A stretch of 64,000 bases of DNA from Bacteroidia bacterium (lineage in GTDB: Bacteria; Bacteroidota; Bacteroidia; J057). The notes beneath the pieces are model-generated. The model had not been told where the DNA came from. It was given only the letters and a program-made list of their open reading frames with translations, and ran no database searches. Of this stretch, positions 1 to 64,000 are shown piece after piece (position 1 is the first letter of the stretch; every line of letters begins with the position of its first letter). The position numbers and the translations under genes are program-made. The stretch is from NCBI GenBank assembly GCA_030430575.1, contig JAUIKF010000009.1, forward strand, positions 1 to 64,000, given 5' to 3'.

Positions 1-42
1 CCTTGTGATATTATTTAAACAATATAGCATTATTTAACCCCA

Positions 43-118
43 TAGTACGACTTTTTGAGCCACCTACCTAGCACGACTTAGTGAGCCTTTTGCCTAGCAC
101 GACTTAGTGAGCCTTGAC
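43..118. repeat. Tandem repeat, about 2.9 units of 25-26 bp
   Basis: Two near-identical units (about 67-92 and 93-118) carry the core cctagcacgacttagtgagc. A degenerate first copy lies at 43-66. Nothing nearby suggests a function. Confidence 0.7.
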
Positions 119-173
119 AGGGTTCAGAGATAGAGGATTTTGAGCCTACTCCAAAATTGACATTTTTTTCCTT

Positions 174-204
174 ATTGCGACAGACTGAAGTCGCATCACA
201 ATAG
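174..204. repeat. Interspersed hairpin repeat (attgcgac ... caatag type)
   Basis: The stretch attgcgacagactgaagtcg followed by catcacaatag is matched near the other end of the window by 56887-56917, with about five differences in 31 bases. Both copies begin with ttgcgac and end with the complementary (g)tcgcaat-like half, so each can fold as a short hairpin. It is an intergenic repeat family; no gene overlaps it. Confidence 0.6.
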
Positions 205-799
205 TGATATTCATCATTGCGGCGAGATGCTAGTTGCATCAAGCATTATATAATTAGCGGTTATTCTGAGGGGCGCGGATTACTCCAAAGATCCAGCCCT
301 CCAAAGCCGGAAATCCGCACCAGCTTGCTTGGCAACTAAGAAAACGCGCATTTATATGCGCTGGGCTGGATTTCTGGCGTGTGAGCCTGCCCTGAGCGTA
401 GCCGAAGGGTTGGCTTTTGAGCGTAATCCAGCCCCAAACCCATAAGAACTTCGTGCTTGATGCACTAGTTGCACGAAAGCTGAATATTCGAACTCTGAAC
501 TCTGAAACCTGAACATTCGAACTTTTGCCTTTATGGACGAGAAGAGAGGGGGGAGTGATGCGTGAGGCTAGGATCTTCGACAAGAAGTTACTGACGGTTT
601 TTGACAGATGGGTCGGATTACGCAAAGAACCTTCTCACCATCCCGAAATCCAACCTAGCGCATGATTTATGATGAGCGTCTCCTGCTTGCTAAAGCAAGC
701 TAGCGTGGATTTCGGCGGGGAGGCGTTGGCTTGTGGGTAATCCGCGCCGCTAAAAATACAGTAGGGATATGGTTAGTATAAACTTTTCCCACCCTATAC

Positions 800-1990
800 T
801 CAATGGAGACAGTCCTCCACCCCCCTCAAAAACCTCTGAATATTCCTATCCAGCACCGAATGTTCCAGAATCCAGGGAAGACTTTTTTCGTGGAATTGCG
901 TCTTGTAGGTAGGCAAATGGGAAAGCATTTCTTCCAATGCAGCCACCAGGTTTGGGGGATCAAAAGGCTCCACAAACCAGCCGGTTTCACCGTGTTCGAG
1001 GATCTCGCGGTTGCCAGGGATGGCATTGACAAGGGGGATGGCCCCGGCATAGCGGCCCTCTGCGACGGCGTTGGAGTAGCCATCGTATAGTGGCGCGGAG
1101 ATGAAGACGTCCACGAGAGACCACAATTCAATGACCTCTCGGCGAAGGATGACGGCTTCCTGGAAGTGAAAATTGGGATACAATGACATCATGGCCTCGG
1201 CCTGTTTCTTCACCTGTATGGGCACCTCATACCCTGCGGAAAACATCAGGTACTTGGCGGTACTGCCACGCTTTAGCATCTGCTCAAAGGCCTCCAGGAT
1301 GATGCCTCCTTGATAGACGGGCTTCATGCCTCGGGGACTCAGGACGACAGGCTGTCCGGGGGAGATGCCATACTTCTGGCGTAGTTTTTCGAGGCGCTCT
1401 TCGGACGGATGAAATAAGTCCGTCTCTACGCCCCAGCGATTGAGGGTGATGCGGTCAGAGGGGATGTCGAAGTAGTCTTGGACGGCTTGGGTCAGGACGA
1501 GGTTGTCCCCCGTGATATAGGCCGCGGCGTTGAGCGCCCGTTGCACATGGTGGCGAAAAAAATGGTATTTGAAACGGTTGAGGGCCTTCCCCAGTAAGCC
1601 GGGTGCCTCGGCATTGGTCCAGGCTGCCTTCGGCAGGTCTTTGATGGCTGGCGGGTATTCCAGAATATCGGCTCCCATGGCTACGGCTGCGATGGGCCGG
1701 AAGCTCGACCGGGCGGCCCATACGCCGTAAGGCGTGATATTGATGGGATTGAGCACATCAACCTGATGCACTTCCAAGGCTTCTTTTAGCGCTTTGGTCG
1801 TATACAAAAAACTCGCATAGGTCAACCGCCCATTTCGCGTGAATCGAGGCTTTATTTGCACACATTTTACCCCTTCTACCTTCGCACCAGAAAAACTAAA
1901 GACGGTCACCTGCGCCCCATTTCGCTGAAGGGCTTGGCTCCATTTGCGCGTATGGAAGCTTGCAGGATCACAGAGGACGGCGATGTGCAT
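800..1990 (-). CDS. Glycosyltransferase, GT4-like (GT-B fold)
   Basis: 396 residues starting at the ATG at 1990. A longer frame to 2038 adds 16 residues with no family support, and the MHIAVLCDPASFHTRKW start is typical of these enzymes. The family moves a sugar from a nucleotide donor to an acceptor such as a glycan, lipid or protein in the cytoplasm. Visible signs are the N-terminal Rossmann strand (HIAVLCD), the linker motif RWGVETDLFHP before the donor domain, and the C-terminal stretch DGYSNAVAEGRYAGAIPLV, which stands where most GT4 enzymes have the EGFG...EAMA..G.P E-x7-E motif. An acidic residue is kept, but the motif is not classic. Donor and acceptor cannot be told. It is not in an obvious polysaccharide cluster; the next gene (2118-5450) is an unrelated outer-membrane protein. 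Confidence 0.85.
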   Translation of the reverse strand: MHIAVLCDPASFHTRKWSQALQRNGAQVTVFSFSGAKVEGVKCVQIKPRFTRNGRLTYASFLYTTKALKEALEVHQVDVLNPINITPYGVWAARSSFRPIAAVAMGADILEYPPAIKDLPKAAWTNAEAPGLLGKALNRFKYHFFRHHVQRALNAAAYITGDNLVLTQAVQDYFDIPSDRITLNRWGVETDLFHPSEERLEKLRQKYGISPGQPVVLSPRGMKPVYQGGIILEAFEQMLKRGSTAKYLMFSAGYEVPIQVKKQAEAMMSLYPNFHFQEAVILRREVIELWSLVDVFISAPLYDGYSNAVAEGRYAGAIPLVNAIPGNREILEHGETGWFVEPFDPPNLVAALEEMLSHLPTYKTQFHEKSLPWILEHSVLDRNIQRFLRGVEDCLH

Positions 1991-2015
1991 GGATAAATTA
2001 TTTTTTAAGATAAAT

Positions 2016-2110
2016 GATTGCAGAACAAGGATTGACAAACAAGGAATGTTGAAGTAAAGAGATTGCGTTGACTTCTTAAATCATCATTCCTTGTGCGATA
2101 TTCTGCAATC
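2016..2110. repeat. Long imperfect inverted repeat between genes
   Basis: Left-arm pieces gattgcagaa (2016-2025) and caaggaatg (2040-2048) are matched by cattccttg (2085-2093) and ttctgcaatc (2101-2110). The arms face each other across about 35 bases that contain their own gaagt/acttc pair. It fills the gap between the stop of the 2118-5450 gene and the start of the glycosyltransferase gene. Transcribed on the minus strand it would fold as a long hairpin, but no U-tract follows, so a terminator role is uncertain. Confidence 0.6.
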
Positions 2111-2117
2111 TTTCCCC

Positions 2118-5100
2118 CTAAAACCGCTTCCCCATCGACAGACTTAAGGCAGGTGCTTGAACATTTTGGTCATCAATGCCCCAGGCTACGTCCACGCGAA
2201 GAGAGTAGCCAATAAAGTTGGTGCGAAAGCCGACGCCTGTGCCAAAGAGGAAGGGGCTTTTAAGGGTCTGTAATTCTACGATAACAGGCTCACTGCCCAC
2301 AAGTTGAGTGTCTGTCGGATTTTTGGAGGAAAAGGGATTGCCATTGGTCCAGACACTGCCTACGTCGAGGAAAGGAATCAGCTCCATATTGTAGAGCGGA
2401 CTGGTATTGAGGGAATGCTTGGCGAGGCGAGAAAGAGGAATTCGCAGCTCGGTATTGAGGGACATGAATTTGCTCCCTCTGCGCGAGTAAAACCAGAAGC
2501 CGCGCATCGGCATCGTAAATCGCTGAAAGCTGAAGTCCAGCAAATCGGTACTGATGGCATTTTCCTTGGACAGTCGCTGGTCGCTATCTTCAAAGAATAC
2601 ATAAGGCGGCACCCAGTCGGTCATTCCTCCCAGGTAAAACTGCTGGGGACGTGCCCCCAAACTCATTCCCGCCGACAGCTGGTTGGCCAGGACAATTTTT
2701 TTGTGGATGGGGAAATAATTCCGCCATTGGAGGTCGATGGTATGGAATGCGATGGCGCTATTCTTCAGCGAATAATAAGAAGCGGCATTCGCCTGAAGGC
2801 TCATGCCTTGAAAGTTGTATCCCTCCCACTGTTTGATCTTGTCCACAGTGAACCGTAGCGCAGCATGTGCCAGGGTATTTTCCTGATCCAGGAGTTCTTG
2901 GTTCAGGAGTTTTTGATCCTTCCGCGTCAGCATATGGCCTCCGAGGTCGAGGGTGAGTGCACTGAAGTTGGAAAGGGGATAGGTGACACCGGCCGAGAAA
3001 TTCAGGTTGTCATACCTGAAAATGGCCGAATCGACAGGGAAGAGCACATTGCGTCGCCGGTAATGGCGCGTCAGCAACTGCATCCCCGCATAGAAGTCCA
3101 GTCGGTGGCCCAAATTGCGATAGGTAATATTTCCCTGAACATTTCGCCCCCTAAAATTCTGAAAATCTAGATAAGGGGTAAAGGTCACTTTCAGTTCCTG
3201 GTTGTGAAACTGGTCAGAAAAACTGGCCCCTATAGTCGTATAAAGCCCTGCATCAGGCCGACGGCCCAATTCTAACTGGAGGTAATCGGCCGCCCATTTG
3301 GTGCGAGAAGCTTGTGGGCCACTCACTTTCATGCCCCCCATATCAGGTTTGGGGGTTTCTGTGGGGATGAGGCCAGATAGCAACGAAGGGCGATTGAGTT
3401 CTTTTTCACGCTTTTCAAATACCTTGTCTTCGGCCTCTTTCACTTCATAGGCGGTATCATAATCATCAAAAATATAGTATCGTGCCTTTTTTTCTTCTTT
3501 TTCTGGTTCTTCTACAGGTGGATTAGGCGGCGTTTGGGGTTCCTCAACTGGCTCCGTAGATGGTGTTTCACTCGGCGTCAATCCTTGCAGACTGTCCGCT
3601 GCCCGTGCTTCTGCTTCCTGGAGCTGCCTTTTGAGGTCTCGCTGCACTTGCTCATTATAATAGGTGAGGTATTCTGTTCGCAGGAGGGTGAGTTCCGTCA
3701 ATGGCTGGACACGTAGGCCGCTAGGCGCTACTTGAAACAGGGCGTGCTGCCCATCAATCGGCGAACAAAACACTAACTGTTCATCACTTGCATAGAAGTC
3801 TACAATGCCTTGGGGAAGGTCTGTGATGTAGCTATTCTTTTGGATAAAAGGATTGTACTTGCTGAGGTTAAGAATGCCAGACTCGTCTGTGATAAAATAA
3901 ACTTCAAAACTATTGGGGGTGAGGGGCTTGCGTTCATTTGTCGCAGGAGTAAAGGTAATTTGGACGACCGTATCTGTGGGTTCGCTGCGATTGTATTGGA
4001 AAATGTCAAAGCTATGCGCGTAGTTGTCCCAGCGAGGGCGTTGGATGACCAGGCGATTGGTGTCGCGATTGGAACTGAAAAAAATGCTGGCATCGTCGTA
4101 GCTCCAGCAGGGTTCCAGGTTGTCATAAGGGTCCTCGGTCACCTGACGGTAGTTTCCGCTTTGGGGAACCCCGACAAAGAGTTGTGGGGTACCTGTATTC
4201 TTGGCGAGGGCTGAAAGCGCGAGCAGTTGACCATTGTGCGACCAGTTGATGTGTAGTACCCGCCCAAAGGCGCCAATGACGGGCTCTACAGCGATTTCTT
4301 TACTGCCTACCTCATAATACACCATGTCGTATTTATGCCCTCGATAACGAGTCGTCACCAACCGGCTCCCGTCGGGACTCCATGCGATGGGATAATGCAT
4401 GGGCGTGCCTTCTGTCACGAGATTGGCATAAGAAGACTGAATAGCAGTCTGGGTATAGGTAGCTGATTGGCTATCGTAAAGAAAAAGGGTATGCTTGCCC
4501 ATTTTGTTGAGATAAAGGGCATACTGCTTTGTCTTTTCGTGATAGGCAAATGCGACCAAATGATACCCCTTTTTGGTCGGTATTTCCTCCAACCCCTTGA
4601 TGTTGCCTAGGGACATGCGCCCTGAAGCATTGTGATCGACCATGTCTTTTAGGCTTTCGCGCCAGCGCACGGTCAGAGTATTGAGGGTGATTCCAAGAAC
4701 AGAAATGATGCCCGATTCCAAGGAATGGGAGATATTGACTAGGTAAATGATCTCGGCGAGTTTCTGTTCCCCATACTCGTTGGCCACATACCGCCAGACA
4801 GATTTTCTAAAAATTTTGCTAATCTCACTATTTCCCTCCAACGTTTGATCCAGAACATCTTCGAGCTGATCCCCTACCGTGCTTTGCAGCCACATCTCAT
4901 CAGTATAGCTCCAACCCGTCCCTACATACTCCACCAACCCCTGGCTGTACCAGCGGCTATGATCCAGCAATAGCTGGTTTTGGATAGCTTGCCCCAGCCG
5001 ATTGCCATAGGCAAATTCTCGCAGCAAAATCCCTGCTACGCTGCGCTTCACTTCCTGATAAAGACCATGAGTGGTGCCTGGGTGCACCACATGCGCTTCT

Positions 5101-5450
5101 AGCCTTGGGATGGAAAACTGCCCTGGCGCCCGCCTGGGCTGGTCAAGCTGAGAATGGGTAAGCCCTAGTTGGGCCGCATCCTCCAAGAGGTAGAGCGCAT
5201 AGCGCGATTGGGGCCGATAGTCATATATTTCACTGATTTCAAAACACGCCAACTCCGCGAAACGGGCAGACCGCTGCGCCAAGGCTTCTTGTCCTCCCTG
5301 GAAATACACATCAAAGTGCTCAGAAGCTAGATACTTCCAGTTTTTGGTATTGGCATAGTAAGGAGGGCTCTGGGCAAAAAGCCCATGAGACACAAGACAA
5401 AAAATGCCAAGAAGAAGGGAGGAGGCTGAGAGATAAGTAGGGTGTTTCAT
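2118..5450 (-). CDS. Peptidase-MA-like / PD40 propeller / outer-membrane barrel protein
   Basis: 1110 residues from the ATG at 5450, chosen because it begins a signal peptide (MKHPTYLSASSLLLGIFCL ... LFAQ). The upstream extension to 5540 lies in repeat DNA. After the signal comes a region like peptidase-MA-like proteins (WKYLASEHFDVYF), but no HExxH zinc motif was found, so activity is doubtful. The middle carries TolB-like PD40 beta-propeller blades (IAWSPDGSRLV, INWSHNGQLLAL, CWSYDDASIFFSSNRD). A Pro/Glu-rich linker follows, then about 380 residues of amphipathic strands like an Omp85/surface-antigen barrel, ending in SLSMGKRF with the terminal Phe typical of outer-membrane barrels. The likely place is the outer membrane with the propeller in the periplasm. 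Its role is unknown. Confidence 0.8.
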   Translation of the reverse strand: MKHPTYLSASSLLLGIFCLVSHGLFAQSPPYYANTKNWKYLASEHFDVYFQGGQEALAQRSARFAELACFEISEIYDYRPQSRYALYLLEDAAQLGLTHSQLDQPRRAPGQFSIPRLEAHVVHPGTTHGLYQEVKRSVAGILLREFAYGNRLGQAIQNQLLLDHSRWYSQGLVEYVGTGWSYTDEMWLQSTVGDQLEDVLDQTLEGNSEISKIFRKSVWRYVANEYGEQKLAEIIYLVNISHSLESGIISVLGITLNTLTVRWRESLKDMVDHNASGRMSLGNIKGLEEIPTKKGYHLVAFAYHEKTKQYALYLNKMGKHTLFLYDSQSATYTQTAIQSSYANLVTEGTPMHYPIAWSPDGSRLVTTRYRGHKYDMVYYEVGSKEIAVEPVIGAFGRVLHINWSHNGQLLALSALAKNTGTPQLFVGVPQSGNYRQVTEDPYDNLEPCWSYDDASIFFSSNRDTNRLVIQRPRWDNYAHSFDIFQYNRSEPTDTVVQITFTPATNERKPLTPNSFEVYFITDESGILNLSKYNPFIQKNSYITDLPQGIVDFYASDEQLVFCSPIDGQHALFQVAPSGLRVQPLTELTLLRTEYLTYYNEQVQRDLKRQLQEAEARAADSLQGLTPSETPSTEPVEEPQTPPNPPVEEPEKEEKKARYYIFDDYDTAYEVKEAEDKVFEKREKELNRPSLLSGLIPTETPKPDMGGMKVSGPQASRTKWAADYLQLELGRRPDAGLYTTIGASFSDQFHNQELKVTFTPYLDFQNFRGRNVQGNITYRNLGHRLDFYAGMQLLTRHYRRRNVLFPVDSAIFRYDNLNFSAGVTYPLSNFSALTLDLGGHMLTRKDQKLLNQELLDQENTLAHAALRFTVDKIKQWEGYNFQGMSLQANAASYYSLKNSAIAFHTIDLQWRNYFPIHKKIVLANQLSAGMSLGARPQQFYLGGMTDWVPPYVFFEDSDQRLSKENAISTDLLDFSFQRFTMPMRGFWFYSRRGSKFMSLNTELRIPLSRLAKHSLNTSPLYNMELIPFLDVGSVWTNGNPFSSKNPTDTQLVGSEPVIVELQTLKSPFLFGTGVGFRTNFIGYSLRVDVAWGIDDQNVQAPALSLSMGKRF

Positions 5451-5467
5451 AGAAAGAATGTTTGATC

Positions 5468-5546
5468 GTCTGATTGTCTGAACGCCTGATAGGCTGATTT
5501 TTCTGAATAGCACCATTATTAAAAGGCAACGTTCAGACATTCAGAC
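5468..5546. repeat. Palindromic element, gtctgaac word
   Basis: Left arm 5468-5484 (gtctgattgtctgaacg) pairs with right arm 5530-5546 (cgttcagacattcagac) at 16 of 17 positions. It lies just upstream of the start codon at 5450. The same 17-base word forms a perfect inverted repeat inside the kinase gene at 55693-55744. Confidence 0.75.
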
Positions 5547-5593
5547 CCTCGGACACTCAGACTTTGTCTTTTAAGTTAATCCCAAATTTTGCT

Positions 5594-6649
5594 TCAGCCA
5601 AATCTCATCAGGGAAACAGTATCGGGAAGGGGCGCCCTTTCGATGATATGCTGAGCCATGACTTCTGAAAAATGTGGTCCATACAATAAGCCTTTGGTCC
5701 CAAAGCCCGTCAAGAGATGAACGAAATCATGCTGCGGATGGGTGCCTAGGATCGGTCGTCGATCTGGGGTGGTAGGGCGTATCCCTGCCCATTGGTCCAG
5801 CACGCGATAAGATACCTTGATGGCTTTTTCCAGATGAAAGGTCAACTCATCTCTGGCCTCAGATGTTGGGGAAATGGAGGAAAAATCCTTTTTGTAGGTC
5901 GAACCCATGACGTATTGGTGGTCGGCCAAGGGGATGAGATAAATTTTGCGAGAGAGGACAAAGTCCAGGCGGAGGTCGGGTGCCTCTATTTTCAGGAGCT
6001 CTCCTTTGTTGGGGATGATGGGGAGGGAAGGGAAAAAGGGGTTATTACTTGCCCGATGGCCTTCACAGAAGACCACGTTATCGAAAGGCAGACGTGTGTC
6101 TTCCAGGCTGATGGCTTTTTTGTGGAGATCGATCTGATCATAGGTCAGGCTTCTGGGATAATACCGGAAATGGGGCTGGGTCTGGAACCAGCGAAGCATA
6201 TCCCCAAGCAATGCGCCCGTATCTATCCAGCCGCAAGGCAAGATCTCTATTCCCCCATAAGGATTGTGGAGGACGTCTTCTCGATAGGGCTGTTCTCGAA
6301 AGTTGACGAGCGGAGCATAGTCTGCCTGTTTAGCTTTGCCTGTCCACTTATTGTATTCCGCGATTTCTTTGAACGGGCGGTAGATTTTCTGATAATGCAT
6401 CGCCTGCAAATAGGGCGAAAGGGTGGGGTGTGAGTAAAAGATTTTTAGCTTTTGCAGCAATTCATCAGCCATCCAGGTTTTAGTGCCAAAGCGTCCTGTG
6501 ATGACGTTGAAGAGGCCAGCAGCTACGCGGGAGGCACTATTGGGGGCCACATCATCGATGAGGGTAACCTGCTGACCCGCTGTCAATAAGTTGAATGCGA
6601 GCAAACTGCCCGCGATTCCACCACCTAATATCACTATTTGCCTACCCAT
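5594..6649 (-). CDS. FAD-dependent oxidoreductase, DAO family
   Basis: 351 residues from the ATG at 6649. The N-terminus IVILGGGIAGSLLAFNLL is the Rossmann dinucleotide-binding loop (GxGxxG), followed by an acidic strand end (VTLIDD) that binds the ribose of FAD. The C-terminal part has the DAO-type signature GIRPTTPDRRPILGTHP and the second FAD contact LLTGFGTKGLLYGP. Such enzymes oxidise amines or D-amino acids and related compounds with oxygen or another acceptor; glycine oxidase and MnmC-like proteins are relatives. The substrate cannot be read from the sequence. It is cytoplasmic, with no signal peptide. It lies upstream of the barrel protein gene on the same strand, with about 143 bp of repeat DNA between, so they need not share a transcript. 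Confidence 0.85.
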   Translation of the reverse strand: MGRQIVILGGGIAGSLLAFNLLTAGQQVTLIDDVAPNSASRVAAGLFNVITGRFGTKTWMADELLQKLKIFYSHPTLSPYLQAMHYQKIYRPFKEIAEYNKWTGKAKQADYAPLVNFREQPYREDVLHNPYGGIEILPCGWIDTGALLGDMLRWFQTQPHFRYYPRSLTYDQIDLHKKAISLEDTRLPFDNVVFCEGHRASNNPFFPSLPIIPNKGELLKIEAPDLRLDFVLSRKIYLIPLADHQYVMGSTYKKDFSSISPTSEARDELTFHLEKAIKVSYRVLDQWAGIRPTTPDRRPILGTHPQHDFVHLLTGFGTKGLLYGPHFSEVMAQHIIERAPLPDTVSLMRFG

Positions 6650-6659
6650 AGACCTTCCA

Positions 6660-7022
6660 CTTTTTACTAATTACTATCCGCTTAATCTACCGCATTTTTT
6701 GGCAAAAACCCGAGATTTAGGTTAACTTAGGAATAAGTTAATGCTTTCGTAATTGAAGATTGACTGTTAACATAACAACACATTATGCAAGACGCTTACT
6801 TTAATCATGCCATTGTAGGATGATTTTCCCTTATTAGCTAGCCACACTGCAACATCCGAGGACTAATAGTTCTACGTTTGATTCAGCCATGAATCCTCGT
6901 TCTTGAATCAGCTAATAGGCGAAAATGTGTCTTTCCATTCATCTAAACAGATCAACGATATTCCGCCCTCTCAGGCTGGAACCATATTCCTTTACCTTTT
7001 CTTATCAAATCATTATTTAACT
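6660..7022 (+). promoter_or_regulatory. Long 5' leader shared with the paralogous gene at 14304
   Basis: The stretch before this start matches 13978-14303 in order and spacing: aacaacac..tatgcaagac then gctactt-like bases, a gat(g/a)attttcc-like block, a gctag block, ttcagccatgaa, aggcgaa/aggcgat, a ggctgga block, and finally tattcctttaccttt followed by ttatcaaat up to the start codon. Between the blocks the two differ freely. This points to a shared untranslated leader or regulatory region of about 300 bases. I could not place a certain Bacteroidota TTTG/TAnnTTTG promoter in it. Confidence 0.55.
6785..6823 (+). CDS. Possible 12-residue leader peptide
   Basis: ATG at 6785, stop TGA at 6821-6823, peptide MQDAYFNHAIVG. 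The paralogous leader has an open frame of exactly the same length (14043-14081, MQDSYFSQFLSG) at the equivalent place. Both begin MQD, keep YF at positions 5-6 and end with Gly before the stop. Nothing else supports translation, and a chance frame in a conserved non-coding leader is possible. Confidence 0.3.
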   Translation: MQDAYFNHAIVG

Positions 7023-10000
7023 ATGAAAAGACTATTTTACTTATGTTTATTAGTTGGACTTATGGCTATCCCTTGGGATGCCATGGCGCAAGTAATGTCT
7101 CTTACTACTACTAATGCTGCTGGCAATGGCCAAGCAGGTGTTACTTTCGCCGTCACAGCCAAGCGCAATGTACGTATCCATCGTATTTGGGCACAGTTTG
7201 ACCCAGGATCTGTAGGGGTAGAAGTCTATACCCGTATAGGGGGAGATACAAACGTATTTGCAGGGCAGGGCTGGGTTCTAGTAGCTGATACTACCATTAC
7301 AGGTATTGCTAATACTGCGGTCGAGATTCCTGTGGATCTCAATATCATCCTTCCCGCAGGCCAGACGCAAGGCTTCTACGTCACCAATAATGGTTCTGGA
7401 CCCAGTATAGACTACACGACTGTTACTGCCACAACAGTGAGTCAATTTAGCGATGCCAATATTGAAATTGATGGGAGGGGCTGGGGAGGCTCCTATATGC
7501 TTGCTGGCACCTTTTTCCCCCGCTTATTTAATGGACGTGTGGACTATTTTGTAGGGGCTACCACTAATGACGCGGGGGTCGCCTCTATCGACTCGGTCAC
7601 GGCTGCCTGCCCTGGCAACCAGAATATCTGGGCCACCATCGGTAACTATGGGGGCAATCAGCTCGACTCTGTGACGGTCAACTGGTCTTGGAATGGGACG
7701 GTGCAGCCGCCTATCCAACTGATCACCTTGCTGGATACTTTTGGCGGAACAGGTTCCACTACGGCTCCCGTCTTTCTGGGTACCCGGAACTTAGCTGCTG
7801 GCGCGACCTATAACCTAGCCGTCTGGACTTCCAATCCTAATGGGGCTACAGATACTTCTACGTACAATGACACTTTGAGGACGGTGGTAGGTGCCTCGAT
7901 ACAAGGTACCTTCACGATCAACTCGGGGGCAGCGACTGGTGGCTCCAATTTCAATAGTTTTGGGGATGCTGTAGCTGCCTTGAACCAGTTTGGGGTTTGC
8001 GGCCCTGTGATCTTTAATGTCACAGCTGGGTCGGGACCTTATAAAGAACAGATTACAATAGGGCAGATTTCAGGCGCGTCTTCTGTCAACACGATCACCT
8101 TTGATGGGGGGGCTACGCAGGAACGAATATGGGCAGATGCTACGATGACCAGCACGACAGACCGCCATGTCATTCGACTGAATGGTGCTGACTGGGTACG
8201 GCTCAGAAACCTGAAAATTCACAATTATTCCCTCGACCTCAATAACCAGTTTGGCACTTATGGCTTTGGCCTTCATATCCAAAATGAATCGGACCACAAC
8301 ATTATAGAAAACTGTCACATCGATGTCGACACCACTACAGGGGCTACCAGCTCCAACTTTGGCGGCATCATCATGGCAGGACAATTTGGCACCTCTACTA
8401 ATGCTGCCGGTAGCCATAATATTATTCGCAACAACTATGTGCATGGCGGCTATTATGGAATTACTGTAATGGGTGGCTCCTTTACTGCTTATGAGGAAGA
8501 TAACCTCATTGAAGGCAATACTGTGGAAGAGCAGTATTACTACAATATTTACACCTATGGACAGTACGGAATCAAAATTCGAGACAATTACCTGCGCCAC
8601 CGAACTACGGGTGCTTCTTCTACCTTTGGCTATGGTATCTACCTGGTCTACCAAGACACCATGCGCATAGAGCGAAATACGATCGTCGACCCGATTGCTT
8701 ATGGAATTGGGATGACGATAGGCAATAAAGGCCCAGGAAATGTCACCCCATCGGGACCAGCGTATGTGATCAATAATTCTGTCAGCGGGATCTACCGTGC
8801 GACTACTACCCGTGGAATCTATGTGATCGGCAATACCGAAAACACCAAATTCTACCACAATAGTGTCAGTGTGACTTCTGGAACCAGTACGACCATGGCT
8901 GCTATGTATGTGGGGACCTCTACCACCAACTCAGGACTAGATGTGCGCAACAACAGCTTTGCGGTATTTGGGTCGAGTTCGGGATATGCCTTATATGGAG
9001 GAACTTCGAATTTCTCCAACCTCAATTATAATAATTACTATAATGATGGAGATACCTCCCGTGTCTTATTCCTCTCAGGTGCTGTAGGCTTGGGCAATAT
9101 GACAACAGCGGGTGGATACAATAGTGCTTCCCACCATGGGGATCCCAAGTATGTAAATAATTTCACAGACCTGCATTCTAAAGGGACTCAGCTCTGGGAT
9201 CGTGGTAATAACGCGGTCGGCATATCTGATGACATCGATGGGAATCCAAGGCCCGGCTTTGGTGGGCTGATTGTAGATATTGGGTCGGATGAATTCCAGC
9301 CACCTCAGTTGGACGTATCGCCCAATATGCTGGCTAGCCCAGGCTTGCCGCTCTGTCCAGGGACCGCTAATTTCTCGGTGAATGTGGTGAATTTTGGTCA
9401 AATGACCATCGATACCCTGACGGTCAACTGGTGGCTAAATGGTACTGCACAAACGCCAGTAGTCGTCAATAACCTGGGCTTGGCGGCTGGTAGTAGCGCG
9501 GCGATTTCAATGGGTTCGTTGACAATAGCAGCGGGTACATCATATGACTTGACCTTTGTGACTTCTGGCCCTAATAATGGGGTGGATGAAGACATGTCCA
9601 ATGATACGTTGTCGTTCACAGGGCTTCAGACTGGTTTGGCTGCTGGTACCTATACGATCAATTCGGGGGCAGCCACTGGGGGAACCAATTATCAGTCCTT
9701 CTCTGATGCCGTCGATGACCTCAATGATTTTGGTATCTGTGGAGCTGTCGTTTTCAACGTAGTTACCGGTTCTGGTCCTTATCTAGAGCAAGTCACCCTT
9801 GGCCCAGTAGTGGGTACTTCATCTACTAATACCATTACCTTTGACGGAGGAATATCTCAGGAGGAAATTTGGGCAAATGCTACATTGACCAGTACGTCTG
9901 ACCGTCATGTCATCCGCCTGGATGGGACGGACTGGGTGACGCTCAAGAACCTGAAGATCAGCAATCACTCGCTTGATCCTACCAACCAGTTTGGGACCTA

Positions 10001-13000
10001 TGGAGTAGGGATTCACATGCTCAATGAGGCGGACCATAATACCATTGAAGGATGTTTCATCGAAGTAGATACAGCTTTGGCTGCCTCTAGTTCTAATTAC
10101 TGTGGCATTCAGATGGCTGGCCAATTTGGAACAAGTGCGGTAGCTGCAGGTAGCCATAACATCATTCGGAATAATACAATTCACGGGGGGTATTATGGAA
10201 TCACCAATTTAGGGGCTTCTACTGCAGATTATGAGGAGAATAACTTGATCGAAAACAATCAATTACTCGACCAATACTATTATAATATCTATTCTCGTAA
10301 CCAAGCGGGATTGAAGGTAATAGACAACTATATGATTCACCGGACGACGGGGGTATTGAATTCTACCTTTGGGTATGGTATTTATCTCTTCTATCAAGAT
10401 ACGGTCCTGATCGAAGGAAATACCATTCAAGATCCATTGGCGTATGGAATTTACATGTCTTCGGGCAATAGAAGTGCTGGGCTAAATCCTCCTTCTGGGC
10501 GAGCAAATGTCCTCAATAATTCAGTTTTTGGGGTTTATAGAACGACTACTGTAAGAGCCATCTATGTAGTGAGCAATACAGCTGATGTGAATTTCTGGCA
10601 CAACTCTGTCAGTGCGACATCGGGTACAAGCACCACCATGGCTGCGATGTATGTAGGGACTTCCTCCACCAACAGTGGCCTCGATATTCGAAACAATAGC
10701 TTTGCAGTCTTTAATACCAGTGCAGGCTACGCCTTCTATGGAGGGTCCAATAATGTCGACACCCTTGATTACAACAACTACTACAATGACGGAGATACTT
10801 CTCGAGTCATCTTCCTATCGGGAGTAGTTCCTTTGGGGATGCTGACTACGGCTGGCGGCCAAAATGCCAACTCCCTACACGGTGATCCTGGCTATGTCGA
10901 CAATTTCCTCGATGTACATGGTGCCAGCACCCAACTATGGGATGCCGGAGACAATGGCGTAGGCATAACGGTGGATATTGATGGAGACCCACGTCCTGGT
11001 TTTGGGAGTACGACGGTAGATATTGGTTCGGATGAATTTGATGTGCCAGGCAATGATATTTCGGCTGTTCAGATCCTTGAACCTATGTCGGGGTGTGGCG
11101 ATAGCCTCACGCCTGTGATCGTAGTGATCAAGAACTACGGTACCAATAGTCAGACCAATTTCCCGATCAATGTCGTGATAGATACCAATGGGGTTGTCCT
11201 CACCACAATGACCTATACCTACACCGCTACCCTGCCACTTGGTGGCCAGGACACGGTCATTATCGGCTTTTTCAATACCAGTGCAGGAGGGACCTTTAAC
11301 GTAACTGCTACCACTGCCCTCATCAATGACCAGAAGTCAACAAACGACTCTGTCTCTGTCTCTTCTATTACCCTGTTAGATATTCCTAGCGGCCCATCTG
11401 TCAACCATGTGACACTCTGTGCACCTGATTCGGCTGTGTTGTCTGTAGTAGCGGATTCAGGATGGACCTATAACTGGTATGATTCTACAGGCACTTTGGT
11501 CGCTTCAGATACCTCTTCTTATCAGACTCCTTTCCTCAATCAAACCTCTACCTACTGGGTAAGAAGGGCTGAAGGAAGTGGAAATGTAGGCTGTATACGG
11601 ATCACGGAGATCAATACAGGGGGGCCTGACATGATCGAGATTCAGAACCTTTCGGGCGCCACGGTCAACGCTACTGGCTGGACGCTGGCTGTCAGTAATG
11701 CCTATAACAACATCAATACGGTCAATGGCACCACCCAGGCGTTGGGTAGTATGACGGCAGGTCAGATTGAATATTGGACGGATGGTACCACTAATCCATG
11801 GGGAAGCAACCTCTTCTGGAACCCTGGTGCTTATCCGACTTTTACAGGCTGGGCAATGATCCTTGACAATGCAGGCATGGTCGTAGACGCAGTTTTCTGG
11901 GGCTGGCTCACTGCAGATATCGCTAACTTCAGTGCAACCATCAATGGTTTTAACATCACGGGCAATGATATCCCATGGAGTGGAGATGGCCTCGATGCGA
12001 CCAATACTAGTGGTGTACTTGCCCGCCAAGGCAATGTCGATAATGACAATGATATGGACTGGGTAAGCAATATCGCGAGAAGTGATGGCGTCCAGAATAC
12101 AGGATTGATCGTTCCATTTTCTTCTTGTGGAGGCGTTGGCTGCCCAAGTGCATTGACGGCTGTTACAGCTACTATCTCCCCTCCTATTAGCATCGATTTA
12201 GGGCCAGACCGTGCCGCTTGCGGATCAGTTACCCTAGACCCTGGAGCTAACTTCAATGCTTATAGCTGGTCTACTGGAGATACCACTCAGACGATTGATG
12301 CGATCACGACAGCTACCTATAGCGTCATCGTTACCAATGCTAATGGATGTTTGGGCACCGATACGGTGAATCTATTTATCAACCCCAATCCAGTAGTAGA
12401 TTTAGGGCGAGATACAACTGTCTGTGGAAGTATCCTCCTAGACGCAGGAAACCCTGGTGCAGACAAGACCTGGCAAGATGGTACCACTAAATCGCAGACT
12501 TTCTTGGCGACGGCCTCACAGCAATACTCCGTGACGGTCATCGACCTCAATACTGGTTGCCAGACCATTGACTCTATCACCGTTGCCGTCAACCCCTTGC
12601 CGCCAGTGGACTTAGGGCTGGACCGTGCAGAATGTGACTCTGTGGTATTGGATGTCATGAATCCTGGATTGGACATCTTATGGTCACCTGGTGGCCAGAC
12701 TTCGCAGACTATATCTGTAACGACCTCTGGGCAGTACAGTGTCTCGGCGACGGACCAGACGACAGGATGTGCGGGGATAGACACGGTTAATCTGACCATT
12801 TCCCCATCTCCATTTGTAGACCTAGGGCCTCCAGATACCCAAGCCTGTGACCTCGTCATCCTTGACGCAGGTAACCCAGGGGCACTGTATGACTGGTGTT
12901 CTGGGGATCTGGGACAAACCATCATTGTCACCATGACGAGCCAGCACTGTGTGACGGTTACAGATGGCAATGGCTGTTCTGGTACGGATACCATCAACGT

Positions 13001-13514
13001 GGAGATCGTAGGTAATCCGGTAGCAGCATATAATGCTGATACGACTCAGTTGACAGTGGACTTCACCAATATGTCTACAGGTGGGGGCCTCACCTATCAG
13101 TGGAGCTTTGGCGATGGAGGAACCAGTAACCTGCCAGACCCCAGCCATACCTATGCGAATACCGGTGTCTACACCGTTCAACTCATCGTGACCAATGCCT
13201 GTGGTTCTGACACGATTACGACCACGGTCACGGCCATCGCGACAGGGCTGGATGCAGCCTTCTTTGATGGAAAGCTCTCGATGTTCCCGAACCCAACGAA
13301 GGACATCGTCAACTTCCGCACGGAAGGACTGGATGCTGACCTGCAGATCGCCATCTATGACGTGCGAGGACGGCTTGTGTACCAGGGCGTCGTACGCCGT
13401 TTTGATCAGGATCGCCTCACAAAGGTCGACCTATCAGGACATGCCGAAGGCGTTTACACCGTTTACTTTGAAGTGGATGACCACAAATTGGTTCAAAAAC
13501 TTGTGCTGAAGTAA
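7023..13514 (+). CDS. Giant beta-helix T9SS cargo protein (paralogue A)
   Basis: 2163 residues from the ATG at 7023, which starts a clear signal peptide (MKRLFYLCLLVGLMAIPWD then AMAQ). The extra 40 codons upstream are leader. Order: N-terminal domain (about 24-185), a CARDB-like Ig domain (190-290), two copies of a large module starting at residues 295 and 875 (TINSGAATGG ... right-handed beta-helix repeats rich in NNSF, NIIRNN and YNNYYNDGDTS), a CARDB-like domain, a lamin-tail-like domain near 1522-1700 (ITEINTGGPDMIEIQN), four Ig-like repeats from about 1719 (DLGPDRAACGSVTLDPG), a PKD domain near 1998-2070 (YQWSFGDGG) and a T9SS type A sorting domain (MFPNPTKDIVNF ... KLVQKLVLK). It is probably displayed on or released from the cell surface. 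A role as adhesin, or as a polysaccharide-binding or -degrading protein, is inference; no catalytic residues could be assigned. Confidence 0.85.
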   Translation: MKRLFYLCLLVGLMAIPWDAMAQVMSLTTTNAAGNGQAGVTFAVTAKRNVRIHRIWAQFDPGSVGVEVYTRIGGDTNVFAGQGWVLVADTTITGIANTAVEIPVDLNIILPAGQTQGFYVTNNGSGPSIDYTTVTATTVSQFSDANIEIDGRGWGGSYMLAGTFFPRLFNGRVDYFVGATTNDAGVASIDSVTAACPGNQNIWATIGNYGGNQLDSVTVNWSWNGTVQPPIQLITLLDTFGGTGSTTAPVFLGTRNLAAGATYNLAVWTSNPNGATDTSTYNDTLRTVVGASIQGTFTINSGAATGGSNFNSFGDAVAALNQFGVCGPVIFNVTAGSGPYKEQITIGQISGASSVNTITFDGGATQERIWADATMTSTTDRHVIRLNGADWVRLRNLKIHNYSLDLNNQFGTYGFGLHIQNESDHNIIENCHIDVDTTTGATSSNFGGIIMAGQFGTSTNAAGSHNIIRNNYVHGGYYGITVMGGSFTAYEEDNLIEGNTVEEQYYYNIYTYGQYGIKIRDNYLRHRTTGASSTFGYGIYLVYQDTMRIERNTIVDPIAYGIGMTIGNKGPGNVTPSGPAYVINNSVSGIYRATTTRGIYVIGNTENTKFYHNSVSVTSGTSTTMAAMYVGTSTTNSGLDVRNNSFAVFGSSSGYALYGGTSNFSNLNYNNYYNDGDTSRVLFLSGAVGLGNMTTAGGYNSASHHGDPKYVNNFTDLHSKGTQLWDRGNNAVGISDDIDGNPRPGFGGLIVDIGSDEFQPPQLDVSPNMLASPGLPLCPGTANFSVNVVNFGQMTIDTLTVNWWLNGTAQTPVVVNNLGLAAGSSAAISMGSLTIAAGTSYDLTFVTSGPNNGVDEDMSNDTLSFTGLQTGLAAGTYTINSGAATGGTNYQSFSDAVDDLNDFGICGAVVFNVVTGSGPYLEQVTLGPVVGTSSTNTITFDGGISQEEIWANATLTSTSDRHVIRLDGTDWVTLKNLKISNHSLDPTNQFGTYGVGIHMLNEADHNTIEGCFIEVDTALAASSSNYCGIQMAGQFGTSAVAAGSHNIIRNNTIHGGYYGITNLGASTADYEENNLIENNQLLDQYYYNIYSRNQAGLKVIDNYMIHRTTGVLNSTFGYGIYLFYQDTVLIEGNTIQDPLAYGIYMSSGNRSAGLNPPSGRANVLNNSVFGVYRTTTVRAIYVVSNTADVNFWHNSVSATSGTSTTMAAMYVGTSSTNSGLDIRNNSFAVFNTSAGYAFYGGSNNVDTLDYNNYYNDGDTSRVIFLSGVVPLGMLTTAGGQNANSLHGDPGYVDNFLDVHGASTQLWDAGDNGVGITVDIDGDPRPGFGSTTVDIGSDEFDVPGNDISAVQILEPMSGCGDSLTPVIVVIKNYGTNSQTNFPINVVIDTNGVVLTTMTYTYTATLPLGGQDTVIIGFFNTSAGGTFNVTATTALINDQKSTNDSVSVSSITLLDIPSGPSVNHVTLCAPDSAVLSVVADSGWTYNWYDSTGTLVASDTSSYQTPFLNQTSTYWVRRAEGSGNVGCIRITEINTGGPDMIEIQNLSGATVNATGWTLAVSNAYNNINTVNGTTQALGSMTAGQIEYWTDGTTNPWGSNLFWNPGAYPTFTGWAMILDNAGMVVDAVFWGWLTADIANFSATINGFNITGNDIPWSGDGLDATNTSGVLARQGNVDNDNDMDWVSNIARSDGVQNTGLIVPFSSCGGVGCPSALTAVTATISPPISIDLGPDRAACGSVTLDPGANFNAYSWSTGDTTQTIDAITTATYSVIVTNANGCLGTDTVNLFINPNPVVDLGRDTTVCGSILLDAGNPGADKTWQDGTTKSQTFLATASQQYSVTVIDLNTGCQTIDSITVAVNPLPPVDLGLDRAECDSVVLDVMNPGLDILWSPGGQTSQTISVTTSGQYSVSATDQTTGCAGIDTVNLTISPSPFVDLGPPDTQACDLVILDAGNPGALYDWCSGDLGQTIIVTMTSQHCVTVTDGNGCSGTDTINVEIVGNPVAAYNADTTQLTVDFTNMSTGGGLTYQWSFGDGGTSNLPDPSHTYANTGVYTVQLIVTNACGSDTITTTVTAIATGLDAAFFDGKLSMFPNPTKDIVNFRTEGLDADLQIAIYDVRGRLVYQGVVRRFDQDRLTKVDLSGHAEGVYTVYFEVDDHKLVQKLVLK
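7905..9644 (+). repeat. Internal 1740-bp coding module, copy 1 of 2 in paralogue A
   Basis: Runs from ggtaccttcacgatcaactc to the base before the matching start of copy 2 at 9645, exactly 580 codons. It encodes a beta-helix domain plus a CARDB-like linker. Copy 2 (from 9645) keeps the beta-helix to about 11040, then diverges. Three copies of the same module lie in the paralogue at 15198, 16935 and 18675. Confidence 0.8.
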
Positions 13515-13538
13515 AGGGATAAAAACTGAATAGAGAAA

Positions 13539-13571
13539 AGGCGAGATACAATGGTGTCTCGCCTTTTTTGG
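13539..13571 (+). terminator. Rho-independent terminator of paralogue A
   Basis: Stem aggcgaga / tctcgcct around a short loop (about 13539-13563), followed by a run of T. It lies 25 bases after the stop codon at 13514. Confidence 0.85.
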
Positions 13572-13693
13572 TAAAAAAGGTAATTAAGAAGAGAATTGTA
13601 ATTCTGTTCTTAGGAAAATTAAATTTTCAGAAATACCAAGGGCGTATAGGAGGGGTTTTTTGAAAAAAGGGCAACGTTGTCATTGGAAGGGAA

Positions 13694-13966
13694 ATGTATT
13701 TTAATGATGAAGTAGCTGATAATCAATCATATATAAAGGAGTTTTATTTTGTAGATCAATTGTGTGAAATGATGGGAGTAGTACGTATTGAAATAGTTTA
13801 TTTGGATAAATGGATGAGGATTTTAATGTTTTGGGGTTCATCCAGAGGGAAATTATTGGTGCTAAAGCAATACAGTCATTACCAAAAATTACCTTTTAGT
13901 AAAAAATCATATGCGTGGCATTTTGGTTTTAGGTGTCCAGAACCCTTCACTATTTGTTTGAATTAA
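13694..13966 (+). CDS. Small hypothetical ORF, doubtful
   Basis: 90 residues, ATG at 13694, stop at 13964-13966. I do not recognise it. The stretch is much richer in A+T than the flanking genes and the product is rich in Phe, Tyr, Lys and Leu, without a signal peptide or clear membrane segment. It sits alone between the terminator of one giant cargo gene and the leader of the next, in the same direction. It could be a remnant of an older gene, a foreign insertion or a chance frame. Confidence 0.25.
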   Translation: MYFNDEVADNQSYIKEFYFVDQLCEMMGVVRIEIVYLDKWMRILMFWGSSRGKLLVLKQYSHYQKLPFSKKSYAWHFGFRCPEPFTICLN

Positions 13967-13977
13967 TCTTAATTTTG

Positions 13978-14303
13978 CCGATATTTAATGCTTAATTTTC
14001 CACCTAGAGAATTAACTCCCTACTTTAACTAAACAACACTCTATGCAAGACAGCTACTTTTCACAATTTCTTTCTGGATAATTTTGCCTGCAACTAGCTC
14101 CATTCGACTTGCTAGTTAGCTATGATACTGCGTACACTTCAGCCATGAAATGTTAATAAACGCATTCCTTCCTGTATCCATTCAAAGGCGATCATTTGTC
14201 CAACGACTCACAACTTAGAACAACACAGTCCTCCACCTTTTTGGCTGGAGACGTTCTGCTTATATATTATTCCTTTACCTTTTTTATCAAATCTATTTTT
14301 AAC
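13978..14303 (+). promoter_or_regulatory. Long 5' leader of paralogue B, matching 6660-7022
   Basis: Shares with the other leader the ordered blocks aacaacac..tatgcaagac, the agctacttt region, ataattttgcc, gctag, ttcagccatgaa, aggcga, ttggctgga and tattcctttacctttt. TAATTTTG at 13970-13977 fits the Bacteroidota -7 pattern TAnnTTTG, but I found no matching TTTG at the usual distance upstream, so the promoter call is weak. Confidence 0.5.
14043..14081 (+). CDS. Possible 12-residue leader peptide (twin)
   Basis: ATG at 14043, stop TAA at 14079-14081, peptide MQDSYFSQFLSG. Same length and position as the frame at 6785-6823, although several codons differ. No ribosome-binding signal can be judged in this phylum. 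Confidence 0.3.
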   Translation: MQDSYFSQFLSG

Positions 14304-17300
14304 ATGAGAAGACTATTTTACTTATGTATGCTAGTCGGCTTGACAGCCTTGCCCTGGGACGCCATGGGACAATTGTCGCTCTCGACTACGAATTTTGCAG
14401 GGAATGGCTCAAACGGTACTACGTTTGAAGTCACTGCAATACGCTCGGTGAGATTGCACCGGATGTGGCAGCAGTACTTTACCGCAGCGACGTCTACCCC
14501 TGTAGAGATCTGGGCGCGCCCAGGCGGGATGGGTACCCCTCCCAGTATCACTACTGCCAATGGCTGGGTCCAATTGGTGAGTACTACGATTCCTGCTACC
14601 ACAGGGATGCCTGAAGAAATTCCCAATGACCTGAACCTGCTCCTTCCGGCGGGAACCACTTATGGGTTCTATATTGGGGCTTCTACTGGTACTACTGTTG
14701 CATACTCTACAGGAGGACTCTCGACTTCTCCTCCTTCGACCTATACAGATGGGAACATTACGATTAACGCTGCTGGCTATGGAGGAGCGATTCCTAATCC
14801 TGGGTTTAACCCACGTATTTGGAATGGTCGTGTAGATTATTTCTTGGCGAACTCAGTCAATGATGCAGCTACTGTATCTATTGACTCTGTGACTGCTGCT
14901 TGTCCTGGTAACCAGAACATCTGGACCACTATTGGTAACCACGGCAACAACCAGATTGACTCAGTCACTGTCAATTGGTCTTGGAATGGGACTTTACAGA
15001 CGCCTATCCAACTGACCACCTTGCTGGATACTTTTGGCGGTATGGGTTCTACTACTGCGCCTGTATTCTTGGGTACTCAGAACTTTGCTGCTGGGCAGTT
15101 CTACAACTTGAAAGTCTGGACTTCGAATCCCAATGGGGTCGCAGATACGTCCAACCTGAATGACACCCTAGAGGTGGTAGTGGGGGCCTCCTTACAAGGT
15201 ACCTTCACCATTAACTCAGGAGCAGCCACGGGTGGTTCCAATTTCAATAGCTTTGGCGATGCGGTTTCGGCTCTGAACCAATTTGGGGTGTGTGGCCCTG
15301 TGATCTTTAACGTCACAGCGGGTTCTGGACCTTATAAGGAGCAAATTTCTCTAGGGCAAATCGCGGGCGCATCTTCTGTGAATACCATCACCTTTGATGG
15401 GGGGGCTACCAAAGAGGAAATCTGGACAGATGAGAGCATGACCAGTACCTCGGACCGTCACGTCATCCGACTGGATGGTGCGGACTGGATCAGGCTTCAA
15501 AACCTGACGATTGTGGCACGTGCCGCAGCTACCAATAACTTTGGGTATGGAGTAGGTATCCACCTGACCAATGAAGCGGATAACAACATCATTGATGGCT
15601 GTGTGATCAATACAGATAGCGGCCGCGTCTCTAGTAGCTCCAATTTTGGGGCAATCCAAATGTCAGGGCAGTTTTGGAGCTCTAACAATAGCTCTGGTAG
15701 CAATAATATTATCCGTAATAACCATACCTATGGCGGTTATTTTGGGGTTTCACTTACAGGTGGGGGAACCACTAGTTTTGAGATCAATAACGTCATCGAA
15801 AACAATATTTTTGAAGAACTGTATGCCTATGGGATCAGAAGTTATTACCAAGAAGGGGCACAGATCAAAGGGAACCATGTCCACATCCGGACGCAAGGAT
15901 CATTGGTTGCTACTTTCGGGTATCCAGTCTATCTTTTTTATAATGACACTGTTAGAATAGAAGGCAATACCCTCTTGAATCCCAAAACCTATGGTATTTA
16001 CATGAGTAGTGGTAATAGGTCTTCTTCTAGTACTTCTCCATCTGGTTTTGCCAATGTGATCAATAACTGCATCAGTGGAGAAATCGGATCTACTTCTCCT
16101 CGCTGTATCTATGTAGCTAGTAATACCCAAAACACAAACTTCTACCACAACAGTGTGAGTGTAACCTCTGGTACCAGTACCACCATGGCTGCCATGTATG
16201 TGAGTACAACTACCACCAATAGTGGCCTAGATGTGCGGAATAACAGTTTTGCTGTATTCAACACCAGCGCAGGTTATGCCCTCTATGGTGGCACTTCCAA
16301 CTTCTCCCACCTGGATTATAACAACTATTATAATGATGGAGATACATCGAAGATTCTCTTCCTCAATGGAGTCGTAGGCCTTGGTACGTTGAACACAGCA
16401 GGTGGCTTCAACGCAGCTTCTCATCATGGTGATCCAGAGTACCTCGACAATTATACCAACCTTCATTCTAAAGGCACGCAGCTTTGGGATAAAGGAAATA
16501 ATGCGGTAGGTATTGCAGAAGATATTGACGGCGACGCCCGTCCAGGCTTTGGTGGCTTGATCGTAGACATCGGCTGTGATGAGTTCTTCCCTCCTCAGTT
16601 GGATGCTACGCCTACTTTGATTGCTAGTCCAGGTCTTCCCTTGTGCCCAGGTACTTTTACGTTCACGATTGATGTGAAAAACCTCGGTATGATGACTTTG
16701 GATACCTTGACAATAGATTGGTGGGTAAATGGGGTCGCTCAGACATCCACTACCACTACTGGTATGGGCCTTGCACAAGGTGCTAATACTGCCATCACTG
16801 CGGGTGCTTTGACCGTGGCAGCTGGTACTGTATACGATCTGATGTTTGTGACTTCTGGCCCAAATAATGGGGTGGATGAAGATATGGCCAATGACACCTT
16901 GCGTTTCACTGGCTTGCAGACAGGCTTTGCTGCTGGTACTTATACCATTAACTCTGGTATGGCTACTGGTGGAACCAACTACACTAGCTTTGGAGATGCT
17001 GTTACTGCAATGGCTGCTAATGGTATTTGTGGGCCTGTTGTATTCAACGTTGTGGCTGGATCTGGTCCTTATAAGGAGCAAATTTTAATCCCTGAGATAA
17101 TAGGGGCTTCTTCTACCAACACCATCACGTTTGATGGAGGAGCTACCAAAGAGGAAATCTGGGTTGACGCTTCAATGACCAATTCTGGTAGCCGTCATGT
17201 CATCCGCCTAGATGGAGCGGATTGGGTGATTCTCAAGAACTTGACGATCAATAACTACTCACTTGATCCTAGCAACCAGTTTGGTACCTATGGATATGGT

Positions 17301-20300
17301 ATCCACATGCAAAATGAGGCAGACCATAATACCATTGAAGATTGTGTGATTGACGTTGACTCTGCCTTGGCAGCATCTAGTAGTAACTTCGGTGGGATCA
17401 TCATGGCAGGCCAATTTGGTACTTCTACCAATGCAGCTGGTAGCCATAACACCATTCGCAACAACTATATCCACGGTGGATACTATGGTCTTACCATGAT
17501 GAGTGCCAACTTCAGTAATTATGAAGAAAATAATGTTGTCGAAGGCAATACCATGGTAGAGCAGTATTATTACAATATCTACTCTTATGGACAAAGTGGA
17601 TTTGTCGCAAGAGACAACTACCTGCGACACCGTACCAATGGTATCTTGAATTCTACCTTTGGCTATGGTATCTACATGTTCTATCAAGATACGGCACGTG
17701 TTGAAAAGAATATGGTGATTGACCCACTCGCTTATGGTATATACCTATCACGGGGTAATACAGCCCCTGGCAACCAGGCACCTTCTGGCGATGCTTATGT
17801 CATCAATAACATGGTCGGTGGTGAGTATAGAGCTAGCACGATACGTGCGATCTATATAGCTAGTAACACAGTAGACCTCAATGTCTGGCACAACAGTGTC
17901 AGTGTCACGAGAGGCGGTAGCTCTACTTCTGCAGCGATGTATGTAGGAACTACTTCTACGAATAGCAACATAGATGTGCGGAATAACAGCTTTGCTGTAT
18001 TTGGCTCCAGTTCAGGCTACGCCTTCTATGGTGGTACCTCAAACTTCTCTGACCTGAACTACAACAACTACTACAACAATGGAGATACCTCTAAGGTCAT
18101 CTTCCTTTCTGGTGCGGTAGGTTTAGGTCAATTGACCACAGCGGGTGGTTTCAACAGTGCCTCTCACCATGGTGATCCGCTTTACATCGATAACTTCACC
18201 GACCTTCACACCAAAGCGACCCAGCTATGGGATCGTGGAAACAATGCCGTGGGAGTATCAGAAGATATTGATGGCCAAACCCGTCCAGGCTTTGGTGGAT
18301 TGATCGTAGACATCGGAGCGGACGAATTCCAGCCTCCACAGTTGGATGCCTCACCTACAGGTCTCAATCCAGGCTTGCCGATTTGTGCAGGTAGCTTTAA
18401 TGTCGCCATCGATGTGGTTGGCCTTGGTCAAGCAACGATCGATACCCTGACCGTCAACTGGTGGCTCAATGGTACGGCTCAGACGCCAGTCACGGTGACA
18501 GGTCTTGGCCTTGCTTCTGGCACGACTCAGACGATCTCTCTTGGTTCTACTACCATCATGGCAGGTACGCCTTATGACCTCATGTTTGTGACATCTGCGC
18601 CTAACAACAGCGTAGATGAAGACATGTCTAATGACACGCTTCGCTACACGGGCCTCCAGTCTGGTCTCTCCGGTGGTACTTATACCATCAATTCAGGTGC
18701 TGCTACCAGTGGTACCAACTATGCCAGCTTTGGTGAGGCGATTGCTGACTTGAATACCTACGGTATTTGTGGGGCTGTCGTCTTCAACGTAGTAGCAGGC
18801 TCTGGTCCATACCACGAGCAAGTAGAGATTGGGGAAGTACAAGGTACTTCTTCTATCAATACCATTACCTTCAACGGTGGTGCGACCAAAGAGGAAATCT
18901 GGGCCGATACAGCTTTCACTTCTACAACAAATCGTCACGTAATCCGTCTGAACGGCGCTGACTGGGTAAGACTTCAAAACCTGACGATCAGCAACCACTC
19001 ACTTGATCCTACCAACCAGTTTGGTACGTATGGGGTAGGTATTCACATGCAGAATGAAGCAGATAACAACATCATCGAAGGATGTTTCATCGAAGTCGAT
19101 ACAGCACTTGCTGCCTCTAGTTCTAACTTCTGCGGTATCCAGCGTGCAGGTCAATTTGGTACGACCACTAACCCCGCTGGTAGCCATAACACCATCCGCA
19201 ACAACACCATCCACGGTGGATACTATGGGATCACCAATATGGGCTCTGGTTCTGGTGACTATGAAGAAAACAATGTGATTGAAGGGAACCAACTCTTGGA
19301 GCAGTACTACTACAATATCTACTCTTACGCACAAAGTGGATTTGTCGCACGTGACAACTATTGTCTACACCGTACCATGGGTCAGGTGAATTCTACCTTT
19401 GGTTATGGTATCTATTTGGTATACCAAGACACCATGCGTATCGAAAGCAATACGATCCAAGATCCACTTGGATATGGTATCTACATGACTATTGGTAACA
19501 AAGCCCCAGGCATCGCACCTGCGTCTGGTCCTGCTTATGTGACCAATAACTCCGTCTTTGGTATCTACCGCACCACTACGGTACGTGCGATCTATGTAGC
19601 CGGTAATACTGAGAACACGAAGTTCTGGCACAACAGTGTGAGTGCCACTTCTGGTTCCAGTACAACCATGGCTGCGATGTATGTTTCGACTACTTCCACG
19701 AACAGTGGCCTGGATATTCGGAACAACAGCTTTGCGGTATTTAATACCAATTCTGGTTATGCCTTCTATGGTGGTAGTAATAATATTGATACCCTGGACT
19801 TCAACAACTACTACAACAATGGAGACACCTCTCGTGTACTCTTCCTGTCTGGTGTAGTGCCATTGAGCAATTTGAATACTGCGGGTAGCCAAAATGCGAA
19901 CTCTCAGCATGGTGACCCAAGCTACGTAGACAACTTCCTCGACGTACACGGTGCGGGTACCCAGCTATGGGATGTTGGAGACAACTCTGTAGGTATTACG
20001 ACTGACATTGACGGCGATATGCGTCCAGGATTTGGCGGTACAACTGTGGATATGGGTTCTGACGAATTTGACGTACCAGGGGATGACGTAGCTGCTGTGG
20101 ACGTCCTCGAACCAATGGCAGGTTGTGGTGATAGCTTGACCCCAGTGTCTATTGTGATCAGAAACTTTGGTACCAATAGCCAGACCAACTTCCCAATCAG
20201 CGTAGTGATCGATACCAATGGCGTAGTCCTTACGACCTTGACGATCAGCTATACTGGTACGCTGGCAGTTCGTGGACAAGACACTGTCCTGGTTGGCTAC

Positions 20301-22526
20301 TTCAACTCTGGTTTTGGTGGAAACTTTACCGTTACAGCCTTCACCAACTTGACCAATGACCAGAAGTCAACCAATGACTCCGTGAAGGTCTTCTCCATCA
20401 CCCTGCGTGAGATTCCTGCGGCTCCGAATGTAGCAGGTACAACACTTTGTGGACCTGACTCTACAGTACTTCGTGTTGCTTCGCCTGATACAGCTGTGAC
20501 CTATACTTGGTATGATGATATCTATGGTAATAACCTTATTCAGCAAGGCCCAGACACGCTTCAGACGCCTTTCCTCAATGTATCTGATACCTTCTATGTA
20601 GGACAGTTCCAGCCTGGCGGTGGCCTCATGGTGACGGAGGCAGAGTTAGGCGGTCCTGACTACGTTGAGATTCAGAACACCAGTAACCAGCCGATCAATG
20701 TGACGGGTTGGAGTGTATGGTTAGGAGAAGATGGAAGACCTAGTATCAATTCATTCCTGAGTACGCCTTGGAACCTGAGTGGTACCATCAATCCTGGTCA
20801 AGTCCTCTTCCGCGAAGATGCTTCTGGTGCCAACTATTGGGGAACCAATATCCTGTGGAACCCAAGTCAGGAAGGATGGGTCCTCATCCTTGACAACAAT
20901 AATGATGTCGTAGACTTTGTGGTTTGGGGACACAATGCCACTGCTGTGGCGAGCTTTGGACCTACGATCAACGGTACGACCATTAGTGTAGCCAACCACT
21001 GGTCTGGCGCAGGGGTAGCTATTTCAAACTCGAACCTCTACCGTACGGGCAATATTGATAACAATGATGCTACCGATTGGCAGCAAGGTGCGGCTACTTT
21101 TGGTGGCAAAGGTACCCTCAACCCAGGCCTTCAGTCTCTCTTTGCTGGTTGTGAAAGTAACCTGAGAATGGTTCCTGTGATCATCGCGCCTCCAGTGACG
21201 ATTGACCTCGGTCCTGACCGTGCTGCTTGTGGAGCCGTGACCCTCGACCCAGGGGTGTTCTCTGCTTATAGTTGGAATACCTCAGATACGACGCAGACGA
21301 TAGACGCTACCGTGACAGGTACTTATAGTGTAATTGTTACCAATTCTGGTGGCTGTTTGGGTACAGATACGGTGAACCTCTTCATCAATCCAAATCCAGT
21401 AGTAGACATCGGCAATGACACGACGGTCTGTGGAAGCATCTTGCTCGATGCTGGCAACCCTGGTGCTGACAGAACTTGGCAAGATGGTACGACCAAGACA
21501 CAGACGTACTTGGCAGCGGCTACTGGCCAGTACTCTGTGACAGTTATTGACCTCAACACAGGTTGTCAGACAATTGACTCTACCTTTGTTACCGTCAACC
21601 CACTACCTCCTGTAGACCTCGGCCTCGACCGCGCAGAGTGTGACTCTGTCACCCTCGATGTCAACAATCCGGGCTTAGACATCCTTTGGTCTCCAGGTAA
21701 CCAAACCTCTCAGACCATCACTGTTACGACTTCTGGTCAGTACAGCGTGACGGCTACCGATCAAGGTTCTGGTTGCGCAGGCATTGACACAGTCAACTTG
21801 ACCATTGCAATCTCTCCTGTTGTGGACCTCGGTCCTCCAGATACGCAGGCATGTGACCTCGTCATCCTCGACGCGGGTAACCCAGGCTTGCTGTACGACT
21901 GGTGTGATGGTGCCCTCACACAGACCAATATCGTCACCAAGGCCAACGAAGGCCAGCACTGTGTGACAGTGACTGATGTGAACGGCTGTTCTGGCACAGA
22001 TACGATCAACGTGGACATCGTTGACAACCCAGTAGCTGCTTACACAGCAGATACGACGCAGTTGACCGTAGACTTCACCAATATGTCTACCGGCGGCGGC
22101 CTCACGTATCAGTGGAGCTTTGGCGACGGCGGTACGAGTACCCTCCAGGATCCAAGCCACACGTATGCAAATACAGGTGTCTACACGGTACAATTGATTA
22201 TCACCAATGCTTGTGGTTCTGATACCATTACCACAACTGTCACAGCGATTGCTACCGGACTGGATGCGAAATTCTTCGATGGCAAGCTGGCCATGTTCCC
22301 GAACCCAACCAATGACATCGTCAACTTCCGTACGGAAGGGTTGGATCTGGATCTGAAGATCGCCATCTATGACGTTCGCGGACGTCTGGTGACTCAGCAA
22401 GTGGTACGCCGCTTTGACCAGGATCGCCTCACCAAGGTAGATCTCTCTGATCACGCGAAGGGCGTCTATACCGTTTACTTCGAAGCAGGTGACCACAAAT
22501 TGGTTCAGAAACTTGTTCTCAAGTAA
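14304..22526 (+). CDS. Giant beta-helix T9SS cargo protein (paralogue B)
   Basis: 2740 residues from the ATG at 14304, chosen for its signal peptide (MRRLFYLCMLVGLTALPWD then AMGQ), which is collinear with that of paralogue A. The layout is the same except that the large beta-helix plus CARDB module occurs three times (starting at residues 299, 878 and 1458) instead of twice. Then follow a CARDB-like domain, a lamin-tail-like domain near 2106 (MVTEAELGGPDYVEIQN), four Ig-like repeats from about 2295, a PKD domain near 2576 (YQWSFGDGG) and a T9SS type A sorting domain (MFPNPTNDIVNF ... KLVQKLVLK). The 577-residue length difference from A is almost exactly one module. Probably a surface or secreted structural or adhesive protein. 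The two genes are tandem but each has its own terminator and leader, so they are separate units. Confidence 0.85.
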   Translation: MRRLFYLCMLVGLTALPWDAMGQLSLSTTNFAGNGSNGTTFEVTAIRSVRLHRMWQQYFTAATSTPVEIWARPGGMGTPPSITTANGWVQLVSTTIPATTGMPEEIPNDLNLLLPAGTTYGFYIGASTGTTVAYSTGGLSTSPPSTYTDGNITINAAGYGGAIPNPGFNPRIWNGRVDYFLANSVNDAATVSIDSVTAACPGNQNIWTTIGNHGNNQIDSVTVNWSWNGTLQTPIQLTTLLDTFGGMGSTTAPVFLGTQNFAAGQFYNLKVWTSNPNGVADTSNLNDTLEVVVGASLQGTFTINSGAATGGSNFNSFGDAVSALNQFGVCGPVIFNVTAGSGPYKEQISLGQIAGASSVNTITFDGGATKEEIWTDESMTSTSDRHVIRLDGADWIRLQNLTIVARAAATNNFGYGVGIHLTNEADNNIIDGCVINTDSGRVSSSSNFGAIQMSGQFWSSNNSSGSNNIIRNNHTYGGYFGVSLTGGGTTSFEINNVIENNIFEELYAYGIRSYYQEGAQIKGNHVHIRTQGSLVATFGYPVYLFYNDTVRIEGNTLLNPKTYGIYMSSGNRSSSSTSPSGFANVINNCISGEIGSTSPRCIYVASNTQNTNFYHNSVSVTSGTSTTMAAMYVSTTTTNSGLDVRNNSFAVFNTSAGYALYGGTSNFSHLDYNNYYNDGDTSKILFLNGVVGLGTLNTAGGFNAASHHGDPEYLDNYTNLHSKGTQLWDKGNNAVGIAEDIDGDARPGFGGLIVDIGCDEFFPPQLDATPTLIASPGLPLCPGTFTFTIDVKNLGMMTLDTLTIDWWVNGVAQTSTTTTGMGLAQGANTAITAGALTVAAGTVYDLMFVTSGPNNGVDEDMANDTLRFTGLQTGFAAGTYTINSGMATGGTNYTSFGDAVTAMAANGICGPVVFNVVAGSGPYKEQILIPEIIGASSTNTITFDGGATKEEIWVDASMTNSGSRHVIRLDGADWVILKNLTINNYSLDPSNQFGTYGYGIHMQNEADHNTIEDCVIDVDSALAASSSNFGGIIMAGQFGTSTNAAGSHNTIRNNYIHGGYYGLTMMSANFSNYEENNVVEGNTMVEQYYYNIYSYGQSGFVARDNYLRHRTNGILNSTFGYGIYMFYQDTARVEKNMVIDPLAYGIYLSRGNTAPGNQAPSGDAYVINNMVGGEYRASTIRAIYIASNTVDLNVWHNSVSVTRGGSSTSAAMYVGTTSTNSNIDVRNNSFAVFGSSSGYAFYGGTSNFSDLNYNNYYNNGDTSKVIFLSGAVGLGQLTTAGGFNSASHHGDPLYIDNFTDLHTKATQLWDRGNNAVGVSEDIDGQTRPGFGGLIVDIGADEFQPPQLDASPTGLNPGLPICAGSFNVAIDVVGLGQATIDTLTVNWWLNGTAQTPVTVTGLGLASGTTQTISLGSTTIMAGTPYDLMFVTSAPNNSVDEDMSNDTLRYTGLQSGLSGGTYTINSGAATSGTNYASFGEAIADLNTYGICGAVVFNVVAGSGPYHEQVEIGEVQGTSSINTITFNGGATKEEIWADTAFTSTTNRHVIRLNGADWVRLQNLTISNHSLDPTNQFGTYGVGIHMQNEADNNIIEGCFIEVDTALAASSSNFCGIQRAGQFGTTTNPAGSHNTIRNNTIHGGYYGITNMGSGSGDYEENNVIEGNQLLEQYYYNIYSYAQSGFVARDNYCLHRTMGQVNSTFGYGIYLVYQDTMRIESNTIQDPLGYGIYMTIGNKAPGIAPASGPAYVTNNSVFGIYRTTTVRAIYVAGNTENTKFWHNSVSATSGSSTTMAAMYVSTTSTNSGLDIRNNSFAVFNTNSGYAFYGGSNNIDTLDFNNYYNNGDTSRVLFLSGVVPLSNLNTAGSQNANSQHGDPSYVDNFLDVHGAGTQLWDVGDNSVGITTDIDGDMRPGFGGTTVDMGSDEFDVPGDDVAAVDVLEPMAGCGDSLTPVSIVIRNFGTNSQTNFPISVVIDTNGVVLTTLTISYTGTLAVRGQDTVLVGYFNSGFGGNFTVTAFTNLTNDQKSTNDSVKVFSITLREIPAAPNVAGTTLCGPDSTVLRVASPDTAVTYTWYDDIYGNNLIQQGPDTLQTPFLNVSDTFYVGQFQPGGGLMVTEAELGGPDYVEIQNTSNQPINVTGWSVWLGEDGRPSINSFLSTPWNLSGTINPGQVLFREDASGANYWGTNILWNPSQEGWVLILDNNNDVVDFVVWGHNATAVASFGPTINGTTISVANHWSGAGVAISNSNLYRTGNIDNNDATDWQQGAATFGGKGTLNPGLQSLFAGCESNLRMVPVIIAPPVTIDLGPDRAACGAVTLDPGVFSAYSWNTSDTTQTIDATVTGTYSVIVTNSGGCLGTDTVNLFINPNPVVDIGNDTTVCGSILLDAGNPGADRTWQDGTTKTQTYLAAATGQYSVTVIDLNTGCQTIDSTFVTVNPLPPVDLGLDRAECDSVTLDVNNPGLDILWSPGNQTSQTITVTTSGQYSVTATDQGSGCAGIDTVNLTIAISPVVDLGPPDTQACDLVILDAGNPGLLYDWCDGALTQTNIVTKANEGQHCVTVTDVNGCSGTDTINVDIVDNPVAAYTADTTQLTVDFTNMSTGGGLTYQWSFGDGGTSTLQDPSHTYANTGVYTVQLIITNACGSDTITTTVTAIATGLDAKFFDGKLAMFPNPTNDIVNFRTEGLDLDLKIAIYDVRGRLVTQQVVRRFDQDRLTKVDLSDHAKGVYTVYFEAGDHKLVQKLVLK
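15198..20090 (+). repeat. Three tandem ~1740-bp coding modules in paralogue B
   Basis: Module starts are at 15198, 16935 and 18675, giving periods of 1737 and 1740 bp. Each begins ggtac(c/t)t(t/a)(c/t)ac(c/g)atcaa-like and encodes about 420 residues of beta-helix plus a CARDB-like domain. The third ends in a different linker (DEFDVPG) shared with the last module of paralogue A, so the terminal module type is conserved and the inner ones vary in number. Confidence 0.8.
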
Positions 22527-22547
22527 ACAGCTGATTTTCAGCTAAAT

Positions 22548-22582
22548 AAAAAAGCGGGATGCATTTGCATCCCGCTTTTTTT
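22548..22582 (+). terminator. Strong rho-independent terminator of paralogue B
   Basis: Perfect stem aaagcgggatgca / tgcatcccgcttt with a 2-base loop, flanked by A and T runs (22548-22582). It may serve both directions, since the next gene (22827-25757) converges on it. Confidence 0.9.
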
Positions 22583-22625
22583 ATCTCCTTACTCTTATTA
22601 TCAAGAGCTGTTTTTAGCTACTATG

Positions 22626-22731
22626 TTGTCACTTTTTTTAGAAAAAAGTAACCAAAAAATCGAAGCGAGCCAACCAAGGCCATCCCTTCTATCCGTCCGC
22701 GCGCGCTCGCTTCACCCCAGCCGCACAAATT
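22626..22731 (-). repeat. Structured intergenic repeat, copy 1
   Basis: Two nested features: an A/T hairpin gtcactttttttagaaaaaagtaac (22628-22652, in two halves around a central a/g) and a second stem gaagcgagc (22662-22670) with gctcgcttc (22705-22713), closed by a conserved cagccgcacaaatt end. Copy 2 lies at 37171-37276 with identical spacing between the stem arms. Both copies lie directly downstream of a minus-strand gene, so they may be transcribed as 3' ends on that strand. I recall similar ggttacttttttc-type repeats in other bacteria. Confidence 0.65.
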
Positions 22732-22826
22732 TATAACCAAACTGGTCAAATTTGACCAGATGGGAAATCTTTCTAACTGCAAGAATGAATAACCAATCAA
22801 TTAATAATCAATAATTCCTCAAAAAT

Positions 22827-25757
22827 TTATCGATTACAAATCCCTCGATACGGGCAATACCCACATTTTTTCTCATCCGCCGTCTGCCGATAATCCCCTT
22901 CGAAGATGTCTTGAATCAGCACTGTAAGGTGCTGTTCAAAGGAGACTAACTCGTCTTGACGGATAGGTGCGCCCTCATTCAAATAAACCAAGCCTTCACT
23001 GAGTTTACGCGCGGTATAATAGCCCACCACAATCTCTGTATCAGGAAACTGCCGATTGTAGAGCCAAGCGTAGAGATAACCTTGAAAAGCTTCTTTTAGC
23101 CCTTTGAAACTGGGCGGCTGCTCGTCAGGGGAAAAACATTGCTCCACAGTATAAGGCTTATTAAAAGAGACATTGCCTGTCTTATAATCGACAATCCGTA
23201 TTCGCCCTGTGTCAATCACCCGATCTACCCGATCAAAAAATCCATTGAGTTTGATGCGTTTTTTATCCACAGGCAATTCGGTATAGAACAACTCGCCGTC
23301 TTCAAGATGTGCCACCTCAAAAGCCTGTTGTTCCGCCAATGCCAAATCCTGTTTCAGGATTTGCTGACAGAGTTTTCGGATGACATCTCGGTAGAGATAG
23401 TTTTTGCCGTGTAGGCGCTCCCCCCAGCCGAGATTGGAATCTTCAAACGCTCTTTTTATGTGAGGATCGAGTTGTTTCTTGAGGGATTCTACGACCGCTG
23501 GTGAGACTTTTTTTCCCACATACGGTTCATATAAAAACTCCATCGCCGCATGTAAGACCGTCCCAAAAGTATTGGCCTCCATATTTTCTTCCAGCGTTTC
23601 TGGTTCCTTGATTTTGGCGACATAGCGGTAGTAAAAGCGTAAAGGACAGGCGAGGTAAGTCGTCAGGGCCGTCGCTGAGAGGAAAGGTTGCTGATGCACC
23701 CCATCGGCTTCATATAACTGGCTGAGTTGGCCATGGGTACGTGTATCAGCGTGGACTTCTATGGGGGGTTGGGCAAAATAAGGCGCCCCCGTACTGGCCT
23801 GCCGCTCATGCAGTTGGACGTTGGGGTAGAGGTAGGCCAAATGCCGCAACTGCTGGAGGTAACGACTCATTTCGCCACTATTCCCGCCATCGCTGATATT
23901 GCTATTGTAAATCAGGTGTACTTCTTCTGCGCGCTGGAGAAGACGGTAGAAGTGGTAGGCAAAAATGGCATCTTTTTCCTCAAATGTAGGCATCCGAAAC
24001 CCCTTGCGCAGGTGATAAGGGATAAAGCTATTGCCACTGCTAGTATCGGGCAAGTTGCCTTCATTGGCTCCCAGGATATAGACGTAAGGAAAATCCAGTG
24101 TTCTCGTTTCCAGAAACCCCATCAACTGCAGCCCCTGCAGCGGCTCCCCTTCAAAAGGGATCCTCCCTTTTTTGATCACCTCGCGAAACAGCTCTGCAAA
24201 TCCTTTTAGTGTCATCTGCCCTTCATACCGGTCGAGGACTTCTTTGAGGCGATTGTAGAGGGTAAATAAATGGAAAATATATTCCGCTTCGAGGTAGACC
24301 TTGCGCTTCTGTGCATCGGCGAGAAGGTCATCAAATAACTGATCAAAATACTGCAAGGCGGTTTCTGCTTCTCTGGGGGCTTCGAAAATATGTGCCAGTA
24401 GCGGTGGCAGAGGTTTTTCAGCCAAAAAGGTGGCAGGGACCATGACCATATTCCGCTTGCGGATTTCTGCTTGGAGTGGCTCGCTGAGCTTGGGCGCAGC
24501 AGCCTTGAGATAGGCATTGTTGAGGACGGTGAGGAGTTCTTGGTGGGAAAAATACAATTGCTCATCCGCTTCAATCACCTGCTTGCGCAGCATATCCGTG
24601 ATGCTCATCAGTAGGTGGTAGATGGTAGTCTGCCGCAGGGGATAGCCCATGGTGATATTGAGCTTGTCTACTGCGTGAGGCAGGGAGTACAGCACAGGAA
24701 ACAGCAGATTCTCATCGGCAAGTACCACCGCATGTTGACGCAAAGCTTCGCTTGGCGGATGTTTTTGGGCTAATAACTGCCCTACATACTGGGCCTGACC
24801 CACTTGGACGGGAACTGCCGTCAGGTAGACGTCTTTGTGGGCGGCGTTCATGTCATGGACGATGAGTTTGGAACCCTTATTCTTCCAATCCTTATGGTAT
24901 TGGCGAATGAATTTTCCCGCTTCCTCACCGATAGCACTGAGGCGTGCTCGGTAAAAGGGTTCCCCTTGTTGAGGCATGCGGAAGGACTCTTCCATATCCC
25001 AGAAGATGGTCGCTTGCTCAGCATCCAAGAGGTGATCTATCATGCGATACTCTGCACCTGAAAGCGCGTTAAATCCCACAAAGTAGATATGCTGATAAGG
25101 CAATACGCGTGTCCCACTCTCTAGCTGGGTCACCAACTCACGGTAAGCCATGCCGTCATAGCCTTGATTGCGGGCACGCAGGCGATCGATCAACCCTTGA
25201 TACACTTCATACAGAATCTCCCAGATGTCGAGAAAAAGTTGCTTGACTTCAGAGGGTTGCTCCACTTGGCCTGTTTCGCCATGGACGGAACGCCAAAAAT
25301 TGGCGAGGGCTTTTTTATCGTCTTCTGATATCCCAAACTCGTGCTCTACCCGCTTGAGGTCGAGAATATTGGTAAAGAGGTTTTCCGCCTCGACCATGTA
25401 TTTATCCACCTCGTCAAAGTCTTTGAGAAGCATTTCGCCCCATGGAAAGAATCTTTCCAATGGTTCTTTCCAGTCGGGCCTATCCTGACGCATGCGCCCC
25501 TGGTAGACTTGGTACAGCTCGAATACGAGCGCCAGCGGCTCGGGAAACTGCCATCCCGACTGCTCCCGCACAAAGTCTTGAATAGACTGAATCTTGGGCG
25601 ACCAGATGGTGCGTTTGTATACCCTTGCAAGGGCCTCTCGTAAGAAGATGCTAGCCCTACGCGTCGGCAGGACGATGCAGACCTCGTCTACCTTATCAGG
25701 CCATTGTAGATGGATGGCTTGGGCGACCTGGTCTAGGAAAGAATTTTTATGGTTCAA
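22827..25757 (-). CDS. AddB-like PD-(D/E)XK nuclease
   Basis: About 976 residues. No ATG lies near the expected N-terminus. The TTG at 25757 gives MNHKNSFLDQVAQAIHLQW followed by VLPTRRASIFLREAL, which fits the family, so I use it; an upstream TTG at 25820 falls in palindromic DNA. The N-terminal half resembles the inactivated helicase region of AddB. The C-terminal nuclease shows GTVLHAAMEFLYEP, GFFDRVDRV, VDYKTGN and QGYLYAWLY. Cysteines in YLACPLRFYYRY and CGYCPYRGIC match the four-cysteine iron-sulfur staple of AddB-type nucleases. The expected role is processing double-strand breaks with a UvrD/RecB-like helicase, which is not next to it here. It acts in the cytoplasm. Confidence 0.8.
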   Translation of the reverse strand: MNHKNSFLDQVAQAIHLQWPDKVDEVCIVLPTRRASIFLREALARVYKRTIWSPKIQSIQDFVREQSGWQFPEPLALVFELYQVYQGRMRQDRPDWKEPLERFFPWGEMLLKDFDEVDKYMVEAENLFTNILDLKRVEHEFGISEDDKKALANFWRSVHGETGQVEQPSEVKQLFLDIWEILYEVYQGLIDRLRARNQGYDGMAYRELVTQLESGTRVLPYQHIYFVGFNALSGAEYRMIDHLLDAEQATIFWDMEESFRMPQQGEPFYRARLSAIGEEAGKFIRQYHKDWKNKGSKLIVHDMNAAHKDVYLTAVPVQVGQAQYVGQLLAQKHPPSEALRQHAVVLADENLLFPVLYSLPHAVDKLNITMGYPLRQTTIYHLLMSITDMLRKQVIEADEQLYFSHQELLTVLNNAYLKAAAPKLSEPLQAEIRKRNMVMVPATFLAEKPLPPLLAHIFEAPREAETALQYFDQLFDDLLADAQKRKVYLEAEYIFHLFTLYNRLKEVLDRYEGQMTLKGFAELFREVIKKGRIPFEGEPLQGLQLMGFLETRTLDFPYVYILGANEGNLPDTSSGNSFIPYHLRKGFRMPTFEEKDAIFAYHFYRLLQRAEEVHLIYNSNISDGGNSGEMSRYLQQLRHLAYLYPNVQLHERQASTGAPYFAQPPIEVHADTRTHGQLSQLYEADGVHQQPFLSATALTTYLACPLRFYYRYVAKIKEPETLEENMEANTFGTVLHAAMEFLYEPYVGKKVSPAVVESLKKQLDPHIKRAFEDSNLGWGERLHGKNYLYRDVIRKLCQQILKQDLALAEQQAFEVAHLEDGELFYTELPVDKKRIKLNGFFDRVDRVIDTGRIRIVDYKTGNVSFNKPYTVEQCFSPDEQPPSFKGLKEAFQGYLYAWLYNRQFPDTEIVVGYYTARKLSEGLVYLNEGAPIRQDELVSFEQHLTVLIQDIFEGDYRQTADEKKCGYCPYRGICNR

Positions 25758-25874
25758 TTTAAGTGTAGCTAAATGGCTGAATTTGAACCATATAAGACAT
25801 TTAAGGGCATATAAGATCAAGAAAGTCAGTTTGCTTATATGTTCTTATATTCCTTATATGGTTCACCTAGACAA
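25742..25874. repeat. Palindromic element over the nuclease start
   Basis: Left arm tatggttcaatttaag (25749-25764) pairs with ctgaatttgaaccata, which ends near 25795. Beyond it, words of the ttatatg/catataag type recur at 25795-25865, ending in cttatatggttca. It fills the gap between the nuclease and the large membrane-protein gene and overlaps the first codons of the nuclease. Confidence 0.6.
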
Positions 25875-25877
25875 GAC

Positions 25878-28800
25878 TTATTTTTTCTTGGTAAATATTT
25901 TCAAAATATTGATTCCGGTCATTTTCTCAATGGCGGTATAAAGGGCCGGCAGCGCCGCAGCACTCGCTGTGATGATCCCTCGGGCATCATTCAAGAGCTG
26001 TTCTTGGGTCGTCAAGAGGAAGGCACCAAGCGCAAAAAGAATAATCATGATGGGGGTGCGGATCTGTACCCATGCACTTTCTCGATTGATGCGATGCTCA
26101 AGCGTGAGGGTGTCTTCTCGGTTGATTTCCGTGAGGATAAAGTTGCGGAAACTCCGGTTCATCACCTGAAGCTGGTCGCCTGTATTGACCAGTAGCCCCT
26201 TATTGAGCAAACTCTTGATAGCTCGCACATTGCGATCATTGACTAGCCCGTCTTGCGCCAGGTCAAACATGATAAAGCGCTCCTCCCGATTACTGGTGCT
26301 CCACAGTACTTGGTAGTAAAGCTGTGCACGCAGTTCGATGTCGAGGATGATGTCCTCAGGACTGATATTATCTTTCCCTTTGTATAACTCGATAAGCTCA
26401 TCAAACATGTTGCGCAAGAACGCCCCATGGCCACATTCTTCGGCGATGAGTTCCTCGTGGGCTTCATCCCCATGTATTAGCGGATCAGATTCAAATGGAA
26501 GAGAGATTTTGTAAAAACGACTTAGGGTCTCAGTCCAGATCATCTTTTCTGCGGCAAGTTGTTGCTTCAAACTCGCATCCTCAGTTTGCTCTAGCCAGGT
26601 CGTGTAATAATCATCTATCTCTAACGGGTCTATGGCCCCTATCAGCACGACTTGACGCCATTGCTCCATAGCTTCTTTGACGATCACTAATCGGAGCAAA
26701 GCGATATCTCGCTGATCGATTTTGACTTCAAAATGATTCAGGTTGAGCACCTGCTTCCTACGACTCTTGACATGTTCTTCAGGGCTTCTGTCAGAAAACC
26801 TATTCGATTCATATGCTTCTACGGCTTTCCAGAAATCCTCTAATGTTTGAATTTCTTTGAGGCTGATAAGCATTTTATTCCGAAACTCCCGTTTGTATTT
26901 GCTGCCCATGGCCCGAGGTGGAATCACCAAGAAGGCATGCTGCTTGGTCTTGGCGAGGATACTGCGGGCTTCATCGTCATTAGGCGCTGTCATATCCAAC
27001 AAGCTTTCTGCAAATAGCCTGCGGGTGGTATAGTCAATCATGAGATACATACTCCCCACGACGACCATGAAAATTAGCCAAAAGAGCAGTCCCAGTGGGG
27101 TAGTGATATTGGGCAAATGGTAGGTATGTAAATAGGAAATGAGGGGGAGTCCATTTTTGGGGGTAAAAGCCAAATAGCGATGGGGATGGTGGGGCTGTCC
27201 TTTTAGGTATCCCACACCTTCTTCCCATTGCCAACTATTATCAGAGCTCACGACATTTCGGAGTTGATTGGTCGTGCGGACCAAGTCACTGTAGCGGGGC
27301 CTGATGCGCGAAAGCAAGCTGTCATACTTCAGCCAAGAAGGGGAAATGGGGCTCTGTAGGGTATCGGGAAGATAAAGTGGAATGTCCCACATTTTTCCCA
27401 TATCCTTGGACCCATATATAGTTTTGAAAAATGCTTCGGTATAAATCCCTTTGTGTTTGAGGGCTTCCAAGTCAGAAGGGGGTAAGGCGCGGTCACTGAA
27501 GTTCTGTTCAAGCCGCAACTCTCGCGCTTCTATATCTTTGGCAAATTGCACGTGTGCATATTTGATCGCGAGCTTCATCTCCCGGTTATAGGAAATGCTA
27601 TAGTATTGGACACTTGGGAAGACACTGAGAATCGCCAACCAGCTAAGGAGGAAAAATCGGAAACTACGCTGACGGGTAAAGAATTCGTTGAACCGCTGTA
27701 GAAAGAAATTCACTTGTGGGTTTTTCGTTTCCAACATCGGTGGTTCATCGGTGTCATCTGAAGGGCTGAAACGCCTAATCAGTTTCAGGGCGATTAGACA
27801 TACGACTATTTGCAATAATTGGTAGGGGAAATAGCCTCGAATATCGAACAGGTTGGCCTGTGGGTCCCAGTTTCCCCAATAATCATCAGAAGCAATCGCA
27901 TAGGCAGCAAAATTGAGCCCTACCAATAAGACCACCGCTCCAAAGAGGAAGCGGTATCGCTTTCGTGCTTTTTTCCCAACGATATAGATCTTCTTATCTT
28001 CTAATGCGAGGTAGGCCAGTAAGAAGGTATAAATATTGGCGAGGCCAAACATGTTGATCACGCCCAAAGCCCTTTCGCCCCTCGAAAAGAAGAAGAAAAT
28101 CACCAGGGTGACAAAATTGGCGCAGAGGAGGATACGGTAGGTATTGATATGGCGACGCTTGGGGCGTAACCAGCTAAACCAGGCGCGCGCTACATAAAGC
28201 CGCGACCGATAGGGAGTGAGGGCTATCATCAAGATGATGACGGCAAGTCCGAGGGCGAAACCTATAAGGATCAGGATAAAGGTAAAGCTGACAATCTGCT
28301 CGTGTGTACTGATATAGTATTCACGGTCTTGAAAAGTGATGAGATACAGGGGAAGGTTTTCAAGGGGTTTGAGGTAAACGTCAAAGTTTTTTCCCTGATA
28401 AGTCGCGTTGGTGTATAGGGAGCTCCTAGCATAGACTGCCGCATTTAAGGCGCGCTTATTGGTCTCTTCCAAGAAGTTTTCTTGGAGATTGCGCTTTTCA
28501 TCTGAATGAAAAAGGACTTCCCCATTTTCGTCTATGACGCAGTAGCCAAACCCTAACGGAATTACGGGTTGGATCAAGGAATACAACTTTGTAGCTAGGA
28601 AGATAATGCTTGCCGTGTCCTTCCGACTCTTTTTGGATACCACGGCGAGGTTGTCCCCGGTGGTGCGGGTTAAGATGGATTCTAGCATGAATTTGCGGGA
28701 ACCTTTGGTCCCGCTATGATCTGGCAGGGTCCATGCTTCTCCGTTGACAATGCGCTGAAGGTAAGAACGGCCAGAGACGTCGACTTTTGGTGTCAGGACA

Positions 28801-30560
28801 GACCGCGTAGTAAATTCTTGATCCAGATAATTGGTATGCGCATTTACCCAAAATACGCTTGTAAAATAGGGATAATACTGAGGAGAAATTTTTGCCGAAT
28901 CCATCAACTCTTGGCCGATCATATCTCCGTGGACATCTAAGGTATCATAGTAGGCCAGTTGGTCGTAGATGTGTTCTAGTTCATCAAAGAATTCCCCTGA
29001 AATTTGGTTGGAAAAATCGACCATCTCTTGCTTGCGGAGATTGGCATCTGGACCATTAAATCCATATACATCAAATAGCAGCAAGACAGCTGCAGCGGTC
29101 CCTAAGATAGCCGCCACCATCGTAAATACGACGTCTGAAGTTCCCATCCGCTCATAGCGACTCATCAATTTAAGCCGCAAAACAGGCAGCAATACAATCA
29201 TGGTAAATAACAGCAGCACCATCAGTAGGATGACAAGAGTCGCTATGCGAAATTTCTCCCCGGTGAATGCTCGGGTTTCAACTAGGCCACACAACACCAT
29301 CTCGTCTTGGTTCAGGGTCATGGGTTGCAGGTATACCAAATAGTCTGTTCCCCCTATTAGAAGCTCTCTGAGGGTATTGGCCTGGATTCCCAAGCCTCCT
29401 TTAGGGCTGAGCAAGGTGTCAGGTAGGTTGTCGATCTTGAGGGTATTCTGGGAATATTGATACACTAAATCTGCTACTCGCCCGTCCCCACTTTCTGAAA
29501 CCTCTCCTAACTTCAAGACCAGCAAGTCATCAAACACATCTGGGCGAAGAAGGTCTTCCATGAAGGTATTCATGGGGCGATCCAAACGAATGTGGTAATG
29601 CTGATCTGCCGTCAGTTCATGGTCTGCAAAAGTGGTATAAGTGAGGTCCCAGGTGTTGTCAGCATTCTTTCTCAACTCAGCTTTCTCCTTATCTTCTTGT
29701 GCATCATGACCTTCGTCCAATACTTGAATTTTATAAGACAGGTTTACCCGTCGTTGGTACCACGCTTCATATGCATCAAAATCCACACGGCGGGTACTTT
29801 GCCGCCTGCCATCTTGGACAATGACGGCAAAGAAGCCATCTTGAAAATCAATTTCTCCTACAGTCCTTCTGTCCTTTTTATCGATGCGATCCAGAAATCC
29901 CTGAAGTTTCTCTGAGTTGCTTTTCCTTTGGTAATAAGTCGCCCATCGATAGATCGTTTTGGGATAAGCAGCGGGGTTTGTCGTCACCTCATTCCAGAAC
30001 TCATTTTCGAAGGAAGCAAAGATTTGAGCCGTTTGTTCATCGATATTTACCTGCAAAGCATTCCAGACGTAGGGGATGAGCTTATCTTGGTCATCTTTGG
30101 GAGGAAGTGGGGGCAAATTGAGCGATTGGTTGCGAGAGGTCCAGCCTTCGAGAAAATCATAGAAATCTGCAGGCCTATTCTTGAGGTCATCAATCAAGAT
30201 GCTTTTGTAGACCGAATCATCCTTCGTGATGATAGGGAGCAAGAATTGATGGACTTTTTCATATTCCAAGGTAGTTTCCTTTTCCCATTCAAAAACCAAC
30301 TGCTCTTGCACCAGACGGGTCACCCGTTGCTTGATACTGGTGAGATCCCTCGGGACATTTGCAGTGACTTGCTTATATTGAGCATTCTTAGCAACTACAT
30401 TTTTCTGAATCTGGCTCAGCACACGGAAGTTTCGCTCATTGAGCAAGGTCGCTCGCTGTTCCACATAGACAAAGTAATAGGCTCCTAAAGCAGAAGCGAG
30501 GATAGCCAACGTGGTAAAAGTAATCGTAAGATTGCGTGTGCCAGAAGAAGTTGATTTCAT
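25878..30560 (-). CDS. Multi-domain membrane protein: dCache-like sensor, transmembrane bundle, degenerate P-loop-like domain
   Basis: 1560 residues from the ATG at 30560 (MKSTSSGTRN), which precedes the first membrane segment at about 12-32. Then: an extracytoplasmic region to about 437, membrane segments near 439-462 and 477-497, a dCache-like sensor region about 505-750 (VDVSGRSYLQRIVNGEAW, FGYCVIDENGEVLFHSD), a cluster of membrane segments at 757-980, another outside loop about 995-1150, a segment at 1156-1175, and a cytosolic domain at 1190-1490. In the latter, FLVIPPRAMGSKYKR (1210-1224) stands where a P-loop would be, and VLNLNHFEV (1271-1279) and VVLIGAIDP (1304-1312) look like Walker B and sensor strands without the catalytic residues. 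A winged-helix-like part follows (1430-1478), then two more hydrophobic segments. Function unknown; signal sensing is inference. Confidence 0.65.
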   Translation of the reverse strand: MKSTSSGTRNLTITFTTLAILASALGAYYFVYVEQRATLLNERNFRVLSQIQKNVVAKNAQYKQVTANVPRDLTSIKQRVTRLVQEQLVFEWEKETTLEYEKVHQFLLPIITKDDSVYKSILIDDLKNRPADFYDFLEGWTSRNQSLNLPPLPPKDDQDKLIPYVWNALQVNIDEQTAQIFASFENEFWNEVTTNPAAYPKTIYRWATYYQRKSNSEKLQGFLDRIDKKDRRTVGEIDFQDGFFAVIVQDGRRQSTRRVDFDAYEAWYQRRVNLSYKIQVLDEGHDAQEDKEKAELRKNADNTWDLTYTTFADHELTADQHYHIRLDRPMNTFMEDLLRPDVFDDLLVLKLGEVSESGDGRVADLVYQYSQNTLKIDNLPDTLLSPKGGLGIQANTLRELLIGGTDYLVYLQPMTLNQDEMVLCGLVETRAFTGEKFRIATLVILLMVLLLFTMIVLLPVLRLKLMSRYERMGTSDVVFTMVAAILGTAAAVLLLFDVYGFNGPDANLRKQEMVDFSNQISGEFFDELEHIYDQLAYYDTLDVHGDMIGQELMDSAKISPQYYPYFTSVFWVNAHTNYLDQEFTTRSVLTPKVDVSGRSYLQRIVNGEAWTLPDHSGTKGSRKFMLESILTRTTGDNLAVVSKKSRKDTASIIFLATKLYSLIQPVIPLGFGYCVIDENGEVLFHSDEKRNLQENFLEETNKRALNAAVYARSSLYTNATYQGKNFDVYLKPLENLPLYLITFQDREYYISTHEQIVSFTFILILIGFALGLAVIILMIALTPYRSRLYVARAWFSWLRPKRRHINTYRILLCANFVTLVIFFFFSRGERALGVINMFGLANIYTFLLAYLALEDKKIYIVGKKARKRYRFLFGAVVLLVGLNFAAYAIASDDYWGNWDPQANLFDIRGYFPYQLLQIVVCLIALKLIRRFSPSDDTDEPPMLETKNPQVNFFLQRFNEFFTRQRSFRFFLLSWLAILSVFPSVQYYSISYNREMKLAIKYAHVQFAKDIEARELRLEQNFSDRALPPSDLEALKHKGIYTEAFFKTIYGSKDMGKMWDIPLYLPDTLQSPISPSWLKYDSLLSRIRPRYSDLVRTTNQLRNVVSSDNSWQWEEGVGYLKGQPHHPHRYLAFTPKNGLPLISYLHTYHLPNITTPLGLLFWLIFMVVVGSMYLMIDYTTRRLFAESLLDMTAPNDDEARSILAKTKQHAFLVIPPRAMGSKYKREFRNKMLISLKEIQTLEDFWKAVEAYESNRFSDRSPEEHVKSRRKQVLNLNHFEVKIDQRDIALLRLVIVKEAMEQWRQVVLIGAIDPLEIDDYYTTWLEQTEDASLKQQLAAEKMIWTETLSRFYKISLPFESDPLIHGDEAHEELIAEECGHGAFLRNMFDELIELYKGKDNISPEDIILDIELRAQLYYQVLWSTSNREERFIMFDLAQDGLVNDRNVRAIKSLLNKGLLVNTGDQLQVMNRSFRNFILTEINREDTLTLEHRINRESAWVQIRTPIMIILFALGAFLLTTQEQLLNDARGIITASAAALPALYTAIEKMTGINILKIFTKKK

Positions 30561-30924
30561 GGTGGTGGAGGTGTAGTGAGTCGAAATGCCAAATGTCTCT
30601 AGTCCAAATATATACATTCAGACTGGAAATCAGCAGTCTTTGGAGATGAGTGATTCGATTTTAGTACAAAAAATTAAAATAATGCTGCAAAACCACCCCA
30701 ATTAGAGGCCGCCTTTTACCCGCTAACGGACGTTATTGTAGGAAGAAATGAGTGGTAGGTTAATTTTGAATGACTGAATGGTGAATTTTGAATAGAAAGG
30801 CAATATTCAACACCATAACTCATTCAAAATCCCTTCATTCAAAATTCAAAATTATCCCCATCCTCATTCAAAATTTCTTCATTCAATCATCCTATCATTC
30901 TCTCATTCCATCATTTTCTTAATT
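30561..30924. repeat. Intergenic region with ttgaatg-word palindromic element
   Basis: From about 30757 to 30920 the DNA is made of words such as ttttgaatgactgaatggtgaa on the left and cattcaaaat, cattcaaaattcaaaatt and cattcaatcat on the right, which are largely complementary. I see no gene. It separates the divergent membrane-protein gene and the secreted-protein gene, so promoters of both must lie here, but none could be placed with confidence. Confidence 0.6.
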
Positions 30925-33141
30925 ATGAAGCAACGTCTACTACTACTCTTATTTGCCAGTATGCTAATAGGGTTGGGTGCCACCCTATTCAGCGGAAATC
31001 CCCCTACGACTCGCACCAATGCGCCAGGTGAAAGCAACTGTACAGCTTGCCATTCTGGGGTTCTCAACAATGGTCCTGGAAGCCTTTCGCTGAATGTCCC
31101 TTCGAGTTATACCCCCGGGACTACCTATAACCTGACCATGAGCCTGGTAGATAATACCCGATCGCGGTTCGGATTTTCTGCGACAGTTCTCAATGGATCC
31201 AACGCCGCTGCAGGGACCCTGATTCGTACCAATACCACGAACACTTCCCTTCAGACAGCTTCTGTATCTGGTGGCACGCGTCAATACATAGGTCATCGCA
31301 ACGCCAATACGACGGTGAAGTCATGGAGCTTTCAGTGGACAGCCCCAGCGACCAATGTCGGACCCGTGACTTTCTATGCAGCAGGCAATGCCACCAATAA
31401 TAACTTTGGTACTACTGGTGACAATGTCTATGCACAATCTTTTGTGATTCAGCCCGCCGCCACGCCGCCTTCGGCGTCGTTTACCCCTGCCTCGCTTTCG
31501 CATTGCATCGGTGGCCCATTGACCTTTACCGACAATTCTTCTGGAGGAGTCACCACTTACAATTGGGACTTTGGCGCTGGCGCATTACCTGCGACCTCTA
31601 CCATGAGCGGCCCGCACAATATTGTCTATGCCAATCCAGGGACCAAAACGATCCGCCTGATCGTGAGCAATGCTGCTGGGGCTGATACTTCTTTTGCGAC
31701 TGTCGTGGTTCATGCCCAGCCTGTGGTGACGCTCTCAGGCATCTTGGCACGGTACTGCGACCAAGACGCATCTAGCCAATTTATTGGGACGCCTGCAGGA
31801 GGCACCTTCTTTGGGACCGGAAGTGGCGGAGCCACTTTCGATCCTGCCATAGCAGGTCTAGGGACTCACCTCATCAAATATGCCTATACAGATTCGAATG
31901 GCTGTAGCAGTGCAGACTCTACCACGATCAGTGTCTTGGCCAGTCCCGATCCAGGCCTTATGCCTAATGATACATCGATTTGCCAAGGCACCAATCTCAG
32001 GCTCTCAGCAACGCCAGGATTCCTGAATTATCAATGGTCTACAGGGGCGAGCACCGCCCTGATTTTTGTAGATACTGCAGCTACCTATAGCGTCACCGTG
32101 ACGGGCATCAATTTCTGTACTGGGACAGACTCTGTCAATATCGCTGTCGTACAAGCCCTGATGCCAACCTTTGGGCAATTGGATACAACCCTTTGTGACA
32201 ACGAACCAGCAGTCACAGTCCAACCAACACCCGCAGGAGGTACTTTCTCAGGAGCTGTAGATGCTAATGGCATGTTTGATCCCCAAGCTGCAGGGGCTGG
32301 TATGCATAGTTTCTCCTATTCAGTGATGGACACTACAGGATGCTCTGGGAGCATAAGCACGAATTTCACTGTTTTTGCGGCGCCTGATGCAGAGATTACA
32401 GGGTTTGTGGATTCAGCTATTACCTCGATCTGTAGAGATGATGCGGTATTGACATTGGCTGGAACGCCCAGTGGTGGCACTTTTGCAGGCAAAGGCATTT
32501 CTGGAAGTGATTTTGATCCTGCAGTGGCTGATTCAGGGATCAATTATGTCACCTATACCATCACCACAGCTGATGGGTGTAGCGACTCCACGGTGTTGGG
32601 GGTCAATGTCATCGACTTGGCATTGCCACTGATCAATCAACACGATCCCGATTCGCTCAGTACAGCCCCTGGCTATACAAGTTACCAGTGGGTATTTCTA
32701 AATGTCATGACAGGAGATACCTTTCATATAGCGGGCGCTACGGGACGAGCCATTAACTTTAAGGAACAGAATGCAAATCCCCAGAATACCAATGTCTATG
32801 TAGTATATGTCACGGGGCCAGAAAGTTGTGGGAAAATGTCTCCTGGTTTTACCCCATTTACCCAAAGCATCGATCCCGCTGAGCTGCTGTCAGACCTGCG
32901 CATTTATCCAAACCCCACTGCCAATTTGCTGGAAATCGACTACTTACTTCACAGACCTGAAAGCATTTCCGTTTCCTTGATTGATATTCGGGGAAAAACT
33001 GTTTGGCAAAAAACGTATCCTGAAATGCGTTTAGAAGGGCATTTGCAAGTGGAGACTAGGCATTTGCCAGAAGGGTTTTATCTGCTGAACCTCGATGTTG
33101 ACGGCCAACAGTCCGTCAGGAAAGTGGTAGTACGGCGATAG
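30925..33141 (+). CDS. T9SS-exported choice-of-anchor-V-type protein with CxxCH
   Basis: 738 residues from the ATG at 30925, with a signal peptide (MKQRLLLLLFASMLIGLGA). The N-terminal domain carries APGESNCTACHSG (C39, C42, H43), a CxxCH motif that could bind haem c, followed by a Reeler-like beta domain of the type annotated as choice-of-anchor V. Then come a PKD domain (YNWDFGAGA), three or more Ig-like repeats with the Cys/Asp pattern CQGTNLRLSATPG, and a T9SS type A sorting domain (LRIYPNPTANLLEIDYLL ... GQQSVRKVVVRR). The product should be exported across both membranes. Haem attachment is possible but not proven, as the same motif is conserved in family members I recall without known haem. 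Transcribed alone, divergent from 25878-30560. Confidence 0.8.
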   Translation: MKQRLLLLLFASMLIGLGATLFSGNPPTTRTNAPGESNCTACHSGVLNNGPGSLSLNVPSSYTPGTTYNLTMSLVDNTRSRFGFSATVLNGSNAAAGTLIRTNTTNTSLQTASVSGGTRQYIGHRNANTTVKSWSFQWTAPATNVGPVTFYAAGNATNNNFGTTGDNVYAQSFVIQPAATPPSASFTPASLSHCIGGPLTFTDNSSGGVTTYNWDFGAGALPATSTMSGPHNIVYANPGTKTIRLIVSNAAGADTSFATVVVHAQPVVTLSGILARYCDQDASSQFIGTPAGGTFFGTGSGGATFDPAIAGLGTHLIKYAYTDSNGCSSADSTTISVLASPDPGLMPNDTSICQGTNLRLSATPGFLNYQWSTGASTALIFVDTAATYSVTVTGINFCTGTDSVNIAVVQALMPTFGQLDTTLCDNEPAVTVQPTPAGGTFSGAVDANGMFDPQAAGAGMHSFSYSVMDTTGCSGSISTNFTVFAAPDAEITGFVDSAITSICRDDAVLTLAGTPSGGTFAGKGISGSDFDPAVADSGINYVTYTITTADGCSDSTVLGVNVIDLALPLINQHDPDSLSTAPGYTSYQWVFLNVMTGDTFHIAGATGRAINFKEQNANPQNTNVYVVYVTGPESCGKMSPGFTPFTQSIDPAELLSDLRIYPNPTANLLEIDYLLHRPESISVSLIDIRGKTVWQKTYPEMRLEGHLQVETRHLPEGFYLLNLDVDGQQSVRKVVVRR

Positions 33142-33186
33142 CCAAAAGGCTTTAAAACTTCAAGTTCAAGCTCACCTAGAAAATTT

Positions 33187-33253
33187 GCCACGGATTACAC
33201 GGATTTACACAGATTAGAGAAAGAAATCTGTGAGAATCTGTGTAATCCGTGGC
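33187..33253. repeat. Inverted repeat of the atccgtgtaatc type
   Basis: gccacggattaca (33187-33199) pairs exactly with tgtaatccgtggc (33241-33253), with more pairing inside (cagatt / aatctg). I know this as a widely scattered intergenic repeat in Bacteroidota. It follows the stop at 33141 and may help end transcription. Confidence 0.75.
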
Positions 33254-33371
33254 TTATTCTTCCTTCGTCACTAAAACCCTTGATGAACCAGAAAATTTAG
33301 ATACTTCAGTTTTTGTATGTGAACGGACAAGTCTTTAGGATACTTATCGCTAGTTTCGGTCAAAAGATCAC

Positions 33372-34424
33372 ATGCGCCTATTAACTTTCTTTCTACTCCT
33401 TTCGATTGGTGTGACTGCCTGCAAAGCACCCACATCACCAGCACCTTCTTCCAATGATAACCGCTGGTTGGTTCCCGTGGGACTCGTAAAAGACGGCGGC
33501 CCAGGCAAAGATGGGATTCCTGTGCTCGAAGCGCCTCTATTTGTACCCATCGACTCGATTGGGTATTTGAAGGAAGAGGACTTGGTCCTTGGACTTCGAG
33601 TGGGGACGGATATTCGCGCCTATCCGCACAATATTCTCAACTACCATGAGATCGTCAATGATTTGGTAGGGGGCGAACCTCTCGCTGTCACTTATTGTCC
33701 CTTTACAGGTACTGGTGTGGGCATAAGTCGCGATATCTTAGGGAGTGTCACGACCTTTGGGGTTTCAGGATTATTGTACCAAACCAATCTTATGCCTTTT
33801 GACCGGGAGACAGGCAGTACCTGGTCCCAGATGTTGACGCAGTGTGTGAATGGGGAACATATTGGAAAAGGGCAAAAAATTATTCCCATGATAGAGACAT
33901 CCTGGAAAACCTGGAAAGAGATGTATCCCGAGAGCCGGGTGCTGTCTGCCGAAACAGGCTTTAATTGGGATTATGACCAATACCCCTATCTAGACTATCG
34001 CACAGATCATGATTTTTTCATCTTTCCCCCTGATAGCTTGGATGCGCGCCTGCCCTATAAGGAGCGCGTCCATGGAATCATTCATTATCAAGACGTGAAA
34101 GTATACCGTTTTTCAGCATTTGGAGATAGTGTCACTGTGATCGCTGATCAGTTTGGCGGGAACCATTTTGTGCTGGCAGGCAGCAAAGATCGGAATTTCA
34201 TCGTGTCCTACGATGCCGAGCTATCGGGGGTGGGCCGCCTATATTTCACAGCTGTCAATGATGGCTCTGTCATCATCATGCATGACCAGTATGGCAACCA
34301 GTGGGACATTTTTGGCCGAGCGGTGAGCGGGCCTCAGGCTGGCCAGGAGCTGAAACCGACGAAGTCGTTTATGGGATATTGGTACGGCTGGGGAGCTGTG
34401 TATTCGGGGACGATGATTTATTGA
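33372..34424 (+). CDS. DUF3179 domain lipoprotein
   Basis: 350 residues from the ATG at 33372. The N-terminus MRLLTFFLLLSIGVTAC is a lipoprotein signal with Cys17 as the lipid site, so the protein is held in a membrane facing the periplasm or outside. The body matches the DUF3179 family: DSIGYLKEEDLVLGL, DIRAYPHNILNYHEIVND, LAVTYCPFTGTGVG and LMPFDRETGSTWSQM are its usual landmarks. The family has no established function that I know of. The Tyr-Cys-Pro motif is conserved and may be functional. It seems to be transcribed alone. Confidence 0.85.
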   Translation: MRLLTFFLLLSIGVTACKAPTSPAPSSNDNRWLVPVGLVKDGGPGKDGIPVLEAPLFVPIDSIGYLKEEDLVLGLRVGTDIRAYPHNILNYHEIVNDLVGGEPLAVTYCPFTGTGVGISRDILGSVTTFGVSGLLYQTNLMPFDRETGSTWSQMLTQCVNGEHIGKGQKIIPMIETSWKTWKEMYPESRVLSAETGFNWDYDQYPYLDYRTDHDFFIFPPDSLDARLPYKERVHGIIHYQDVKVYRFSAFGDSVTVIADQFGGNHFVLAGSKDRNFIVSYDAELSGVGRLYFTAVNDGSVIIMHDQYGNQWDIFGRAVSGPQAGQELKPTKSFMGYWYGWGAVYSGTMIY

Positions 34425-34877
34425 ACATTAGTCCTTTATCACCCTCTAGCTACACGGAACCAAAGGTCTTTAATAGGCAAAAGCAGCAGAGCTGTCATGC
34501 TGAGCTGAGCGAAGCATCTTACTAGGCTAATGATCCAGAAATAGTTAGATTCTTCACTTCGTTGCTTATGGAAGTGTTTTCATTGTGCTGATTATCAGTC
34601 GTTTACAGAAGCGTATTTTCGCCTGTTTGAACCCCTGCCAAAGCCTTCGGCTTTGGCGTCCCCTCAAGAGGGGACTTTAGAAAATAGCGAAGCCATTTGA
34701 GAGATTAGTGCGGGTTGTTCCCCTTCCTGAGGGGGAACGGGGCTGCGCGGAGGGGGTTCAACAGCGTAAGGGCGAAGCCCTTGTCATAAGCCATTAGAAG
34801 TATCGGGAAATTGACCAATCCATAAGCCTTTTATATCCTCCATTGCAGAGATTTGTATTACTCCGTTATAGTTGGTT
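34425..34877. repeat. Intergenic region with several hairpin repeats
   Basis: No gene seen. It holds a gtcatgctgagc...cgaagcatc repeat (34494-34519), a hairpin gccaaagcc/ggctttggc (34637-34657), a second hairpin gtcccctc/gaggggac (34658-34675) and a third gttcccc/ggggaac (34717-34737). These are common interspersed elements in Bacteroidota as far as I recall. The genes on both sides converge here, so the hairpins may act as shared transcription ends. Confidence 0.65.
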
Positions 34878-36122
34878 TCACACCCACTCCCCCTTAATCA
34901 TCACCCGATCGATCAAATTACTCGCATACGAGTAAGGAATCCTCGCAAAGGAATCCAGCGGCTGAGTGACGACGAGGTCGGCCTGCTTGCCTGGCTCGAT
35001 AGAGCCTACTTTCTCGGACATGCGGAGCGCCCAGGCGCCGTTGAGGGTGGAGGCGCAGAGCGCCTCTTCGGGGAGCATATTCATATGCGTGCATGCCAAT
35101 GACATCACAAATGGCATGCTGCCGCCTGGCGACGAGCCAGGGTTGTAATCGGTGGCGAGGGTCACGGGCAAGCCCGCTTCCATCATCTCTCTGGCTGGGC
35201 CATAGTCGATCCCTAAGAAGTACGCCACCGAGGGGAGGAGTGTAGGCACCGTGGTAGAACCCACGAGGGCTTCGATCTCGTCTGGGCCAGAGCGCTCCAG
35301 GTGATCCACGGAGATGGCGTTGCATTTTACGCCGACTTGAACGCCACCTGAGAAGGCGAGTTCATTGGCGTGAATTTTGGCTCCGAGGCCATATTTTGCC
35401 CCTTTTTTGATAATATACTCCGTTTCCTCTACCGTGAAAAACCCCTCATCACAGAACACGTCGATGAATTCTGCAAGGTTCTGATCCACGACCTGAGGAA
35501 GCATCACATCACAGACGAGGTCGATGTATTGCTGGCGGTCATTTTTGTAATTGGCAGGGATGGCGTGTGCGCCAAGAAAAGTAGTCTTGATGTTGAGCGG
35601 AACATGTTCCTTGAGGGCATTAGCGACGCGGAGGAGCTTAAGTTCACTCTCAACGGTAAGGCCGTAGCCGCTTTTGATTTCGACAGTCGTCGTACCAAAT
35701 CCCATGATCTCCTTGGCCCGTTCGATGGTCTCTTCAAGGAGTTGCTCCTCGGAGATGTGCGCGAGGCTTTTGGCGGAGTTGAGGATGCCGCCGCCTTTGC
35801 GGGCGATCTCCTCATAGCTCATGCCTTTGAGGCGGTAGACAAATTCTTGTTCGCGGGTTTTGGGGAATACCAGGTGGGTGTGGCTATCGACAAAACCTGG
35901 AAGGACGAGCTTCCCTTTACAATCGATGCGCTCAGCGCCGCGATAGGCGCGTGGCTGGAGGGTCGCCATGCTCCCTACGGCCTTGATGGTGTCATCAACG
36001 ATGTAGACATATGCACTTTCGAGCATGGCAGCGTCAGCCATGTCTGTGCCCTTTTTGAATGCTTCGCCTTGAGTAGAAATCCGATACAGTTTGGAGATGT
36101 CGGTCAGTAACAGTTGGGTCAC
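34878..36122 (-). CDS. hutI: Imidazolonepropionase
   Basis: 414 residues with a GTG start at 36122. This is the third enzyme of histidine breakdown, a metal-dependent amidohydrolase that converts 4-imidazolone-5-propanoate to N-formimidoyl-L-glutamate in the cytoplasm. Visible landmarks are GFVDSHTHLVFPKTREQEF (the HxH metal site and the substrate-binding segment), RKGGGILNSAK, TTVEIKSGYGL, KIHANELAFSGG (third metal His) and LATDYNPGSSPGGSMPFVM (catalytic Asp and substrate loop). The length is normal for HutI. It starts 2 bases after the stop of the MCE gene, so the two are probably co-transcribed. The other hut genes are not in this window. Confidence 0.95.
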   Translation of the reverse strand: MTQLLLTDISKLYRISTQGEAFKKGTDMADAAMLESAYVYIVDDTIKAVGSMATLQPRAYRGAERIDCKGKLVLPGFVDSHTHLVFPKTREQEFVYRLKGMSYEEIARKGGGILNSAKSLAHISEEQLLEETIERAKEIMGFGTTTVEIKSGYGLTVESELKLLRVANALKEHVPLNIKTTFLGAHAIPANYKNDRQQYIDLVCDVMLPQVVDQNLAEFIDVFCDEGFFTVEETEYIIKKGAKYGLGAKIHANELAFSGGVQVGVKCNAISVDHLERSGPDEIEALVGSTTVPTLLPSVAYFLGIDYGPAREMMEAGLPVTLATDYNPGSSPGGSMPFVMSLACTHMNMLPEEALCASTLNGAWALRMSEKVGSIEPGKQADLVVTQPLDSFARIPYSYASNLIDRVMIKGEWV

Positions 36123-36124
36123 GG

Positions 36125-37129
36125 TTAGTTTGGATCGAGTTGTTTTTTGATAGAATCTACTTCTTGCTTTAGTGCTTCGAGTTCACGGGGGGCTTTCTTT
36201 TTTCTTTCAAAGACATATACATCGATGTCGAGGTACCTTTTGGGATTTTTCTGGACGTCTGCGAGCAGGGCCTTAACAGACTTCACGGTTCCATTCAGTT
36301 CGTCATACAGGCCTTTATCTCCGATGAGTTTGCCGAGGCTTCCTTCGCCATCATTGATCTTGCTCACGACTTCGTCCATGCCTTGCATGGCGCTTTTCGC
36401 TGAGGCTAGCATTTCAGTGGTCGCAGGCCCGAGGGAGTCGGAGACGTCTTTGAAGTTTACAATGATACTGGAGAGCTTCTCTTTATTTTCCGCCAAGCCA
36501 TCCGAAAAGGTCTTGAGATTGGGCATGGTCTTTTCGAGTTCTCGGGAGATTCCTGCAAAATTCCCCATGGTCTCATCCATGTTTTTGAGAATGCTTTCTA
36601 GCTCATCTCGCTCTTGCAATTCAGAAAAGGAGGTATCTAATTTAGTGGTGATAGAAGCCAGGTTGGCGACCATGGAGCTGATGTCTTCGAGCAAGGATTC
36701 TCCTTTTGTCTCAAGGATGTTTGTTGCCTTACCCATCATGCCTTCGTCAGTACCCCCTGTGATAAATCCCTCATCTTCAATGAGTTGGTCCGATTTCCCT
36801 CGCTCTAGTTTGATCGCCATGGCTCCCAACAGGTCTTTGGTGAAAATAACAGCCCTTGAGTCCACAGGAATCGGCCGTTCGTCGTGAAGCTCCATCTCCA
36901 CCAAAACGGTGTCACCGATAAGTTCCAACTCCATCACCTGCCCTACATCGAGGCCATTGATCCGGACGGGATTCCCGCGAATGAGGCCTTTGGCGTCGGG
37001 ATATTTAGCATAGAGAACCATGCTGTTGCCAATAATGCGCTTGCCTTGCATGGTGCGAATCCCTACGACAAAAGCCACTGCGGCGATGATCGCGTAGATG
37101 CCAAATTTGATTTCTTTGCTAAATTTCAA
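36125..37129 (-). CDS. MCE/MlaD-family lipid transport protein
   Basis: 334 residues from the ATG at 37129. A single N-terminal membrane segment (FGIYAIIAAVAFVVGIRTM) is followed by an MCE domain at about 36-115 (DAKGLIRGNPVRINGLDVG, AVIFTKDLLGAMAIKLERG) and a long helical, coiled-coil-rich tail to the end. This is the build of MlaD-like substrate-binding subunits that carry phospholipids between the inner and outer membranes as part of an MlaEFD-type ABC system. The permease and ATPase genes are not next to it. It lies directly upstream of hutI with a 2-base gap. A structured repeat sits just before its start. Confidence 0.9.
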   Translation of the reverse strand: MKFSKEIKFGIYAIIAAVAFVVGIRTMQGKRIIGNSMVLYAKYPDAKGLIRGNPVRINGLDVGQVMELELIGDTVLVEMELHDERPIPVDSRAVIFTKDLLGAMAIKLERGKSDQLIEDEGFITGGTDEGMMGKATNILETKGESLLEDISSMVANLASITTKLDTSFSELQERDELESILKNMDETMGNFAGISRELEKTMPNLKTFSDGLAENKEKLSSIIVNFKDVSDSLGPATTEMLASAKSAMQGMDEVVSKINDGEGSLGKLIGDKGLYDELNGTVKSVKALLADVQKNPKRYLDIDVYVFERKKKAPRELEALKQEVDSIKKQLDPN

Positions 37130-37170
37130 AGTAAAAACAGATTATTAGTGAATTTATAACTTTTATCTGT

Positions 37171-37276
37171 GTGTTACTTTTTTTAGAAAAAAGTAACCAA
37201 AAAATCGAAACGGGCCAACCAAGGCCAACCCCACAATCCATCCGCCCGCGCCCGTTTCATCCCAGCCGCACAAATT
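37171..37276 (-). repeat. Structured intergenic repeat, copy 2
   Basis: Matches 22626-22731: A/T hairpin gttacttttttta with gaaaaaagtaac (37173-37197, fully paired here), then stem gaaacgggc (37207-37215) and gcccgtttc (37250-37258), then cagccgcacaaatt. Compared with copy 1, two stem positions changed together on both sides so pairing is kept. It lies downstream of the minus-strand methyltransferase gene and upstream of the MCE gene. Confidence 0.65.
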
Positions 37277-37319
37277 GATTTATTCAAGCGGCTCACTTGA
37301 ACTTCGAATATAGGGGAAA

Positions 37320-38162
37320 TTAAGGAATTAAGCGAAAGTGCTCTTTCGCTTGAGGCCTTCTGAGCCAGCAGAGACCCAATGTGAACAAATCTATGCTCAC
37401 GGTGACTTCAGGGTGGGCGCAGATTTCTCTCCATGCTTTCCGCATTCCAGTCGACCAATAGATGTCATCAAAGATGAGTAACCCGCCATCTTTCATCATA
37501 GGGAGTAATTGCTGAAAATAGGCCATTGTCGGCTCATAGCGATGGTTGCCATCCACAAATACGTAGTCAGGCTGGAAGCTTTCTTGCGCTAATTGTGCCA
37601 AGGTCTTGGAGAATTCCCCCACCCGTATTTCGGGAGTAACCCCAAATTCCTCAAAATGCTGCTGCGCATACCTCGCTAGGCTCGGCGCACCTTCCATGGT
37701 CACAAAATGTGCATCTTGAAGGGCGGTAGCCTGATACAAAGTCGAAATGCCTAGATGGGTACCAAATTCTAAGCAGGTGGTAGGTTGATAATGCTTGCAG
37801 ATGCGGTGGAGCAATTCTCCCATGCGTGGCCTTCGAGAGGCGGTGCGGGCGAGTTGACCAATGGTCGCTGTGGTGACAGCTTGGGCCTGGCCGGCACGGC
37901 CTGCGCCGTGGTCGGGATAAGAAACGACCTCCTTGGCGCGCACCAATTCTTTGCGCAATGCTTCTATCTTTCGCCCATTTGCTGATACATGGTGGGGCAA
38001 TACTTGGGTGGCAAATTCAAATACAAATGGGGAATGAATCGCGTTCAGCCGTTTGGCTGTCCACCAATGGGTGATCGCTTGTGATATGGTAGAGAGAGAA
38101 ATGAAAATAAGAATTAAAATTAAAATGAAAATTGAGGTCTGAAGCCATGCTCCAAACCTCAA
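37320..38162 (-). CDS. Class I SAM-dependent methyltransferase
   Basis: 280 residues if the TTG at 38162 is used. It is the only ATG, GTG or TTG before the conserved part, but the first 25 residues (with FILILILIFISL) come from an A/T repeat and may not be natural. The family-like part begins near IHSPFVFEF. The SAM-binding motif I is CLEFGTHLGISTLYQA; DYVFVDGNHRYEPTMAYF holds the later acidic motif, and GGLLIFDDIYWSTGMR is a typical O-methyltransferase-like stretch. The acceptor is unknown. It is 27 bases downstream of a lipoprotein gene on the same strand, so they may share a transcript. Confidence 0.8.
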   Translation of the reverse strand: MRFGAWLQTSIFILILILIFISLSTISQAITHWWTAKRLNAIHSPFVFEFATQVLPHHVSANGRKIEALRKELVRAKEVVSYPDHGAGRAGQAQAVTTATIGQLARTASRRPRMGELLHRICKHYQPTTCLEFGTHLGISTLYQATALQDAHFVTMEGAPSLARYAQQHFEEFGVTPEIRVGEFSKTLAQLAQESFQPDYVFVDGNHRYEPTMAYFQQLLPMMKDGGLLIFDDIYWSTGMRKAWREICAHPEVTVSIDLFTLGLCWLRRPQAKEHFRLIP

Positions 38163-38189
38163 TCATAGATCATTCATCTAAAATTATCG

Positions 38190-39107
38190 CTAATTCGTCA
38201 CGCGATAGTCAAATCGCATATACTCGGGGCTACCTCCGCTGCCACCACCGTACTCGGTAGGCTTCATGACAGCAAACTGGTCAAATTGGCCTTTGGACAG
38301 GCGGATGATCAAGAGCTGGCCTACGGCAGGCATGGTGACACTGTCATTGATATTGGCTCCTGCATAGAAGGCTTCGCGCAACGTCGTATAGGTAGACTCT
38401 TCATAATTGAGGCGAGTCGAATCGGTTATAACAAAAACAGAGTCTGTGCCCCTTGCATCATTATTGGGGGAAATTAAGTATTTCCCGCTAAGTGGCCCAG
38501 GAGCAGCATCTACGATCTTGATGTCCATGTCGAGGACATTGGTAGGAGATGACAATGGATTGTAGAAGTTGAAGTCTTCATTCCCGCTGAATGTGTTGGG
38601 ATGAATCAACTCATTTCCAAAATAGCCTCTAATGGGGAAAAGTGGGTCTCCTCCTGGCTCGGGGACGATGTCAATGACAATGGAAGTCTTGGCAGAAGCC
38701 CCTTTGGTATCCAGGACGTAAAAGGTCACTTCGATTTTGTAGTAATCTGTAATAGGGATGCCTTGTACACTGGTCGTAATCGGATAGGAAAAAGGGTGCA
38801 ATAGCACGGTGCCAGCTATAGGCTCATCCATTGCATAACTATCCAACAGTAGCGTGTCTCCTGTATTGGAGAAAAGGGACTCTGTGATCCTCAAGATTTT
38901 AAGGGCCTCATTATCAGTGAGCTGTAGCGTGATGTCTACGGCACTGTTAGTGGTTCTTAGAAAATTGCTCTTATCTGGCGTAGCCAGAGAAATGCCGGGG
39001 TCGCCGTCAGAAGGGATCGGTCGGGTGTCGATCATTCGGTCACACGCTGAGAACAGCAGGACAGCGAGAAGGGCAAACAGGGGTAAAACAAGTGTAAATC
39101 GTTTCAT
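38190..39107 (-). CDS. Hypothetical lipoprotein with Ig-like fold
   Basis: 305 residues from the ATG at 39107. The N-terminus MKRFTLVLPLFALLAVLLF then SAC is a lipoprotein signal with Cys22 as the lipid site. The rest is rich in beta strands and Thr/Ser/Asp (AVDITLQLTDNEALKILRI, YKIEVTFYVLDTKGASAKT), like an Ig-type or cadherin-like domain, with a second beta domain to the end. I do not recognise a named family. It is probably anchored in the outer membrane. It lies between the methyltransferase and a PGDYG-like gene on the same strand with gaps of 27 and 52 bases. Confidence 0.7.
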   Translation of the reverse strand: MKRFTLVLPLFALLAVLLFSACDRMIDTRPIPSDGDPGISLATPDKSNFLRTTNSAVDITLQLTDNEALKILRITESLFSNTGDTLLLDSYAMDEPIAGTVLLHPFSYPITTSVQGIPITDYYKIEVTFYVLDTKGASAKTSIVIDIVPEPGGDPLFPIRGYFGNELIHPNTFSGNEDFNFYNPLSSPTNVLDMDIKIVDAAPGPLSGKYLISPNNDARGTDSVFVITDSTRLNYEESTYTTLREAFYAGANINDSVTMPAVGQLLIIRLSKGQFDQFAVMKPTEYGGGSGGSPEYMRFDYRVTN

Positions 39108-39159
39108 TTTTTGACAAAGATGATGTTATCTCAAAGCAAGTTACACATAAGTATGAAAA

Positions 39160-39672
39160 CTAAAAAAAAATGGGACGGTAGGTCTGTTCGAACTCAGCCT
39201 TTGCGATGCGATACACCTCTGGTACATCGCGATGGGTGGTGACGAGCATATCCCCCAATCGGCAGCGCATTTTCCCGCCCCAACTTGGCTCAAAAGTAAA
39301 ATCCAATGTGCCTGGCGGTATCCCAAGGTGAAGCAGGATGGAATCATCTACAATTACTCCATAGCAAGTACCAGTGGCAGTATATACTTTGAAGAGAGGC
39401 CCTAGCTGGGCAAGCTCGTGAGGCTGTTCCTGATAGCGTTTATCCATTTTCTCTGCGGAAATGATGTAGCGTTCGCCTCCTGGATTTGCGACAACAAAAT
39501 CCCCTTTTTTTGCCTGATTCTCGGTCTCTTTCCCGTCTTGTGTCATGGTGACTATGATTTCTCCTTCTTGCGCTTGTCTCGCTTCTATCTTGCCCACTTT
39601 TTGGTATTGAGGGGCCACAGAAAGGATGGGCTTCAATAAAGAGACCATGGATTTCTGAGAAAGGCTTTTCAT
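39160..39672 (-). CDS. PGDYG-like small protein
   Basis: 170 residues from the ATG at 39672, no signal peptide. The central part KKGDFVVANPGGERYIISA and EKMDKRYQE resembles the PGDYG family (GDxxVxNPxGExYxI followed by a KRY motif). The family has no known function. The C-terminal part LGDMLVTTHRDVPEVYRIAK repeats the pattern of a short beta domain. It is probably cytoplasmic. The gene is 47 bases from, and divergent to, the lipoprotein gene at 39720. Confidence 0.6.
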   Translation of the reverse strand: MKSLSQKSMVSLLKPILSVAPQYQKVGKIEARQAQEGEIIVTMTQDGKETENQAKKGDFVVANPGGERYIISAEKMDKRYQEQPHELAQLGPLFKVYTATGTCYGVIVDDSILLHLGIPPGTLDFTFEPSWGGKMRCRLGDMLVTTHRDVPEVYRIAKAEFEQTYRPIFF

Positions 39673-39719
39673 AAAAAAATGATTAAATAAAGGCTAAATT
39701 TGCAGAAATATTTTCCCCC

Positions 39720-40220
39720 ATGAAAGCATGTATTTTCTATTTACCCTTCTATACAGCCTGTTTCGCTTTGCTTTTAGGCTGTGGCGGAATCAATGAAGCC
39801 ACCAACCGAAACATAGCTCAGGTCCAACGCCAAGCAGATTCCCTGGCAGCGGTGGCGCTGCTGGACAGTCTTTATGGGCCTTCGGATACCGTTCAGGTAG
39901 ATTCCGTACTACCAGCCGTTGCGGTAGACCCTGTGAGCCCCCCGCAACCTATCCCCCTTCCCCAGAACCCCCAACCCATTACCCCAAAAACGCTTTCCCA
40001 AAAACAGCCAAAACCACCGGCTTCTCAAGTGGATACACAAGCTGCCCCGCCTGCTAAGGCAACTGAGGTGAAACCTGACAGCCAGCGAGTTGCTCCGACG
40101 CCTCCAACAGATACCATCCTCGTACCTCCCCCTTCACAAAAGCCAGCAAAGCCCGACACTGTGCCTCAACCTGTGGCACCTCCTGAAGATACTTCCAAGA
40201 CTTCTGGTACCTCGCAATGA
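39720..40220 (+). CDS. Proline-rich hypothetical lipoprotein
   Basis: 166 residues from the ATG at 39720. The signal MKACIFYLPFYTACFALLLG is followed by Cys21, the probable lipid site. A short helical stretch (AQVQRQADSLAAVALLDSLY) leads into about 100 residues rich in Pro, Gln, Lys and Ala (PPQPIPLPQNPQPITPK and similar), which should be extended and unfolded, perhaps spanning the cell wall or periplasm. No family recognised. Expressed away from the divergent PGDYG-like gene. Confidence 0.65.
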   Translation: MKACIFYLPFYTACFALLLGCGGINEATNRNIAQVQRQADSLAAVALLDSLYGPSDTVQVDSVLPAVAVDPVSPPQPIPLPQNPQPITPKTLSQKQPKPPASQVDTQAAPPAKATEVKPDSQRVAPTPPTDTILVPPPSQKPAKPDTVPQPVAPPEDTSKTSGTSQ

Positions 40221-40526
40221 GATCACACCCTTTCCCCAAAAAAATCTTGATACCCCCAGTCAACCTAGTGTTCTTTCAAGATTGAAAGGTGGAGTTGGAA
40301 GTCATTTACAAATCTTTACTGTCGATAAGTCCAAATAACTAACAAGGAAGTACAAAGTGAAAAGTATATGAAAGCCATTCCTCCCTTTTGACTTTCTTGT
40401 TCCTTGTTTATTATTTTTACTTAACCCCACGATTCGACCTTGAATAAACCCCAAACCCATAACGTTCCCCATTTGCTCCCTCCTACTTTTCTCCCGATAT
40501 TAGCATAACAACCAGAGGTAGGTTCT
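40221..40526. repeat. Intergenic region with acaaggaa-type palindrome
   Basis: aacaaggaagtacaaagtgaaaag (given here as aacaaggaag then tacaaagtgaaaag, 40341-40364) faces the largely complementary ccttttgactttcttg then ttccttgttt at 40384-40410. Nothing else recognisable. The promoter of the sensor gene at 40527 must lie after this element. Confidence 0.55.
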
Positions 40527-43500
40527 ATGAGGGTTTTATGTGTCATTATGTTGGTTATCTGTGCGTCAAAAGGATTCGCACAGGGCGAAATCGATAGCCT
40601 GAAAGCTATTTGGTACAATAACGCTCTGCTTGACACAGCTCGCCTCAATGCTGTCCAATATCTTTCTTATAAAAAGTACCTTTTTCGCCTCCCCGACTCG
40701 GCCTTCCGCTATGCAGAGGATATGTATGAATTTGCGGATGCAAAAGGCTTGTCGCACTACAAAGCAGAAGCCTTAACGACGCTATTTATCTCCTGCAATA
40801 TCAGAGGAAAAACGGCGTCCTCTTTGGGGTATTTGGATCAGCTTCTTGAACAAGCAGAAGCCCAAAACGACTCTGCCAATATCGCTGCCGCTTATTATTA
40901 TTATAACATTGTATATAATGGACAAGGGAATTATGTGGCTGCCAGTGACTACTTGGAGAAAGCGCTGGCTATGTTTATCGCCCTCGGTAATCAGGATCGG
41001 GTGGCGACAGGATATAGAGCCTTGGCAGTCATTTATAAGCATCAGGGACTCTACCCTGAATCCATTGAAGCGCTTTCTAAAAGCCTAAAAATCCATGATG
41101 CGCTTGGCGATAAAAAAAGCCTTGCAGATGTCCATAACATATTTGGGTTGATCTATTCGGATATGAAAGATTATCCCAAGGCCCTGGAATATTACCACAA
41201 AAGCATAGCATTCGCTGAAGAAGCAGGAGATCAATTTGTGCTTTCTCGCCCGCTCAACAATATTGGCGTTGTGTACAAGGAATTGGGGGAATATGATAAG
41301 GCCATTGAATATTATACCCGATCACTAGACCTCAAATTGGAAAGAAAACAGCAGAAAGGCATTGCTCAGGGGTATAATAATTTGGGAAATGTTTATGTGG
41401 CTAAGGGAGAGTATGAAAAGGCCATTTCATTATTTGAAAAGAGCCTAGCCATCAAGCAGGAGATGGGAAATAAGGAAGGCCTGATAGCAACTTATCACAA
41501 CCTGAGTCACGCCTATTTTGGGCAAAATCGCCTCGCACAAGCGATAGGTCTTGGCCAAAAGAGCCTAGACCTTGCCACAGAACTGGGCAAAATCGCAGGC
41601 ATCGTCGATGCCGCCCTTCTGCTCAGAGACATTCATGAGCGGATGGGTGATTATCAGGCGGCATTTGACATGCAATCCCTGTATTTCATCTATCGAGACA
41701 GCATCAGAAGTGAAGAGAATGCCAAGGCCCTGATGCAAAGGGAATTTCAATACACCTATGAAAAAAAGGCCACTGCAGACAGCATTCAAAATGCAGAGGC
41801 CATCCGCCTGGAACAGGCCAAGAGCGCGCAGCAGCGTACCATCAATTACCTGGCTTTTGTGATCATCGGAATCACATTTGTGTTTGGAGGATTGCTCTAT
41901 AATCGGTTCAGAAAAACGCGAAATCAGAAAACTCAGATAGAAATCGAAAAGGCAAAGCTGGATGAAGCTAACGAAAAACTGTTAGAGCTGGATAAGTCTA
42001 AATCCCGCTTTTTTACCAATATTTCTCACGAATTCAGAACCCCCTTGACAGTCATCTCAGGGATGGCAGATTTGATCACAGAAGCCGAACCCAAGGACCT
42101 CATCAAGCGCAATAGCCAAAGCCTATTGGGACTCGTTAATCAAATCCTCGATTTGCGAAAGCTGGAGTCGGGGCGTCTCCCGCTTCACCTGCAATGCAAG
42201 GATATTATCCCTTACTTGAAGTACCTCTTTGAGTCCTTCCATTCTTACGCCGAGAGCAAAGAAATCGACCTGTACTTCGAATCCTTGATTTCTCACCTGG
42301 AGATGGACTACGATGCGGAAAAGCTGTTTAGCATCCTTTCCAATTTGCTGTCCAATGCGATCAAATTCACGCCGAAAGGCGGAACCGTAAAGTTGGAAGT
42401 TCTAGGTTCTACGTTCGATGATCTAGGTCAGCAACCTAGAACACAGAATTTAGAACCTAAAACCTTGACTTTGCTCGTCTCCGACACCGGTATCGGTATC
42501 CCGACTCACAACCTGCCTCGCATCTTCGATCGCTTCTACCAGGTGGACGACAGTGCTACCCGCCCTGGCGAAGGGACGGGCGTAGGACTGACCTTGACGC
42601 GCGAACTTGTGCGAATGCTTGGAGGAGAGATTTCGGTAGAAAGTGAAATGGGAAAAGGCACGACTTTCAGCGTGGTGCTTCCCATTACAAGAGCAGCAGA
42701 AAGGGGGGGCGACGCTGTATATGCCCCTTCAGTTGCACCTGTTGCTGTTTCGCGCCTTGAAGAGGAAGCCATTGATAAGGGGCTAAATAGTGGCGATTTG
42801 CCCACCATTTTGATTGTCGAAGACAATCCCGATGTGGTGCACTATCTGCGCACATGTGTAGAAGGGAATTATCGTGTCACAGTAGCTCGGGACGGGGAGG
42901 AAGGCATCGGAAAAGCATTGGAGGTGATCCCCGACCTCATAATCAGTGATGTGATGATGCCGCGAAAGGACGGATTTGAACTCTGTGATACCCTGAAAAA
43001 AGATGAGCGTACGAGTCATATCCCGCTTGTGATGCTGACTGCAAAAGCAGATGCCGAATCCCGCATCTCGGGATTGGAACGGGGGGCAGATGCCTATCTG
43101 GCGAAACCTTTTGATAAGCATGAACTGCTGATTCGCTTGCGAAACCTCTATCGCCTTCGGCTGAGTATGCAGGCACGGTATAGTCAAGGGCATCCTTTGG
43201 TGGCGTCCAATGAGCCAGGGCTTCAGATAGAGGATGCCTTTATGCTAAAGGTTCGGGCTTTAATCGAAAAGCACCTGGACGACCCTGATTTCCGCCTTAC
43301 ACATCATCTCAAAGAACTGGGCATGAGCCGCACCCAGCTATTTCGCAAAATCAAAGCCCTGACGGGCAGCTCGAACCAGCTATATATTCGTTCTGTACGC
43401 TTGCAGAAAGCACGTGAGCTGCTCCAAAGCCCTTCTTATAATATTTCAGATGTGGCTTATGCCGTGGGATTTAGTGATCCAGCGTATTTTTCGAGGGTAT

Positions 43501-43547
43501 TTGTGGAAGAAGTGGGGATGAGTCCTTCGGCTTTTCGGGGAGGGTAA
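40527..43547 (+). CDS. Hybrid sensor: TPR - histidine kinase - receiver - AraC HTH (sensor 1)
   Basis: 1006 residues from the ATG at 40527. A signal peptide (MRVLCVIMLVICASKGFAQ) is followed by about eight TPR units in the periplasm (such as ALEYYHKSIAFAEEAGDQF), a membrane segment near 438-458, a coiled linker, a HisKA domain with FFTNISHEFRTPL (H501), an ATPase domain (N box SNLLSNAIKF, G1 SDTGIGIP, G2 GEGTGVGLTL), a receiver with phospho-acceptor D808 (IISDVMMPRKDGF) and a C-terminal AraC-type HTH (ISDVAYAVGFSDPAYFSRVF). All catalytic residues are intact. Such one-chain systems sense an outside cue and activate genes directly. The ATPase domain holds a repeat-derived insert of about 22 residues (about 624-646). 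The gene is followed by a broken sensor and a T9SS cargo gene. Confidence 0.9.
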   Translation: MRVLCVIMLVICASKGFAQGEIDSLKAIWYNNALLDTARLNAVQYLSYKKYLFRLPDSAFRYAEDMYEFADAKGLSHYKAEALTTLFISCNIRGKTASSLGYLDQLLEQAEAQNDSANIAAAYYYYNIVYNGQGNYVAASDYLEKALAMFIALGNQDRVATGYRALAVIYKHQGLYPESIEALSKSLKIHDALGDKKSLADVHNIFGLIYSDMKDYPKALEYYHKSIAFAEEAGDQFVLSRPLNNIGVVYKELGEYDKAIEYYTRSLDLKLERKQQKGIAQGYNNLGNVYVAKGEYEKAISLFEKSLAIKQEMGNKEGLIATYHNLSHAYFGQNRLAQAIGLGQKSLDLATELGKIAGIVDAALLLRDIHERMGDYQAAFDMQSLYFIYRDSIRSEENAKALMQREFQYTYEKKATADSIQNAEAIRLEQAKSAQQRTINYLAFVIIGITFVFGGLLYNRFRKTRNQKTQIEIEKAKLDEANEKLLELDKSKSRFFTNISHEFRTPLTVISGMADLITEAEPKDLIKRNSQSLLGLVNQILDLRKLESGRLPLHLQCKDIIPYLKYLFESFHSYAESKEIDLYFESLISHLEMDYDAEKLFSILSNLLSNAIKFTPKGGTVKLEVLGSTFDDLGQQPRTQNLEPKTLTLLVSDTGIGIPTHNLPRIFDRFYQVDDSATRPGEGTGVGLTLTRELVRMLGGEISVESEMGKGTTFSVVLPITRAAERGGDAVYAPSVAPVAVSRLEEEAIDKGLNSGDLPTILIVEDNPDVVHYLRTCVEGNYRVTVARDGEEGIGKALEVIPDLIISDVMMPRKDGFELCDTLKKDERTSHIPLVMLTAKADAESRISGLERGADAYLAKPFDKHELLIRLRNLYRLRLSMQARYSQGHPLVASNEPGLQIEDAFMLKVRALIEKHLDDPDFRLTHHLKELGMSRTQLFRKIKALTGSSNQLYIRSVRLQKARELLQSPSYNISDVAYAVGFSDPAYFSRVFVEEVGMSPSAFRGG
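42398..42464. repeat. In-frame palindromic insert in the ATPase domain of sensor 1
   Basis: gttctaggttctacgttc (left) and gaatttagaacctaaaacc (right) are imperfect complements around a short loop. It encodes LGSTFDDLGQQPRTQNLEPK between the strands KLEV and LTLLVSDTG. The same words make up the intergenic elements after 45452, 53817 and 60047. Confidence 0.75.
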
Positions 43548-43618
43548 TCATGAGCTGCCAACCAGAATCAAATCCATTATTACTCTTTTGTATTAACTCT
43601 CCCAATTTTTGACCCACC

Positions 43619-43916
43619 ATGCGATTGGCTTTATGTATCCATCTTTGTCTGCTTGCCCATTTCAGCTTTTCGCAAAACTATGTAGATAGTGCCTTGGCAC
43701 TCTACCAGCAGATCAATTTGGATAGCTTGCCAGAATCTGAGCAAAAGGTGCTTGAAGCCAAACGCTTCTTATTATTCCAATAAGGCTATTTCTTGCTTTG
43801 ACCGTGGAAACTATCCGTGCGCGTATGAGAATATTTATGAGGCAATCGGGGTGTGGGAATCAATCACCGATACAGCTAAATTCCTTGAAGCATATTTAAT
43901 CCGACATTCCCCATAG
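43619..43916 (+). pseudogene. Frameshifted remnant of a TPR sensor gene
   Basis: The ATG at 43619 opens a frame MRLALCIHLCLLAHFSFSQ then NYVDSALALYQQINLDS that stops at 43781. The start resembles the sensors here (compare IGLAQNYADSARIL of sensor 3). From about 43757 the next frame continues with YYSNKAISCFDRGNYP then CAYENIYEAIGVWE, a TPR-like stretch, and stops at 43914-43916. So a signal peptide and first TPR survive, joined by a frameshift, and the kinase, receiver and HTH parts are gone. It lies exactly where a sensor gene would be expected before the next cargo gene. Confidence 0.7.
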
Positions 43917-44045
43917 CCTCAGTCAAAATGAGCAATTAGCTATATTGCTGACAATCAGTATTTTGTGTATATTTATTCAATTATGGGTAATATACTAATA
44001 AATTATAGTTCACTATTTTTTGATAAAAAGCTGTGATTTGATGAG

Positions 44046-45452
44046 GTGGTTAATGGTATTGATTTGACTGAGAACGAACCCAATAACACCTTTATCAATG
44101 AGGGAAACCTCGAGTTAATTGACATCAATCAAATTGATGGTCAAGGTTTTTCAGGAACGGGAGTTTTGATCGTAAATGGTACGATTATCAATAATGGCTA
44201 CTGGAAAGTCAATGAGGCCATGAATGTAAATTATAGTGGAGGCTCATTTACCAATGGTCCTTGTGCCTTGCTTGAAGTTAATGGTGGCCGCGTCCTCACC
44301 TATAATAGGCTAGCTAATAATGGCTTTATCATCTACGACTACACAGGGGGCTTTTACAATGACATGAGCGGGATAAACAATGGAGCTATCAGCACTACCA
44401 GAAATCATATTGGTGGAATAGAGAACAATAATAATGGGCTGATATTAAAGCCCAGAAGTGGGGTATGTACCATCCCCAATCTGGCTACCATTGGCACCCA
44501 TAATACGTTTGTGATTGGCTCCAATTTTTATTCCGACCCCGCACAGACTACCCTTACGGCTACCTATTCCAACAATACCCTGCAATTCACAGGAAACCAA
44601 ATCAACACTCAGCGTCTTTATGCTTCTGTTACCAACCCGGCCAATAACTGCTCAAGGGTCATACCGGTTTGGGCCTTTTTTATTGACAATACCCCGCCGA
44701 CAATCACCTGCCCTGCCAATATTACGACGAGTAATGATGCCAATAGCTGTGACGCTATGGTGACATACATCTCATTTATAGCCACAGACAATTGCAATTC
44801 GCCCAGCAAATTGACGATTACAGGTTTCCCCTTGAGTGGAAGTTTCTTCTCAGTAGGTACGACGCCTGTCAATTGGACCGCTACCGACAAAAAGAACAAC
44901 ACCAGCCACTGCGACTTCGACGTCACTGTCGTCGAACAAGGAGTCCCCACGCCCACAGGCTGGACCAATGGAGGAGTTGGAAGCAATCCGAATAACAATT
45001 GTGCGACCATTCAAGGCTATATCTCTGCCGATGGCGTGAATTGGACCCTGGTCAAGAGCTACCCGAATGTGCTGAGCAGCCCGCTCTATTTGGTCTTATT
45101 TGCCAAGACGGGAGGCGCGCAAGGGATAGCTACCATTGATAATATCTCGATCAACGGAACGGCCTCAAGAATGAGCTTGATGACCGAAGAGACAGCCCTG
45201 TCCCTGGAGGCCTACCCCAATCCCTTCAGCGAAGATTTATTCATCAAAGTGGCGAATGCCTTGCCAGGCGAGACTTACCATGTTCGCCTCTCGAATATGA
45301 TGGGCCAGCGCGTCTACGGCTATGAGGCAGGTGCTTCGCCTGAAGGCACCATCGATCAGCGAATCTCGCTAGAACATCTGGCAGCAGGTACTTACCTGCT
45401 AGAGGTGAGCGCTGGGGTGCAGCGTAAAGCAATCAAAGTTCAGAAGTTCTAG
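44046..45452 (+). CDS. T9SS HYR cargo protein, 5'-truncated and internally deleted
   Basis: 468 residues if the GTG at 44046 is the start; a stop lies 12 bases upstream and there is no signal peptide, so it is probably not exported and may be a decaying gene. The first 210 residues are rich in Asn and Gly repeats (a beta-solenoid-like stretch, unknown). Then one HYR region (PPTITCPANITTSND), the shared module KLTITGFPLSGSFFSVGTT, and the Gly-Trp region that in the paralogues opens a concanavalin-like domain. Here that domain lacks about 100 residues: CAT is followed directly by IQGYISADGVNW. The T9SS type A sorting domain (LEAYPNPFSEDLFIKV ... RKAIKVQKF) is intact. The truncated sensor just upstream suggests that a deletion hit both genes. 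Confidence 0.7.
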   Translation: MVNGIDLTENEPNNTFINEGNLELIDINQIDGQGFSGTGVLIVNGTIINNGYWKVNEAMNVNYSGGSFTNGPCALLEVNGGRVLTYNRLANNGFIIYDYTGGFYNDMSGINNGAISTTRNHIGGIENNNNGLILKPRSGVCTIPNLATIGTHNTFVIGSNFYSDPAQTTLTATYSNNTLQFTGNQINTQRLYASVTNPANNCSRVIPVWAFFIDNTPPTITCPANITTSNDANSCDAMVTYISFIATDNCNSPSKLTITGFPLSGSFFSVGTTPVNWTATDKKNNTSHCDFDVTVVEQGVPTPTGWTNGGVGSNPNNNCATIQGYISADGVNWTLVKSYPNVLSSPLYLVLFAKTGGAQGIATIDNISINGTASRMSLMTEETALSLEAYPNPFSEDLFIKVANALPGETYHVRLSNMMGQRVYGYEAGASPEGTIDQRISLEHLAAGTYLLEVSAGVQRKAIKVQKF

Positions 45453-45536
45453 GCGCTATGTTTTAAGTCAGCATTTCATGCTTAGAACCTAGAACCTAGA
45501 ACCTAGAACCTAGAACCTAGAACATAAAACATAGAA
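45445..45536. repeat. ttctagg-word palindromic element with 7-bp tandem run
   Basis: Begins within the last codons of the cargo gene (aagttctag, stop at 45450-45452) and continues as ctatgttttaag. The right side is a run of acctaga units (45485-45522), then acataaaacatagaac. The two sides are complementary in part. It is the same family as 53811-53867 and 60041-60101. Confidence 0.7.
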
Positions 45537-45542
45537 CTTTTT

Positions 45543-45568
45543 AAAACCGCCTTTGGGCGGTTTTTTTA
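45543..45568 (+). terminator. Rho-independent terminator
   Basis: Stem aaccgcc / ggcggtt with a 4-base loop followed by a T run (45543-45568). It ends the cargo transcript and lies 29 bases before the next sensor gene. An almost identical terminator follows the cargo gene ending at 53817. Confidence 0.85.
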
Positions 45569-45596
45569 TTGGCTGTGCGATCCTTATTTTTGGAGA

Positions 45597-48548
45597 ATGT
45601 GGCGGATAGTTTTCCTCTTTGGCGGAATGATACTGGGAATGCCTTTTATTCAGGCACAAAATAAGGCTATTGCACGGGCAGAGGCTCTGCGGCCAAATTA
45701 TACTGATAGTGCTAAAGTATTAGCAGAATCTCACCTCTCAGAGGGCTTGCCCCCCTTTTATCGTGAATTATTGGATACTACTTATCGTCAGGTTTTCTTT
45801 TCCCAACCAAGTGATACACAACTTCTGTATGGGATCATGACGATAGCAGTTCATGCGATAAATAACCCTATGGCTCGTCAATTTAATGAATTGATGGGGA
45901 GATTTTGTAGCGACAAAATAGAGACTAATGCCACAGAAGAAGAAAAACGCCTTTATAGAGAGTATTTAGCTGCCCATTTGAATATTGAAGCTACTCGTTT
46001 AGTTCAAGGTAATCGCTTTTACGAAGGGTTAGAGAAACGATACCAGGCCCTTGAGCAAAGTAAATTGGTGCAGGATACTTTTTATATGACTGAAATCATG
46101 TATGGGCTTTACCAGGATCATTTTAATGCTACAGATTATGACCAAGCTGAAAAATGGGCCCTAGAAGCAATAGCACTAGAAGAGGCCAGGAAGAATAAAG
46201 AGGGGATTGTATATTTAAAAGCACAGTTAGCCAGTTGCATGGTTCAAAGAGGAGAATACAAAGAAGCGATTCCTTTTTTCGAAGCAAAACTAGCCCTGGC
46301 CCGTCAAAATCAAAATAATAATGAGGCGTCAAGTGCTCTTAATTCACTGGGATTTGCTCACCGGAAATTGAAGGAATACGATAAATCCATTCACTATTTT
46401 GAGCAATGCTTGGAGATATATGAGCAATTTGGATATTATTTTGGCGCTTCCAATATTCACAACCAACTCGCCAATGTAGCCATAGAAAAAGGAGATTGGC
46501 AAAAGGCAAAAAAACATGGCCTCGCACTCTATCAAATAAGTCAGGAAAATCCCAGCCCCCAGATACAAAAAAATGCCACTAATGTAATGGCTAAGGTCTA
46601 CGAACACGAGGGGAATTATAAAAAAAGCATGGAGATGCTTAGACTGTATTATCAGTTGCGTGATTCTGTGACGGGCGAAGCCAATACCCGAGCCTTGTTA
46701 GATCAAAGGTATAAGTTTCAGTATCGAGAAAAAGCGAAGTTGGATAGCCTACAGAGTGCAGCTGATCTGATGATTCAGGTGGCCGAAAATAAGCGGCGAA
46801 AGACAACTGCCTATTTTCTATGGAGTGCCATCGTTGTCATGATTCTTTTTGCAGGGATTTTGTGGCATCGCTTTCGAATCACGCGCCAGCAGAAGGCGAT
46901 GATAGAAGAGGAGAAAGTCAAATTGGATCAGGCTAATGAAAAACTAAAAGCCCTGGACAATATGAAGTCCAGCTTTATCACCAATATTTCTCACGAGTTG
47001 AGAACCCCAGTTTCGCTCATATTAGGACCTATCTCTCATTTGCTTCGCAAAATTTCGCCCAAGCTGGAAAAAGAAGACCGAGATGTTTTACAACTTGTTG
47101 AACGAAATGGGACTTCTCTCCTGGGACTGGTGGAAGAGTTGCTGGATTTCTCCTCATTGGACGCCAGCAAACTTGTGCTGAAAAAAGAGCCTACTGCTTT
47201 TTACCCCTTTTGTAGGCAGCTCTTTAGCGCATTTGAATCTATGGCGGAGTTCAAAAATATAGACTATACTTTTTCCTTTGAATTACCCCAATCCATTTAC
47301 CTTGATATTGATAGATCTCGCCTAGAGAAAATCATCAATAATCTGCTATCAAATGCCCTGAAGTTTACGCATGAAGGGGAGGTGAAACTGAAAGTTCACG
47401 GTTCTAAGTTCTATGATCAAAGTTCACCACCTAAAACGCAGAACTTAGAACTTAAAACGTTGACTTTAACCGTTTCCGATACCGGGCGAGGAATTCCACC
47501 GGAAGACTTGCCCCATGTATTTGATCGGTATTTTCAGACCAAAAGAACTGAGCTCTCTACGGAAGGAGGGACAGGCGTGGGGCTTTCGCTTGCAAGAGAA
47601 TTGGCGCTTTTGATGGAGGGGGATTTAAAGGTGGAAAGTGAATGGGGGAAAGGAAGTACCTTCACGTTGTGGTTTCAGGCGCAAGAACTGCCTTCACCTT
47701 CTAAGGAGGCAGAAACAGTCGAAGAAGTAGCGGATGAAGAAGTCCTTGGAGCTCCGCTTACTCCATCAGAATCCAATGGCTCTCGCCCCAAAATCCTGAT
47801 TGTCGAAGACAATCCCGATATGCAGAAGATGATCTACGCTTTGCTTAGTGCAGACTACAACTGCATTATGGCCAATGATGGATTGGGGGCCTGGGAGTTA
47901 TTGGAACAAAACCATGCTTCCATCAAAGACATTTCTCTCATCCTTTCAGATATTATGATGCCGCGCATGGATGGGTATGCATTATTGGAGAAAATAAAAG
48001 CACATAAGATCTGGAGCCAGACGCCCATGATCATGCTGACGGCCCGTGCCGCCGAGGCCGACAAACTCACCGCCCTACGCATGGGCGTCGATGACTATCA
48101 ACTGAAACCCTTCTCAGCGCCTGAGCTCGAGGCACGCGTGGCCAATCTCATTGCCAATCACAAAGCGAGGGTCGCTTTTGCCGTAGCAGAATCGCCCGTC
48201 GGGGCGATAGATTTTGGCGAGGCACCAGCCGCCGATACAGAGTGGCTTCAGCAACTCGAATCTGCTGCGCTAGAAGCTATAGACAAAAAATTGCCATTAA
48301 ATGCCTCTTATCTGTCAGGTGTCATGGCATCAAGCGATCGCCATTTGTTTCGCAAAATAAAGCAGATGACGGGCCTTTCTCCCAATCAATATATCCAGGA
48401 AATCAAACTCCAGAAGGCACGTCATTTTCTGGAAAATAAAACCTACCACACCATAGCCGAAGTGGCCTATGCTTCGGGGTTCAATACTCCCAATTATTTC
48501 GCCAAGGTATTCGAAAAACGGTTTGGCAAACTGCCAAGTGCGTATTGA
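45597..48548 (+). CDS. Hybrid sensor: TPR - histidine kinase - receiver - AraC HTH (sensor 2)
   Basis: 983 residues from the ATG at 45597. Signal peptide MWRIVFLFGGMILGMPFIQ then AQ. A periplasmic N-terminal part of its own (about 22-160) shared with sensor 3 (DTQLLYGIMTIAVHAINNP), then TPR units (ALNSLGFAHRKLKEYDKSI), a membrane segment near 402-422, HisKA with FITNISHELRTPVSLILGP (H466), ATPase domain (N box NNLLSNALKF, G1 SDTGRGIP), receiver with D785 (LILSDIMMPRMDGYALLE) and an AraC-type HTH (IAEVAYASGFNTPNYFAKVF). All key residues are present. The ATPase domain contains a repeat-derived insert at about residues 600-621. A cargo gene follows 148 bases downstream. Confidence 0.9.
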   Translation: MWRIVFLFGGMILGMPFIQAQNKAIARAEALRPNYTDSAKVLAESHLSEGLPPFYRELLDTTYRQVFFSQPSDTQLLYGIMTIAVHAINNPMARQFNELMGRFCSDKIETNATEEEKRLYREYLAAHLNIEATRLVQGNRFYEGLEKRYQALEQSKLVQDTFYMTEIMYGLYQDHFNATDYDQAEKWALEAIALEEARKNKEGIVYLKAQLASCMVQRGEYKEAIPFFEAKLALARQNQNNNEASSALNSLGFAHRKLKEYDKSIHYFEQCLEIYEQFGYYFGASNIHNQLANVAIEKGDWQKAKKHGLALYQISQENPSPQIQKNATNVMAKVYEHEGNYKKSMEMLRLYYQLRDSVTGEANTRALLDQRYKFQYREKAKLDSLQSAADLMIQVAENKRRKTTAYFLWSAIVVMILFAGILWHRFRITRQQKAMIEEEKVKLDQANEKLKALDNMKSSFITNISHELRTPVSLILGPISHLLRKISPKLEKEDRDVLQLVERNGTSLLGLVEELLDFSSLDASKLVLKKEPTAFYPFCRQLFSAFESMAEFKNIDYTFSFELPQSIYLDIDRSRLEKIINNLLSNALKFTHEGEVKLKVHGSKFYDQSSPPKTQNLELKTLTLTVSDTGRGIPPEDLPHVFDRYFQTKRTELSTEGGTGVGLSLARELALLMEGDLKVESEWGKGSTFTLWFQAQELPSPSKEAETVEEVADEEVLGAPLTPSESNGSRPKILIVEDNPDMQKMIYALLSADYNCIMANDGLGAWELLEQNHASIKDISLILSDIMMPRMDGYALLEKIKAHKIWSQTPMIMLTARAAEADKLTALRMGVDDYQLKPFSAPELEARVANLIANHKARVAFAVAESPVGAIDFGEAPAADTEWLQQLESAALEAIDKKLPLNASYLSGVMASSDRHLFRKIKQMTGLSPNQYIQEIKLQKARHFLENKTYHTIAEVAYASGFNTPNYFAKVFEKRFGKLPSAY
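47395..47458. repeat. In-frame palindromic insert in the ATPase domain of sensor 2
   Basis: cacggttctaagttctatg (left) faces agaacttagaacttaaaacg (right) around a short loop. It encodes HGSKFYDQSSPPKTQNLELK at the position matching the inserts of sensors 1 and 3. Confidence 0.75.
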
Positions 48549-48549
48549 G

Positions 48550-48588
48550 CTGTTGGTCCGACTTCGAAGTCGGACCAACAGTTTTCCA
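48550..48588 (+). terminator. Palindromic hairpin after sensor 2
   Basis: A perfect 32-base palindrome (ctgttggtccgactt/aagtcggaccaacag, 48550-48581) that starts one base after the stop codon, followed by gttttcc. It is probably a terminator, although the T run is short. Confidence 0.7.
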
Positions 48589-48589
48589 C

Positions 48590-48696
48590 CCATAAATCGG
48601 TCAAAAGGCCAATTTCTTCCCTGATTTGGCAGGATTTTTCCCTGTTGAGGCCCACACCTTTGCTTCATCATTTATCACTAAATACAGACGCCTATC
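48590..48696 (+). promoter_or_regulatory. 5' leader of cargo gene, related to 57111 and 60133
   Basis: Shares with the other two leaders a ggca/ggcgga-like block and the stretch cctttgcttcatc followed by an A/T-rich run and acgcct just before the start codon. It is more divergent than the other pair. A common promoter or leader element is likely. Confidence 0.4.
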
Positions 48697-51600
48697 ATGA
48701 TGAAGTATGTTTCAATTGTTTTGCCAACCTTATTTATGGGAATATTATGGCTGATGCCTAATCTTATTCAGGGGCAAATGCCAAAATTAACTGCAGATGG
48801 TCAGCCGCATGAAGAACCGTTTACCGGTTCCCATATAGATTATAAAATTCCCTCTGTTGCAGAGTTGGGAGGCTATGACCATATTGAGTTTTACCTCAAG
48901 GGAGGAGACGGCGGCAGGCGAAAAGTGCCCAACTTATGTAAAGTCAAAGGAGGAGAAGCAGCTACGGTTACGGTGCGGTTCAAGATAGGCACAGGTCCCA
49001 AAGACCTAAAGCCTGGCGGCAGGATCCGATTTATTGTAGGAAAGGCCGGTGAAAGTAATGGAAGCAGTGGAGTAGAAGCAGGCGGTGGCGGAGGAGGAAC
49101 AGGAATTTTATACCGAGATCCTTCTTTTAGTGGAGGGTGCGCTAATTCATATCCCAGTGGAAGCTTTACCAATGTCAGTACGTGCTGGATCTTGCTGGGT
49201 GTGGCAGGGGGAGGTGGAGGCGCCTACAGCTCGGGTACATGTGGAGGGCAAGCAGGTAAAGGGGGAAATAGCGGATCTTTTGGTACAGCTGGGTATGAAG
49301 GGGGTAATGGAGGAACTGGAGGAAATGCGGGTCAAAGTTATTCGACTCCGGCTTCAGCAACCACCGCAGGAGGCGGTGGAGGATTTAAGCAGGACGCTGG
49401 CTCCAGGGGAGGCGAAGGGGGTTTTTTAACGGGCGGTGCTGGAGGCAATTTTGCCCAGAATGGAGGTTGGGGGTATGGTGGTGGCGGCGGTGCCGACGAA
49501 GGTGGCGGCGGTGGCGGAGGCTACTCCGGCGGCGGCGGTGGCGGAGATTTTGATGGCGGCGGCGGCGGCGGAAGTTTTGCAAATGGAGGCGCAACGTATT
49601 CCTCCAAGACTTCAGGAGGGACTGTGACTTCTCCCCAAAATGGCAAGGTCATTTATACCTTCAAAGACTTCAACTCCAACACACCGGACGCCCGGTGCAA
49701 GGACATCACCGTAGAACTCGATGCCACTGGATTTGTCACATTTTCCGCTGACAGCTCAGATGATGGAAGCCTAAACCCACTTGTCAACAGTTTGAGCTTT
49801 TGCTACTTCAGCCTGTTTTCTTGTCCAGGTACGATTACCTGGGATTGTTCCCGAATTGGTTCCAATCCGCTCTACATGGTTGCAGCAAATGGGGTTGAAG
49901 CGGACTTCTGCACTTCCGTAGTGACAGTGGAAGACAATATCGATCCCACTGCTTCCTGTAAGAATATTCAGGTAAACCTGAATGCCGGCGGAGAAGCGAG
50001 CATCACAGCCGCTCAGGTAGATGACGGCTCCACCGATGCCTGCGGCATCGCAGGCACGACGGTGAACCCGTCCACATTTGACTGCTCTCATGTCGGCAAT
50101 AATTCCGTGACCCTCACGGTCGAAGATAATAATGAGAATTTCAATACCTGTACAGCGAATGTGTGGGTGAGGGATCAGCGCCCGCCAACTATTCAGTGTC
50201 ACGACGCGACAGTGTCTCTGGTCAGCGGTTCAGCTACGCTGAACCGAAGGGACCTTACCGCAGGTTCATCCGATAATTGTGGTCTCGCACCTGATAATAC
50301 GGTGCTCACCTTTACCTGTGCAGATGTAGGAAGCAATCAGCTTTTTACCCTTTCTCGTAAGGATATTTACAATAATACTTCCAGCTTTTGCGGTGCCCAG
50401 GTGACTGTCGTAGAGACAGGAAAGCCCACTGCCCTTTGTCGGTCGACGACCGTCTACCTCGATGCGGCCGGCGAAGCCGCCGTGATCCCTACCGACATTG
50501 ACAATGGCTCATCAGATAATTGCATGATTGCCACCTATATGGCCAGTCCCACTACTTTTGAGTGTGATGACAAAGGCCTCCAAACCGTGACCCTCACGGT
50601 TGCTGACCCTAGCGGTAATACCGCTACCTGCACCGCGAATGTGACAGTGGCAGATACCATTGCACCTACTTTCAACTGTCCTGCCAATAGGATTCTTTCT
50701 ACCGAACAAAATTGTGTTGCATTTGCCTCTATTTCACCTAGATTTCTCGATAATTGCCCTGGTGGTTCCTGGGAAATCAGCTTTTCCGGCAATCCCAATG
50801 GGGTGCCTTCCGATTTGGCAGGACTGGCACAAAATACAGGGCATGGAACATTCACGTATGAATTAGGCATTACCACCGTTACCCTCACAGGCACTGATTC
50901 AGCAGGCAATGCTGCCAAAAGTTGCATCTTCACGGTCACGGTAGAGGACGATGATCCCCCTTCCGTAAGTTGTCCTTCCAATATCACATTGGCAAATGAC
51001 CCTGGCGTATGTTCAGCAACGTACAGCATCCCTGATCCTATAACAGATAATTGTTCGGGAGCTACCTGGAGAGTCATCTTTAGTGGGAATGCTAATGGTT
51101 ATCCATCCGCCATCTTTGGCATTCCCGATGGGAGCAATTCTGCTCCCCTAAGCTTTCAGCTAGGGAGTACTGCGGTGTCTCTTCTGGGAATTGATGGAGC
51201 CAATAATTCGGCCATCCCGTGCAGTTTTTTCATCACCGTTGAGGATACTACCTCTCCCTCACCTGGCTGTCCGCCAGACATCACGGTCGGCAATGATCCC
51301 GACCAATGCGGAGCAGTGGTGACCTATACAATCTCCAGCAGTGACAACTGCGCTGGGGTGAGTCATGTGCAGACAGATGCGACGGGGTTTACCTCGGGAG
51401 ATGAATTTCCTGTAGGGACCACGATGCTGGCGTATGAAGCCACCGATGCGGCGGGCAATACGGCAAGCTGTAGCTTTCATGTGACGGTCAACGATACTTC
51501 ACCTCCCACGATTGATTGTCCCAATAACCAAACCCTTGCTGCTTCGCAAGGTGAATGTTCCGCGAGCTTTTCATACACAATTTCAAGATTAGATAATTGT

Positions 51601-53817
51601 AATCTCCTGTCAACTTCAAAGAATGACGAGCCCTTCCCTATTGGCATAACTACCAAAACCTTCCATGCTTCAGATGCAGCAGGTAATACGAACTCTTGCT
51701 CCTTCACCGTGACAGTGACAGACAATGAGGCGCCTACAATCTCCTGTCCTGCGGACATTACTGTCGACAACGATCCTGCTACCTGCGCCGCAGTCGTGAA
51801 TTACATTGTCTCCAGTGCCGATAACTGTGGTGCTGCTACACATAATGAGACCGGAGGTTCGGGCCTCACCTCAGGCGATGAGTTTCCGGTTAAGACGACT
51901 ACCCTGACTTATGAGGCCACTGATGGAGCTGGCAATACCGCCTCCTGTTCCTTCACCGTGACCGTGAATGACACGGAGCCTCCTGAGATTACATGCCCTG
52001 GAAATATAGTCCGTAATGTATGCCCTGGCGCTTGCTCTTCTTGCTCTATAAGTTTCTTGGTTCTAAAAATGGATAACTGTACAAACCTAAAAAATGTAGG
52101 AAGAGAAGAACCTTTTCCAGTAGGAGTAACCTCCCTAACATATTATGCTACAGATGCTGCAGGGAATACAAACTCATGCGTTTTCACAATAACTGTCATA
52201 GACGATGAACCACCTGCCATTACCTGCCCTGCCGACATCACTGTCGACAATGACCCCGACGCCTGCGGTGCAGTCGTGAACTATACGGTCACCAGTGCTG
52301 ACAACTGCGGATCTGCTTCCCATTCTGAGAAAGGAGGTTCTGGCTTCACCGCTGGAGACGAATTTCCAGTTGGGATTACCATCCAGACTTATACGGCATC
52401 TGATGCAGGGGGGAATACATCTGTTTGCTCCTTCACCGTGACGGTAAAGGATGCCGAAGTCCCCACCTTCACTTGCCCTTCGGGCAATGTGGTCCGAAAT
52501 ACCGACCTCGGTATGTGTGACCACCTGGCCGTAGGCCAGGACCTCGATCCAGATGTCATGGACAACTGCCAGCTACAGACAGTCGTCAATGATTACAATG
52601 GTAGCAATAGCCTCGCAGGTGCCGTTTTCTCCAAGGGGAAAACCCTTGTCACCTGGACGGCGACGGACATTCATGGCAATAGCAGCACGTGCAGCTATCA
52701 CATCAAAATTCGCGACCGCGAAGCGCCTGCCTTTGACAATTGTCCTGATGATACTACTTTAATCATTCCTGCTTTCACAGGCGGGAGCTATTACACCTGG
52801 AATGCTTTGACCGCAACTGACAACTGCAATGCTCCGCATAAGCTGACGATTACCGGTTTTCCCTTAAGTGGGAGTTTCTTCTCCCTCGGCACCACCATCG
52901 TGACCTGGACGGCCACAGACAAATCAAATAACGTAGGCGTTTGTGAATTTGAAGTGACTGTGGAAGAGGATGGGCTGGACGCCCCGTCAGGGTGGGCTTC
53001 CCAAGGCTTGGGAAGTGCAAGTGGCTGTCATACCCATTATGACACCACTACCCAAGTCCTCACCGTCCAGTCGTCCGGTGGAAATGTGAGCATGGCAGCC
53101 GATAATTTCTGTGGAATTACAATTCCCAACAGCCAAAGCGTGATTGACTTCCGCGCCAGGGTCACGCCTGCCGGTGGCAGCTATTACGATCAGGCGGGCA
53201 TCATGATGCGCCAGAGCCTTGCCAACAATGCCAAGCATGCCACGATGCTGCTGACAGGCACCAGCGTGCCTCTCATGTCTATGAGAACCACTGCGGGAGC
53301 CTTCCCACTCAGCACAGCTGGCACTGCTGTAAGCAAGCCCTACTGGCTGCGGCTCTACCGCTTTGGCGGTACGATCACAGGGTACGTCTCAGCCGACGGC
53401 GTGAACTGGTCAGTAATCATGTCTTATCCCAATCTGCTGAGCAGTCCACTCTACCTGGTGCTGTTCAGCACGACTTCAGGCCCCACAGGCCAGGCGACCT
53501 TTGACCATATCACGATAAATGGTGCGGCAGTACGCCTGGGAGCGGAATCAATAGGGACAGAACTGAACCTTAAGGCCCACCCCAATCCTTTCAGCGAGGA
53601 TCTCTTTATCCATGTCGAAAACGCCCTCCCCGGCGAGATCTATCAGGTGCGTTTGTCCAATATACTGGGCCAGCGGGTCTATGGCTATGAGACAGGGGCC
53701 TCAGCCGAAGGCAGGATCGAACAGCGAATCTCACTGGAGTACTTGCCCGCAGGGACTTACCTGCTGGAGGTGGAGGCGGGTGTGCAGCGCAAGGCAATCA
53801 AAGTTCAAAAGTTTTAG
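48697..53817 (+). CDS. Glycine-rich / HYR-module T9SS cargo protein
   Basis: 1706 residues from the ATG at 48697 (the ATG three bases later is equally possible). Signal peptide (MKYVSIVLPTLFMGILWLM). A glycine-rich domain spans about 50-325 (YDHIEFYLKGGDGGRRKV, GGRIRFIVGKAGESNG, AGGGGGGTGILY, WILLGVAGGGGGAYSSG, GWGYGGGGGADEGG) and resembles the ALK/LTK glycine-rich domain in the order of its motifs. Then about 13 HYR or HYR-like modules (patterns such as TCPADITVDND, SADNCG, ATDAAGNT and CSFTVTV), a concanavalin-like domain near the end (FRARVTPAGGSYYDQAGIM) and a T9SS type A sorting domain (KAHPNPFSEDLFIHV ... RKAIKVQKF). Likely displayed at the cell surface or secreted; adhesion or matrix formation is inference. 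Confidence 0.85.
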   Translation: MMKYVSIVLPTLFMGILWLMPNLIQGQMPKLTADGQPHEEPFTGSHIDYKIPSVAELGGYDHIEFYLKGGDGGRRKVPNLCKVKGGEAATVTVRFKIGTGPKDLKPGGRIRFIVGKAGESNGSSGVEAGGGGGGTGILYRDPSFSGGCANSYPSGSFTNVSTCWILLGVAGGGGGAYSSGTCGGQAGKGGNSGSFGTAGYEGGNGGTGGNAGQSYSTPASATTAGGGGGFKQDAGSRGGEGGFLTGGAGGNFAQNGGWGYGGGGGADEGGGGGGGYSGGGGGGDFDGGGGGGSFANGGATYSSKTSGGTVTSPQNGKVIYTFKDFNSNTPDARCKDITVELDATGFVTFSADSSDDGSLNPLVNSLSFCYFSLFSCPGTITWDCSRIGSNPLYMVAANGVEADFCTSVVTVEDNIDPTASCKNIQVNLNAGGEASITAAQVDDGSTDACGIAGTTVNPSTFDCSHVGNNSVTLTVEDNNENFNTCTANVWVRDQRPPTIQCHDATVSLVSGSATLNRRDLTAGSSDNCGLAPDNTVLTFTCADVGSNQLFTLSRKDIYNNTSSFCGAQVTVVETGKPTALCRSTTVYLDAAGEAAVIPTDIDNGSSDNCMIATYMASPTTFECDDKGLQTVTLTVADPSGNTATCTANVTVADTIAPTFNCPANRILSTEQNCVAFASISPRFLDNCPGGSWEISFSGNPNGVPSDLAGLAQNTGHGTFTYELGITTVTLTGTDSAGNAAKSCIFTVTVEDDDPPSVSCPSNITLANDPGVCSATYSIPDPITDNCSGATWRVIFSGNANGYPSAIFGIPDGSNSAPLSFQLGSTAVSLLGIDGANNSAIPCSFFITVEDTTSPSPGCPPDITVGNDPDQCGAVVTYTISSSDNCAGVSHVQTDATGFTSGDEFPVGTTMLAYEATDAAGNTASCSFHVTVNDTSPPTIDCPNNQTLAASQGECSASFSYTISRLDNCNLLSTSKNDEPFPIGITTKTFHASDAAGNTNSCSFTVTVTDNEAPTISCPADITVDNDPATCAAVVNYIVSSADNCGAATHNETGGSGLTSGDEFPVKTTTLTYEATDGAGNTASCSFTVTVNDTEPPEITCPGNIVRNVCPGACSSCSISFLVLKMDNCTNLKNVGREEPFPVGVTSLTYYATDAAGNTNSCVFTITVIDDEPPAITCPADITVDNDPDACGAVVNYTVTSADNCGSASHSEKGGSGFTAGDEFPVGITIQTYTASDAGGNTSVCSFTVTVKDAEVPTFTCPSGNVVRNTDLGMCDHLAVGQDLDPDVMDNCQLQTVVNDYNGSNSLAGAVFSKGKTLVTWTATDIHGNSSTCSYHIKIRDREAPAFDNCPDDTTLIIPAFTGGSYYTWNALTATDNCNAPHKLTITGFPLSGSFFSLGTTIVTWTATDKSNNVGVCEFEVTVEEDGLDAPSGWASQGLGSASGCHTHYDTTTQVLTVQSSGGNVSMAADNFCGITIPNSQSVIDFRARVTPAGGSYYDQAGIMMRQSLANNAKHATMLLTGTSVPLMSMRTTAGAFPLSTAGTAVSKPYWLRLYRFGGTITGYVSADGVNWSVIMSYPNLLSSPLYLVLFSTTSGPTGQATFDHITINGAAVRLGAESIGTELNLKAHPNPFSEDLFIHVENALPGEIYQVRLSNILGQRVYGYETGASAEGRIEQRISLEYLPAGTYLLEVEAGVQRKAIKVQKF

Positions 53818-53867
53818 GTTCTATGTTCTAAGCACGCACCTAGAACCTAGAACATAAAACCTAAAAC
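53811..53867. repeat. ttctagg-word palindromic element after the cargo gene
   Basis: Left arm gttttaggttctatgttcta (53811-53830) pairs with ctagaacataaaacctaaaac (53847-53867) with two mismatches. The cargo stop codon (53815-53817) is inside the left arm. Confidence 0.8.
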
Positions 53868-53873
53868 GGTTCT

Positions 53874-53900
53874 TTAAACCGCCTTCGGGCGGTTTTTTCA
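53874..53900 (+). terminator. Rho-independent terminator
   Basis: aaaccgcc ttcg ggcggttttttc (53876-53899): an 8-base stem with a UUCG-type loop and a T run. It lies just before the next sensor gene. Confidence 0.9.
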
Positions 53901-53926
53901 TTAAATTGCAGCCTAAACATGAAGAT

Positions 53927-56836
53927 ATGAGAGCATTATGTACCATTATTCTATTTATCCTAGCTCAAATTGGACTTGCACAGAACTATGCCGATAGCGC
54001 AAGAATCTTAGGAGAAAGTTTTGGTACAGACTCGCTTTCTCCCTTTCACCAGTCCCTTGTCGACACCAATACCGCTCGGTATTTTCAACCGCAGGCATTG
54101 GATACTCACCTACTTGTGGGCATGACAAAAATTGCTGCATATGCGCATGAAAGCGAATTGGGAGAGAAATACAGTGACCTGATGGGCCGATTTTGCGAGG
54201 CAAGGCTTCAATCTTCTATTTCCGAAAAGGACAAGAAATTATTTCATAGATATAATGCCATTTACCTCCATTTTGAAGGGATTCGGCTAAAAGATGAAGA
54301 CCGCTTTCAAGAGGGGCTGGAGAAAATTTATAAGGCCCTGGAAATCAGCACAAGCATAGCAGACACAGCCTATATGGTTCATATCATTAGAACTTTGGGG
54401 CTTACGTATTTCAATGTAAGTGACTACGAAGAGGCGGAGAAATGGTATCGAAAAGGATTTTTATTAGAAGAAAAAAGGGGGAATGAATTAAAAGTCGCAA
54501 GGTTCAAGGCATCTATCGGAGATTGTCAATTGGAAAAAGGCAAGTATGAAGAAGCCCTTCAAAATTATGAAGTGCTGTTGGCGGCTACGCGTAAGTATGA
54601 GGATGAGCGGGAAGAATCCCTTGCGTTAAATTCTATGGGCTTTATCTATCGCAAAATGGAAAAGTATGCTTTGGCTATTCAGCATTTTGAGCAAGCCTTG
54701 GTGATATTCCAGAAAATTGGATTTACCTCAGGTATTTCCGGCCTGTACCGCCAAATCGGCCTGACAGCAATCGATATGAAAGACTGGCAGAAAGCCAAGA
54801 AATATGGCCTTTTGATGCTTGAAATAAGTGAAAAAAATCCCAGCCACCAGTTTCGCAAAAATGCCGCCCAGATCATGAAGGAGGTCTACCGCGCTGAAGG
54901 CAATTATAAAAAGGGCATGGAAATGCAGGACCTTTACCATGAAATGAAAGATTCGGTGCTGGGACAATCGACCACCAAAGCCCTTTTGGACCAAAAGTAT
55001 AAATTTGAATATCAGCAAAAAGCTGTTGTGGATAGCCTGAAGCATGTAGCTGCGCTCGATCTGCAGATTGCAGAGAATAAGCGTAGAAAAACGGCCACTT
55101 ATTTTTTAGGAATATTGATAGCCGTTTTAGGCGGTTTTGGATTAATACTTTGGAACCGTTTTCGTCTTACGCGTCGTCAGAAGGCGATGATCGAGGAAGA
55201 GAAAATCAAGGTGGATGCGGCCAATGAAAAGCTGAAGGAACTCGACAATATGAAGTCGCGTTTTTTTACCAATATCTCCCACGAACTGCGCACACCGCTT
55301 TCCCTTATCCTCGGGCCTACTTCGCACTTGCTCAAACGTTTCTCCGGCCAGCTCGACAGCGATGGCGTAGAAATTCTCAAGCTGATCCGCCGAAACGGCA
55401 ATTCCCTCCTGAATCTGGTCGAAGAATTACTGGAAGTGTCCAAACTGGATGCCGGTAAGGCCAGGCTCCATGAGGAAAGTGTAGCGTTTCATCCTTTTTG
55501 CAGGCAGCTTTTCAGCGCGTTTGAATCCATGGCGGCTTTTAAGGAAATTACCTACTCCTTTTCATACGATTTGCCCGAAGATATCCATGTGATTTTAGAC
55601 AAAAACCACTTCACCAAAATCGTCAATAACCTGCTGTCCAATGCGTTTAAATTCACCTTTCAGGGGGGGGCGGTAAGTCTGAACGTCCGAGAGTCTGAAC
55701 GTCTGAACGAACAATCAGACGATCAGGCGTTCAGACGTTCAGACCTTCTCCTGTCTGTCTCCGATACCGGCCGTGGAATCCCCGAGGAGGATGTGCCGCA
55801 GGTCTTTGACCGGTATTTTCAGACGACGAAAGCAGACATCGCCACTGAAGGAGGCACGGGTGTGGGGCTTTCCCTTTCCTGGGAACTCGTTCGAATGATG
55901 GGCGGTGAATTGACGGTGGAGAGCGAATTGGGGAAAGGGAGTGTATTTACGCTAAGGTTGCCCTTAAATGAAGGGGAAAAGCCGCAAACAGAGATAGAAG
56001 CAATAACGCCTCAGGAAGAGGAACCTATGGCGGTTCCTGTAAGTGCGGTTCCCGCTCCCAATGGCTCCTCGCGCGCCAAAGTGTTGGTGGTAGAAGACAA
56101 CCCCGACATGCAGCGCCTGATCGAGTCCTTGCTGAAGGACACCTATGAGTGTGTGCTGGCCAGAGATGGTCAGGAGGCCTGGGAATGGCTGGAAAAAGAC
56201 GATTCTCGGGTAAAGGGGATTTCCCTCATCCTGTCAGACATTATGATGCCGCGCTTGGACGGGTATGGCCTACTGGAGCGAATCAAAGGCCATAAGATAT
56301 GGTCAAGCCTCCCCGTCGTCATGCTGACGGCGCGGGCTGCCGAAGCAGATAAGCTCTCCGCCTTGCGGATGGGCGTAGATGACTATTTGCTTAAACCCTT
56401 CTCCCCTGAAGAACTCACTGTGAGGCTTGCCAACCTCATCACCAATTATAAGGCGCGAACGCCGCTTGTGGCGGCTGGCTCTCCGATCAGTCCTATAGAC
56501 TTCGGCGAAGTTACCAGTGCCGATACCGAATGGCTCAAAAAAATGGAAGAGGTGACTTTGGCGGCTCTGGAAAAAGGACTTACACTCTCTGCCAGTTACC
56601 TGTCAGACCAGATGGCCCTCTCAGATCGCCAGATGCTGCGCCGCGTGAAGGCGCTCACGGGCCTTTCCGTCACCCAGTACATCCAAGAGGTCAAGCTCCA
56701 AAAGGCGCGCCATTTTCTCGAACACAAGACCTACCGCACCATAGGCGAAGTCGCCTACAAGACTGGTTTCAACAGCCAAAGCTATTTCTCTCGCTTGTAT
56801 GAAAAGCGATTTGGGAAGAAGCCGGGAGAATATTAA
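53927..56836 (+). CDS. Hybrid sensor: TPR - histidine kinase - receiver - AraC HTH (sensor 3)
   Basis: 969 residues from the ATG at 53927, which starts the signal peptide MRALCTIILFILAQIGLAQ; an upstream TTG at 53906 is less likely. The layout follows sensor 2: an N-terminal region (ALDTHLLVGMTKIAAYAHE), TPR units (ALNSMGFIYRKMEKYALAI), a membrane segment near 388-408, HisKA with FFTNISHELRTPLSLILGP (H452), ATPase domain (N box NNLLSNAFKF, G1 SDTGRGIP, GGTGVGLSL), receiver with D771 (LILSDIMMPRLDGYGLLE) and an AraC-type HTH (IGEVAYKTGFNSQSYFSRLY). Catalytic residues intact. It carries a repeat-derived insert at about residues 583-606, of a different word from sensors 1 and 2. Two HYR cargo genes follow. 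Confidence 0.9.
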   Translation: MRALCTIILFILAQIGLAQNYADSARILGESFGTDSLSPFHQSLVDTNTARYFQPQALDTHLLVGMTKIAAYAHESELGEKYSDLMGRFCEARLQSSISEKDKKLFHRYNAIYLHFEGIRLKDEDRFQEGLEKIYKALEISTSIADTAYMVHIIRTLGLTYFNVSDYEEAEKWYRKGFLLEEKRGNELKVARFKASIGDCQLEKGKYEEALQNYEVLLAATRKYEDEREESLALNSMGFIYRKMEKYALAIQHFEQALVIFQKIGFTSGISGLYRQIGLTAIDMKDWQKAKKYGLLMLEISEKNPSHQFRKNAAQIMKEVYRAEGNYKKGMEMQDLYHEMKDSVLGQSTTKALLDQKYKFEYQQKAVVDSLKHVAALDLQIAENKRRKTATYFLGILIAVLGGFGLILWNRFRLTRRQKAMIEEEKIKVDAANEKLKELDNMKSRFFTNISHELRTPLSLILGPTSHLLKRFSGQLDSDGVEILKLIRRNGNSLLNLVEELLEVSKLDAGKARLHEESVAFHPFCRQLFSAFESMAAFKEITYSFSYDLPEDIHVILDKNHFTKIVNNLLSNAFKFTFQGGAVSLNVRESERLNEQSDDQAFRRSDLLLSVSDTGRGIPEEDVPQVFDRYFQTTKADIATEGGTGVGLSLSWELVRMMGGELTVESELGKGSVFTLRLPLNEGEKPQTEIEAITPQEEEPMAVPVSAVPAPNGSSRAKVLVVEDNPDMQRLIESLLKDTYECVLARDGQEAWEWLEKDDSRVKGISLILSDIMMPRLDGYGLLERIKGHKIWSSLPVVMLTARAAEADKLSALRMGVDDYLLKPFSPEELTVRLANLITNYKARTPLVAAGSPISPIDFGEVTSADTEWLKKMEEVTLAALEKGLTLSASYLSDQMALSDRQMLRRVKALTGLSVTQYIQEVKLQKARHFLEHKTYRTIGEVAYKTGFNSQSYFSRLYEKRFGKKPGEY
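55693..55744. repeat. In-frame palindromic insert in the ATPase domain of sensor 3
   Basis: gtctgaacgtctgaacg (55693-55709) and cgttcagacgttcagac (55728-55744) are perfect complements. Together with bases from about 55675 the insert encodes NVRESERLNEQSDDQAFRRS. The word is the same as in the intergenic element at 5468-5546. Confidence 0.85.
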
Positions 56837-56860
56837 CGTTTGAGCGTTGAGTTCACTCCG

Positions 56861-56886
56861 AAAAGTCAAAGTTGACTTTTTCCCTT
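56861..56886 (+). terminator. Probable terminator of sensor 3
   Basis: aaaagtcaa ag ttgactttt (56861-56880) is a perfect 9-base stem followed by tccc and a T run. It begins 25 bases after the stop at 56836. Confidence 0.65.
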
Positions 56887-56968
56887 TTTGCGACGGACTA
56901 AAGTCGCGTCGCAATAGCTTTTTTCGCCTATTTTTACTATTGCGACTGGGTTTCAACCCGTCGCAATT
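56887..56968. repeat. Pair of ttgcgac hairpin repeats
   Basis: Two hairpins in a row: ttgcgacg ... cgtcgcaa (56888-56914) and attgcgac ... gtcgcaat (56939-56967). The first matches 174-204 near the left end of the window. Confidence 0.65.
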
Positions 56969-56972
56969 GGGC

Positions 56973-56996
56973 AAAACTCCTTTAAAAAGGAGTTTT
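56973..56996 (+). terminator. Second hairpin, possible terminator
   Basis: aaaactcctt ta aaaaggagtttt (56973-56996) forms a near-perfect stem with T bases at its 3' side. It may back up the terminator at 56861 or be a separate repeat. Confidence 0.45.
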
Positions 56997-57012
56997 CGGA
57001 GCAGATTCAGCG

Positions 57013-57123
57013 TTCGAGCGTTCGATGGTTTGTGTGTATTTTCACAAATTTACGCTCGAACTTTCGAACACTCGAATTTCCTAAAACTTCCGCCTTTTTG
57101 CCTCTTTCAAGGCAAAAAGGCGG
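57013..57123. repeat. cgttcgag-word palindromic element and adjacent hairpin
   Basis: ttcgagcgttcga (57013-57025) pairs with tcgaacactcgaa (57064-57076) at 12 of 13 positions, around cacaaatttacgc-type DNA. It is followed by a perfect 14-base hairpin ccgcctttttgcct / aggcaaaaaggcgg (57090-57123), whose right arm runs into the cargo leader. Confidence 0.7.
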
Positions 57124-57215
57124 ATTTGTACCAAAAGATGGCGGAATTTTGACACTGCCACGGCCGTCCTTTGCTTCATCTAATCATTTTAACAAACGCC
57201 TAAATGAGAATTACG
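57111..57215 (+). promoter_or_regulatory. 5' leader shared by two HYR cargo genes
   Basis: ggcaaaaaggcgg, then atttgtaccaaaagatggcg, gaattttgac and gccgtcctttgcttcatcta lead to the start codon. The stretch 60133-60240 matches it nearly base for base with only scattered differences. It is far better conserved than typical intergenic DNA here, which points to a recent duplication or a functional leader. Confidence 0.6.
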
Positions 57216-60047
57216 ATGAAGTATTTGCTTAACCTCTTTGCCCTATCCGTTTTATGTATGCTGTTGTCTCTTTCGGAACTCAAAGCACTTGACAGCCTTG
57301 AGCTTGATCGTATGGTATGTGATATTGCCTATTCATACAAGAAGACAAATGCTAATACACCGAATGCCTTGTGCAAGGACATCACGGTAGAACTCGATGC
57401 TTCAGGTACAGTTACTTTCTCCGCCGATAGCTCTGATAATGGTAGTTCTGACCCACTCGGGGGAAATTTGAGCTTTTGCTATTCTACCCCTATTGGCTGT
57501 TACAGTACGGTACTCCTGGATTGTTATGATGTAGGACAAATTACGGCTTATCTGCTTGTAGATAATGGCACAAGTACCGCTATTTGTACTTCTATCATTA
57601 CCACCGAGGACAATATCCCCCCCACAGCCAATTGCAAAAATATCCATGTAAACCTGAATGCAAATGGGGAGGCGACCGTCGATCCCTTCAGGGTCGACAA
57701 TTCCTCCCATGATGTCTGCGGCCTGAAAAGTCTAACCCTTGATCAGGACGCCTTTACCTGTGAGGATATTGGTCCCAATACCGTTACGCTTACCGTAGGA
57801 GATAAAGGTGGTAATTTTAGCACGTGCACAGCAATAGTGAATGTGATCGATACGACTCCCCCTACGTTGATTTGCCCATCAAATCAAACCGTAAATACCC
57901 TTTCAGGTACCTGTTCTGGTACTTATTCTATCCCCAATCCTGTGATGGATAATTGTGCAGATGGGCCGTGGGGTGCCGCCTTCTCTGGCAATGCCAATGG
58001 CATGCCTACAGACCTCAGTGGCATAGCCCCTGGAAGTGCGAGCGGTGCACTCACCTTTGAGCTTGGTGTCACGACAGTGACGCTGAGTGGGCAAGACTAT
58101 TTTGGCAACATTGCTTCCACCTGTTCCTTCACCATTACTGTCAGGGACAAGGAACGACCGACTGTCACTTGTCCGAGTAGTTTTGTGATTCCAGGCAGTA
58201 TTACCTGTGGAGCCAGGTATGACTTTGGCTATACAGGAGCAGATAACTGCCAGGTGGCATTTTGGGCCATTGAATATACGCCTGAAGGGGGAGTAGGAGG
58301 AAGTTCTTTTGGACCCATTGGAAATGATTTGGCTGGATTTCTGGATATGGGGCTCAATACCATTAAATATCAGGCCAGGGATGTGGGCGGCAATTGGGCA
58401 ATTCCCTGCATATTTAACGTCACCGTAGTAGATACCTTTTCACCTACCCTCAACTGCCCGGCTGATATTACGGTTGGAAATGCGCTCAATCAATGCAAAG
58501 CAGTTGTGACCTATACTGTGAGTAGCTCAGATAATTGTAGCAGCGCCAGTCATGTTCAGTCCGATGTTTCCGGCTATACTTCGGGAGATGAGTTTCCCGT
58601 GGGGACGACAATCCAATCCTACACCGCCACGGATGCGGCAGGCAATACTTCGACCTGTAGTTTTCAGGTAACAGTGAATGACACGTTGCCTCCCCATATC
58701 TATTGCCCCTCAGGCAATGTCGTTCGCAACGCAGACCCAGGGCAATGCGACCATACGGCCGTAGGTCAGGACCTTGATGTGTCTGCTACTGACAATTGCC
58801 AGCTTCAGTCCATTACAAATGACCTCAACAACACTTCTAGCCTTGGTGGCGCTGTTTTCCCAAAAGGAAAAACGCTCGTCACCTGGACCGCTTGGGATGT
58901 GAACGGAAATAGCAGCACGTGTAGCTATCATGTCAAGATTCGGGACAAAGAAGCCCCCCTATTTGACAATTGCCCAGATGATACGACCCTCACTGTGCCC
59001 TTCAATTCAGGGGGCAGCTATCACACCTGGCCTGCCTTAACGGCGACCGACAATTGCAACCCGCTAAATAAATTGACCATTACGGGCTTTCCGTTGAGTG
59101 GGAGTTTCTTCCCCATTGGTACAACGCCTGTGAACTGGACGGCGACGGACAAGAAAAATAATGTGGGAAATTGTGACTTTGAGGTCACAGTAGTGGAACA
59201 AGGTGCCCCTGCGCCCAATGGCTGGACGCAAGGCGGCGTGGGCAGCAGCAATAGCTGTGCGACTAATTGGGACGCCACTACAGGCGTTTTATCGATCATT
59301 TCCACTAATGGAAATGTAGGCATGTCCGCTGACAACTTTTGTGGGGTCACCATTCCATATGGTGGGAGCATCATCGATTTCCGCGCACGAGTCACCCCTG
59401 CTGGCGCGAACTATTTCGACCAAGCTGGCATCATGATGCGCGAGAGCCTCGCCAATAATTCGAAGCATGCTACGATGTTGCTGACAGGCACAAGTGTGCC
59501 GATCATGTCACTTCGCCCCAGCACAGGTAGCTTTCCCCTAGCTACAGCAGGTACTGCTATGAGCAAGCCTTATTGGTTGCGCCTTTATCGTGTGGGCAGC
59601 ACGATTACGGGCTATGTATCTGCCGATGGCATCAATTGGTCACAGATCATGTCCTATCCGAATCTGCTAAGCAGTCCTCTCTACCTCGTACTTTTCAGCA
59701 CGACATCTGGTGCGACAGGCCAGGCGACCTTTGACAACATCACGATCAACGGGTTAGCTGCAAGATTGGGCGAAGAAGTAAATGGAACAGAACTCACCCT
59801 AAAAGCCTATCCCAATCCTTTCAGCGAAGACCTCTTTATCGAAGTGGAAAATGCGCTTCCCGGGGAGGCTTATCAGGTGCGCCTCTCCAATATGCTAGGG
59901 CAGCGGGTCTATGGCTATGAGACGGGTGCTTCTGCCGAAGGCAGGATTGATCAGCGGATTTCGCTGGCGTATTTGCCCGCAGGGACTTACCTGCTGGAAG
60001 TCAGCGCGGGCCTGCAGCGGAAGACCATGAAAGTTCGAAAGTTCTAG
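57216..60047 (+). CDS. HYR-module T9SS cargo protein
   Basis: 943 residues from the ATG at 57216 (MKYLLNLFALSVLCMLLSL); the ATG at 57204 would add four residues and is less likely because the neighbour at 60238 starts at the matching place. A signal peptide, then no glycine-rich domain: the first HYR-like module (LCKDITVELDASGTVTF) follows directly. About seven modules follow (PPTLICPSNQTVNT, SPTLNCPADITVGNA and others), then a concanavalin-like domain (IDFRARVTPAGANYFDQAG) and a T9SS type A sorting domain (LKAYPNPFSEDLFIEVE ... RKTMKVRKF). It looks like a shortened relative of 48697-53817. Probably exported to the surface. Function unknown. Confidence 0.85.
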   Translation: MKYLLNLFALSVLCMLLSLSELKALDSLELDRMVCDIAYSYKKTNANTPNALCKDITVELDASGTVTFSADSSDNGSSDPLGGNLSFCYSTPIGCYSTVLLDCYDVGQITAYLLVDNGTSTAICTSIITTEDNIPPTANCKNIHVNLNANGEATVDPFRVDNSSHDVCGLKSLTLDQDAFTCEDIGPNTVTLTVGDKGGNFSTCTAIVNVIDTTPPTLICPSNQTVNTLSGTCSGTYSIPNPVMDNCADGPWGAAFSGNANGMPTDLSGIAPGSASGALTFELGVTTVTLSGQDYFGNIASTCSFTITVRDKERPTVTCPSSFVIPGSITCGARYDFGYTGADNCQVAFWAIEYTPEGGVGGSSFGPIGNDLAGFLDMGLNTIKYQARDVGGNWAIPCIFNVTVVDTFSPTLNCPADITVGNALNQCKAVVTYTVSSSDNCSSASHVQSDVSGYTSGDEFPVGTTIQSYTATDAAGNTSTCSFQVTVNDTLPPHIYCPSGNVVRNADPGQCDHTAVGQDLDVSATDNCQLQSITNDLNNTSSLGGAVFPKGKTLVTWTAWDVNGNSSTCSYHVKIRDKEAPLFDNCPDDTTLTVPFNSGGSYHTWPALTATDNCNPLNKLTITGFPLSGSFFPIGTTPVNWTATDKKNNVGNCDFEVTVVEQGAPAPNGWTQGGVGSSNSCATNWDATTGVLSIISTNGNVGMSADNFCGVTIPYGGSIIDFRARVTPAGANYFDQAGIMMRESLANNSKHATMLLTGTSVPIMSLRPSTGSFPLATAGTAMSKPYWLRLYRVGSTITGYVSADGINWSQIMSYPNLLSSPLYLVLFSTTSGATGQATFDNITINGLAARLGEEVNGTELTLKAYPNPFSEDLFIEVENALPGEAYQVRLSNMLGQRVYGYETGASAEGRIDQRISLAYLPAGTYLLEVSAGLQRKTMKVRKF

Positions 60048-60101
60048 GTTCTGGGTTCTAAGCCCAGGCAGACCTAGTACCTAGAACATAAATCTTAGAA
60101 C
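60041..60101. repeat. ttctagg-word palindromic element after the cargo gene
   Basis: gttctaggttctgggttcta (60041-60060) faces ctagaacataaatcttagaac (60081-60101). The arms pair imperfectly. The stop codon at 60045-60047 lies inside the left arm. No canonical terminator with a T run follows. Confidence 0.65.
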
Positions 60102-60132
60102 TATAAAAAATCCCCATTTTTGGCCCAAAAAC

Positions 60133-60237
60133 AGGCAAAAAGTCGGATTTGTACCAAAAGATGGCGGAATATTGACTACGTAATCGCCGTCCTTTGTTTC
60201 ATCTAATCATTTCAACTGACGCAAAAAAGAAATTAAG
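60133..60237 (+). promoter_or_regulatory. 5' leader, copy of 57111-57215
   Basis: Carries gtcggatttgtaccaaaaga, tggcggaatattgac and gccgtcctttgtttcatcta in the same order and spacing as the leader at 57111-57215. Confidence 0.6.
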
Positions 60238-63200
60238 ATGAAGCATTTAATTAGCCTTTTCGCCCTAGCAATAATCCACCTGTTCTTGTGCTCAACAGAG
60301 ATGTGGGCGCTCGACAGCCTTGCCCTTGATGGCTTGGTTCATGAAATCAGTTATTCAGGCACCTACGTGGATTTCACCATCCCTAAAGATATCAAGCAGT
60401 ACGACCATATCGAATTTTACCTAAAAGGCGGTGATGGAGGACGACGGAGAGTCCCCAATCTGTGTCGGACCAAAGGGGGCGATGGAGCCGCTGTTACGGT
60501 AAGGTTTTCTATTGGTACAGGTAACCATGAGTTGAGGCCTGGTGGAAAGATACGGTTTATTGTAGGGGAGAAAGGAGAGAGCAATGGCTCCAACGGGATA
60601 ACTGGCGCAGGAGGAGGAGGAGGCACAGCTGTCTTATACCTGGACCCCAGCCTCTCGGGGAACCCAGGCTGTTCCAGAATCATATCGTCACAAACGTTTA
60701 ATAACCTGCCTTCTGATAACCTCTCCACTAAACATGGGTCTTGCTGGATCATCCTGGCAGTTGCGGGAGGCGGCGGGGGTGCGTATTCTTCTGGTGTGTG
60801 CGGAGGTTCGGCGGGAAAAGGAGGAAACGCTGGTAAAAATGGTACTGACGGGAAAGGATTAGACCCTGGGAAAGGAGGAATTGGCGGAGCTCCTGGAATT
60901 TGTGGAGGCGGCGGGCTGTTGAGTAATAGCAGTTGTACCAGTTCGGATGATGGTGGCGAAGGAGGATATTTTACAGGAGGAGCAGGAGGGAACCTAGGAT
61001 ACCAGCGGGGAGGATTTGGGTATGGTGGAGGAGGTCCCAGTGACGCTTCTGGCGGTGGTGGCGGTGGTTATTCGGGTGGTGGAAATGGAACCCTGACGAC
61101 AGGCGGTGGGGGGGGAGGAAGTTTTGCCAATAGCGATGCGACTTATTCGAGCATCGTCGGAGGCGGAACGGATGGCACGCCTGACAATGGATTTATCACT
61201 TATGTATTCAAAGACCTAAATTCCAATGTGCCAGATGCACGCTGTAGGGACATTACTGTGGAACTAGACGCCTCTGGCTCTTTTGCCCTCTTAGCTGATA
61301 GTTCGGATAATGGGAGCATCAATCCCATCAGCGGAGGGTTGACTTTTTTTTATTTTGCCCTCTTTTCTCCTCCCATCTATACCGTAAACCTGGACTGTAA
61401 CGATGTGGGAGATCACGCTTTTACCATGGTAGCAGCCAATAATGTAACGGCTGGCTTTTGCACTTCTGTAATTACCGTTGAAGACAATATTCCACCCTCA
61501 GCCAATTGCAGAAATAGAAATGTAAACCTGAATGCCAATGGCGAGGCTAGCATCACTGCTGCCCAGATCGACAACGGCTCCAACGATGCCTGCGGCATCA
61601 GAGGCCTGACAGTATCTCCTTCGACATTTGACTGTAGCCACCTCGGCCCCAATACAGTTACCTTATCTGTTGAAGACAGAAATGAAAATTTTAGCACCTG
61701 CACAGCCAATGTGAATGTGCGTGACCAAATCGCCCCTTCCATCACCTGCAAGGACATTACAGTGACCCTGACAGGAGGCAGTGTACAGGTACCACTTTCT
61801 GCCTCTCTCGCCAGCTATACTGAAAATTGCCATTTACCAACCCTTAACAATAACAGGACCTATACCTGTGCAGATGTGGGCCTTCCTGTAATCAGTGTGC
61901 TTGCTATAAGCGATCAGTCAAATAATACCTCTAATTTTTGTGGGGCATCTGTCACAGTAGTTGAGACCACGCCTCCTACTGCCCATTGCCAGTCTACGAC
62001 GGTCTACCTCGATGCCAGTGGCATAGGCACTGTGGACCCCCAGGATATTGACAATCAGTCTACAGATAATTGCGGAATCGCTTCCTTCAGCAGCAGTCCC
62101 AGCACGGTAGACTGTACGGCTATGGGAACTCCCCAGCTAGTGACACTGACAGTCACGGACGGAAGTGGCAATACGGCTACCTGTACGGCACATGTGAGTG
62201 CGGTGGATACGGTTTCGCCTGTGATCGTTTGCCCTTCAAATCAGACCGTAAACACCGATCCTGGCACTTGTTCGGGAACCTATTCTATCCCCAATCCAGT
62301 GATGGATAACTGTGCGGACGGCCCGTGGGGTGCTACTTTCAGCGGCAATGCCAATGGCTTGCCCACAGCCCTCAGCGGCGTAGCCGCTGGCAGTGCGAGC
62401 GGCGCGCTGAGCTTCGAAGAGGGCGTCACAACTGTGACGCTGAGTGGGGAAGACTTGGCGGGGAATGTTGGCCAAAATTGCCAGTTTACTGTCACAGTCA
62501 TTGATAATGAACCGCCCACAGTGATTTGCCCAAATAACATAAGTATTCCAGCTAACTCATATTGTGGGGCGAGTTATGTATTTATTAATTCCGCAGCAGA
62601 TAACTGCGCTGTCTATAGTTTGGGGATTGATCATACGTCATCCACAGGGGGTTCAGGGGCTTCTTATGTGTTTGATGGAAGTGACTTGGTGGGAAATTTT
62701 GAATTGGGTATCAACTGGGTTGAGTTAACTGCTAGAGACTATGCCGGCAATTTGTCAAGCAATTGTACATTTACCGTAACTGTACTTGATTCTACCCCCC
62801 CAGCTTTAGATTGCCCTGCCGCCATCACAGTGGATAATGCTCCCAATACCTGTGAAGCTATGGTGAGCTATGCTGTGAGTAGCTCAGACAATTGTGGGAG
62901 CGCCAATCATGTCCAGACAGACGGCTCTGGCCTTACCTCGGGAGATGTTTTTCCAGTAGGGACTACTACCCAAGTCTATGAAGCCACTGATGCAGCTGGC
63001 AATACGTCGACTTGCAGTTTTTCCATTACCGTAAACGATACCACGCCTCCTGTAATTAATTGTCCCAATAGCCAAACTTTTCCAGTCGGTATTAAAGGGT
63101 GTTATCGTCGTTTTTCCTATACCATTACTCGAAATGATAATTGTACATTTCTCGAAAACCTGTCAGCTCAAGGCGTTTTCCCTCCAGGTGTGACTACACG

Positions 63201-64000
63201 GACCTTCACCGCCCGAGATGCTGCCGGCAACACCAGTAGTTGTTCCTTTACAATCACGGTCGAAGATAATCTAGCCCCTACGATCTCCTGCCCCGCCGAC
63301 ATTACTGTCGGGAATGATCCTGATGAATGTGGAGCAGTGGTAAGTTACTCGGTGACGAGTAATGACAATTGTTCTGCCTCCCATGCCGAGACAGGCGGAT
63401 CGGGGTTGGCTTCGGGAGATGAATTTCCCGTTGGGGTGACTTCCCAGACTTATGTGGCCACTGATGCAGCTGGCAATACGGCGAGTTGTAGTTTTACGAT
63501 TACGGTAAATGATACGACGCCTCCTGAGATTACATGTCCCAGTGATAGAACGGTATCTGCAAATTGGATAGGATGCCAAACGGGTTTTATTAATTATTTA
63601 GTAGAAAGGGATGATAACTGTAAGGTTTTTAACAATCGCCTTCGGTTTGCGCAATTCCCACTAGGGGTGAATACCCGCGTATTTACTGCTACGGACGATG
63701 CAGGGAATACGGCTACCTGTACCTGGACGGTGACAGTCGAAGATACAGAAGCTCCTCAGTTTTCCTGTCCCAATGGCAATGTCGTTCGCTACACTGACCC
63801 CGGCCAGTGTGACCATACAGCCGTAGGCGGTGACCTCAATGTCACCGCTTTTGACCTCTGCCAACTCCAGTCGAAAGTCAACGATATCAACAATACCTCG
63901 ACTCTTGCTGGAGAGGTCTTCCCCAAAGGAAAAACCCTGGTGACCTGGACCGCAACTGATGCAGCAGGCAATAGCAGTACGTGTTCGTACCACATCAAGA
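60238..64000 (+). CDS. Glycine-rich / HYR-module T9SS-type cargo protein, cut by the window edge
   Basis: ATG at 60238; the frame stays open for 1254 codons to the right edge, so the C-terminus is missing. Signal peptide MKHLISLFALAIIHLFLCS. A glycine-rich domain like that of 48697-53817 follows (YDHIEFYLKGGDGGRRRV, GGKIRFIVGEKGESNG, AGGGGGGTAVLY, WIILAVAGGGGGAYSSG), then at least 11 HYR or HYR-like modules (VPDARCRDITVELD, APTISCPADITVGND, APQFSCPNGNVVRYT). The last visible residues match the module before the concanavalin-like domain in the paralogues, so I expect that domain and a sorting domain beyond the edge. It follows 57216-60047 with no sensor gene between. Confidence 0.85.
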   Translation, partial: MKHLISLFALAIIHLFLCSTEMWALDSLALDGLVHEISYSGTYVDFTIPKDIKQYDHIEFYLKGGDGGRRRVPNLCRTKGGDGAAVTVRFSIGTGNHELRPGGKIRFIVGEKGESNGSNGITGAGGGGGTAVLYLDPSLSGNPGCSRIISSQTFNNLPSDNLSTKHGSCWIILAVAGGGGGAYSSGVCGGSAGKGGNAGKNGTDGKGLDPGKGGIGGAPGICGGGGLLSNSSCTSSDDGGEGGYFTGGAGGNLGYQRGGFGYGGGGPSDASGGGGGGYSGGGNGTLTTGGGGGGSFANSDATYSSIVGGGTDGTPDNGFITYVFKDLNSNVPDARCRDITVELDASGSFALLADSSDNGSINPISGGLTFFYFALFSPPIYTVNLDCNDVGDHAFTMVAANNVTAGFCTSVITVEDNIPPSANCRNRNVNLNANGEASITAAQIDNGSNDACGIRGLTVSPSTFDCSHLGPNTVTLSVEDRNENFSTCTANVNVRDQIAPSITCKDITVTLTGGSVQVPLSASLASYTENCHLPTLNNNRTYTCADVGLPVISVLAISDQSNNTSNFCGASVTVVETTPPTAHCQSTTVYLDASGIGTVDPQDIDNQSTDNCGIASFSSSPSTVDCTAMGTPQLVTLTVTDGSGNTATCTAHVSAVDTVSPVIVCPSNQTVNTDPGTCSGTYSIPNPVMDNCADGPWGATFSGNANGLPTALSGVAAGSASGALSFEEGVTTVTLSGEDLAGNVGQNCQFTVTVIDNEPPTVICPNNISIPANSYCGASYVFINSAADNCAVYSLGIDHTSSTGGSGASYVFDGSDLVGNFELGINWVELTARDYAGNLSSNCTFTVTVLDSTPPALDCPAAITVDNAPNTCEAMVSYAVSSSDNCGSANHVQTDGSGLTSGDVFPVGTTTQVYEATDAAGNTSTCSFSITVNDTTPPVINCPNSQTFPVGIKGCYRRFSYTITRNDNCTFLENLSAQGVFPPGVTTRTFTARDAAGNTSSCSFTITVEDNLAPTISCPADITVGNDPDECGAVVSYSVTSNDNCSASHAETGGSGLASGDEFPVGVTSQTYVATDAAGNTASCSFTITVNDTTPPEITCPSDRTVSANWIGCQTGFINYLVERDDNCKVFNNRLRFAQFPLGVNTRVFTATDDAGNTATCTWTVTVEDTEAPQFSCPNGNVVRYTDPGQCDHTAVGGDLNVTAFDLCQLQSKVNDINNTSTLAGEVFPKGKTLVTWTATDAAGNSSTCSYHIK

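Follow-up and report, generated by a model that had tools for sequence, protein, structure and literature searches.

Two copies of an intergenic repeat lie in the window, the whole 64,000-nucleotide stretch of DNA that we analysed, and belong to a high-copy family that we judge, at a probability of roughly 60%, to be a non-autonomous, dispersed mobile DNA repeat of a REP/MITE-like kind. Both copies (22628-22726 and 37173-37271) share one layout, in which an A/T hairpin is followed by the CAAAAAATC linker, a 9-bp stem enclosing a 34-base loop, and a CAGCCGCAC tail (Table 1). The stem arms picked out by the initial annotation are present in each copy; as it had described, two pairs differ between the copies with each altered on both sides, both stems span 52 bases, and a second A/T hairpin belongs to the unit, with arms GTTAC...GTAAC in copy 2. 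The same annotation had closed the unit on a conserved cagccgcacaaatt. The CAGCCGCAC part of this end is kept in 61 aligned ends, but the following bases vary among these 61 copies and the information falls at the next base. Read by eye, with a slash marking the stem foot, the sequence runs ..ATC/GAAGC on one side and GTGCGGCTGGG[GA]T/GAA.. on the other strand. The short form of the element measures 99 bp, and extra hairpin modules, found in some copies at three fixed sites, lengthen it to up to roughly 200 bp.

Table 1. Parts of the two repeat copies in the window.
Feature	Position	Strand	Basis or remark
Copy 1, A/T hairpin GTCACTTTTTTTAGAAAAAAGTAAC (one mismatch)	22628..22652	+	Sequence, DNA fold
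Copy 1, linker CAAAAAATC	22653..22661	+	Site 1: TTCG module in some other copies
Copy 1, stem arm GAAGCGAGC, subfamily A	22662..22670	+	Sequence
Copy 1, 34-base loop	22671..22704	+	Site 2: TTCG module in some other copies
Copy 1, stem arm GCTCGCTTC	22705..22713	+	Site 3: ~47-base hairpin module in some other copies
Copy 1, conserved tail ACCCCAGCCGCAC, right boundary of the unit	22714..22726	+	61 aligned ends
Copy 2, A/T hairpin GTTACTTTTTTTAGAAAAAAGTAAC	37173..37197	+	Sequence, DNA fold
Copy 2, linker CAAAAAATC	37198..37206	+	Sequence
Copy 2, stem arm GAAACGGGC, subfamily B	37207..37215	+	Sequence
Copy 2, 34-base loop	37216..37249	+	Sequence
Copy 2, stem arm GCCCGTTTC	37250..37258	+	Sequence
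Copy 2, conserved tail ATCCCAGCCGCAC	37259..37271	+	Sequence, aligned ends

The repeat is not a chance match, because the genome from which the window derives (the source genome) contains the 18-mer AAAAAAGTAACCAAAAAA 60 times and its reversed control not once. A genome-wide model search, which had been proposed as a check on the two copies, revealed a high-copy family with 81 matches in the source genome, 85 in genome G005, 12 in G002, 6 in G004 and 2 in G001, and none in the remaining 8 of the 13 genomes of the bacterial family, at most 150 candidates being scored per genome. Across 395 genomes drawn from the phylum, the exact A/T core was recovered only from the source genome (60) and from G231 (1), and its distribution there is wide but thin; most hairpins of the G005 type escape this exact core. 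Scanning IMG/VR for the linker-loop pattern gave 0 hits, plasmid and phage records held no match for a window copy, and plasmid records held none for one Pseudomonas repeat. Literature searches with element strings and TTCG-module strings returned no paper, while shorter element strings gave none on the subject by title among the matches listed.

In the congener G001, all 5 orthologous gene edges that we examined lack the element: one beside window copy 2, where the genes on both sides are conserved, and the conserved-gene edge adjoining each of four other copies. One more copy in the queried stretches (L051 2010), the sixth, was not placed and is outside this count. None of the G001 edges examined presented a clean empty site, and the absences may represent either gain here or loss in G001. 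High copy number, intergenic position, absence at the G001 edges examined and paired divergence of the stem are all in keeping with the mobile repeat of REP type that had been offered as one of several possibilities for the window copies. An autonomous version with an internal gene was rejected, as each of 15 further right ends is accompanied by a left half no more than about 150 bases away; in L116 that half lacks the 5' arm of the A/T hairpin. Among 67 source-genome loci, the largest groups of shared ORFs are readings of the repeat itself and the remaining groups cover at most 4 loci each; in the 15 largest groups these resemble ordinary gene families, and no transposase was recognised there by eye.

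Subfamilies and genera vary in the letters of the stem, and almost every such difference affects both arms. In a set of 19 sequences the stem was 100% paired; 5 of 9 pairs showed two-sided changes, the other 4 did not vary, and none was altered on one side only, the kind of change that the initial annotation had set against a structured element. The covariation score of this set was reached by 0 of 500 shuffles, and in three such analyses the number of further pair types did not rise above the shuffles (370, 59 and 65 of 500). Among 75 distinct G005 rows, two-sided changes extended to 9 of 9 stem pairs with a single one-sided cell, and a perfect stem was found in 60 of 75 parsed source-genome copies, in five letter versions. 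G·T pairs hardly occur: among rows in which six or more stem positions are paired, they account for 1 of 438 and 1 of 673 stem cells and other mismatches for 12 of 438 and 30 of 673. The A4 and A5 rows are related and partly overlapping and were aligned by a model containing the structure. Of the uninterrupted stems of the source genome, 3 of 63 contain G·T, with a mismatch as well in a single case, an A/B chimera. The outermost pair of the A/T hairpin is often U-G (16 and 35 rows), perhaps as a matter of register. Correction of the palindrome by mutation, with no enzyme involved, could be the source of the near-absence of G·T in the stem; as a simple indicator, this near-absence may help to tell DNA-level from RNA-level hairpins in other repeats.

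We infer that the element is recognised in the form of a single-stranded hairpin of DNA, most probably on the strand whose 5' to 3' order is A/T hairpin, linker, stem and tail. An enzyme acting in trans, either of the HUH/Y1 type or another single-strand transposase, would spread it into intergenic DNA. The stem would be read by its shape, leaving its letters free to drift as long as both arms change together and thereby producing subfamilies and genus-specific stems, and the A/T tract, linker and tail would be read by sequence and hence kept. Transcription of neighbouring genes, if affected at all, would be affected only incidentally. The many natural stem variants of one shape could be used to test whether DNA-hairpin shape alone guides a transposase. 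Related repeats in other genera have different stem letters and the same foldable shape, and the core of the A/T hairpin is found again across five phyla (Bacteroidota, Pseudomonadota, Myxococcota, Bacillota and, on one contig, Campylobacterota), making a wider unnamed hairpin class possible. Only tentatively do we suggest that these repeats form a pan-bacterial superfamily with the core GT[TC]ACTTTTTT-loop-AAAAAAGTAACCAAAAA, moved as single-stranded DNA by one widely shared enzyme, and that in part of the families the loop pairs with the bases after CCAAAAA in an H-type pseudoknot. The core common to the five phyla provides a handle for finding the mobilising enzyme.

No mobilising gene emerged from the searches: matches to Y1_Tnp were found at 25 places in 11 of 21 genomes, and the element was present at none of these loci, either by regular expression (at most about 1.5 kb on each side) or by model R1 (0 matches at E up to 1). 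In the source genome, distances of about 3.3 kb (C77) and 4.7 kb (C73) separate the nearest Y1 genes from a copy. The distribution of Y1_Tnp does not follow that of the element, as G002 has elements and 0 matches (at 89% completeness) and G012 has 7 matches and no element. Searching 125 cross-phylum loci with the RAYT/IS200 profiles gave no match, and a RAYT adjoining the element was encountered neither there nor in the 25 Y1_Tnp loci. These results bear on a canonical RAYT/REP system, in which a RAYT would have these repeats as its REPs, as is the case in Pseudomonas. PMC3733652 describes REP families whose stems carry alternative complementary residues, and the source genome does encode a 2.6-like RAYT with the matching YIHQNP motif (L039). 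However, this RAYT is flanked by a different REP, the 85 model matches of G005 coexist with a single Y1_Tnp match whose locus lacks the element, and the size and tag of the element do not fit, leaving such a system unlikely.

We also examined the placement of the repeat relative to genes. Both window copies do lie downstream of minus-strand genes, as initially reported, copy 1 being in a convergent gap and also downstream of a plus-strand gene, but this is no rule for the family, since 42 of the 71 placed copies have a tail-side gene that ends in their direction (binomial p 0.15). The 71 placed source-genome copies occupy 49 co-directional, 13 divergent and 9 convergent gaps, compared to 89, 17 and 14 among element-free gaps, and the corresponding numbers in G005 are 27, 7 and 8 compared to 130, 37 and 17. 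Divergent gaps are not rarer than among element-free gaps (13/71 source copies, p 0.54; 7/42 G005 gaps, p 0.83), and convergent gaps are somewhat over-represented in G005 (8/42 versus 17/184, p 0.10). This placement count used 77 intact copies, 2 of which are inside an ORF call, and gene calls from a custom hexamer score with no standard gene finder; an earlier count on 65 matches gave 27, 14, 10 and 8. With the three kinds of gap occupied about as element-free gaps are, placement in the source genome and G005 does not support the 3'-end signal that had been proposed. In co-directional gaps the minus strand is the sense strand at a ratio of about 2:1 (33:16 in the source genome and 24:12 in G005; 57:28 pooled, p 0.002, the doublets not being independent). 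Pure DNA mobility does not predict this sense excess, and it keeps open a transcription-related effect. Orientation relative to the replication strand in G005 was not significant with the origin set at 0 (p 0.26) or at dnaA (p 0.09), tested on 59 places on contig C1 among the matches listed, where the sampled skew was too noisy.

The sense excess also speaks in favour of a transcribed RNA, namely a terminator, 3' end stabiliser or small RNA whose stem is kept for RNA folding. Such an RNA, on the minus strand, would consist of the GC stem, then TTTTTTGG and then the A/T hairpin; the T run after the GC stem, a terminator-like site within copy 2 and the slight excess of convergent gaps in G005 are consistent with it. 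Placement, however, is unlinked to gene 3' ends and divergent gaps are not avoided, the loop is 34 bases long, and G·T is nearly absent from the stem, whereas frequent GT pairing is taken as a sign of RNA function in the account of GTAG REPs in PMC3733652. The A/T-hairpin-first strand, with a loop of 44-46% C and 16-17% G, gives the better RNA fold and a DNA fold no worse than that of the other strand: RNA fold z is -2.7 (copy 1) and -5.3 (copy 2) on the plus strand and -1.9 and -2.2 on the minus strand. In the minimum-energy fold of the minus-strand RNA the stem is absent from copy 1 and formed in copy 2, and in the DNA fold it is formed on both strands. Each of the two genes flanking copy 1 has its own terminator-like hairpin (that of the minus-strand gene was scored; that of the plus-strand gene was seen by eye, its 2-base loop being outside the scan rule). 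Rfam gave 0 matches at gathering score in positions 20000-40000 of the window, and around copy 1 a search at E up to 5 found only weak matches below that score. The missing stem in copy 1, the better fold of the plus strand and the scarcity of G·T argue against the transcribed minus-strand RNA put forward in the initial annotation, and we consider an RNA element quite unlikely.

Unlike the source genome, where copies are singles with no inverted doublet among the 65 matches listed, G005 has 13 inverted doublets in 47 loci, their halves 23-145 bp apart with the tails facing and the A/T hairpins outermost, except for one half (in L184) that has no recognisable A/T hairpin. Nine inverted pairs were likewise found in Pseudomonas, Acetobacteraceae and Cystobacterineae loci. 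Were such doublets the real units, and the repeat their long terminal inverted repeat, the element would be a MITE of a DDE transposase. This is quite unlikely: the single units of the source genome have a sharp end at CCGCAC, the two halves carry different stems in 13 of 13 G005 doublets (by eye), and no transposase was recognised in the nine pairs (two longest ORFs each, by eye), which also gave no RAYT/IS200 profile match. Single units showed no TIR, and target duplication was not seen, though no clean empty site was available either. We give equally little credence to the view that the paired stem changes stem from template-switch correction of imperfect palindromes in replication, and not from selection, with the repeat spread otherwise: the two-sided changes and the near-absence of G·T intermediates suit it, and it is compatible in part with a mobile single-stranded hairpin, but stem length and register are kept across many different sequences and genera, and unpaired stems, which would persist if unselected, are seldom seen where the stem is uninterrupted.

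In many bacterial genomes, short palindromic repeats rank with the most numerous kinds of mobile DNA, and a mobile DNA hairpin can be compared with several known kinds. Like the IS200/IS605-derived MITEs, which are called PATEs, the element has hairpins and no terminal inverted repeats in single units, but it lacks a linked IS200-type TnpA. One Pseudomonas inverted pair with the A/T core matches TwoAYGGAY RNA (RF01731; 47.4 against a cut-off of 43 bits), which matched neither the window copies nor, at E up to 0.05 in a search of L202, L246, L236 and L253, three other Pseudomonas loci with such pairs. With GTAG- and CGTC-tagged REPs, BIMEs and REPINs it shares high copy number, intergenic location, a hairpin and subfamilies of alternative complementary stems, and the inverted doublets of G005 recall BIMEs and REPINs. 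Tagged REPs, in contrast, are single palindromes of 20-40 bp with a short loop and a GT[AG]G or CGTC tag at the stem foot, whereas the element has 99 bp or more, two hairpins plus optional modules, a 34-base loop and neither tag; it also differs from REPs and RAYTs in that no flanking RAYT was found, divergent gaps are not avoided and the stem has almost no G·T. By tag, size and flanking RAYT, which define canonical REPs, the element falls outside them. For the two tagged REP superfamilies, the account in PMC3733652 proposes a dedicated enzyme for GTAG only. The atypical repeats of subclass 2.6 TnpA(REP) (RAYT group 5) described from Bacteroidetes (PMC6006769) come from the same phylum and are likewise dispersed hairpins without a GT[AG]G tag, but the 2.6-like RAYT of the source genome is flanked by another repeat, a comparison made by description only. 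The TIRtrons/TIRYT repeats, also compared by description only, flank tyrosine transposase genes, and no Y1 gene was found in the element loci, but they resemble the element in being long, partly self-complementary and present as single units or dimers (PMC3733652).

Copies 1 and 2 of the two-hairpin repeat (hereafter the element) represent one 99-base unit in identical orientation, and belong to a repeat family that is real, REP-like and mobile-looking, with a composite anatomy and a mode of spread that we infer. The 8.16-Mb genome that contains the window has 60 occurrences of the 18-mer AAAAAAGTAACCAAAAAA (reversed control, 0). The genome-wide covariance-model search proposed in the initial annotation, run with a model of 19 sequences (14 own copies taken by reference, one own copy typed and four typed from the related genome G005), yielded many further copies. 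At E up to 0.001, and with up to 150 candidates scored per genome so that high counts are lower bounds, we found at least 81 matches in the own genome, at least 85 in G005, 12 in G002, six in G004 and two in the congener G001, and none in the remaining eight of the 13 family genomes.

Anatomy of the element and coordinates of the features discussed (window positions unless a locus is named)
Feature	Position	Sequence or description
Copy 1	22628-22726, plus strand	
Copy 2	37173-37271, plus strand	
A/T hairpin of unit		GT[TC]ACTTTTTT-TAG-AAAAAAGTAAC
Linker of unit		CAAAAAATC
Stem of unit		9 bp enclosing 34-base loop
Tail of unit		A[CT]CCCAGCCGCAC
Stem arms, copy 1		GAAGCGAGC/GCTCGCTTC (subfamily A letters)
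Stem arms, copy 2		GAAACGGGC/GCCCGTTTC (subfamily B letters)
Terminator-like hairpins	22554-22582; 22742-22759	by eye; scored
Solitary module	386-413, minus strand	CCTTCGGCnnnGCTCAGG
Second palindromic repeat	25761-25875	TGAACCATATAAG...CTTATATGGTTCA
Tandem 293-bp unit, x3	G005 L182 843-1721	
TwoAYGGAY RNA match	L199 2028-2178	RF01731
RAYT gene	L039 1040-2240	flanking REP GGGCGGATT...AATCCGCCCCAGC

The compensatory stem changes described in the initial annotation are real, and there are far more of them than had been seen. In the 19-sequence alignment the stem was 100% paired, with two-sided changes in five of the nine pairs and the other four invariant, and the covariation score was reached by none of 500 shuffles and by no slid register. 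Two-sided changes affected all nine stem pairs both among 54 model-aligned matches (37 loci), the weakest rows of which include likely spurious reverse-strand matches to the A/T hairpin, and among 75 distinct G005 rows (47 loci); these two alignments partly overlap, are fitted to the structure and consist of related rows. One-sided changes, named beforehand as the observation that would speak against the structure, amounted to no pair in the 19 sequences and one cell in the 75 G005 rows. Further pair types showed no excess over shuffles in any alignment (at least the observed number in 370, 59 and 65 of 500). In the own genome, parsing succeeded for 75 of the 77 copies: the 9-bp stem is perfect in 60, which show five letter versions, and has one G·T pair in two; one A/B chimera combines a G·T pair with a mismatch, and 12 copies carry an insertion in the 3' arm (site 3), which is therefore misread.

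The element was missing at all five sites examined in G001. The gap orthologous to the copy 2 site is short and empty of it, with neighbour genes conserved on both sides, and no element lies beside the conserved genes adjoining copy 1, the L051 8537 copy and two L020 copies, sites at which synteny is on one side only. The three queried stretches carry six copies, of which L051 2010 was not placeable in G001, and the model, run unfiltered on these G001 loci, found no element at the sites.

Some longer copies contain a 23-24 base module, [TC]CCTTCG[AG]C-nnn-GCTCAGG[AG]CA[AG]G, with two or three variable bases and occasional departures, inserted at the linker (site 1), the loop (site 2) or both. 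Of 35 such TTCG modules in the scanned loci, a sample selected for the element, 24 lie within counted elements, all in element orientation. A third module, a hairpin of about 47 bases, resides inside the 3' arm in slightly different versions in subfamilies A and B, and all 10 of its exact end matches fall within elements. The solitary module in the window is not within any element; elsewhere this module, with a hypervariable middle, occupies two fixed sites in some element copies. G005 harbours 13 inverted doublets with tails facing, the stems of each pair differing by eye, and each tandem unit in L182 carries one element. The second palindromic repeat of the window has about ten diverged relatives in G001 and others in own loci L124, L120, L029, L113 and L064.

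The A/T core, TTTTTGGTTACTTTTTTN{1,14}AAAAAAGTNAC, was found in at least 117 stretches of genome_contigs. The 80 matches listed include Pseudomonas, Acetobacteraceae, Oxalobacteraceae, Rubrivivax, Cystobacterineae, Clostridia, Alistipes, Pedobacter, Mucilaginibacter, Emticicia, Cardinium, Saprospiraceae, one Sulfurovum contig and others, several carriers being metagenome bins. IMG/VR gave eight stretches, against none for either of two permuted controls; of 395 genomes sampled from the phylum, 393 lacked the exact core. The carriers may form one family or be convergent. In the 71 distinct examples whose loops are 5 bases or longer, complementarity between the loop and the bases after CCAAAAA exceeded 1000 permutations (summed match 254 versus a mean of 208 and maximum of 230; match of at least 4 in 26 examples versus a mean of 14.6 and maximum of 25), an excess inflated by related rows and one to which the loop of the window copies, TAG, is too short to contribute. 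Such complementarity would fit an H-type pseudoknot. In L227, L224, L313, L259 and other loci, the loop is the reverse complement of these bases (e.g. CTTGAT/ATCAAG). Opposite-strand A/T-core pairs in nine loci have their tails inward. The TwoAYGGAY RNA match, just above cut-off, lies within a Pseudomonas inverted pair, and L202, L236, L246 and L253 gave no match to this RNA at E up to 0.05. The papers searched contained no match to element or TTCG-module strings; descriptions elsewhere are possible.

We additionally examined placement relative to genes. For the 77 intact own copies, both neighbouring genes are on the element's minus strand in 33 and on its plus strand in 16; 13 copies are in divergent and nine in convergent gaps, two fall within an ORF call and four are at locus edges. 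These loci also contain element-free gaps of 50 bases or more, of which 89 are co-directional, 17 divergent and 14 convergent. The 59 elements in 40 G005 loci were distributed as 24 minus, 12 plus, 10 divergent, 11 convergent and two at edges, and gaps with an element numbered 27/7/8 (co-directional/divergent/convergent) against a baseline of 130/37/17. Since gap-type shares did not differ significantly from baseline in either genome (nearest, convergent G005, p 0.10), the element follows no rule of gene 3' ends, and its proposed role as a 3' end signal is unsupported. Between co-directional genes, however, the element's minus strand is the sense strand about twice as often as its plus strand (57:28 combined, p 0.002, doublets not being independent; own 33:16, p 0.02). 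The two genes on either side of copy 1 each have a terminator-like hairpin of their own before the element. Homologous sigma-factor-like ORFs (named by eye) occur in four of 67 element loci (L029, L116, L120, L126), three of which share a second ORF beside them; this may be chance, the genome being rich in such genes.

The Y1_Tnp genes of the own genome are an IS200-like remnant with a stop, an IS200-like TnpA and a RAYT, the nearest lying about 3.3 and 4.7 kb from an element copy. None of 25 Y1 loci from 21 genomes contained the element, by regular expression or covariance model, and Y1 presence across genomes does not follow element presence. Profiles from ten RAYT-like and seven IS200-like proteins had no match in 125 wider-family loci. 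Several copies of a different REP, its own, lie on either side of the RAYT gene. The gene product carries a YIHQNP motif, and in this resembles subclass 2.6, to which PMC6006769 assigns the motif.

As DNA, both strands of copies 1 and 2 form both hairpins. As RNA, the A/T-first strand (A/T hairpin, linker, stem and tail, 5' to 3') gives both cleanly in either copy, and the opposite strand does so in copy 2 and not in copy 1. On the A/T-first strand C makes up 44-46% of the loop and G 16-17%, as if the loop were kept unpaired. G·T accounted for one of 438 and one of 673 stem cells (49 and 75 rows in which six or more stem positions pair), other mismatches for 12 and 30; the outermost A/T-hairpin pair is often U-G (16 and 35 rows of the 54- and 75-row alignments), perhaps a question of register. 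Because of the G·T deficit, together with folding and loop composition, we infer that single-stranded DNA is the form in which the hairpin matters. In GTAG REPs, according to Di Nocera and colleagues (PMC3733652), GT pairs are frequent and taken as a sign of RNA function, whereas in the element they are nearly absent.
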